IMG/VR virus record: IMGVR_UViG_3300020463_000063
Span: 1 to 34,141 of that record
Source: a virus
Direction: 5' to 3' (one strand)
DNA length: 34,141 nt
Below the pieces are notes generated by a model that saw nothing but the letters and a program-made list of their open reading frames with translations, did not search any database and was not told where the DNA came from. Position 1 is the stretch's first letter. Every line of letters begins with the position of its first letter. The translations under genes and the position numbers were made by a program. This document shows, piece by piece, positions 1-34,141 of this stretch.

Positions 1-92
1 TTTTCGCCCTCGTAAAAACAATCTACAGGACAAACATCCACACAATCCATTAGTTTACATTTTATACACTTGTCATTGACAACATAAGTCAT
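1..92 (-). CDS. fdxA: 7Fe-type bacterial ferredoxin, 3' end outside window
   Basis: A small iron-sulfur electron carrier; only the first 30 residues are inside the window. Reading leftward from the ATG at 92-90 gives [20 protein letters not shown] followed by [10 protein letters not shown]. Cysteines fall at 9, 12, 17, 21 and 25. This is the N-terminal signature of the FdxA / Azotobacter ferredoxin I family, which carries one [3Fe-4S] and one [4Fe-4S] cluster; the CFYEG stretch is especially typical. It differs from the plant-type [2Fe-2S] ferredoxins of cyanophages. The second cluster motif lies beyond the edge, so whether the gene is complete cannot be judged. It is last of a leftward group of four genes. 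Inferred role: electron supply to phage or host redox enzymes. Family call is firm, partner unknown. Confidence 0.88.
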
Positions 93-98
93 AAGACA

Positions 99-106
99 TA
101 TTTATT
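99..106 (-). promoter_or_regulatory. Late-promoter-like motif before ferredoxin gene
   Basis: The minus strand reads AATAAATA, matching the NATAAATA form of the T4-type late promoter. It ends six bases before the ferredoxin ATG and overlaps the end of the upstream 97-aa gene. Such a short distance would leave almost no leader, and in this AT-rich sequence the match could be chance. Confidence 0.3.
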
Positions 107-398
107 ACCTATGGTAAATTGCGAAAGTATCGGCACCATTCATATGACAAAATGATTGAGGTCTAATATAGTGCATTACTTTACCAGTTTTATATTGAGT
201 CTTTAAACCTGACTTACCTCTATATCTGTATCTAATATTCATTGCTTTTTTATTAGCAGATACTTCTTTAAAGTATGACAAGTATTTGATTGGTATGCCA
301 GAGGCAATACAAGTGCCTTTGTAAGTAAATGGGTCAATCATGTGTTTTGATATAAGAGGGTTAACAACCTTTTCAAAAACTTTTTTTCTTCTATTCAT
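105..398 (-). CDS. Hypothetical basic protein, 97 aa
   Basis: I do not recognise this protein. It is rich in Lys and Arg, both at the N-terminus (MNRRKKVFEK) and in a central stretch around residues 55-70 containing RYRYRGKSG. There is no signal peptide, membrane segment or cysteine cluster; the two cysteines are far apart. The ATG at 398 is well supported, with AAGGA seven bases upstream. It sits between the 119-aa gene upstream and the ferredoxin gene downstream, with gaps of about ten bases, so the group is probably cotranscribed. The basic composition would fit nucleic-acid or ribosome contact, but that is only a guess. Confidence 0.75.
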   Translation of the reverse strand: MNRRKKVFEKVVNPLISKHMIDPFTYKGTCIASGIPIKYLSYFKEVSANKKAMNIRYRYRGKSGLKTQYKTGKVMHYIRPQSFCHMNGADTFAIYHR

Positions 399-407
399 AG
401 TGTATCC

Positions 408-767
408 TTATTTTAAGTAAAGAGGACCAGTCCATTGAATATGGTAGTTACCATCAAGAACATTACCTCTAGGTGAATTTAAAGCAGGTGCATTGTAACC
501 AGCGGCTTTCAATATATCACCTTTTTTAAAGTGTTTAAAATCAGTTTTACAAATAAAACAAAATACGCCGTTTTCTTGTACGACTTTAATGTATTTCTTT
601 CCTTCAGAAACTTTTGTTTTAGTGTCCCATTCAGCAACTTGCTGTTGAGAATAAGAAGACATACCATCTCCTTTTTCAGACCATCTTTGATAGTCAAGTT
701 TAGCGCCAGCCATCATATTTGCTACGCCTTGTTCTAGTGTATCAGCAGTTTGTTCAACTCTAATCAT
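408..767 (-). CDS. Hypothetical protein, 119 aa
   Basis: Unrecognised soluble protein. The open frame extends upstream to 881, but the ATG at 767 is the better start: AAAGGACA lies seven bases before it, and the longer form would run through the neighbouring small membrane-protein gene. The start is two bases after that gene's stop, a sign of translational coupling. The N-terminal third (residues 1-40) is acidic and probably helical. The C-terminal two thirds look like a small beta-rich fold with a CFIC pair near residues 69-72 and many glycines and aromatics towards the end. No catalytic motif is visible. Confidence 0.75.
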   Translation of the reverse strand: MIRVEQTADTLEQGVANMMAGAKLDYQRWSEKGDGMSSYSQQQVAEWDTKTKVSEGKKYIKVVQENGVFCFICKTDFKHFKKGDILKAAGYNAPALNSPRGNVLDGNYHIQWTGPLYLK

Positions 768-769
768 AG

Positions 770-946
770 TTATTGTCCTTTCTTCATAGTTAATATAGTC
801 ATTATAACAGAACCAATCATTATGGCAACCATTATTCCGAACATTGTCCAGTTTTCTTGTCCTAGACAATGACCTCCACAATCCTCAATTGAACCAACTG
901 CCATAATAGCAGCCAGAATTGTTGTAATACTAAAAAAAGTGTTCAT
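770..946 (-). CDS. Small double-spanning membrane protein, 58 aa
   Basis: The open frame reaches 982, but the ATG at 946 has a strong ribosome site (AAAGGAAACACT before ATG) and the upstream part would overlap the promoter, so I use 946. The protein has two hydrophobic stretches, about residues 4-18 and 34-53, separated by a short loop with two cysteines (EDCGGHC), and ends in KKGQ. It is the first gene after the leftward promoter at 973-1001. Small membrane proteins at the head of phage early operons often act on the host envelope or on superinfection, but nothing here identifies the job. Confidence 0.65.
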   Translation of the reverse strand: MNTFFSITTILAAIMAVGSIEDCGGHCLGQENWTMFGIMVAIMIGSVIMTILTMKKGQ

Positions 947-972
947 AGTGTTTCCTTTCAAATTATAGGAAT

Positions 973-1001
973 AGTATACCATAACTAAATAGTGAAAGCA
1001 A
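973..1001 (-). promoter_or_regulatory. Sigma70-like promoter for the leftward gene group
   Basis: On the minus strand TTGCTT (1001-996) is separated by exactly 17 bases from TATACT (978-973), close to the bacterial consensus TTGACA-N17-TATAAT. It points at the 58-aa membrane protein, whose ATG lies 27 bases beyond the -10 box. It is the only clear host-type promoter I see in the window, so this group is probably expressed early or by unmodified host polymerase. Confidence 0.65.
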
Positions 1002-1010
1002 GCACTATTT
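987..1010. repeat. Inverted repeat enclosing the -35 box
   Basis: AAATAGTG (987-994) and CACTATTT (1003-1010) are perfect 8-base inverted arms around an 8-base loop. The loop holds the -35 hexamer of the leftward promoter. It could be an operator or a stem-loop. It lacks the GC-rich stem and clean T run of an intrinsic terminator. Confidence 0.5.
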
Positions 1011-1018
1011 TACAAAAA

Positions 1019-1234
1019 ATGCAAGAAAAAACCCTTATAAATCAACGCTTTTTAATTTTTTTTGTTCTAATTTTGTTCTTTTTAGTCAATTCCTGCTCTT
1101 TTTCAACAAAAGATGAGCGAATCGAGTGCAAATGGTCGCCTGATTACGAAAAAATCGGCGAATCAGCGTTAGATTCGCTAGATGACATGAAAAGAATTGA
1201 GTTACAACAGTTAAAAGCAGCTTGTAATTTTTGA
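1019..1234 (+). CDS. Putative small lipoprotein, 71 aa
   Basis: The frame is open from a GTG at 992, but that start would lie inside the divergent promoter, so I use the ATG at 1019; neither has a convincing ribosome site. The protein begins with a short polar stretch, then a strongly hydrophobic segment (residues 11-23) followed by VNSC with Cys26, an imperfect lipobox. The rest is charged and helical, with a second cysteine pair member near the end (AACNF). It could be a membrane-anchored periplasmic protein. Phage outer spanins look broadly like this, but no lysis partner is nearby, so I make no such claim. Its stop overlaps the late promoter motif that follows. Confidence 0.5.
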   Translation: MQEKTLINQRFLIFFVLILFFLVNSCSFSTKDERIECKWSPDYEKIGESALDSLDDMKRIELQQLKAACNF

Positions 1235-1240
1235 TAAATA
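1233..1240 (+). promoter_or_regulatory. T4-type late promoter motif
   Basis: GATAAATA matches the NATAAATA late promoter form of marine T4-like phages. It lies 19 bases before the next ATG, leaving room for a short leader that keeps the ribosome site AAGGAG. It probably starts the transcript that leads into the baseplate genes. Confidence 0.5.
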
Positions 1241-1259
1241 GTATAAAAAGGAGAATTTC

Positions 1260-1412
1260 ATGGTAAATTGTCAAAATTGTGGGCATGATTGTCATTGTAA
1301 CGGAAATTGTTATCAAATGCATAAAGACGGCGACGGAAAAGACATAGAAATCTTATGTTGTTCTAATTGCAGACATGATGTTGATATTGAAAGTGAAACA
1401 AAATACGATTAA
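1260..1412 (+). CDS. Cys-rich mini-protein, 50 aa, zinc-ribbon-like
   Basis: A complete short gene: ATG at 1260, TAA at 1410-1412, with AAGGAG six bases before the start. The product begins MVNCQNCGHDCHCNGNCYQM and has cysteines at 4, 7, 11, 13, 17, 33, 34 and 37, plus histidines at 9, 12, 21 and 39. Two clusters (CxxC-x3-CxC-x3-C and CCxxC) separated by an acidic loop suggest one or two bound zinc ions. It is followed after nine bases by the 69-aa gene and lies just upstream of the PAAR and baseplate genes, so it should be expressed late. Function unknown; a zinc-knuckle adaptor or a metal-binding protein are possibilities. Confidence 0.75.
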   Translation: MVNCQNCGHDCHCNGNCYQMHKDGDGKDIEILCCSNCRHDVDIESETKYD

Positions 1413-1421
1413 AGGAAAATT

Positions 1422-1631
1422 ATGAAAAAAATGAGAAAATTCTTTTTCTGGAATGAACAAGGTGATGAAAAAGAAGTTGAAAAGATGAGTTTAACAAAAG
1501 CCGTAAAATCAGTACAAGAAGATTTTAAGAAAAACACTTTTATAGGTGTTGAATATATTAGTAAAAAAGGTAAAGAGATATCTCAAACGATACAATTGCC
1601 TTGGGGTAGAAAAGATAAGTTAGGAAGATAA
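1422..1631 (+). CDS. Hypothetical protein, 69 aa
   Basis: Unrecognised, charged, Lys-rich small protein. Residues 1-12 are basic and aromatic (MKKMRKFFFW), the middle (15-37) is probably helical, and the end has alternating hydrophobics typical of beta strands, then a basic tail. AAAGGA lies five bases before the ATG. The stop overlaps the start of the PAAR gene as TAATG, so the two are translationally coupled. This suggests an assembly or spike-related role, but no sequence motif proves it. Confidence 0.75.
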   Translation: MKKMRKFFFWNEQGDEKEVEKMSLTKAVKSVQEDFKKNTFIGVEYISKKGKEISQTIQLPWGRKDKLGR

Positions 1632-1936
1632 TGCCAAAGGTCAGCAGACACACCGATACAACAACTACAGGACATGCTTGTGTATCTACAACTACACTTG
1701 ATACACCAGGACAAGGTACTGTAAGAGCAAATGGTCTTTTAATTGCAAGAATAACAGACCCTACAGTATCACACATACATCCACCAGTTCCAATTTGTCC
1801 GAATCATGTAGCAAGTGTAAATGCTGGTTCGCCAAATGTATTTGTACATAGTAAAAGAGTTGCAAGAATTGGTGATAGTACAGACGCAGGTGCTTTAATA
1901 ACTGGTTCTCGTAATGTTTTTGCAAACGGTCAGTAA
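1631..1936 (+). CDS. 5.4: PAAR-domain baseplate spike tip (T4 gp5.4-like)
   Basis: PAAR proteins cap the central needle of contractile tails and type VI secretion systems, forming a sharp metal-bound cone that meets the host envelope first. At 101 aa this is the usual single-domain length. The repeats of small and polar residues with paired glycines are visible: TTTTGHACVST near the start, LIARITDP, HIHPPVPICPNH in the middle, and ARIGDSTDAGALITGS with FANGQ at the end. His47, His49, Cys55 or His58 are plausible metal ligands. Its place immediately before gp25 and gp6 matches a tail-spike job. The central part is free of extra effector domains. Confidence 0.85.
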   Translation: MPKVSRHTDTTTTGHACVSTTTLDTPGQGTVRANGLLIARITDPTVSHIHPPVPICPNHVASVNAGSPNVFVHSKRVARIGDSTDAGALITGSRNVFANGQ

Positions 1937-1941
1937 ACCTG

Positions 1942-1949
1942 TATAAATA
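1942..1949 (+). promoter_or_regulatory. T4-type late promoter motif before gp25 gene
   Basis: TATAAATA, a perfect match to the T4 late consensus, lies in the 21-base gap between the PAAR and gp25 genes. It ends eight bases before the gp25 ATG. At normal T4 spacing the transcript would begin only a few bases before the ATG, giving a nearly leaderless message. Confidence 0.55.
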
Positions 1950-1957
1950 TTACCACT

Positions 1958-2383
1958 ATGAGCATTTACGATTCACAAAATACTAATATTAGTAAAAGAA
2001 ATTCAAGAAAGTTTAGAGATATTGACCTAAGCTTCAGTAGAAATACAGTTACAAATGATGTAAATGTTATAGAAGATGTAATTGCTATAAAAAGAGCAGT
2101 TAAAAATTTAGTTCAGACTAATCACTATGAGAGACCTTTTCATCCTGAATTAGGTTGTGGTGTTAGAGAGTTATTATTTGAAAATTTTACACCTTTAACA
2201 GCAGTTTTTTTGAAAAGAAAAATATCAGAGGTTTTACAAAACTATGAACCTCGGATACAATTAACAAATGTTGCAGTAGATGATGACCAAGACGGAAATA
2301 GATTAGTGGTAGATATTTACTTTAATATAATCGGTGTATCAGGACCTCAACAAGTTACTACACTTCTAAAAAGGCTAAGATAG
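1958..2383 (+). CDS. 25: Baseplate wedge protein gp25
   Basis: gp25 is the sheath-initiating wedge component found in all contractile injection systems; it forms the wedge core with gp6 and gp7. The gpW/gp25 domain covers roughly residues 35-135. Visible hallmarks are the helix before HPELGCGVRELLFE (62-75) and the family's signature EPR at 97-99 (NYEPRI), followed by the beta strands NVAVDDD and LVVDIYF. Length 141 aa is typical (T4: 132). No clear Shine-Dalgarno precedes the ATG; a perfect late promoter motif lies eight bases upstream instead. One base separates its stop from the gp6 start. Confidence 0.92.
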   Translation: MSIYDSQNTNISKRNSRKFRDIDLSFSRNTVTNDVNVIEDVIAIKRAVKNLVQTNHYERPFHPELGCGVRELLFENFTPLTAVFLKRKISEVLQNYEPRIQLTNVAVDDDQDGNRLVVDIYFNIIGVSGPQQVTTLLKRLR

Positions 2384-2384
2384 T

Positions 2385-4238
2385 ATGTCAAATAAATTAA
2401 CAATATCAGAATTAGATTTTGATTTAATCAAAGGTAATCTAAAAACATTTTTACAAAGTCAAAAACAGTTTCAAGATTATAATTTTGAAGGTTCTGGTCT
2501 TTCAGTTTTATTAGATGTTCTATCTTACAATACACACTATCTTTCGTACTTGGCAAACATGTCAACAAATGAATTATATCTTGATAGTGCAGACATAAGA
2601 AATAATATTGTATCTTTAGCAAAGATGATTGGTTATACTCCAACATCAGCGAGAGCGCCTACAGCAAATATTGATGTAACACTAAACAATGCTACAGGTA
2701 CAGTTATTACAATGGATAAAGGAACAGTTTTTCAATCAACTGTTAACGGTGCAACTTATGAGTATGTAACTAATCAAACAAACACAATTGTTCCCGTAGA
2801 TGGCATTTACAAAATTTCTAATTTAAATATTTACGAAGGTACTTTAGTAACTTTTAAATATACAGTAGATAGTACAGATGTTGACCAAAAATTTTCAATA
2901 CCTTCAAACAATGCAGATATGTCAACTCTAAAAGTTTCTATTCAAAATAGTATAACAGATACAACAACAGAAGCTTATGATTTTGCAAATGGTTATAATG
3001 GATTAACACCAACTAGTACAGTTTATTTTACGCAAGAAGGTCAAGATGGTAGATATGAAGTTTATTTTGGTGACGGCGTAACAGGTATAAAACCTGCTGA
3101 TGGTAGTATTATTATATTAGAATATATTGTTACTAATAAAACAATTTCAAATGGTGCAAATACATTTACTTTACAAGGTACAATCGGTGGATTTTCAGAT
3201 GTTGCTATAACAGTAAATTCAGCCTCTTCAGGTGGTGTAGAACCAGAATCAAATGACTCTATAAAATTTAATGCGCCTTTAAATTATGCAGCTCAAGATA
3301 GAGCTGTAACTGCTACAGATTATGAAACAATTGTAAAGAATGTTTATCCTAATGCTCAATCAGTTAGTGCTTGGGGTGGTGAAGAAGATGAAACGCCAAG
3401 ATATGGTATAGTAAAAATTGCCATTAAACCTAAATCAGGTTCTACTTTAACAGAATCTACAAAAGCAAATATTATAACTCAATTATCACCATATAATGTT
3501 GCTTCAGTTCAGCCACAAATTGTTGACCCGGAAACAACTTCGGTAATAGTAACATCAAATATAAAATATGATTCAAGAGCAACCACTAAATCTTCAGACA
3601 CTATAAAGTCAGATGTTATAACTACTATTACTAATTATAATACAAATACTTTATCTCAATTTGACGCAATATTCAGATATTCAAAACTAACAGGTTTAAT
3701 TGATAATACTGATACAAGTATATTATCAAACATAACAACTTTAAAAATAAGAAAAGATTTTACACCAACTTTAAATGCTTCAAATGCATATAACATATAT
3801 TTTAGAAATGCATTATATAATCCTCATGCAGGTCATAATTCTGCTATGGGTGGTATTTTAAGTTCAACAGGATTTAAAGTAGATGGTGATACAACAAACG
3901 AATATTTTTTAGATGATGATGGAAATGGAAATGTTAGAAGATATTATTTAGTTTCTGGTGTAAAAACATATGCTAACTCAACGCAAGGCACAATTAATTA
4001 TTTAAACGGTTCTATAACATTGAATTCACTTAATATTACTTCAATCTCAAATATAAGAGGGGCAGCTTCAACTATAATAGAATTAACTGTAACACCAGCT
4101 TCAAATGATGTAATTCCTGTAAGAGACCAAATTATTGATATTGATATCGCCAATTCATCAATAACGGTTGAATCAGATACATTTGTTGGAGGTTCTTCAG
4201 AAGCTGGTATCGGTTATACATCTAGTTCAAGTTACTAA
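2385..4238 (+). CDS. 6: Baseplate wedge protein gp6
   Basis: gp6 forms the inner ring and the hinge of the baseplate wedge and undergoes the main shape change on contraction. The 617-aa length is close to T4 gp6 (660 aa). The N-terminal 90 residues have the conserved SGLSVLLDVLSYNTHYLSYL helix region. The Baseplate-J-like core is marked at about residues 306-350 by RAVTATDYETIVKNVYPNAQ and AWGGEEDETPRYGIVKIAI, a strong gp6 signature. The C-terminal half is Ser/Thr/Asn-rich beta structure, including an HAGHNSAMGG turn. Tight spacing to gp25 before it and six bases to gp7 after it support co-assembly. Confidence 0.92.
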   Translation: MSNKLTISELDFDLIKGNLKTFLQSQKQFQDYNFEGSGLSVLLDVLSYNTHYLSYLANMSTNELYLDSADIRNNIVSLAKMIGYTPTSARAPTANIDVTLNNATGTVITMDKGTVFQSTVNGATYEYVTNQTNTIVPVDGIYKISNLNIYEGTLVTFKYTVDSTDVDQKFSIPSNNADMSTLKVSIQNSITDTTTEAYDFANGYNGLTPTSTVYFTQEGQDGRYEVYFGDGVTGIKPADGSIIILEYIVTNKTISNGANTFTLQGTIGGFSDVAITVNSASSGGVEPESNDSIKFNAPLNYAAQDRAVTATDYETIVKNVYPNAQSVSAWGGEEDETPRYGIVKIAIKPKSGSTLTESTKANIITQLSPYNVASVQPQIVDPETTSVIVTSNIKYDSRATTKSSDTIKSDVITTITNYNTNTLSQFDAIFRYSKLTGLIDNTDTSILSNITTLKIRKDFTPTLNASNAYNIYFRNALYNPHAGHNSAMGGILSSTGFKVDGDTTNEYFLDDDGNGNVRRYYLVSGVKTYANSTQGTINYLNGSITLNSLNITSISNIRGAASTIIELTVTPASNDVIPVRDQIIDIDIANSSITVESDTFVGGSSEAGIGYTSSSSY

Positions 4239-4244
4239 TGACTA

Positions 4245-6905
4245 ATGGCAAAGTTTAATGCAAAATTATCCACGATACTTAACAATCAATTACCAGAATA
4301 TGTAATTGCTGAACATCCAAAGTTTGCCGACTTTCTAAAAACTTATTATCAATTATTAGAATCTGCTGAAGTAAAAGTTACCTCTGTACAAACTACAGTT
4401 GGTATATTATTAGAAACAGAAACAGGCCAAGAAAACAATTTAGTTTTAAATGCAACTAGAATTGATACAGCTAGAACAACACTAGATGGTGGCGATAAAA
4501 TAATTTATGAAGAATCTGAATTTGGTAAATTTCAAAGAGGTGAAGTAATAAAAGGTTCTTCTTCAAATGCAGAAGCAGTAATACTTGTAGAAGATTTAGA
4601 TAATGGCAGATTAATAATCTCAGCTCAAGATAAATTTATAAGTGGTGAAATATTAGTAGGTCAAACTTCAAATGCTTCAGCAACTTTAGATGATTACAAA
4701 CCTAATCCAGTAAATAACATTACAGACCTAGTAAATTTTAGGGATCCTGATAAAGTCATTTCTTATTTCTTAACAAATATGAGAGATGAGTTTTTAGCTA
4801 CACTTCCTGAAAGTTTAAATGCTAATGTAGATAAAAGAGCATTAATTAAAAATATAAAATCATTGTATCGTTCTAAAGGTACTCAAAAAGGACACGAATT
4901 ATTTTTTAGATTATTATTTAATGAAAATTCAGAAACTTTATATCCTAGAGAAGAGATGTTAAAGACCTCTGATGGTCAATTTGATAGTAAAAAAATAATG
5001 AGGGTTCTTGCAAGAATAGGAGACCCAGCAACTTTATTAGGTAGAACAATTACAGGTAAAAATTCAAACGCCACAGCGTTAATTGAAAATCTTACAAAAT
5101 TTCAAATAGGAACAGACGAAGTTACAGAGTTAGTTTTAAATCCTGATACTATTCAAGGAACATTTATTGTAGGAGAAGAAATACAAGGAACAGGTTCAGA
5201 TACAGATGACTTTTTTATTAAAGCAGATATTACAGGAATACCGGGTACAAAAACTAATGCTAACGCTGGCGCTTTATATACAGTTGATGACGCAATTGCT
5301 GTAACTGCTGGTGGTGAAGCTGCTTTATTTCAAATAGGAGAAACTGGTTCAGGTGCAGTAACAGATTTAGTTATATCAAGTGAAGGTTCTGGATATTCTA
5401 TAGGTGATAAAATAAATTTTGATAATACAAACACATTCGGACAAAATGCAGCTGGATTTATTAGAGTTGTTACAGGAAGTTTTGTAGACCAAAAAGGCAC
5501 TATCGCTCCACCAGATGGAACGGAAGATAATATAGTTTTAGAAGACGCAACAACTTTAGGTGACCGATATGAGGGAAGAACAATTGTACAAGAAAGAGCA
5601 ACTACATCACCTGCTGTTCCAGGTTTTGCCAATTCTGCTGATACAACGGTTGGAGAAATTACAAAAGTATTCTTAACTAGTGGTGGTATTGGGTATCAAA
5701 GTTTACCTAAACTATCAATTACATCTTCAGGCACAGGCGGAAAAGTTGTATGTTTTGGAAAAGAAATAGGAAAAATAATTCAAGTTAAAACTGTAGAACA
5801 TGGTAAAAAATATGAAGTTAGTCCTTCTCCACCTGTTTTAACATTTTTTGAAAATGCAATATTAAAACAAATAAGTGGTGCTGTACCTTTAACAGACGCA
5901 GTTACAAGTGGTTCAAAATCCGGCGATATTGTATCTTATGATGGCGATAGAAATTTATTAAAATTTAAAAATGTTACAAACGGTCCTTTTGCAATAAATG
6001 ATACATTAACATTTTCAAATGGTACTACAGCTAAGATTGCTAAATTAGATATTGCTAATGTTACAGTTGCAGTTGCCTCAGCTACAGATACAGATGGTGA
6101 ATACATATCTGAAAGAGGAAAATTATCAGAAACAACTATGAAGATTCAAGATAGTTTATACTATCAAGATTTTTCTTATGTATTAAAAGTTGGTCAATCT
6201 ATTAATCAATGGCGGGACGCATTTAAAAAGACAATGCACACTACAGGTTTTTATTTTACAGGTCAAGTTAATATTGCAACAAGAATTAGTATGAAAACTA
6301 GAACACCAATTATTGGTGAAACTTCTGGTGCAATAGATATTGGATTGTTTGGTATTGCAAATACACTATTCTCTACAATATTTGGTAGAAGATTAGGAAC
6401 AGTAGATGACGGAACAACATTAAGAACAAAACCTCACGAAGCTGGTACAATAGATTCTGATACAGATACAGTAGAACATTTTACGGCAAATACTAGAGAT
6501 GTAACTTTAACAAAACCTGGTATAGAGTATGATATTCAGGCAAGAAAACGAAGAGTAATTACAGATAGAAATGGTGTTCCTATAACAATTGCTCAAGGTC
6601 ATGCATATGTAGGACCAAGATTTAAAAATTTAAATAGATTTGCTAACACGATATTTGGTACGCAAAATCCTGGTTCTGGAATTACATTTCAAAGACTAAA
6701 TGAAATTGCCGTTACAGGTACAAGAACAGCGCTAGATGGTGATAGTCCTATATTCTTATTAACAGACCCTAATAATGATACAGGTAACAATATGAAGATG
6801 AATTTTGCGTTTCCATCAGAGTTGGCTTTCAATGCTGATTTATTCAGTAATACATTGGTTAAATTTGATAATACAAGTAAAACTTTTGATGATACAACCG
6901 CTTAA
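4245..6905 (+). CDS. 7: Baseplate wedge protein, gp7-like
   Basis: gp7 joins gp6 and gp25 to the peripheral gp8 and gp10 parts of the wedge. The call rests on position after gp6 and on two stretches resembling the C-terminal half of T4 gp7: LNANVDKRALIKNIKSLYRS with KGTQKGHELFFRLLFNE (about 191-227), and YYQDFSYVLKVG ... WRDAFKKTMHTTGFYF near residues 640-670. At 886 aa it is shorter than T4 gp7 (1032) and lacks its N-terminal domains. It carries at least three copies of a short beta motif of the form GE-[IV]-x-G-x-[TS]-S-N-A (about 99-111, 134-146, 267-278), and GSGY / GIGY turns in the middle. Firm as a baseplate protein, less firm as strict gp7. Confidence 0.78.
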   Translation: MAKFNAKLSTILNNQLPEYVIAEHPKFADFLKTYYQLLESAEVKVTSVQTTVGILLETETGQENNLVLNATRIDTARTTLDGGDKIIYEESEFGKFQRGEVIKGSSSNAEAVILVEDLDNGRLIISAQDKFISGEILVGQTSNASATLDDYKPNPVNNITDLVNFRDPDKVISYFLTNMRDEFLATLPESLNANVDKRALIKNIKSLYRSKGTQKGHELFFRLLFNENSETLYPREEMLKTSDGQFDSKKIMRVLARIGDPATLLGRTITGKNSNATALIENLTKFQIGTDEVTELVLNPDTIQGTFIVGEEIQGTGSDTDDFFIKADITGIPGTKTNANAGALYTVDDAIAVTAGGEAALFQIGETGSGAVTDLVISSEGSGYSIGDKINFDNTNTFGQNAAGFIRVVTGSFVDQKGTIAPPDGTEDNIVLEDATTLGDRYEGRTIVQERATTSPAVPGFANSADTTVGEITKVFLTSGGIGYQSLPKLSITSSGTGGKVVCFGKEIGKIIQVKTVEHGKKYEVSPSPPVLTFFENAILKQISGAVPLTDAVTSGSKSGDIVSYDGDRNLLKFKNVTNGPFAINDTLTFSNGTTAKIAKLDIANVTVAVASATDTDGEYISERGKLSETTMKIQDSLYYQDFSYVLKVGQSINQWRDAFKKTMHTTGFYFTGQVNIATRISMKTRTPIIGETSGAIDIGLFGIANTLFSTIFGRRLGTVDDGTTLRTKPHEAGTIDSDTDTVEHFTANTRDVTLTKPGIEYDIQARKRRVITDRNGVPITIAQGHAYVGPRFKNLNRFANTIFGTQNPGSGITFQRLNEIAVTGTRTALDGDSPIFLLTDPNNDTGNNMKMNFAFPSELAFNADLFSNTLVKFDNTSKTFDDTTA

Positions 6906-6912
6906 AAAAGTT

Positions 6913-6920
6913 TATAAATA
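6913..6920 (+). promoter_or_regulatory. T4-type late promoter motif before fibre cassette
   Basis: TATAAATA, a perfect match to the T4 late consensus, lies in the 34-base gap after the gp7-like gene and 19 bases before the next ATG. With the copy at 9984-9991 it brackets the three fibre-region genes. Confidence 0.65.
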
Positions 6921-6939
6921 GTGTAAGAGAACAAAAAAT

Positions 6940-8604
6940 ATGGCAAAACTATCAATAAATCTAGGTACTAATCCTAATGACGGAACAGGTGATAACCTCC
7001 GTGGTGGTGGTACTAAAATCAACGCAAACTTTACCGAAATCTACAGTAATTTAGGTGACGGAACAAATATTATTAATAATATTAAAATTGCAGATACAAG
7101 TTCTACAGTATCCACAATTGCTTTAGGCGAAACATTTAAAGTAATAGGTGGTACAGGTGTTAACGCTGTAATTTCTGGAGATACATTAACATTAACAACC
7201 GATAACACGATTATGACCGGTTCTGGTACAGTTACCATGACCAATAAGTCAATGGCGTTAGGTACGAATACTCTTACAGGAACAACAGCAGAATTCAATA
7301 CAGCACTAACAGATGATGATTTTGCAACATTAACAAATTCAGTTGCTTTAACAAATAAAGATTTAACTTCAGCAACAAACAGTTTTAGACCTATTACGAT
7401 TGCAGATACAAGTTCAACTACATCTACAATTGGTTTAGGCGAAACTTTAAAAATTGTAGGTTCAGGTGGTGCAACATCAACAGTTTCAGGCGATACAGTA
7501 ACTATTGCCGTGGCAAACTTATCAAATGCTAATCTATCAGGTTCAGCTGCAATTTCAAATGCTAATTTAGCAAATCCTTCAATAACTTTTGGTTCTACAG
7601 CCGCCGCTTTAGGTTCTACTGTAAGTTCTTTTGACGGTGTTAATTTTACAGGTGCAGGTACATTTGACTTAACAGCTTCAGGTTCAAAAGCAAGATTTAA
7701 CTTTGCAGGAACAGGAAACTTTCCTAGTGAAACAACTTATGAAGGTATGTTTGCTTACGATACAACTGGTGACAAACCTTATGTGGCAGACGCAGCTGGT
7801 TGGATTAATATTTTAACAGAGAATGATGGTATTGAAAGACATCCAAATGTTAACATTTCAGGTATTGCAAATGGTAACGCATTAATTTGGAGTTCATCAA
7901 ATGGTCGTTTTGAACCAGGTTCTGCTGGTGGATATGTTGCTGGTACTGATTTAGATTTAGCAGGTGCAAATGCTCAAGACGCAGGTTACATTTCTCACCG
8001 TTCACCAGATTCTACAGTAACAAAAACATTAACTATTACGGTTGCAACTAAAACAAGTGAACATTATGAGTTTGGTTCAGGTTCAAATAATGGTTATGTT
8101 ATTGACGGCGACCAATCACCACATTTAACTTTATCAAAAGGTGTTTATAAGTTTGACCAAGCTGCTGGTACAAATGCTACACACCCATTAAAATTTTATT
8201 ATGACAGAGATAAAAATAGAGAGATGTCAACTGGTGTCGTAGTAACAGGAACAGCTGGTAATGCAGGTGCTAATACAACAATTACGATAGATGAAAATAC
8301 ACCAACACCTTTATTTTATGAATGTACTGCTCATTCTTACATGGGTCATTCTATAGATATTGTAGGTGGTAAACAAGCAAGATTAAATATAACAACAGAC
8401 AAATCAAATGTAGGTAATTCTGCTGGTGCAAACTCTGGTAAATCTTTTACAGTTATAGCAAATAGAACAGTTGATGATGTATTAGTTTTTGTAAATGGTA
8501 TTTGTTTAGTGCCAACAGACGACTATACAATTTCAGGAACAACATTAACCTTTATACAAGCGCCGGCAAACGGAGCAGAGATTGTGTTTAGGTATCTAGG
8601 ATAA
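6940..8604 (+). CDS. gp10-type baseplate-anchored fibre with cupredoxin-like domain
   Basis: The first 45 residues (NDGTGDNLRGGGTKINANF, EIYSNLGDG) match the N-terminal domain of T4 gp10, which anchors to the wedge, so this protein probably docks on the baseplate. Residues 50-330 are Ser/Thr/Asn/Gly-rich fibre repeats with duplicated ADTSSTxSTIxLGE segments. Residues about 375-475 look like a cupredoxin fold: a GYVIDGDQSPHLTL strand, His415 in THPLKFYY, and ECTAHSYMGH with Cys462, His465 and Met468, in the order of type-1 copper ligands. Residues 495-554 form another beta module (DVLVFVNGICLVPTDDYTIS). Its tip may touch the host or another virion part. Copper binding is inferred from ligands only. 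Confidence 0.75.
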   Translation: MAKLSINLGTNPNDGTGDNLRGGGTKINANFTEIYSNLGDGTNIINNIKIADTSSTVSTIALGETFKVIGGTGVNAVISGDTLTLTTDNTIMTGSGTVTMTNKSMALGTNTLTGTTAEFNTALTDDDFATLTNSVALTNKDLTSATNSFRPITIADTSSTTSTIGLGETLKIVGSGGATSTVSGDTVTIAVANLSNANLSGSAAISNANLANPSITFGSTAAALGSTVSSFDGVNFTGAGTFDLTASGSKARFNFAGTGNFPSETTYEGMFAYDTTGDKPYVADAAGWINILTENDGIERHPNVNISGIANGNALIWSSSNGRFEPGSAGGYVAGTDLDLAGANAQDAGYISHRSPDSTVTKTLTITVATKTSEHYEFGSGSNNGYVIDGDQSPHLTLSKGVYKFDQAAGTNATHPLKFYYDRDKNREMSTGVVVTGTAGNAGANTTITIDENTPTPLFYECTAHSYMGHSIDIVGGKQARLNITTDKSNVGNSAGANSGKSFTVIANRTVDDVLVFVNGICLVPTDDYTISGTTLTFIQAPANGAEIVFRYLG

Positions 8605-8608
8605 AAAT

Positions 8609-9769
8609 ATGGGAACAATAACAAGAAATATTGCACATAATTTAACATCAGGTTTAGGTGGCGCTAGTGGTGTAAATTTTAGAAATATGATTATTAACGG
8701 AGATATGCAAGTGGCTCAAAGAGCTACATCAGCTACTGCTTTTAATGACGGTTACGGTACAGTTGATAGATTTTCATTTACTGAAAATAGTAGTGGAGCT
8801 GCAACATCTGAACAAGAATCATTAACAAGTGGTGGTGCTTTTGAAGCAGGATTTACAAAAGCAGTAAAAATGTCTTGTACTACAGCAGACGGAACAGTTG
8901 GCGCTACTGAAAGAGCTTACATGCAACAAAGTATTGAGGGACAATTTTTACAACAGTTACAGTATGGATATAGTAGTGCAAAAACAATGACATTATCTTT
9001 TTGGGCTAAATCAAACATGACAGGAAATTTTCCTGTAACAATTAAAAAAGATGATAACACAATTTATTATATTTCTTATCCTTATAATATAACAAGTGCA
9101 AACACTTGGCAAAAATTTTCTATTGTTATTACACCTACAGCAGGTTCAACAACTTTAATAACAAGTAGTGCTGCTAAAATTAATGATGATAATGGACGAG
9201 GTATGCAGATTATGTGGGGACTTGCATGGGGTAGTAACTACACAGGCAGTTATAGTGGTACACCAACATGGACAAGTTCAAGTAATGATTTTGCAGATAG
9301 TGATGTTACTTATAATAACTTTTTTAGTAGTACAAGTAATAACCTTTCAATTACAGGAATTCAATTAGAAGTAGGAGCTCACGCTTCTGATTTTGAGTTT
9401 TTACCAAAAGATATTAATTTAGATAGATGTTATAGATATTTTTATAAGATGATACCACAATCTGGTAACTATCAAAATTATGCGTTGATTACATATAACG
9501 GAACATCCGCTGCTGGATTTATTTACTTACCAAAACCAATGCGTAGTGGTAGTTTAACTATGACAACAAGCGGAACATTTGTTTCAAATACTCCATATGC
9601 CGGTTCTTCTTATGATAATGTTAGTTCAGGTCCATCTTTAGGTGATGTTTGTCAAAATATTATAAGAGTATCAGTTGATATACCAAACTCTAAAACTGGT
9701 GGTGATTCAGGTAGATTATTAATTTTAAATGACGCAACCGCTTTTATAGCAGTAGCTGACGAATTATAG
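8609..9769 (+). CDS. Tail fibre / receptor-binding type protein
   Basis: A virion fibre protein of 386 aa. The pattern is that of a large family of marine phage fibre proteins: an N-terminal FRNMIINGDMQVAQRAT segment, then DRFSF, a jelly-roll-like body with QQSIEGQFLQQLQYG and KTMTLSFWAKSN, then ITGIQLEVGAHASDFEFLP and DRCYRYFYKM. The jelly-roll part resembles carbohydrate-binding modules and is likely the receptor-facing region. The last 100 residues vary most in such proteins and here are Ser/Gly/Tyr-rich. It starts four bases after the gp10-type gene, with AGGA overlapping that gene's stop, so both are made together. Confidence 0.78.
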   Translation: MGTITRNIAHNLTSGLGGASGVNFRNMIINGDMQVAQRATSATAFNDGYGTVDRFSFTENSSGAATSEQESLTSGGAFEAGFTKAVKMSCTTADGTVGATERAYMQQSIEGQFLQQLQYGYSSAKTMTLSFWAKSNMTGNFPVTIKKDDNTIYYISYPYNITSANTWQKFSIVITPTAGSTTLITSSAAKINDDNGRGMQIMWGLAWGSNYTGSYSGTPTWTSSSNDFADSDVTYNNFFSSTSNNLSITGIQLEVGAHASDFEFLPKDINLDRCYRYFYKMIPQSGNYQNYALITYNGTSAAGFIYLPKPMRSGSLTMTTSGTFVSNTPYAGSSYDNVSSGPSLGDVCQNIIRVSVDIPNSKTGGDSGRLLILNDATAFIAVADEL

Positions 9770-9777
9770 GAAAAAAC

Positions 9778-9960
9778 ATGAAAATTACAAATATTACAAG
9801 TGCAAAATATAGATATGAAAATGAAGCAAAATATACAGTTGAAGTTGAATTATCTGACAGTACACATATGAGTATAATTATTTCAAATGATAATATAGAT
9901 TATCAAAAGGTTTTAGAATGGGTAGCAGCCGGAAACACAATAACAGACCCAGGAGCATAA
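9778..9960 (+). CDS. Small conserved fibre-region protein, 60 aa
   Basis: A short protein following the fibre gene by eight bases with AGGAAAA before its ATG. The first half is beta-strand-like (KYTVEVELSDSTHMSIIIS). The second half reads NIDYQKVLEWVAAGNTITDP, a motif I know from small proteins beside fibre genes in marine phages, where it also occurs at fibre tips. It may be a fibre-assembly factor or a small virion part; the sequence does not decide. It closes the cassette, which is followed by a late promoter. Confidence 0.7.
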   Translation: MKITNITSAKYRYENEAKYTVEVELSDSTHMSIIISNDNIDYQKVLEWVAAGNTITDPGA

Positions 9961-9983
9961 TTAGGAATCATGTTGAAAACTTG

Positions 9984-9991
9984 TATAAATA
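9984..9991 (+). promoter_or_regulatory. T4-type late promoter motif before gp8 gene
   Basis: TATAAATA, a perfect match to the T4 late consensus, in a 53-base gap. It is 22 bases before the gp8 ATG and leaves the AAGGAAG ribosome site inside the leader, which is the normal T4 arrangement. Confidence 0.7.
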
Positions 9992-10013
9992 TAGTTAAGG
10001 AAGTTAAAAAGAT

Positions 10014-11477
10014 ATGCCAGCAATTATAACAAACAAATTCAGAGTTCATAATAGTGAACAATTTAGAGAGTCTTTTAGTGAGGCTGCTCCTAATACATAT
10101 TATCTAGCTATAGGAAGACCTCAAGCATTTGCAACAGCAACAAGAGGTGACGCTAGAACAGAAAACGAAGGAACAGACGCAAGTCCTATTACACCCACAG
10201 ATACAGAAAACACACAAAATTTTACCTACAATGACATGCTGGCTGCAAAAAAGATTGACTCAGGTAATGTTTCAATAGTTATTCCTAGAAGAAACTGGAC
10301 AACTGGTACAGTTTACGATTATTACAGACATGATTATGGTGTATATAAAACAGGTACAACAAATTCAAATAATTCAAATAGTGGCGCAACAACTTTGTTT
10401 GACGCAACTTTTTATGTATTAACAGCTGCTAGAAATGTTTATAAGTGTTTAGATAACAATGGTAACGCTCAATCAACTGTAGAACCAACTGGCACATCAA
10501 CATCAATATTATCACTTGCAGACGGTTATAAGTGGAAATATATGTACACTTTATCGGCAGCTCAACAAGCAAATTTCTTATCAACTGACTTTATGGCAGT
10601 TGCTACAAATAGTTCAGTATCATCAGCGGCTGTTGATGGTGCAATAAACATAGTAAAAATTAAAACTGCTGGTTCAGGTGGAACAGACGGAACATTTACA
10701 AATATTCCAATAAGAGGAGATGGTTCAAGCGGTGTTGCAACAGTTGTTGTTACTTCAGGTGCCGTTACCTCTGTAACTATAACAGCTGCTGGAACAGGTT
10801 ACACTTTTGGAACAATAAGTAATGCTCAAATAATATCAGCAGGCTCTACAAACCTTGTTGGTGCAGAGTTAGATTGTATAATTGAACCAAAAGGTGGTCA
10901 TGGTAAAAATGCAATAGAAGAGTTAGGTGGTTTCTTTATAATGTTAAACACTTCTTTAGAAGGAACAGAATCAGCAAATACTGGTGATGTTACAGTTGCA
11001 AACGATTTTAGAAAAGTTGCTTTGATTAAAGACCCAACTTCAGCAAGTTCAGCTGCTACGGCAACAACTATGAGAGCAACAAAAGCAATTAAAATTACAG
11101 GTGATTCAGGAACATTTGCAGCTGATGAAAAAATTACTCAATCAACAACAGGTGCAATAGGAAAAGTAGTAGAGTGGGACTCAACAAATAAAATTTTATA
11201 TTACATGCAAACTAGATTTACAAATGAAGGTATTGATTCTAACGGAAATAAAACAGCATTTTCAAGTAATAATACAATAACTGGCGGGACTAGTAATGCC
11301 ACAGGTTCTCCTGATACATCACACACAGCAACAACAAACAATGTTGTATTTTCTAATGGGTATTCAGCTTCAGAGATTGACGCAGGTTCAGGACAAATTC
11401 TATATGTTGAAAATAGAGCGCCAATTACTAGAGCTGCTGACCAAACGGAGAATATAAAGTTAATAGTTGAGTTTTAA
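10014..11477 (+). CDS. 8: Baseplate wedge protein gp8
   Basis: gp8 is the peripheral wedge protein that binds gp7 and gp10. Similarity to T4 gp8 runs end to end: ITNKFRVHNSEQF at the start with YYLAIGRPQAF, then VSIVIPRRNW near residue 90, VYKCLDNNGNAQ, EPTGTSTSILSLADGYKWKY near 160-180, and the C-terminal ILYVENRAPITRAADQTENI. It is 487 aa against 334 in T4. The extra length is a beta-rich insert at about 215-455 holding GTGYTFGT and a TGAIGKVVEW unit like those in the gp7-like and 2088-aa proteins. The ATG has AAGGAAG ten bases upstream. It is placed after the fibre cassette rather than straight after gp7. Confidence 0.9.
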   Translation: MPAIITNKFRVHNSEQFRESFSEAAPNTYYLAIGRPQAFATATRGDARTENEGTDASPITPTDTENTQNFTYNDMLAAKKIDSGNVSIVIPRRNWTTGTVYDYYRHDYGVYKTGTTNSNNSNSGATTLFDATFYVLTAARNVYKCLDNNGNAQSTVEPTGTSTSILSLADGYKWKYMYTLSAAQQANFLSTDFMAVATNSSVSSAAVDGAINIVKIKTAGSGGTDGTFTNIPIRGDGSSGVATVVVTSGAVTSVTITAAGTGYTFGTISNAQIISAGSTNLVGAELDCIIEPKGGHGKNAIEELGGFFIMLNTSLEGTESANTGDVTVANDFRKVALIKDPTSASSAATATTMRATKAIKITGDSGTFAADEKITQSTTGAIGKVVEWDSTNKILYYMQTRFTNEGIDSNGNKTAFSSNNTITGGTSNATGSPDTSHTATTNNVVFSNGYSASEIDAGSGQILYVENRAPITRAADQTENIKLIVEF

Positions 11478-11487
11478 GGGGAGTTAA

Positions 11488-14400
11488 ATGCCAAGTCCAA
11501 CTGATTTTAACCTCTCACCTTACTATGATGACTTCAACGAGTCAAAAAAGTTTCACCGAATACTTTTTAGGCCGTCATTCGCAGTTCAGGCTAGAGAGTT
11601 AACACAATCACAAACAATTTTACAAAACCAAGTTGAAAGATTTGGTGACCATGTATTTAAACAAGGTGCTATGGTTTTACCTGGTCAAGTTGGTATTGAC
11701 CTTGAATACTCATCAATTAAATTAACTTCAAAAACTGCCACAGCATTAAGTTCTTATAATGGTTCAACTTTAACAGGTAATACTTCGGGTGTTATTGCTG
11801 AGGTTGTCGGTTTTTCTGCTACAGATGGTACAGACCCCGATACTTTATTTGTAAAATATAATAAAGGTGGAACAGACAATGCAGCTGTAAGTTTTTCAGC
11901 AGGAGAAACAGTAACATCAACAGCATTAAATAGTTCAAATAATCCAGAAACTTTAGTTGTAGCTACTATACATACAGGTTCAGCCGCTTCAGTTGAATCA
12001 GGAGTTTATTATATTAATGGTTATTTTATTCAAGTAGATAAATCAACTGTAGTTTTAGACAAATACACATCTACGCCATCTTACAGAGTTGGTTTTACAC
12101 TAGCAGAATCTTTTGTAACACCTAATGATGACGCAAGTATTAATGATAATGCTCAAGGTACTTCAAACATCAATGCTCCAGGTGCTCACAGATTTAAAAT
12201 ACAATTAACTTTAACAAAAAAATCCTTAACAGCTACAGACGATACTAATTTTTATGAAATTGCAAGAGTTGAAAATGGCAGAATTAAAGCTATGGTTAGA
12301 AGTACGGAATATTCCGTATTAGAAGACACATTAGCAAGAAGAACATTTGACGAATCTGGTGATTATGTTTTAACAAATCCAGATTTAGATGTTAGAGAAC
12401 ATTTATCCGTAGGAAATAATAGAGGTATCTATACATCTGCTTCAGGTGGTTTAGAAACTAAACTAGCATTAGGTGTTTCACCATTTAAAGCATATGTAAA
12501 TGGTTATGAAGCTGAACAATTAGGAACAACATTTGTTGATGTAGATAAAGCAAGAGAATTTGATACAGGAAATAATAACAAAGCAAGATTTCAAGTAGGC
12601 AACTTTGTATATGTAAATAATGCCTACAACTCTCCTGATATTGGTTTTGTATCAGGTGATACTCAAGCATTTAAAACTTTAAATTTAATGGACACAGCTA
12701 CTGCTGTTGATGGTACTCAACAAAGTACCGTAGGTACTACTGTACCACAAATAGGTCGTGCTAAGTCAAGAGGTTTTGAATTTGTAACAGGAACAGAATC
12801 TAACGACATATATCCTGATAGTGCAGTTTACAAACATTATCTTTTTGATATTGATATGTACACACATATTAATGTTTTAGACAACACAGCATTTACAACA
12901 GGAGAATTATTATCCGGTTCTAGTACAGGTGCTTCAGGTATTGTACAAGATTTAACAGCAGTTAAATCAGCGGCTGCTACATCAATTTCAGTTGCAAATC
13001 CAGGTGTTGTAACATTAAACGCACATGGTTTTGAAGAAGGCCAACAAATCACTTTATCAGGTGGTAACTTTGCAATTGGTGGTTCTGCTTATACACCAGG
13101 AGTTTTTACAGTAAGAAGTGTAACAACTAATACTTTTGAATTATACGGTCAAGACGGTACTACTTCTCAAAATGTTACAGCATTTACAAGTGGTCCTACA
13201 ATGACACACGGAGTTATAGTTCTATCAAATGTTAAAGGTACTTTTGCAGCTAGTGAGGTTGTAACAGGTCAAACTTCAAATAATTCTTCAACAATTCAGG
13301 CTGATGTCAGAGGATACACAGCAGTTTCATCAAAAGAATTTTCAGATGTAAAACAAATTGGTATGGCAGGTTCTCCTGCATTTACAGCCGACACAGATTT
13401 ATCAAGTGCGTACGGAACAAATACAAAAATAGATGGTACACTTTCAGTTGGTGCTAGTGCAACAGTAACAGGTAATAGTACATTATTTAATTCTCAATTA
13501 AGACCGGGCGATTCAATATCTTTTGATAATGATTCAGGTACGACAATAACAAGAATTGTAAAATCAATTGTTTCTAATAATTCTTTAATTTTAGAATCAG
13601 CGTCTTCAGGTACAACTACTAACGCCACAATAACTAGAAGAAGAGCAAAACTTAATAATCCAGAAAACAATAGACTTGTATTTAAGTTTCCTTATAAAAC
13701 TGTTAAAACTTTAAAAACTACTTTAAATGAAGGATTAACAGATACAAACTATTCAGTAAGAAGACAATTTACAGGAACATTATCATCTGGTGCTGTAACT
13801 ATTTCAGCAGGTACAAATGAAGTATTTTCTTCAGCAAATAACACAGATTACATAGTTTCAATTATGACAGTTGGCTCTGGTAGCACAGGTGCTGTAGGTG
13901 ATATATTAAATATTTCAGGAAGCAATCATCAAGGTGCTACTATATTTACATTAGGTGGTTCTCCTACAGGTAAAACACTAACACTAGATTTTGGAACAAA
14001 CTTCACAGGTCATAAAGTAAAAATTTTAGCAACTGTAAATAGAACGGTTGCAGGTTCTAAATCAAAAACACTTGTAACTAATTCTACAAAACAAATGCAG
14101 TTACAGAGTTCTATTGAATATGGTATTATAGGTTTAAGTAAAGCAGATATTAAAGAAATTAAAAGTGTTAAAATGTCGGCAAACTTTAGTACAGACGCAA
14201 CTGCTTCAGATACAGACATTACAGATAGATTTACTTTAGATAATGGTCAAAGAGATAACTTTTATGATATAGGTAGAATTAAATTAAAACCTGGTGCGTT
14301 GACGCCAACAGGTAGACTATTAATAACTTTTGATTTCTTCTCACACGGTGCTGGTGATTACTTTGATGTTGACTCATATTCAGGTGTTGTAGCTTATGAA

Positions 14401-17400
14401 GAAATTCCAAGTTATACCTCTGATACGACAGGAGAAAAATTTGAATTAAGAGATTGTTTAGATTTTAGACCTAGAGTTGATGACGCAAGTACATTTGACT
14501 TTGGTGGTGATGACCGTACTTTTGATGGTGCAGGTGCTTCAACACTTGACATGCCAAGATTTGGTTCAGACATAACAGCAGATTTAGAATTTTACTTAAA
14601 TAGAATTGATAAACTATTCTTAACAAGAGAAGGCCAATTAAAAGTTATAAAAGGTGCTTCAGATTTAAACCCAATACAACCTACTAATTTAGATGGTCAC
14701 ATGTTGTTAGCAACATTAAATATTCCTTCTTACACTTTATCTACAGATGAAGTTGATATTGAAAAAGAAGATAATAGAAGATATACTATGAGAGATATAG
14801 GTAAATTGGAAAATAGAATTCAAAATGTTGAATACTACACTCAATTATCTCTATTAGAAGCTGATGCTCAAAACTTGCAAATACAAGATGAAAACGGATT
14901 AGATAGATTTAAAAATGGATTTATTGTTGACAATTTTACAGGTCATAATATTGGTGATGTACAAAATAATGATTATAAATTATCTATTGATAGGTCAAGA
15001 GGTGAGGCAAGAACACTATTTAATGAGGATGTAGTAGAGTTAGGTGAATTTGATGATGACGGTACTTCTATTATTACAACAGATAGAACAGATGGCGCTT
15101 ATCAAAAAACTGGTGATTTATTAACATTACCATATACAGAAACACCTTACATCTCTCAAACATTTGCTTCAAAAACAGAAAACTTAAATCCATTTTTAGT
15201 ATTTAATTGGATAGGTGATATAGATTTAAATCCACCAGTTGATGAATGGAAAGAAACTAGAAGAGCGCCAGAGGTTGTTGCTAATGTATTTGGTTCTTTT
15301 GATAATATGGCTTTAGCCAGAGGTTTAGATAATACAAGTATTACAGAAATACCTGTAGGTACAGAATGGAATGAATGGCAAGACCAATGGACAGGAAACC
15401 CTAGAACAGGAGGTCGTTGGACTTCAGGTGACCTGATTATGCAAACAACAACTAGTGATGTTAGACAAACTAGAACAGGAATTAGAACAAGAATAGTTCC
15501 TCAAACAGTAAGACAAAGTTTAGGTGATAGAGTAATATCAATTGGTTTTGTTCCGTTTATTAGAAGTAGAACAATAGGATTTCAAGGATATGGTTTAAGA
15601 CCAAATGTAAGAGTTTATCCTTTCTTTGATAATATAGATATTTCAACTTATGTAACGCCAGATGGCGGTTCATTAGGAGGTAACCTTGTAACAGATTCTA
15701 CAGGTTATGTAAAAGGTGAATTTGCAATACCTGACCCAAACAATGACGCAAATCCAAGATGGCGTACAGGTAAGAGAGTTTTCAGATTAACTAGTTCATC
15801 AATAAATTCACAGGATAAAACAAATGTTGCTACTTCAGCTGAAGGAGATTATGACGCTAAAGGTTTATTAGAAACTGTACAAGAAGCAATTATCTCAACA
15901 AGAGAACCAAGAACAGAAAGATTAAATGTAACTGATTCACAAACTATTCAAAGAAATGCAAACAGAGTTGTTGGTAGAGTTCCAAGACAAGAAAATAATG
16001 ATGATAATAACAGAGGTGACCCATTAGCACAATCTTTTGTTGTTGATGTTGAAGATGGACTATTTGTAACAAGTATCAATACTTTCTTTGCTACAAAATC
16101 ATCAACACTTCCTGTTAAAGCAGAAATTAGAAATATGGTTAATGGATATCCAGGACCTAAAGTTTTACCTTTTGCACAAAAATGGTTAAACCCTGGTGAT
16201 ATTAATGTAAGTACAGACGCAACAGCAGTTACAACATTTACATTCCCATCTCCTGTTTATCTAAAAGAAGGTGTTGAATATTGTATAGTTTTATATACAG
16301 ACTCACAGGATTATACAGCTTATGTTGCTAGATTAGGTGAGAAAAATTTAGGTTCTAATAGAACAATATCATCACAACCTAATATGGGTATCTTATTTAA
16401 ATCAGCGAACAATAGAACATGGAACGCTGAACAAATGGAAGATTTAAAGATTACAATTAATAAAGCAGTATTCAGTACATCTACTCAAGGTCAAATAACT
16501 TTATGTAATAAAGATTTGCCTTCAAGAACATTAGCAAATAATCCTATTAGAACATTTAATGGTACAGGTTTAATTAGAATTTTCCATCCAAATCACGGAA
16601 TGCATAGTGCAAATGATAATGTTACAATTGCAGGTGTGGTTTCAGGAACATATAACGGCATTGCTCACTCATCAATTAACGGCACATATACATCAATTAA
16701 AAATATTACTTTAGATAGTTATGATATTGAAACAGGTGCAACAGCAAATGCTACAGGTGATGTTGGTGGAATTACTGTAACTGCTACTCAAAATAGATTG
16801 TTTGATGTAATGCAATTACAAATAGGACAAGTAACACATCCAGGTACAACATTAGGTACTACATTAAGAACAACAACAGGTCGTTCAGTTCATGGTTCAG
16901 AAAGTCCTTTTGTTGCTGAAGGAGTTTCATCTGCTAAGAATGTTGTATTAGGTGATAATTTATACTTTACAGAACCAAGAATGGTTGCTAGTGCTATAAA
17001 TGAAACAAATGAAATGTCAAATGGCAAATCTATGTTTGTTCAAATGACATTAAATTCTTCTAATGCAAACTTGTCGCCTGTTATTGATTTACAAAGAGTT
17101 AATGCATTTGCCATATCAAATAGATTAAATCAACCTGCCGTAACATCAACAGATACATTTACAGGAGATGGTTCAACAACAGCATTTACTTTATCAAGTA
17201 CACCTACAAGTGTTCATTTATTATCTGTTAAAGTATCAGGTTTACCTAAAAAACCAGTAGATGACTTTACAGTTTCAGGAACAACTTTAACCTTTGGTGT
17301 TGCACCGGCTAGTGGCGCAAAAATTAATGCTAAGTTATCAAATACTGTAGATTATGAAGATGACACAGCACCAGAAGGTGGTTCTTCAGCAGGTTCTTAT

Positions 17401-17754
17401 ATTACTAAACCTGTTCAGTTAGAAACACCATCAACTGCTTTAGATTGTAGAGTAGCTGCAAGTGTAAGGTCTACTTCACAAATTAAAATGTTCTTTAGAT
17501 TGACAGGTGGTGAAGAAACAAGAAGATTACAAGATATAGAATTTACTCCATTTAATACAACTGGAGCTTCTGATAATACAGTAGTGCCTTCAGAGGGTGA
17601 TAGAGTATTAGACAACGATTTCAGAGATTACAAATTTAGTGTAAAAGATTTACCAGAGTTTACTTCTTTTCAAATTAAGATAGTATTTAACGGTACTAAT
17701 ACATCTTATACGGCAAGAATTAAAGACTTTAGAGGAATAGCATTGGCAGTATAA
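11488..17754 (+). CDS. Giant baseplate/virion protein with DUF4815-like N-terminus, 2088 aa
   Basis: The largest gene here. The start, YYDDFNESKKFHRILFRPSF and AVQARELTQSQTILQNQVER (11-51), is typical of the DUF4815 group of virion proteins in T4-like marine phages. Repeated beta units of the GE-x3-G-x-T-S-x-A type occur near residues 94, 470 and 586. Near 1290-1310 is a Trp-rich region (EWNEWQDQW), then RVYPFFDNIDIS with an Ig-like stretch. From 1511, DPLAQSFVVDVEDGLFVTSI is a conserved C-terminal element. Residues about 1890-1950 repeat the DDFTVSGTTLTFGVAPASGA module also present in the gp10-type fibre. AAGGGGAG precedes the ATG. It takes the place of T4 gp9/gp10; a peripheral baseplate or fibre-network role is inferred. 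Confidence 0.82.
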   Translation: MPSPTDFNLSPYYDDFNESKKFHRILFRPSFAVQARELTQSQTILQNQVERFGDHVFKQGAMVLPGQVGIDLEYSSIKLTSKTATALSSYNGSTLTGNTSGVIAEVVGFSATDGTDPDTLFVKYNKGGTDNAAVSFSAGETVTSTALNSSNNPETLVVATIHTGSAASVESGVYYINGYFIQVDKSTVVLDKYTSTPSYRVGFTLAESFVTPNDDASINDNAQGTSNINAPGAHRFKIQLTLTKKSLTATDDTNFYEIARVENGRIKAMVRSTEYSVLEDTLARRTFDESGDYVLTNPDLDVREHLSVGNNRGIYTSASGGLETKLALGVSPFKAYVNGYEAEQLGTTFVDVDKAREFDTGNNNKARFQVGNFVYVNNAYNSPDIGFVSGDTQAFKTLNLMDTATAVDGTQQSTVGTTVPQIGRAKSRGFEFVTGTESNDIYPDSAVYKHYLFDIDMYTHINVLDNTAFTTGELLSGSSTGASGIVQDLTAVKSAAATSISVANPGVVTLNAHGFEEGQQITLSGGNFAIGGSAYTPGVFTVRSVTTNTFELYGQDGTTSQNVTAFTSGPTMTHGVIVLSNVKGTFAASEVVTGQTSNNSSTIQADVRGYTAVSSKEFSDVKQIGMAGSPAFTADTDLSSAYGTNTKIDGTLSVGASATVTGNSTLFNSQLRPGDSISFDNDSGTTITRIVKSIVSNNSLILESASSGTTTNATITRRRAKLNNPENNRLVFKFPYKTVKTLKTTLNEGLTDTNYSVRRQFTGTLSSGAVTISAGTNEVFSSANNTDYIVSIMTVGSGSTGAVGDILNISGSNHQGATIFTLGGSPTGKTLTLDFGTNFTGHKVKILATVNRTVAGSKSKTLVTNSTKQMQLQSSIEYGIIGLSKADIKEIKSVKMSANFSTDATASDTDITDRFTLDNGQRDNFYDIGRIKLKPGALTPTGRLLITFDFFSHGAGDYFDVDSYSGVVAYEEIPSYTSDTTGEKFELRDCLDFRPRVDDASTFDFGGDDRTFDGAGASTLDMPRFGSDITADLEFYLNRIDKLFLTREGQLKVIKGASDLNPIQPTNLDGHMLLATLNIPSYTLSTDEVDIEKEDNRRYTMRDIGKLENRIQNVEYYTQLSLLEADAQNLQIQDENGLDRFKNGFIVDNFTGHNIGDVQNNDYKLSIDRSRGEARTLFNEDVVELGEFDDDGTSIITTDRTDGAYQKTGDLLTLPYTETPYISQTFASKTENLNPFLVFNWIGDIDLNPPVDEWKETRRAPEVVANVFGSFDNMALARGLDNTSITEIPVGTEWNEWQDQWTGNPRTGGRWTSGDLIMQTTTSDVRQTRTGIRTRIVPQTVRQSLGDRVISIGFVPFIRSRTIGFQGYGLRPNVRVYPFFDNIDISTYVTPDGGSLGGNLVTDSTGYVKGEFAIPDPNNDANPRWRTGKRVFRLTSSSINSQDKTNVATSAEGDYDAKGLLETVQEAIISTREPRTERLNVTDSQTIQRNANRVVGRVPRQENNDDNNRGDPLAQSFVVDVEDGLFVTSINTFFATKSSTLPVKAEIRNMVNGYPGPKVLPFAQKWLNPGDINVSTDATAVTTFTFPSPVYLKEGVEYCIVLYTDSQDYTAYVARLGEKNLGSNRTISSQPNMGILFKSANNRTWNAEQMEDLKITINKAVFSTSTQGQITLCNKDLPSRTLANNPIRTFNGTGLIRIFHPNHGMHSANDNVTIAGVVSGTYNGIAHSSINGTYTSIKNITLDSYDIETGATANATGDVGGITVTATQNRLFDVMQLQIGQVTHPGTTLGTTLRTTTGRSVHGSESPFVAEGVSSAKNVVLGDNLYFTEPRMVASAINETNEMSNGKSMFVQMTLNSSNANLSPVIDLQRVNAFAISNRLNQPAVTSTDTFTGDGSTTAFTLSSTPTSVHLLSVKVSGLPKKPVDDFTVSGTTLTFGVAPASGAKINAKLSNTVDYEDDTAPEGGSSAGSYITKPVQLETPSTALDCRVAASVRSTSQIKMFFRLTGGEETRRLQDIEFTPFNTTGASDNTVVPSEGDRVLDNDFRDYKFSVKDLPEFTSFQIKIVFNGTNTSYTARIKDFRGIALAV

Positions 17755-17975
17755 TGAGCAAGTTTATGAAAGTTGAAGGTCATACAAGTTTAGTTAGAGA
17801 TACTAATTCAGGAGCTATCGTTAATACAAGTGTTTCTGAATATCAACTTTATATGAATAGAGTTAAATCAAGAGAACAACAAGGTGACCAAATTCGTAAT
17901 GCGGTAAAAGAGATAAATAACCTAAAGAGCGAATTAAGAGAAATAAAAGATTTATTAAGAGAAATAGTAAAGTAA
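17754..17975 (+). CDS. Small coiled-coil virion-cluster protein, 73 aa
   Basis: Overlaps the stop of the 2088-aa gene as TAATG, so translation is coupled. Residues 1-30 (MKVEGHTSLVRDTNSGAIVN) are extended and polar. Residues 33-72 form a probable coiled coil with heptad-spaced hydrophobics (IRNAVKEINNLKSELREIKD). Short proteins of this kind follow the large baseplate protein in cyanomyoviruses. It may oligomerise and bridge the large protein to the next fibre, but no function is proven. One base separates it from the next gene. Confidence 0.78.
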   Translation: MSKFMKVEGHTSLVRDTNSGAIVNTSVSEYQLYMNRVKSREQQGDQIRNAVKEINNLKSELREIKDLLREIVK

Positions 17976-17976
17976 A

Positions 17977-18729
17977 ATGGCAGTAAGAAATATAGCAATA
18001 ACGGATACACTAGAGAAATTTAGAACCGAATTTAATGATATGACAGCCAATGATTTTGGCGACATAGCAAATTTATCAGGTTCTATTAGTTCAACCAATC
18101 TAGTTGGGGCAATGAATGAAACTATTAGTATTGCCACATCTACTGCTGGTTGGAAAATGCGTGATTCAACTTCAACCACTCAGCTAGTAGGTGGTGGAGA
18201 TATTGCTACATTTTTAGGTACTTCAAATCAGATTAACGCAGTTGTATCATCACCTGATACATTAACTTTAAGTTTAAATCCTACAGTAGAGGTTACAACC
18301 TCTGTAAAAGCAGGAACATTAACAATAGCTGCTGGTTCAATTACAGATACTTCCGGAACAATTAATATCGGAGATGAAGATATTACTGGTACAGGAACAA
18401 TTACTGGTGCTAACATAGTTGGTACAACTCTTAAAGGAAATAATTTACAATCTCGTTCAGGCAATGTTGTTAGAGTTCCTACCACAGAAACTTTAAAGAT
18501 TGATGGTACTTTACAATTTGAAGGTACTAATAACGACAACGAATTAACTATAGCGATTGTTGACCCGACAGCGGATAGAACAATTACTTTTCCAGACGCA
18601 ACAGGAACAATTGCATTAACAAACACAACAGGTTATGCTACATCAACAATATTTTCTTCAGCGGTGACTTTGATAATTTACAATTCTTCAGGGGTCGCAC
18701 AAAAGACAATAGTTGGTAGCGCCACATAG
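17977..18729 (+). CDS. Fibre-like virion protein, 250 aa
   Basis: Residues 1-60 are helical and conserved-looking (TDTLEKFRTEFNDMTANDFG), a typical head of marine T4-like fibre proteins. Residues 80-190 form Thr/Ile/Gly-rich repeats (GTINIGDEDITGTGTITGAN) like a beta-helical shaft. A PTADRTITFPDATGTIALT segment (about 201-219) is a common fibre motif. No clear ribosome site precedes its ATG, which is one base after the coiled-coil gene, so coupling is likely. A minor tail or neck fibre is my best guess. Confidence 0.72.
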   Translation: MAVRNIAITDTLEKFRTEFNDMTANDFGDIANLSGSISSTNLVGAMNETISIATSTAGWKMRDSTSTTQLVGGGDIATFLGTSNQINAVVSSPDTLTLSLNPTVEVTTSVKAGTLTIAAGSITDTSGTINIGDEDITGTGTITGANIVGTTLKGNNLQSRSGNVVRVPTTETLKIDGTLQFEGTNNDNELTIAIVDPTADRTITFPDATGTIALTNTTGYATSTIFSSAVTLIIYNSSGVAQKTIVGSAT

Positions 18730-18741
18730 GAGAATTATATT

Positions 18742-19677
18742 ATGGCAGTTAGAGCCCCTTTATATCTTGATGGTACAACCCTTAAAGAGATGTCTACCAC
18801 ACAGGTTGCTCAAATAGTAGACCAAGCAATTTGGCAATTCGCAGGTGCTCCTAGTCCTACATTATCTGTAATATCTACAGGTGGTGCTTTAGCTTCTATA
18901 AACGATACAAGATTACAAGCGGGTTCTGTTTCAACAAGTGCAACTGCTTTTCCTAATGAGGCAACAACGGCAGAGCCAACAACTGTTACAGTTGCTTACG
19001 ATAAAATAGACCAAATTTATCCTAGTGTATCTCCTACGGCAGATACAGGTAAAACATGGCCAGTTTATTATACATCTGGTGGACAAATTCAATCAATGAA
19101 TTTAACGGATGTAAAAGATACATTTTTACACCCTGCTATAGATTTATTAGTTTCAGGTTCAACAACTACTCAACAAGCTGGAACATATGCCATACAATCG
19201 GATACTTCAATGACTGGTGCTACACTTGTTAGCGCAACACCTGTGTTTATAGATACAAGAGCAGATACAGGCGCTTACACGGCAGGTGGTATTACCGAAG
19301 CTTTAGACCAACCTACTACAATTACTAGTTATTATTTACATAGAGTTAATGGTAATGATACAACATATACATTGCCTAGTTTTATAAGAAGTGATAATGA
19401 TATACAAGTTTATGATGAAACTGTATTTGAAAATCTATTACAAGAATGGATGAGATATACAGCTGCCAGTTCTACAGACGGATATAAAATTTCTTATAAT
19501 ATAGGAACAAGTGGTAGTGGTAATACTAGAGGAACAGGTATGGCTGATACGGTTTTAAATGGTTCAGGTAACTATCAAACAAGATATGTAAATACAGACG
19601 ACTACAGAGCTCAAGAGTTTCCAAATGGTGCTGTAACAACAGCAAATACTTATTATTTGAGAATAGCAAAAAGTTAA
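18742..19677 (+). CDS. Virion structural protein, 311 aa
   Basis: Starts MAVRAPLYLDGTTLKEMS and has the profile of a structural protein conserved in T4-like marine phages: Ala/Thr/Ser-rich, few cysteines, mixed alpha/beta. The motif DKIDQIYPSVSPTADTGKTW is followed by YYTSGGQIQSMNLTDVKDTF and a FENLLQEWMRY helix near residue 230. TAGGAGAA precedes the ATG. It lies between the fibre-like gene and the epimerase. I cannot assign it to a numbered T4 protein. Its ordered, non-repetitive sequence suggests a globular adaptor rather than a fibre. Confidence 0.68.
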   Translation: MAVRAPLYLDGTTLKEMSTTQVAQIVDQAIWQFAGAPSPTLSVISTGGALASINDTRLQAGSVSTSATAFPNEATTAEPTTVTVAYDKIDQIYPSVSPTADTGKTWPVYYTSGGQIQSMNLTDVKDTFLHPAIDLLVSGSTTTQQAGTYAIQSDTSMTGATLVSATPVFIDTRADTGAYTAGGITEALDQPTTITSYYLHRVNGNDTTYTLPSFIRSDNDIQVYDETVFENLLQEWMRYTAASSTDGYKISYNIGTSGSGNTRGTGMADTVLNGSGNYQTRYVNTDDYRAQEFPNGAVTTANTYYLRIAKS

Positions 19678-19692
19678 TTATGAGGTTATATT

Positions 19693-20409
19693 ATGAAGAT
19701 ACTTTTAACAGGAAGTGATGGATTTATAGGATCCAATCTTAAAAATACAGATTACCATTTTCATTGTTTAGATATAAAATCAGGTAAAGATTTAATGACC
19801 TGTGAATTACCAGATGTAGATGTAGTTATACATTTGGCAGGACTTTCTGGTGTAAGAGAAAGTTTAGATTATCCTACAGATTACTGGATAAACAATGTAA
19901 TTGTTAGTCAAAGAATATTTGAAAGATATAAAGATAAAAGAATTTTGTATGCAAGTTCTAGCACAGCATACGAACCATGGAAAAATCCTTATGCTATGAG
20001 TAAGTATTCCATGGAACAAATTGCTCCAGAGAATAGTGTAGGTATGAGATTTACAACTGTTTATGGACCAGGTGCTAAAAAAGATATGTTAATACCTAGA
20101 ATTTTAAGAAATGATGTACCTTTTATAAATGTAAATCATAAAAGAGATTTTATACATGTAGATGATGTTATATCTGCTATGTTAATATTATTGCATAATG
20201 AATATAAAGGTATTATTGATATAGGTACAGGCATATCTAACAAATTAACAGATATATTAGAAAGAGTTGGTATAGAAACTAAAGGTGCTATTGGTAATGA
20301 TACAGAAAGATTTGATAATAAGGCAGATACAACTTTACTAAATAGTTATAGTTGGAAGTCAAGTATAGATTTATTTGACTATATCCTACAAAATAAGGTG
20401 GTAAATTAA
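19693..20409 (+). CDS. NAD-dependent sugar-nucleotide epimerase/dehydratase (extended SDR)
   Basis: Acts on nucleotide sugars in the cytoplasm, in the family of UDP-glucose 4-epimerase and related enzymes. The NAD site GSDGFIG is at residues 7-13, HLAGLSGVRESL at 47-58, the serine patch YASSSTAY at 86-93 and the catalytic YAMSK (Tyr100, Lys104). RDFIHVDD at 151-158 is typical of the family. At 238 aa it is shorter than usual (about 310-340), the C-terminal substrate domain being reduced. GAGG precedes the ATG. It is read with the virion genes yet belongs functionally with the glycosyltransferases of the opposing operon, so it probably provides them a sugar donor late in infection. Exact substrate unknown. 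Confidence 0.88.
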   Translation: MKILLTGSDGFIGSNLKNTDYHFHCLDIKSGKDLMTCELPDVDVVIHLAGLSGVRESLDYPTDYWINNVIVSQRIFERYKDKRILYASSSTAYEPWKNPYAMSKYSMEQIAPENSVGMRFTTVYGPGAKKDMLIPRILRNDVPFINVNHKRDFIHVDDVISAMLILLHNEYKGIIDIGTGISNKLTDILERVGIETKGAIGNDTERFDNKADTTLLNSYSWKSSIDLFDYILQNKVVN

Positions 20410-20410
20410 A

Positions 20411-20893
20411 ATGGAAATTAATACAGATAATTATATCTCTGCTACATTTTTAGAAGCAGGTAGAGATAATATTGAGGTGCTAGTAAGAAGTGATGATGGT
20501 AAAAAAGTAATACCTCACATTATTAAATATGATGAAAGACACCCCGATTGTCAGCAACTATTAAAAATTGTAAATGTAGACCAATTACATGAAAATACAA
20601 ATATTAGAGTAAAAGACGAAAGAGCAAAATTTGAAGAGCAGGTAATGGCCATTGCTAAAAAAGATGGTTTAGTATTTGATAAAGGTACTCACGATTCAAA
20701 ATTCTTTCCTACTCTTGTCAGAGGTTTATTTGATAATGGCCATAATGAAGACCATTTATTTGCAATTAAATTAGCGTTGTTTGAATATGACCCAATAAGA
20801 GATTCAGATAATAAAGAAGCAAAAGATAAGATTAGAGCCGGTACTACAAAAGCGGAAGTTATTGCAGCTGCAATTGAATTACTTGCGAAGTAA
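20411..20893 (+). CDS. Conserved hypothetical protein, 160 aa
   Basis: Soluble acidic protein I cannot name. Residues 1-50 look like beta strands (ISATFLEAGRDNIEVLVRSD), 70-110 are helical, and the end is a helix (TTKAEVIAAAIELLAK). GGTGG before the start lies inside the end of the epimerase gene; the gap is one base. It is the last gene of the plus-strand block, and its final 15 bases overlap the 3' end of the convergent glycosyltransferase gene. Position at the end of the structural genes suggests a minor virion or assembly protein. Confidence 0.7.
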   Translation: MEINTDNYISATFLEAGRDNIEVLVRSDDGKKVIPHIIKYDERHPDCQQLLKIVNVDQLHENTNIRVKDERAKFEEQVMAIAKKDGLVFDKGTHDSKFFPTLVRGLFDNGHNEDHLFAIKLALFEYDPIRDSDNKEAKDKIRAGTTKAEVIAAAIELLAK

Positions 20894-21454
20894 ATAGTCA
20901 GACCACCATCCAGTCCAACCTTTTTCTAAAACATGTTGCATTTGACCACATGTAACTACATTATGAAACTCTGGTTTTTCATATAAGTATTTTTTTATAG
21001 AAGGACATACTCTTTCGTATGTTGCATAATAAGGCAATTCTTTAAAGTAAAATTCATCACTACCTCTATAATATTTTTTTAAGAATACATCTTTATTAGA
21101 ATTAAATTTTTCCCAAATAAAAGAAACATCACCTGTCCAACTTACAATAGACGAGTTTAAAGGTGTATGTGCTGGTTTTCTCCACCACTTATCATCTAAT
21201 AGAGTAAAAGAGTTTCTATATAAGTTTGGTAATTTTCCAAATATTATCATGTCTAAATCAAAATATAAATTTTGACCGTCTTTAAACCAATCATACATTT
21301 GAAATTTATTAAACCAATTACCAAATAGGTCTTTATCTACAACTTGAAAATCATCATATTCTATACCCGAATATTTGTCAATCATATATTTTAAATTGTC
21401 AATATGCCATTCAGTATATTTTTCACCAAACTTACAACAAATTATTCTTCTCAT
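20879..21454 (-). CDS. GT-A type glycosyltransferase-like protein, 191 aa
   Basis: Has the features of a small metal-dependent GT-A glycosyltransferase: basic start MRRIICCKFG, a predicted strand and helix, and the DxD-type motif LYFDLDMIIFG with Asp66 and Asp68, which normally binds the nucleotide-sugar and Mn2+. SWTGDVSFIW and YRGSDEFYF follow. The family is typically 250-300 aa, so this is compact. Its start overlaps the preceding kinase-like gene by four bases (ATGA). It is the last gene of the fourteen-gene leftward operon and overlaps the converging plus-strand gene by 15 bases. It resembles the 246-aa glycosyltransferase at 22769-23509. Acceptor unknown. Confidence 0.7.
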   Translation of the reverse strand: MRRIICCKFGEKYTEWHIDNLKYMIDKYSGIEYDDFQVVDKDLFGNWFNKFQMYDWFKDGQNLYFDLDMIIFGKLPNLYRNSFTLLDDKWWRKPAHTPLNSSIVSWTGDVSFIWEKFNSNKDVFLKKYYRGSDEFYFKELPYYATYERVCPSIKKYLYEKPEFHNVVTCGQMQHVLEKGWTGWWSDYLLRK

Positions 21455-21900
21455 TTAATTAAACTCATATGTAAATTGTTTATAGTATTTGTAAATTTAC
21501 CTATTTCAAATTCGTAATGTGAAGTATTGTCAAATTTAATAGGTCTAAAAGAGTCGGGGTCTATTAATCTAATTTTATTGTCAGTAGTATATAAAAAGTT
21601 TTTTAGTTGTACATCATCATGCCAAAATAAATGACAATCTTTATGTTTAAATTTAAACATGTTACTTACGATATCAACGACTTGTTTTATTATATCTAGT
21701 TTTTGTTCAAAGGATATGGTATTAAGTATTATACAATCTTTTAAATTTTCACCTTCAATATATTCCATCTCAAAAGTATTATTGTGTACATTTTTAACTT
21801 GTACAACTCTAGGGTCAAATTTTTGATAGTCTTTGTAAACTTGATACCATATATCTATATCATAAAACGGATGTGGTCGTCTATTCCACTCTTTAATCAT
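21451..21900 (-). CDS. Kinase-like protein with minimal N-lobe, 149 aa
   Basis: Looks like the C-terminal lobe of the protein kinase / aminoglycoside phosphotransferase fold. FEMEYIEGENL (43-53) is the hinge, followed by a helix. WHDDVQLKNFLY holds the catalytic-loop pattern HxDxxxxN (His94, Asp96, Asn101), and RLIDPDSF (111-118) gives the metal-binding aspartates. Only about 40 residues precede the hinge, so the glycine-rich loop and the usual ATP lysine are absent or replaced. It may phosphorylate a sugar or lipid using an unusual nucleotide site, or be a pseudokinase. ATGA overlaps bind it to both neighbours in the operon. Confidence 0.65.
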   Translation of the reverse strand: MIKEWNRRPHPFYDIDIWYQVYKDYQKFDPRVVQVKNVHNNTFEMEYIEGENLKDCIILNTISFEQKLDIIKQVVDIVSNMFKFKHKDCHLFWHDDVQLKNFLYTTDNKIRLIDPDSFRPIKFDNTSHYEFEIGKFTNTINNLHMSLIK

Positions 21901-22772
21901 TTAATTTCAGTTACCTTAATATTTCTCTCTCTAAATGAATTAATTTTAAATTCTGCTTTATCAGGTATTAAATGTACATTACCATATGGGTCTTGCATTT
22001 CATTGCCAGCATATTTTTCAATATCAACTATCTCAACTTGCCTCATAATTTTATTAGTTCTAGGATGCCTCATTTGTCCTGTGGTGCTGTTTCTACTACC
22101 ATTAGCAGAACCAATCATTAATTCTGTTTCGTCTGATTCCCAACGAGGTCTATTTTTTTGTGGATGTCCTACACCGAGACCATAACATATTTGTTTTTTG
22201 CCGTCAATAATCTCATCAAGTATTCCTAGTTTTTTACCCCAGAAATCATCACCATTCATATCTCTATGACTTTTATTGCAACCTGTGGCAAAACCCATTT
22301 TAGCAGCTGCTCTCATTGTAAGGCCTAGAGAAATACCTATACTTACATAAGCATTGTGCCATCTATTAATATCGGTGTTTTCTTTTTTAGTACCATCGCC
22401 ATGAGCGTTATGATTTGAGTCAGGTTCTTTACCAACCCATATAATATATAAACTTGCGTTTGCTTGTGAGTTTCTCCAGGTTGATGGTGGATTTCTTCTA
22501 TGAGTTTGACCCCAAGTATATCTTGATATTTCTTGTATTACTTTTCTGTCAGCAGTCCAATAAATGTCAAAATATCCTTCATGTTGTTTTGTAGGAGCAT
22601 TTATGGCTGTCCATATCAATTCTTTAATTGAAAGTTTGTATGTATTATCGTTTACATTAAACTTATCATAATCCCAATTTCTTTGACATTTTTGTATCTC
22701 TTGTAAGACTCTTCTTTCCTCGTCCCAATCATAATACATTTGGTGGGTTATTTTAGTCCAATCAGTTGTCAT
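21897..22772 (-). CDS. Nitroreductase-like flavoprotein, divergent, 291 aa
   Basis: A nitroreductase-fold protein, normally an FMN enzyme using NAD(P)H. The substrate/FMN region is AINAPTKQHEGYFDIYWTA (57-75), and the long helix AYVSIGISLGLTMRAAAKMG (141-160) with FATGCN is the typical dimer-core helix. LGILDEI and YGLGVGHPQKNRPRW follow near 182-211. I chose the ATG at 22772, which overlaps the upstream stop as ATGA, over the TTG at 22778. It is longer and clearly different from the three other nitroreductase-like proteins in this operon, with extra segments at 90-140 and a C-terminal tail. Substrate unknown. Confidence 0.75.
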   Translation of the reverse strand: MTTDWTKITHQMYYDWDEERRVLQEIQKCQRNWDYDKFNVNDNTYKLSIKELIWTAINAPTKQHEGYFDIYWTADRKVIQEISRYTWGQTHRRNPPSTWRNSQANASLYIIWVGKEPDSNHNAHGDGTKKENTDINRWHNAYVSIGISLGLTMRAAAKMGFATGCNKSHRDMNGDDFWGKKLGILDEIIDGKKQICYGLGVGHPQKNRPRWESDETELMIGSANGSRNSTTGQMRHPRTNKIMRQVEIVDIEKYAGNEMQDPYGNVHLIPDKAEFKINSFRERNIKVTEIK

Positions 22773-23509
22773 TTCCAATACTCATTTATAAAGTTGTCTT
22801 TATATTTATGTATAGTTTTACCAACGCCTGTAAAGTGAACAACTTTAATCATTTCATTTACGCTATCCATAATCATATAATCTGTTTTACATTTTTTAGC
22901 ATATTGTTTATTTAACTCTATATTTTCTTCAAAGTTGGGTGTATATTTACCTAACCATTCTATAGGCGTTCTAATAATATTGACCTGGTGTTCTAACATT
23001 TTCCAATTTACATAGTTTTGTTCACCATAATATTTAAAATGAACATCACCATTATTGTAATATAAGTTTTGCCAATAATTAGGATTTAATATAAAGTCTT
23101 CCCAAACATATTTAAAATTGCCTGATTTAAATTTATAAAATCCACCGTTTATATCAATCAATGATTTCCAAAAATGACCATATGTAATAAATTCATTTTT
23201 CTTAACAGGATGTCCTATTAAATCATCAATGTTACCTGTAATAACTTGGTCAATATCCATGACCACTATTTCATCACCTGGATTTTGATAAGCAAATTGT
23301 GGACTAAAAAACTTTAATTTATGCCAATGTTTTTTAACATCACTTTCTTTATTGTAAGGTAATATAACATCAGCCTCAATATCTTTAGTATCACTTAAAC
23401 AGATAAACTCAAATGGTATTGTGGTATTTCTTTTTAAACTTCTATAAAATTTAGAAACATAATCTGGTGTATAGTAACCGTCAAAATATACTGTACATAT
23501 TTTAAGCAT
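22769..23509 (-). CDS. GT-A (GT8-like) glycosyltransferase, 246 aa
   Basis: Begins MLKICTVYFDGYYTPDYVSK and then FYRSLKRNT, like GT8-type enzymes. The metal-binding DxD is in IVVMDIDQVITGNIDDL (Asp85, Asp87). HWHKLKFFSP at 61-70 positions the donor, and VVHFTGVGK near 226-234 is like the C-terminal H-x-x-G-x-K element of GT8. The frame is open to 23548, but the ATG at 23509 has GGAG nine bases before it and overlaps the upstream stop by eight bases, so I use it. Fourth gene from the end of the leftward operon. Transfers a hexose-type sugar to an unknown acceptor, most likely a glycan or virion protein. Confidence 0.8.
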   Translation of the reverse strand: MLKICTVYFDGYYTPDYVSKFYRSLKRNTTIPFEFICLSDTKDIEADVILPYNKESDVKKHWHKLKFFSPQFAYQNPGDEIVVMDIDQVITGNIDDLIGHPVKKNEFITYGHFWKSLIDINGGFYKFKSGNFKYVWEDFILNPNYWQNLYYNNGDVHFKYYGEQNYVNWKMLEHQVNIIRTPIEWLGKYTPNFEENIELNKQYAKKCKTDYMIMDSVNEMIKVVHFTGVGKTIHKYKDNFINEYWK

Positions 23510-24353
23510 TATATTTTCTCCACACGGCGTCAAAGTCTTTACAAACACAATGAGCTATTTTAGTATTATCAGGCACATATCTTTGTTTATCAAAAAAATA
23601 GTGCCATTCGTTATCTAACCATTGTACATTTACATTATTAGTTTTTATTTTATAGGAAAAAATTGTTTCGTTGTCATATCTAAACATGTTAACAATATTT
23701 TCTGGATATAAACCATCCTTTTCTTTTATTAAAGTTGTCATTAAATCAATTGTGTCTTTAAATTTGCCAAAGTAATTTAATTTTAGTATATCATCTTTGT
23801 TAGCTCCTATAATGCCTGTGTTAATAACATCATTTCTAGGATTGTAACCTTGATTTAATAACATGGCGTGGCAATTAAAATACTTTGCTGACGGACTTCT
23901 TATGCCTTGACTTACGCTGTATCTGGTGTTTACCATACTATTATTATGTTTAACACAAATACCTTTTGATAAATCCCATTTGTCAAAGAATGATTCGTCT
24001 GTCATAGGTATAGCGTCAAAATCTAAATATAAGATATCGTCATATTCTTTTGCGAGTTTGTCTAATAAGTGTATCTTATAAAAATTTACAACTTCATAAC
24101 CTGTAAACATAGGAAAGTCTTTTAAAAAGTTTCTTTCAAATGTTTTATACTGTTCATCATATTCAAACATTATAAAATCAGCGTCTATAATATCGGCATA
24201 ATGTTTTTTACATTTGATTAAATCGCCATAATTTTCTTTAAAAGCCTGTATGGTTATATCAGCCTTTTCAGTTGTATCGTATTTTTGTTTAGAATCACCA
24301 TAATGTTCTTTTGCAGGCACATCAACATATAAACTATAAATTACTCTTCGCAT
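23502..24353 (-). CDS. GT-A type glycosyltransferase, 283 aa
   Basis: Cytoplasmic sugar transferase. MRRVIYSLYVDVP at the start, then a central helical region, FYKIHLLDKLAKEYDDILYL and the DxD motif in YLDFDAIPM (Asp111, Asp113). DVINTGIIGANKDDILKL near 185-202 is a typical second motif with Asn-Thr-Gly, and the tail has HCVCKDFDAVWRKY. It is of a different subgroup from the 246-aa enzyme next door, judged by spacing. It overlaps the methyltransferase gene by 13 bases and the next gene by eight. Acceptor and donor are not determinable from sequence. Confidence 0.78.
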   Translation of the reverse strand: MRRVIYSLYVDVPAKEHYGDSKQKYDTTEKADITIQAFKENYGDLIKCKKHYADIIDADFIMFEYDEQYKTFERNFLKDFPMFTGYEVVNFYKIHLLDKLAKEYDDILYLDFDAIPMTDESFFDKWDLSKGICVKHNNSMVNTRYSVSQGIRSPSAKYFNCHAMLLNQGYNPRNDVINTGIIGANKDDILKLNYFGKFKDTIDLMTTLIKEKDGLYPENIVNMFRYDNETIFSYKIKTNNVNVQWLDNEWHYFFDKQRYVPDNTKIAHCVCKDFDAVWRKYNA

Positions 24354-25042
24354 ATCTTACCTAATAAAGTAAACCTGGTGCCTCTACTATCTGTTATAGC
24401 GCCTTCTTTTAAGACTTTAAAGTTGTCAGGAAGTTGTGTTTTAAATTCTGTATTACTATGAACACAATTTATATGTGTATCAATATCAAACATATTATTT
24501 GATTGAAAGGCAAAGTAAGCTGGCGCAACTCTTTTCCACCATGCAGTTTTCCACCTTTTACCATTTTCAGGATTGATGGCGCCCCATTCTCTCATTGGTC
24601 TCATGTGTTCACAGGAGGTATTAATAAACAACGAGGCATTTGTAAATTGTTCTCTATAATTCTCAAAAATATCTCCTGTAATAAAGTCAACATTAAATCC
24701 TTTAAACAATTCATATTTTGCCCTATTAATAACATCACCATCCATGTCTATGCAGGTAATTTTTTTAACTTCATTATAAAATGCAGGTATTAATATACTA
24801 CCGTACCAACTACCAAATATAACTATTTCAGAATCTTTATTTAATATGTTAGCATTTTTTATATGTTCTATCAATAACATTTTTGATTTAAATTGATTAG
24901 GACTAAATGAATCTAAAACATCTCTTTGTCTAATTTGTTTTAATCTATTTTTATCTGTATCGTGAGTATTAACAAAATCTCTCATCTCTTGCGTAATCAA
25001 GTTATCTATAATTGTCTGTAATTGTTTTACATCTATCGCCAT
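24341..25042 (-). CDS. Class I SAM-dependent methyltransferase, 233 aa
   Basis: Residues 70-110 carry the Rossmann SAM site: IVIFGSWYGSILIP (motif I, Gly77 to Gly81), ITCIDMDGDVINRAK (acidic motif II, Asp99/Asp101), then VDFITGDIFENY (motif III). SLFINTSCEHMRPMREW near 137-153 forms the active-site wall. The N-terminal 65 residues are helical and may hold the substrate. It overlaps genes on both sides by 10-13 bases. In this setting it probably methylates a sugar, sugar acid or small-molecule intermediate. DNA methylation is unlikely, since no [DNS]PP[YFW] motif is seen. Confidence 0.8.
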   Translation of the reverse strand: MAIDVKQLQTIIDNLITQEMRDFVNTHDTDKNRLKQIRQRDVLDSFSPNQFKSKMLLIEHIKNANILNKDSEIVIFGSWYGSILIPAFYNEVKKITCIDMDGDVINRAKYELFKGFNVDFITGDIFENYREQFTNASLFINTSCEHMRPMREWGAINPENGKRWKTAWWKRVAPAYFAFQSNNMFDIDTHINCVHSNTEFKTQLPDNFKVLKEGAITDSRGTRFTLLGKICEE

Positions 25043-25713
25043 TTTATAATATCTCCAACAGGTGTTTTTATATCGCCTTCTACAATACCTCTATATTGTT
25101 TTGCTTTGCCTATTGAAACTAATAGTACAGGACTATAATCAATAAAACCTAGTTCTTTCCAAAACTTAACAGGCCTTTCAAAACATAAACAATATGATAT
25201 ATCTAAATTTTGTTCAACAACTAGTGCTGTCAAATTTGCAGTAAACAAACCTACTTCAACTGCTGTTGCGCCTAAATCTTTACTTACTTTAACTCTTTCA
25301 GCATCCATTTGTTCCATATAGTGGTTTCTTACCATTTGTTTAGTATAAAACTCATTTGCCTTTTCGTGAAGTCTTTGATTTATAATTAATAAGTATGGGT
25401 TAATGTGTATATGTTTGTAGTAAGGATTAATATGAAATGAGTAACCATCTTTATCATAAGTGGCCGTGCCATCTTCTAATGCTTCATCTTCCATTCTTTT
25501 GTGATTACTTGTAACTATATCATATACATAATCTTTTTCTTTTTGTTTATCTGGACCTAAAACATTTACGGTGTATGGAAAAACATTTTGTTTTGACGGA
25601 GTAATATCGTGTGCCATTTTTAAACAATAATCAATCAAAGACCTATCAGGTATTACATTCATATCATAAGATACCACATGTTTTCTTCTTTTTAAAACAT
25701 CTCTTATATCCAT
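25033..25713 (-). CDS. Nitroreductase-like flavoprotein, 226 aa
   Basis: Member of the FMN nitroreductase fold: MDIRDVLKRRKHVVSYD with the phosphate-binding Arg-Arg pattern, IPDRSLIDYCLKMAHDITPS, then SKQNVFPYTVNVLGPD (40-55), which matches the family's PSxxNxQPW motif. AVEVGLFTANLTALVVEQNL is the long core helix, and VLLVSIGKAKQYR near the C-terminus is the usual closing strand. GAGGA lies ten bases before its ATG, inside the preceding gene. It is a clear paralog of the genes at 25704-26375 and 31625-32239, so duplication within the island is likely. It needs a dimer; partner paralogs could form heterodimers. Confidence 0.82.
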   Translation of the reverse strand: MDIRDVLKRRKHVVSYDMNVIPDRSLIDYCLKMAHDITPSKQNVFPYTVNVLGPDKQKEKDYVYDIVTSNHKRMEDEALEDGTATYDKDGYSFHINPYYKHIHINPYLLIINQRLHEKANEFYTKQMVRNHYMEQMDAERVKVSKDLGATAVEVGLFTANLTALVVEQNLDISYCLCFERPVKFWKELGFIDYSPVLLVSIGKAKQYRGIVEGDIKTPVGDIIKWR

Positions 25714-26375
25714 TTTATAATATCCTCATAATTTGGTTTATAATCATAATCTATAGGAAAAGTTTCTCTTCTATATTTTTTAGCATGTCCTACTGTAATC
25801 ATTAAGTTAACTCTTCTATCAATAAATGGCAACTCTTTCCAATGTTCAGGACTTCTTGAAAAATTACCGGTAAATGATGTATCAATACCTTTCTCAGCTG
25901 CTAGACCTCTGAACGCCATAGCAAACATTCCTGATTCTACACATATTGGTTCTCTACTATCTTCTAATCCTTTTTCAGTACAAGGGTCAAAAAATATACC
26001 TCTTTTCCAGGCTAACTTTTGATATGTGCTAGTTAGAGTTCCTAATCTTTGTGTAATTATTAATAAGTATTGACAAGAAGTTAAGTTTGCATAGTTAACA
26101 TCTTTTCTTTCTGTGCCAGAGGCAATATCTTCAAATTCAGTATTGCCTTTATTCATTCTAGTATCATTATCACATGACTTATCATAAATTATATCTTTAT
26201 ATTTTTGATGTTCAGGTCCTAAAACATGTACTTGCCATGCAACTATATTATTTTTTGATGGCGTAACTTCATATGCATTTTTAAGTAACTCACTTATTAC
26301 ATCTTTAGATATTAAAGGTTTTGTAATATCATATTCTGTTACATGTCTAGGTTTTTTTAAATTATCAAGTATCAT
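25704..26375 (-). CDS. Nitroreductase-like flavoprotein, 223 aa
   Basis: Start chosen at ATG 26375 because MILDNLKKPRHVTEYD lines up with the starts of its two paralogs. The frame is open to 26444, and an ATG at 26396 is also possible. TPSKNNIVAWQVHVLGPE (38-55) is the FMN-binding PSxxNxQPW-type motif and is the best preserved of the three paralogs, with a Trp47. CVESGMFAMAFRGLAAEKGI is the core helix, and VNLMITVGHAKKYRR the closing strand. One base separates it from the carbamoyltransferase stop. Likely FMN-dependent oxidoreductase acting on an intermediate of the island pathway. Confidence 0.8.
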   Translation of the reverse strand: MILDNLKKPRHVTEYDITKPLISKDVISELLKNAYEVTPSKNNIVAWQVHVLGPEHQKYKDIIYDKSCDNDTRMNKGNTEFEDIASGTERKDVNYANLTSCQYLLIITQRLGTLTSTYQKLAWKRGIFFDPCTEKGLEDSREPICVESGMFAMAFRGLAAEKGIDTSFTGNFSRSPEHWKELPFIDRRVNLMITVGHAKKYRRETFPIDYDYKPNYEDIIKWI

Positions 26376-26376
26376 C

Positions 26377-27933
26377 TTACCAATAGTTTTGTTCATATTC
26401 CGGTGTCCAATGTTTAAAGTCTTGTTTAGTATGAACGAAATCATTTATAACTAATATATCTAATGCAGTTCTATTAAAAGTTCTAGTTGCCTGCCATGGT
26501 TTTTCTACAATAGGTTCTTGACAATTAAAACTAGTATTCAGTAGCATAGGTATACCAGTAATTTTATAAAACTCATTAATTAGGTCATAAAACTTTGGAT
26601 TAAATTCTCTGTTAACTGTTTGTATTCTTGCAGTACCATCAACATGAGTTACGCCTGGTATCTTATCTGATTTAACAGGACATATTCTTGACATATAAGG
26701 ACTAGGACTATTAGTGTCAAAGTATTCTTTATAACATTCTTCTAATACTGCTGGTGCAAATGGTCTAAAATCTTCTCTTAATTTTATGGTGTCATTAATA
26801 ATACTTTTGATATTAGGATTTCTAGGGTCTGCTAATATACTTCTATTACCTAATGCACGATTACCACTTTCTGACTTACCTTGAAACCAACCAACTATCT
26901 TACCATCTGCTATTGCTTGTGCTATATTTTTGTAATCAGCAATTTCTGTACCAAGATAACTATAACTTTCGCCGGCAAAAGTATTAGATTTATGTTTAAT
27001 ATTATTTAAATTATAATTAGCATGTTGATAAGTACCAATAGCTTGGCCTTCATCACCCACAGCAGGTGGTATAAAAACATTTTCATAATGTTTAGTAAAC
27101 TCTTCATTCATATAACCATTATAAGCAACACCACCAGCTATACAAAGGTTTTCGCAAGATTTTAGAGGATATACATGCTCTTTAATTCTATCCATTGTAA
27201 ATCTTTGTAATGTATATGCTAGATTGTTTACACCATGAGTTTTGATATCAAGATAATCCCATATTTTCATTTTCTTTTCTTTTATAGGACCTGATAATAT
27301 TAATTCAAATGCGTCATAGTAATATTTACTTAAACGGCCATAACCTACTTTTCCCATAAGTTTACTTGCACCTAATGTTCCGAAACCTGTTAGATTAGAA
27401 AGATTGTTCCATAACCAACCGATAGGTAACTTATCTGATAAATCAATTAAATTTTGGTCTTTGTCAAAGAATACACATCTGAATTTAGAACCTATACCAT
27501 CAATTGCTAATATGTCTGATTGTTCAAAACCGGAGTTTAAAAAAGCATAAGTGGCATGTGATTGATGGTGGTCTATAAAATAGATATTGTCTTTGTAATA
27601 TCTTTGAAATAGTTTTTTAGGATTGTAATTTAGTATTTCTTCATGCCCTTTTAATATATTATTAAACAAATGTTCTTTTGCTTTTCTAATACCACCGTAA
27701 GTATATGTAAACGCTAATATTGTATCATCTCTATGATGAAAAAACTCATCTATAAACTTATCATTTAATCTATAATCAGCAGGATTCATCACATTTGATT
27801 GATGAGCATATGCTTCAGTATGAATAGGTAAGTTATGTTTAAATCTAGTTAATCTTTCCATTTGACGGTGATATACTCCGTCATATGTATTGTGGTCGTG
27901 TAGATTTAAAGCAACTGAAAATATTTTATGCAT
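26377..27933 (-). CDS. NodU/CmcH-type carbamoyltransferase, 518 aa
   Basis: Transfers a carbamoyl group from carbamoyl phosphate, via carbamoyl-adenylate, to a hydroxyl on a sugar or small molecule, as in NodU, CmcH and TobZ. Two domains are seen. The N-terminal half has the YFIDHHQSHATYAFL metal/adenylate element (His122, His123, His127) and LAIDGIGSKF. The C-terminal YrdC-like half carries GWFQGKSESGNRALGNRSIL, ADPR, REDFRPFAPAVL and LLNTSFNCQEPIVEKP. Length is near the family usual (about 550), so it is probably active. Its start overlaps the radical SAM gene by eight bases. Related genes occur in other marine myoviruses. Inferred job: O-carbamoylation of the glycan or metabolite built by this operon. 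Confidence 0.93.
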   Translation of the reverse strand: MHKIFSVALNLHDHNTYDGVYHRQMERLTRFKHNLPIHTEAYAHQSNVMNPADYRLNDKFIDEFFHHRDDTILAFTYTYGGIRKAKEHLFNNILKGHEEILNYNPKKLFQRYYKDNIYFIDHHQSHATYAFLNSGFEQSDILAIDGIGSKFRCVFFDKDQNLIDLSDKLPIGWLWNNLSNLTGFGTLGASKLMGKVGYGRLSKYYYDAFELILSGPIKEKKMKIWDYLDIKTHGVNNLAYTLQRFTMDRIKEHVYPLKSCENLCIAGGVAYNGYMNEEFTKHYENVFIPPAVGDEGQAIGTYQHANYNLNNIKHKSNTFAGESYSYLGTEIADYKNIAQAIADGKIVGWFQGKSESGNRALGNRSILADPRNPNIKSIINDTIKLREDFRPFAPAVLEECYKEYFDTNSPSPYMSRICPVKSDKIPGVTHVDGTARIQTVNREFNPKFYDLINEFYKITGIPMLLNTSFNCQEPIVEKPWQATRTFNRTALDILVINDFVHTKQDFKHWTPEYEQNYW

Positions 27934-28753
27934 TTAATAACCTCGCATATTTACTCATAGGAAAATGACCTTTTGGTTGTACCCATTCAGTACAAGTCTT
28001 ACAATAACTTTCATATTTAAATAATCTAAAGTTCATCATTTTATCTATGTTCTCCTGTGTCAACTCAAATGCTCTTGATAGTTCTTTATTGTTAGCAAAT
28101 TTTTTACTACAATGTACAATGTGTCTTTTTTCAAAATCTATAACAGGTACCATTGGAAAAGCTGCACACATTTTCCTATCTATCTCAGCCGCTTGTATAA
28201 CATCTGTAAACTCTGGCGACCTGCCATTAAATGCTTTCCACATAGTATTCTTATGGTCTAATTTCTTTAATACATCTGGATATTTGTCTTTGTATTTAAA
28301 ATAGTTTGGTGTTCTTACAACTACATTATAATTATTAAAATCATTCTCTGGTACAAAATCGCCATAGTTACCTAGTTTAGTTACTTCATGTTCATACCAA
28401 TCTAATATATTGTGTTCAACATATAATATATCTTTATCTTCTAGTATATGAGGATATCTTTTACGAACAAATGAATTGGATAATACTGAACATACATGAT
28501 TTGGATTCTTTTTTATTTCATTGATAACATCATCTAAATTCTTTATGAGACCTGGTTCACCACCTAATAAATTAACTCTGATAGAATATTTTTTTAAATA
28601 ACCAAGTGTCTGTCTTAAAAAATCCATATCAACTGTTAAGTTACGCATTTCTAAAGTGTAACTAGTACAATAATGGCAATTCTTATTGCAAGACATTGAT
28701 AAGAAAAAATCAATGGCTAAATAATTATCTTGTATTTCTTGTAAGGTTTTCAT
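27926..28753 (-). CDS. Radical SAM enzyme, 275 aa
   Basis: Cleaves S-adenosylmethionine to a 5'-deoxyadenosyl radical. The cluster motif CNKNCHYC (Cys22, Cys26, Cys29) is the canonical CxxxCxxC, followed by LLGGEPGL (62-69), the SAM-binding GGEP motif. Further cysteines in KMCAAFPM, HIVHCSKKF and the C-terminal CKTC (251, 254) could ligate an auxiliary cluster, as in SPASM/Twitch enzymes. I use the ATG at 28753; a TTG at 28771 would add six residues. It overlaps the aminotransferase gene by 29 bases. It needs a low-potential electron donor; the phage ferredoxin is a candidate. Substrate unknown, perhaps a sugar or peptide of this pathway. Confidence 0.88.
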   Translation of the reverse strand: MKTLQEIQDNYLAIDFFLSMSCNKNCHYCTSYTLEMRNLTVDMDFLRQTLGYLKKYSIRVNLLGGEPGLIKNLDDVINEIKKNPNHVCSVLSNSFVRKRYPHILEDKDILYVEHNILDWYEHEVTKLGNYGDFVPENDFNNYNVVVRTPNYFKYKDKYPDVLKKLDHKNTMWKAFNGRSPEFTDVIQAAEIDRKMCAAFPMVPVIDFEKRHIVHCSKKFANNKELSRAFELTQENIDKMMNFRLFKYESYCKTCTEWVQPKGHFPMSKYARLLNA

Positions 28754-29990
28754 AAAATTTATTAAACGCAATCTTTAATTTTCTTTTACTTTTAAAAGAT
28801 ACATCTTGAATATAACCTGGCGTTTGATAAGATTTCTCAATTATATAATCATATATATCTTCAGTTTCTTCATTAACAAGACCTTTATCAAACATGTCAT
28901 CTCCTAATACTCTTTTCATATTTGTTAAAAATCTATTATCTTCATGTTCTAGTAATATTGTAATTGAATTTATAACTCTATCAACCTCATCTCTTGTCAT
29001 AAAAGGATTGATAGGTAAAGACAAGATGGTATCACAAACCATATTTGTAACAAACAAACTATCTTTTCTATGTTCTATATTATTATACATTTTGTTTTCT
29101 GATATAGGTTTAGGATAATGAACATCAAAACCAAGTTTTTCTTTTACTCTATCTCTAACCTCTCTATTCTTAAATCTAACAACATATTTGTGATAATTAT
29201 GATTTAGACCATCAGGTGTTTTTTGTATAATTGCATAATCTTTTAATTGTTTATCATATTGTCTTGCTACTAATTGTCTACCTTCAATATACTTGTCTAA
29301 TTTTTTTAGTCTATGATTAATTACTTCAGCATTGAGTAATAACATTTTAGAATTATATCCTAGTATTTCACGGTCACCATGCTTTCTTAATTTCTTAAAT
29401 ATTTCAGTATCGCCATCTGTAACAATCGCTCCACCTCCTGCTATGCCTGATACAACTTTATTAGCGTTGAAACTCAATGTACTAATATCACCTATGGTAC
29501 CGGCGACAGCACCATTATAACTAGACCCTAAAGATTGGCAAGCGTCCTCAATAAACTGTATGTTTTTTTCTTGACAAAACTCTTTAATCTTGCTAGTATC
29601 GGACATATTACCAAATAAGTGAGGATATATTATTGCTTTTACTTTATCAGAATACATCCTTTTAATACTGTCAATAGACATATGATAAGTGTTTATATCA
29701 ATATCACAAAATACTGGTGTTGCACCAACCATTGATATTACACTTGCAGTTGATATCCATGAGAAGTTTGTTGTTAAAACCTCATCACCTTTTCCTATAC
29801 CTAAACTTAATAAAGAAAAATGTAAAGCGTCTGTGCCACTAGCACAAGCTACAACTTTTCTACCTAATTTTTTTGATAAACTTTTTTCAAGAAATTCTAT
29901 ATTTACTTCTTGTTCTTTTTGCATTGCATTATCAAAAAGTTGTAAATATTCTTCTTTATTTTGTAAGTATTCTTTCGTCCAACCTGTCAT
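28725..29990 (-). CDS. DegT/DnrJ/EryC1/StrS-type PLP aminotransferase with C-terminal extension
   Basis: Uses pyridoxal phosphate to put an amino group on keto-sugars or similar rings. Seen: CASGTDALHFSLLSLGIGKGD (49-69), EVLTTNFSWISTASV, FIEDACQSLGS (146-156, PLP aspartate Asp149) and TLSFNANKVVSGIAGGGAI, where Lys178 is the Schiff-base lysine. The tail fold HKYVVRF and VHYPKPISENKMY match the family. After about residue 355 there is an extra segment of about 65 residues, charged and helical (DDMFDKGLVNEETED), absent from the usual 370-aa members. It overlaps the SGNH gene by 35 bases. With the epimerase it could make an amino-sugar donor for the glycosyltransferases. Confidence 0.9.
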   Translation of the reverse strand: MTGWTKEYLQNKEEYLQLFDNAMQKEQEVNIEFLEKSLSKKLGRKVVACASGTDALHFSLLSLGIGKGDEVLTTNFSWISTASVISMVGATPVFCDIDINTYHMSIDSIKRMYSDKVKAIIYPHLFGNMSDTSKIKEFCQEKNIQFIEDACQSLGSSYNGAVAGTIGDISTLSFNANKVVSGIAGGGAIVTDGDTEIFKKLRKHGDREILGYNSKMLLLNAEVINHRLKKLDKYIEGRQLVARQYDKQLKDYAIIQKTPDGLNHNYHKYVVRFKNREVRDRVKEKLGFDVHYPKPISENKMYNNIEHRKDSLFVTNMVCDTILSLPINPFMTRDEVDRVINSITILLEHEDNRFLTNMKRVLGDDMFDKGLVNEETEDIYDYIIEKSYQTPGYIQDVSFKSKRKLKIAFNKFYENLTRNTR

Positions 29991-30756
29991 AAATTAAATT
30001 CGCAATCGCTTTGTGTCCTTGTTTGTTTGGGTGTCCGTCTATTCTTGACATTCTTAATCCTCTAGGACTCCACCCAGGAGGTTTTATCTTATCATACAAT
30101 CTGTCCATCTTTTTGCATAATGTAAAACCACCAAATTGTTCATTTATAGGCCACCCTAAAAATCTATTTGTTTCAAGTTTATCATCATAAGATAATATAA
30201 TATCAAAACATTGTTTAATATCTCTATCAATATTACCTGTATCTTCATATACATTTGTGTAATGCATATTGTTTGGTCTAGGTGGGTTGCCATCTTCATC
30301 AAGCAAACCGGCGAGATATCCTTTAAATAATTCTAACATTTGAAAATGTAAGTATGGCACATTAAAACTTTCACATAATATTTGAAAACTCATCATGTTT
30401 CTCATAGTTCTTTTGACAAAACTAAAAACATTACCATGAGGGTCAACCATTTCATTCATCCAATAAGGGTGCTCTCTGCCTCCTTGAAAATCTTTTCTGT
30501 TACATTGTGACCAAGCAGCTACAACTAAACCTATATTTCCGTGTATTGTTTTTTTGTCTGTTAAATAGTCTAAAATAGATGAATAGATAAACTCATTACC
30601 TGAACCACTTTTTCCTAAATTTATACATTCCATATCTAATTTCTTAGCCAACAATTCTGGCCATTTAGGAAAACTTGTATCTATTTCTGGATGAAAATCA
30701 CTAATCCAATTCTTATCTGTGAAACTACAACCACTAGCTAATAATATTTTTTTCAT
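29956..30756 (-). CDS. SGNH/GDSL-type hydrolase, 266 aa
   Basis: Esterase/acyltransferase superfamily. The catalytic blocks are visible in order: LLASGCSFT with Ser11 (block I), INLGKSGSGNE (45-54, Gly block II), AAWSQCNRKD (80-89, Asn block III region), and RIDGHPNKQGHKAI (238-251) with Asp240 and His242. A SWPELLAKKL-like segment near 30-40 is usual in this subgroup. There is no signal peptide, so it works in the cytoplasm or within the virion. Such enzymes add or remove O-acyl groups on polysaccharides. It overlaps its neighbours by 23 and 35 bases. The specific substrate is not shown. Confidence 0.8.
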   Translation of the reverse strand: MKKILLASGCSFTDKNWISDFHPEIDTSFPKWPELLAKKLDMECINLGKSGSGNEFIYSSILDYLTDKKTIHGNIGLVVAAWSQCNRKDFQGGREHPYWMNEMVDPHGNVFSFVKRTMRNMMSFQILCESFNVPYLHFQMLELFKGYLAGLLDEDGNPPRPNNMHYTNVYEDTGNIDRDIKQCFDIILSYDDKLETNRFLGWPINEQFGGFTLCKKMDRLYDKIKPPGWSPRGLRMSRIDGHPNKQGHKAIANLIYDRLDERILTK

Positions 30757-31624
30757 GTCTAATCTTCAAAATCTTTTCTATAAGAATATTTATATTGTCA
30801 GAATATATCTTTTTTGTAGGAACAGGTCTCTTCATATAAACAGGACCACCATCCTTTTTGTTTTTATCTCTTAAATAAATAATTTCTTTACCTAACCATT
30901 TACATTCTTGCAATAATCTAGGTGCTGGGTCAAAGTAGGTCTTTGTATAAACATATGTTTTAAATGTTCCTAAAAGGTTTTTTACTGGAGCTATTATATT
31001 ATTTAAATTTTTATCTAGGTAATCATGGTCATAAGACAATATACCATGAGATGGATATTTGTCAATATGTTTCATAACTTCCTTATAATATATTTCATTT
31101 GTACCTAAAAATAAGTAATCAAATTTTATATCATCAACAACTGGTTTATATACACTAAAGTTTATCATCTTTTCAAATTGAGTACCAACACCGTTTTTGT
31201 AAACTTCATAATCGCATAGGTCATATATTTTATCTACATTAAAATAATCCATTGCAAACGGCCATTCATCATTATGATTTTCAGCATATACTGATATTAA
31301 ATTACAATGAAATAATAAATGTAAAGTTAGTAATTGATTTTTTGTATAATCTGCTCTATCTTTATAAGGTAAAGTTAACATGCTTCTACCCATGATTAAA
31401 GATATATCATCTGAATTTGGCGTATATTCATCAAACACAATAGGTTGATAAGGCGCAACATATTTTTCTTTTATGTTATCCAGGTAATCTTGTTTACTAA
31501 ATTTGTGATTAGTTATTACAATAACTCTACTTGATATACCTACAGAATTTAGGTAACAACAATGTTCATAACTATAACAGAATAAACCATCACTAGGTTT
31601 ACTCGTAACAACAATATTAATCAT
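30734..31624 (-). CDS. Putative GT-B type glycosyltransferase, 296 aa
   Basis: Only weak motifs are visible, so this is a tentative call. The N-terminal half (MINIVVTSKPSDGLFCYSYE) and FDYLFLGTNEIYYKEVMKHI (168-187) suggest two Rossmann-type lobes. TYVYTKTYFDPAPRLLQECK (223-242) resembles the donor-binding region of GT-B enzymes, where an E/D near a PR pair holds the sugar nucleotide, followed by GKEIIYL and KKDGGPVYMKR. No DxD motif is apparent. It abuts the upstream nitroreductase-like gene without a gap and overlaps the SGNH gene. The other possibility is a sugar-modifying enzyme of unrelated fold. Confidence 0.6.
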   Translation of the reverse strand: MINIVVTSKPSDGLFCYSYEHCCYLNSVGISSRVIVITNHKFSKQDYLDNIKEKYVAPYQPIVFDEYTPNSDDISLIMGRSMLTLPYKDRADYTKNQLLTLHLLFHCNLISVYAENHNDEWPFAMDYFNVDKIYDLCDYEVYKNGVGTQFEKMINFSVYKPVVDDIKFDYLFLGTNEIYYKEVMKHIDKYPSHGILSYDHDYLDKNLNNIIAPVKNLLGTFKTYVYTKTYFDPAPRLLQECKWLGKEIIYLRDKNKKDGGPVYMKRPVPTKKIYSDNINILIEKILKIRHEKNIIS

Positions 31625-32239
31625 TTACTCCAACCAATTAATAATTTCATTCACCTCTGGTTTATACTCATCAGGTTCTTTAATATATTTTTCATCTACA
31701 GATTCTTTTGACCTGTATCCTAGTTGCATACTAAAAATCAATTTATCATCAAGAAAGTACAATTGATTTTCTTTGTCATTCTTAAAGCATAACAAATACG
31801 CTACATCAATGTCGTGTTCCATACATAGAGCAGTTAATGTGGTGCTAAACATTCCTACTTCAATAACTGAATCTCTACAATCTTTATAACTTTTAGGTTC
31901 AGTACATTCATATACATGACCTCTGGAAATTTTATTTAAAACCGATGGATTAGGTTCAAGAACAAGTCTATGTGTAAAACATATAACATAAGGTGCAAAT
32001 ATATTATCGTTTGAATAACCACCAGTATTTTTATCTGATAGTTTTTTTAATTCAGTTCTTTCGTCTATTCTATCTGGACCTAATATCGTAACTTTATATG
32101 GCATTAAACTTTGTTTAGAGGCCACCAGTTTATATGTTTTGTTAATGAGATTTTTTACCAACATCTTATCAGGTATATTTTCATTATCAAACAGTCTAAT
32201 CTGTTTTCTTTTTATTAATAAACTTTCCACGGTATCCAT
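31625..32239 (-). CDS. Nitroreductase-like flavoprotein, 204 aa, first gene of the operon
   Basis: Paralog of the genes at 25033-25713 and 25704-26375: MDTVESLLIKRKQIRLFD, NIPDKMLVKN, then VASKQSLMPYKVTILGPD (39-56). IEVGMFSTTLTALCMEHDID is the core helix and LIFSMQLGYRSKES the closing part, here degenerate (no GHAKKYR-type end). The FMN-motif proline is replaced by Ala (VASK rather than TPSK), so it may be inactive or a structural partner for a paralog. The minus strand reads AGGAAC just before the ATG, directly after the palindromic late promoter. It heads the fourteen-gene operon. Confidence 0.75.
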   Translation of the reverse strand: MDTVESLLIKRKQIRLFDNENIPDKMLVKNLINKTYKLVASKQSLMPYKVTILGPDRIDERTELKKLSDKNTGGYSNDNIFAPYVICFTHRLVLEPNPSVLNKISRGHVYECTEPKSYKDCRDSVIEVGMFSTTLTALCMEHDIDVAYLLCFKNDKENQLYFLDDKLIFSMQLGYRSKESVDEKYIKEPDEYKPEVNEIINWLE

Positions 32240-32242
32240 GTT

Positions 32243-32260
32243 CCTATTTATATAAATAGG
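32243..32260. promoter_or_regulatory. Bidirectional late promoter in an 18-bp perfect palindrome
   Basis: CCTATTTATATAAATAGG is a perfect palindrome in the divergent gap. Each strand reads TATAAATA (plus 32251-32258; minus 32252-32245), the T4 late consensus. It points left to the fourteen-gene operon and right to the oxygenase gene. Overlap of the two boxes means only one may be used at a time. Confidence 0.65.
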
Positions 32261-32278
32261 AGGAGTGAGGTTTAAAAA

Positions 32279-32896
32279 ATGAGTTATAATAGTTTATTAT
32301 CTTTTGGTGATTTGATACCTTTAAAATTAAAGTGTGATGTCAAGAAGTTATTTGACGAAACAAAAGAGTTCGTCTATCTAAAATACAATCCAAAAAAAGA
32401 TATAGAAAGATATGGTTTAAGTATTACCAGTTTAGATGGTTCTCTAAATGGTATAGATTTAGATTCAATAAAAGAATATAATAAAGAGAACAATACTAAC
32501 TATGATGAATTAAGTTTTAATGAATTAACAAGCGTATATTACGATAGTGAGGAAATTCAAAAAATAGTTAATCCTTTTTTAGGTCATATCGGCAGGTCTC
32601 ATATACTTCATTTACCTGAAGGTGGTTATTTTCCACCTCATAGAGATTTGCCTGTCTATGTTGAAGAACAAAATAGTTTAAGAATACTAGTGCCTTTGAA
32701 AGGTTGTAATCCACCGGACATGTATTTTATGTATGAAGATAAACCTTTACATTTTGAACACGGTAGAGCCTATTTTTTAAACACTAATAAAGCACACAAT
32801 TTATTTTCTTTTAAAGAAAGTTATATGATTGTTTTAAATATTAAAACAAGTGAAGAAATTTACAATATTATTGGCAACAATTTTCAGGCGAGATAA
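32279..32896 (+). CDS. 2-oxoglutarate/Fe(II) oxygenase-like protein, 205 aa
   Basis: A double-stranded beta-helix oxygenase candidate in the aspartyl/asparaginyl hydroxylase style. HILHLPEGGYFPPHRDLP (108-125) carries the metal HxD (His121, Asp123). LRILVPLKG follows, then FEHGRAYFLNTNKAHNLFSF with the distal His173 and Ser/Arg positions for 2-oxoglutarate. The length fits this group. The first 90 residues are charged and likely substrate-binding. GGAGGAG and GAGG lie upstream of the ATG. Marine phages often carry such enzymes, whose targets are mostly unknown; here it may hydroxylate an island product or a protein. First gene rightward from the palindrome. Confidence 0.8.
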   Translation: MSYNSLLSFGDLIPLKLKCDVKKLFDETKEFVYLKYNPKKDIERYGLSITSLDGSLNGIDLDSIKEYNKENNTNYDELSFNELTSVYYDSEEIQKIVNPFLGHIGRSHILHLPEGGYFPPHRDLPVYVEEQNSLRILVPLKGCNPPDMYFMYEDKPLHFEHGRAYFLNTNKAHNLFSFKESYMIVLNIKTSEEIYNIIGNNFQAR

Positions 32897-32899
32897 ATA
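32892..32899 (+). promoter_or_regulatory. Late-promoter-like motif before desaturase gene
   Basis: GATAAATA overlaps the oxygenase stop codon and ends five bases before the desaturase ATG. The intervening GGAAT also looks like a ribosome site for the same ATG. Either a short-leader late promoter or a chance overlap of an AT-rich stop with a Shine-Dalgarno. Confidence 0.35.
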
Positions 32900-32904
32900 G
32901 GAAT

Positions 32905-33555
32905 ATGACATTAACAATAGCAATATTACTAGGCATTTTGTGGTCTCAAATTATATCACATTTTGGTGCTAGCATATTATTACATAGACATTATTGCCAC
33001 AATCAATTTAAAGTACCTGTATGGTTTGAAACAATTGGTTTAGCAATGTTGATGATAGCATGTATTAGAACACCAATAGGATGGATTGCGAGTCACCGTA
33101 TGCACCATAAACATTCAGACGGACCAGAGGATCCACATGCAGCTAAACATGTAGGATTTTGGAAAGTTTTATTTACTACATGGGATATAAAAAATATACC
33201 TATGACATATGCGAGAGATTTGTATAAAAATCCTAGATTAGTTTTTTGCCACAAATACTGGTTACATATATTAGTAAGTGTTAATATAGTAAGTTTTTTA
33301 ATCAGTCCTTACTTTTGGGTGGCCTTTTGTGCCGTACCATTTATCTTTGCAAAGATAGGTTTTGGATTATTAAATACAATAGGACATAATACACCAGGTG
33401 GTGCTAATGTTCCTTGGTTGAATTTATTTATTGCAGGTGAAGGCTATCATAAAAATCATCACGAAAACTTTAAAAGAGTTAGATTACATAAGTTTGATAC
33501 TGGTGGTTGGTTAGCTGAAAAATTATTTTATGACAAAAAAAGAAAAAATACTTAA
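32905..33555 (+). CDS. Membrane fatty acid desaturase (acyl-CoA/lipid delta-9 type), 216 aa
   Basis: Di-iron enzyme that puts double bonds in fatty acyl chains, in the membrane. The three His boxes are present: HRHYCH (27-32), HRMHH (64-68) and HKNHH (182-186), matching the HxxxxH / HxxHH / HxxHH set of delta-9 desaturases. HNTPGG (161-166) is a further conserved histidine site. Hydrophobic spans lie at about 4-22, 42-58, 118-134 and 137-158. At 216 aa it is short for the family (around 270-330), with trimmed ends, but no key histidine is lost. It needs electrons from ferredoxin or cytochrome b5. Eight bases separate it from the oxygenase gene. Confidence 0.9.
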   Translation: MTLTIAILLGILWSQIISHFGASILLHRHYCHNQFKVPVWFETIGLAMLMIACIRTPIGWIASHRMHHKHSDGPEDPHAAKHVGFWKVLFTTWDIKNIPMTYARDLYKNPRLVFCHKYWLHILVSVNIVSFLISPYFWVAFCAVPFIFAKIGFGLLNTIGHNTPGGANVPWLNLFIAGEGYHKNHHENFKRVRLHKFDTGGWLAEKLFYDKKRKNT

Positions 33556-34141
33556 ACAATCATTAGCGATTAGAACATTCCCTATTATTCAAGTAGAGGC
33601 AATATGTGATAACTTTAAGTACAATGATTATACAGAGGTAAAACCATTTCATTCTATAATTACAGAATGGTTAAAACCTGTCATAGACTTATCAGATTTT
33701 AAATACTTATATCCAGCAAACGGTGTTACTGAAGGCATTAACTATTGGTACATGCAAGAAGATAGAAAAATAATTAGACACAAAGATGATTATGTATGGT
33801 TGCCAGAAAGTGAAACTGGTGAAGTATTATATTTGTCAAATCCGTCATCTGCTGATGGTAATATAACAGATATACCACAAGATATTCCTGTTGTGTTAGA
33901 TATTGCACATATAGGTTCTTGTTCTAACGAAGTAAAAATAGATGTACCAGACAATGTTGAAAAAGTATTTTTCTCATTAAGTAAATGTTTTGGTTTAAGA
34001 AACTATCGTATAGGTTATTATTGGTCAAGAACACCTGATAAACAATTAGAGAGATTAATTGGTTCTGCTAAATACTATAATTATTATTCAATGAAATTAG
34101 GTGAAGAGATACTTAATAAAGTAGGGCCTACTTATGTTAAT
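33530..34141 (+). CDS. PLP-dependent aminotransferase (fold type I), cut by window end
   Basis: The first 204 residues are present; the rest lies beyond the edge. YPANGVTEGINYW (61-73) is the PLP phosphate and ring region, LSNPSSADG (102-110) the conserved NP-x-G stretch, VVLDIAHIGSCS (121-132) has the pyridine-nitrogen aspartate Asp124, and FFSLSKCFGLRNYRIGYYWS has Lys152 in the SxSKxFGLxxxRIGY pattern of class I/II aminotransferases. The ATG at 33530 lies inside the desaturase end (26-base overlap) without a clear ribosome site, suggesting coupling. It is unrelated in subclass to the DegT-type enzyme. Substrate unknown, possibly an amino acid linked to the island. Confidence 0.8.
   Translation, partial: MTKKEKILKQSLAIRTFPIIQVEAICDNFKYNDYTEVKPFHSIITEWLKPVIDLSDFKYLYPANGVTEGINYWYMQEDRKIIRHKDDYVWLPESETGEVLYLSNPSSADGNITDIPQDIPVVLDIAHIGSCSNEVKIDVPDNVEKVFFSLSKCFGLRNYRIGYYWSRTPDKQLERLIGSAKYYNYYSMKLGEEILNKVGPTYVN

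Follow-up and report, generated by a model that had tools for sequence, protein, structure and literature searches.

Gene Organization at the Junction

The window, which is the entire 34,141-nt stretch of viral DNA analysed here, carries a metabolic island alongside T4-type baseplate genes. At the protein level its gp6-type product shares 73% identity with the counterpart in Pelagibacter phage Mosig EXVC030M, and the window is assigned, from its sequence, to a T4-like pelagiphage near Mosig. Two sets of genes diverge from a 39-bp spacer delimited by ATG codons at 32239 (minus strand) and 32279 (plus strand). The leftward set, delineated from the ORF list and Pfam matches, is an operon of 14 packed ORFs (20879–32239, minus strand), the first of which (31625–32239) is nitroreductase-like by virtue of its similarity to Mosig_00082 (42% identical). 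The island that it spans includes carbamoyltransferase, radical SAM, DegT-type aminotransferase and nitroreductase-type genes, and possibly encodes a surface sugar or small-molecule pathway. The rightward set (plus strand) opens with an Asp/Arg-hydroxylase-like gene (32279–32896; 86% identical to Mosig_00081), followed by a fatty acid desaturase (32905–33555; PF00487) and a gene that runs off the window end (33530–34141), aminotransferase-like by its place in Mosig. Neither of the two junction genes has a match in Pfam or PHROG. The same two genes also diverge in Mosig, where the orthologues of the rightward genes are followed by many more genes on that strand. The three-gene unit described in the first-pass annotation is thus an artefact of the window end.

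Components of a T4-type late transcription apparatus are present in the relatives. Mosig encodes the sigma factor gp55, the co-activator gp33 and the sliding clamp gp45, as assigned by PHROG; gp55 and gp33 are likewise assigned in HTVC008M, where the clamp is annotated. No gp55 is seen in the window, which is a genome fragment.

Sequence of the Double Late Box

The spacer contains the sequence CCTATTTATATAAATAGG at positions 32243–32260, which is its own reverse complement. The first-pass annotation had described it as a perfect 18-bp palindrome, and the perfect symmetry in fact reaches 20 bp (32242–32261). Its core is formed by two overlapping –10 elements on opposite strands. An exact TATAAATA box occupies 32245–32252 on the minus strand, 5 nt from the ATG at 32239, and a second occupies 32251–32258 on the plus strand, 20 nt from the ATG at 32279. 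The two share the central TA, as also noted in the first-pass annotation, and together make up the 14-bp double box TATTTATATAAATA (32245–32258). The arrangement would correspond to two T4-type late promoters placed back to back, with 8-bp boxes that overlap by two bases.

The length of the palindrome was considered as evidence and found to be weak, since 25 of 200 shuffled versions of the window (dinucleotides preserved) contain a perfect one of 20 bp or longer. The double box itself appears in 1 of the 200. The palindrome is unremarkable in its length alone; its position and conservation are not. Perfect palindromes of 18 bp or more number three in the AT-rich window and average 0.4 in the shuffles; the two further ones, each 18 bp long, lie at 7066–7083 and 21643–21660, each within an ORF. 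A reading of the palindrome as an RNA hairpin was set aside because both predicted transcripts begin outside it. Sigma70-like sites near the junction number 4, compared with a shuffle mean of 5.0, and none coincides with the palindrome.

The TATAAATA octamer occurs six times in the window, below the chance mean of 9.3, and all six copies lie within 60 nt upstream of a same-strand ATG beginning a frame of 50 codons or more. The corresponding figure for 55 permuted 8-mers is 124 of 598 occurrences. The same box precedes the baseplate (structural) genes at 1942, 6913 and 9984. The first of these (1942–1949, plus strand) is located 8 nt from the gp25-type gene at 1958, a near-leaderless spacing; by the look of the gp6-anchored data described below, 8 nt is the commonest spacing for gp25-type relatives in marine contigs.

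Further candidate boxes lie within both units, so the dependence on the palindrome that was proposed earlier may be less than full. A second leftward TATAAATA (30787–30794, minus strand) is found inside an operon gene, 30 nt from the ATG at 30756. In the rightward unit, the box GATAAATA (32892–32899, plus strand) lies 5 nt from the ATG of the desaturase. A [GC]ATAAATA box is kept at this distance from the desaturase start in all six cases compared; in the window it overlaps the preceding stop codon, and this overlap may be an alternative reason for its conservation.

Conservation of the Junction in Relatives

Ten relatives of the rightward gene were identified in viral contigs; for the leftward gene, none was confirmed there. 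Four of the ten (L005–L008) have a divergent neighbour, and the 18-mer is kept in three of these, the fourth having a different palindrome, CATATAAATATTTATATG. Relatives with the gene and no motif, which the first-pass annotation had named as evidence against its proposal, do exist: they are the remaining six (L001–L004, L009 and L010), and every one of them is without a divergent neighbour.

Nine divergent junctions were compared, including the window itself, that of Mosig, and three (L016, L046 and L399) that were found by a motif scan and are, therefore, biased toward presence of the motif. Hydroxylase identity to the window ranges from 51 to 89% across these junctions. The 14-bp core TATTTATATAAATA is present in 8 of the 9, or in 5 of 6 when the three motif-found junctions are omitted, whereas 4 of 9 retain the CC..GG ends of the 18-mer. 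In Mosig, for example, the core is present and the flanks differ. The expectation that the palindrome would be conserved while its surroundings drift holds for the core and fails for the 18-mer. A search of IMG/VR with the whole 18-mer, considered as the conserved unit and rejected as such, gave 5 stretches, three of which are the known relatives, compared with 3 for a control palindrome. These comparisons of sequence indicate that conservation applies to the 14-bp double box as a unit and that the CC/GG flanks are dispensable.

The two sides of the double box differ in their spacing, a feature missed in the first-pass annotation. The distance from the leftward box to its ATG is exactly 5 nt in all nine junctions, despite a swap of the gene itself, which is nitroreductase-like in some junctions and encodes an unrelated protein of about 300 amino acids in others. 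On the rightward side the distance is 16, 20 or 29 nt, except in L008, where it is 5 nt and the two boxes are in crossed order. L016 and L399 have identical spacers ahead of unrelated leftward genes; here the leftward gene seems, from the sequences, to have been exchanged right at its start codon with retention of the promoter. The minus side should give a leaderless message, and we consider it the more interesting part of the junction.

Recurrence of the Double Box

Pattern scans returned at least 120 stretches each, of which 80 were made into loci and analysed. Among the viral matches listed, 15 of 80 copies of TATTTATATAAATA are flanked on each side by a start codon no more than 60 nt away, whereas a control palindrome matched in composition gives 1 of 81 (Fisher p = 1.3e-4). 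With the copies of the studied junction removed (L016, L039 and L046), the two-sided cases among the matches listed are 12 of 77 against the same 1 of 81. In the marine contigs L028, L041, L047 and L090 (core at 3658, 2444, 5018 and 4004, respectively) the double box is located between a divergent gene and a gene of 146–149 amino acids, with a spacing of 5–8 nt on the side of the latter. Going by its genome position, we take this gene to resemble T4-type head completion proteins. Four other double boxes, in L051 (756–769), L386, L389 and L390, have start codons 5–8 nt away on both sides, which by sequence predicts leaderless or near-leaderless messages in both directions.

These data bear on the possibility that a single orientation works, with the second box a by-product of the self-overlap of TATAAATA with its reverse complement and the promoter of the other unit located elsewhere. 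The shared TA makes a second box cheap to gain, and both units contain extra boxes. Yet each box is tied to its own start codon, the leftward one at an invariant distance; the 39 bp between the start codons contain no sigma70-like pair beyond chance; and the core has start codons on both sides more often than the control palindrome among the matches listed. We regard a single working orientation as rather unlikely, and two opposed late promoters as the better description of the site.

Box-to-Start Spacing and Predicted Leaderless Messages

The first base of the T4 late box lies at –13, as given in the available passages of the T4 literature (PMC2988020). The box extends to –6, and transcription begins about one turn downstream. 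By this rule, a box 5 nt before an ATG would place the transcription start on the A of that codon. We examined this spacing in five genomes, where a start was the first ATG, no more than 60 nt away, to begin a frame of 50 codons or more; boxes lacking one were dropped, which removed 95 of 246 NATAAATA boxes. The retained boxes number 37 in Mosig, 25 in HTVC008M and 31 in Melnitz. A spacing of exactly 5 nt was found for 6, 9 and 3 of them, respectively, giving 18 of 93, compared with 19 of 883 for control 8-mers (49 octamers with the letters of TATAAATA, excluding the box shifted by 1–2 bases). All 18 starts are gene starts in the annotation tables of the three phages, and the genes include the annotated DNA end protector of Mosig and HTVC008M and a like-positioned gene of Melnitz. 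ATG is the commonest codon with an open frame at this distance in each phage (the same 6, 9 and 3 cases), and GTG and TTG are absent among the codons listed for the three. By contrast, spacings of 5–9 nt are found in none of the 34 T4 pairs and none of the 24 Syn9 pairs.

A larger sample was anchored on gp6 in marine contigs and consists of the best 80 of 585 confirmed candidates. In this set, the TATAAATA spacing is 5–9 nt in 86 of 159 cases, 10–15 nt in 4 and at least 16 nt in 69; none of the 159 is below 5 nt. Most of the close spacings in this sample represent one gene, gp25: at least 13 of the 18 cases at 5 nt look like it, as judged by their first residues, and it likely dominates the 52 cases at 8 nt, because gp25 adjoins the gp6 anchor. 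A last viral scan, which allowed spacings of 3–8 nt and extends beyond T4-like phages, gave 1, 4, 10, 14, 9 and 6 cases with a short upstream open stretch at spacings of 3 to 8 nt, in that order, among the matches listed. The counts drop below 5 nt and have a broad top at 5–7 nt without a sharp peak at 5.

Ribosome-binding signals follow the same division. In the gp6-anchored loci, the stretch from box to ATG contains AGG in 0 of 18 cases at a spacing of 5 nt, 1 of 52 at 8 nt and 43 of 63 at 16–30 nt. Among ORFs of at least 150 amino acids in the three phages, AGG or GGA is found at –18 to –4 for 2 of the 15 whose box is 5–9 nt away and for 23 of the 25 whose box is 10–40 nt away. The absence of a ribosome site at a spacing of 5 nt is partly forced, because the box itself fills that stretch. 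Our reading of these sequences is that the three marine phages would make two kinds of late message, one leaderless or nearly so and one with a leader and a ribosome site, and that T4 and Syn9 would make the second kind only.

The close boxes might instead be translation signals, that is, AU-rich or AGGA-containing ribosome sites in messages that begin further upstream. An AGGA is indeed located 2 nt ahead of the leftward ATG, and GATAAATAGG at 32892 lies within an operon, at a stop codon. Against this, many of the 5-nt cases have no AGGA (GTAAC, GTCGT and TTTAT are examples), and T4 and Syn9 carry the same octamer, yet none of their 58 pairs has it at 5–9 nt. The empty range below 5 nt in the gp6-anchored set is, moreover, the edge expected if initiation at the sixth base past the box must keep the AUG whole. 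This explanation is improbable, and the spacing is better understood as that of a promoter.

Model of a Proposed Bidirectional Late Promoter

We interpret the junction, with a probability of about 0.7, as a late promoter working in both directions, with the two orientations mutually exclusive on the DNA, that would give one leaderless and one leadered message. The evidence for this reading is the double box, its conservation at the junction, a distance to the start codon that stays at 5 nt on one side but varies on the other, and the occurrence of the 5-nt class in three cultured marine relatives. The use of the site by gp55-containing polymerase, the exact transcript starts, the translation of a leaderless message and the mutual exclusion are inferred from the sequence.

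According to this model, RNA polymerase with the late sigma factor gp55, gp33 and the sliding clamp gp45 would bind in either orientation and never in both simultaneously. Leftward initiation is predicted at 32239 (minus strand), the A of the start codon, which is an ATG; the resulting leaderless message would cover the long island operon. Rightward initiation is predicted at 32264 (plus strand) by the T4 –13 rule, producing a 15-nt leader (32264–32278) in which a Shine-Dalgarno-like GAGG (32267–32270) is the likely ribosome site. The two predicted starts are 25 bp apart, and two polymerases would not fit at the site at once. In T4, late activation requires the break to lie in the DNA strand that is not transcribed, and the orientation of the clamp determines polarity (available passages of PMC2988020). 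At a symmetric promoter, we hypothesize, the orientation of the clamp would pick the direction.

That the palindrome is the operator of a dimeric DNA-binding regulator is highly improbable despite its 20-bp perfect dyad symmetry and the divergent genes on either side, because conservation covers just the two late boxes and not the outer arms (CC..GG in 4 of 9), the box order is crossed in L008, and each half corresponds to the T4 late consensus, which also stands ahead of other genes.

The observation made in the first-pass annotation is confirmed. Its interpretation was right in kind and is partly supported, and it was wrong in detail with regard to the size of the units, their dependence on the palindrome and the object of competition. 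The two directions were said to compete for the sigma factor; competition would be for the DNA site instead. If the model is true, it offers a rule for locating late units in pelagimyophages, implies that named structural genes have leaderless messages, and provides a natural symmetric promoter on which clamp-directed choice of direction could be tested.

Comparison with Known Systems

The junction resembles T4 late promoters, which in the available passages of PMC2988020 have an 8-bp TATAAATA box without a –35 element ahead of late genes, and the sigma, co-activator and clamp genes of that system are found in Mosig. T4 itself has divergent late boxes between genes 26 and 51 (L149, about 16440–16465), where the overlap is 4 bp (TATTTATAAATA) and both leaders are ordinary. 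In contrast with the junction, all 34 T4 box-start pairs are separated by at least 12 nt, and neither the 5-nt class nor the 2-bp overlap was found in T4. On the sequences compared, the 5-nt spacing appears as a feature that recurs in related marine phages and is absent from T4.

The late promoters of the cyanophages S-PM2 and Syn9 share the motif NATAAATA, as given in the available part of PMC2984593, and these phages have the same recorded virus family, Kyanoviridae; unlike the marine relatives described here, Syn9 has no box-start pair below 10 nt among its 24. For pelagimyophages, phages of the highly abundant SAR11 bacteria, the cyanophage method was unable to predict late promoters, according to the available passages of PMC7029224, and a possible reason is the presence of late boxes only 5–9 nt from the start codon. 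The Melnitz paper used a TATAAAT scan, and its available passages do not remark on spacing. The available part of the AR9 paper mentions, as a general remark, that phage transcripts are often leaderless. Within the retrieved portions of the open-licence literature on T4, Pelagibacter phages, cyanophages and pelagiphages, no description of leaderless late mRNAs or of overlapping late boxes in T4-like phages was found.

A parallel in geometry is provided by the bidirectional sigma70 promoters of Escherichia coli (Warman and others; available passages of PMC12825309), in which divergent starts flank overlapping –10 elements and the polymerases are mutually exclusive. A start spacing of 23 bp is among the common classes there, compared with the 25 bp predicted here, and by analogy the 23-bp class would share the back-to-back geometry of the phage junction. 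At five such promoters tested in that study, again from its available passages, competition is negligible at basal activity and appears on strong activation, so that exclusion limits one direction only if the other is strongly active. The phage junction differs from these promoters in its predicted use of a late sigma factor with a sliding clamp, in a fully palindromic core, and in having one side that is predicted to be leaderless.
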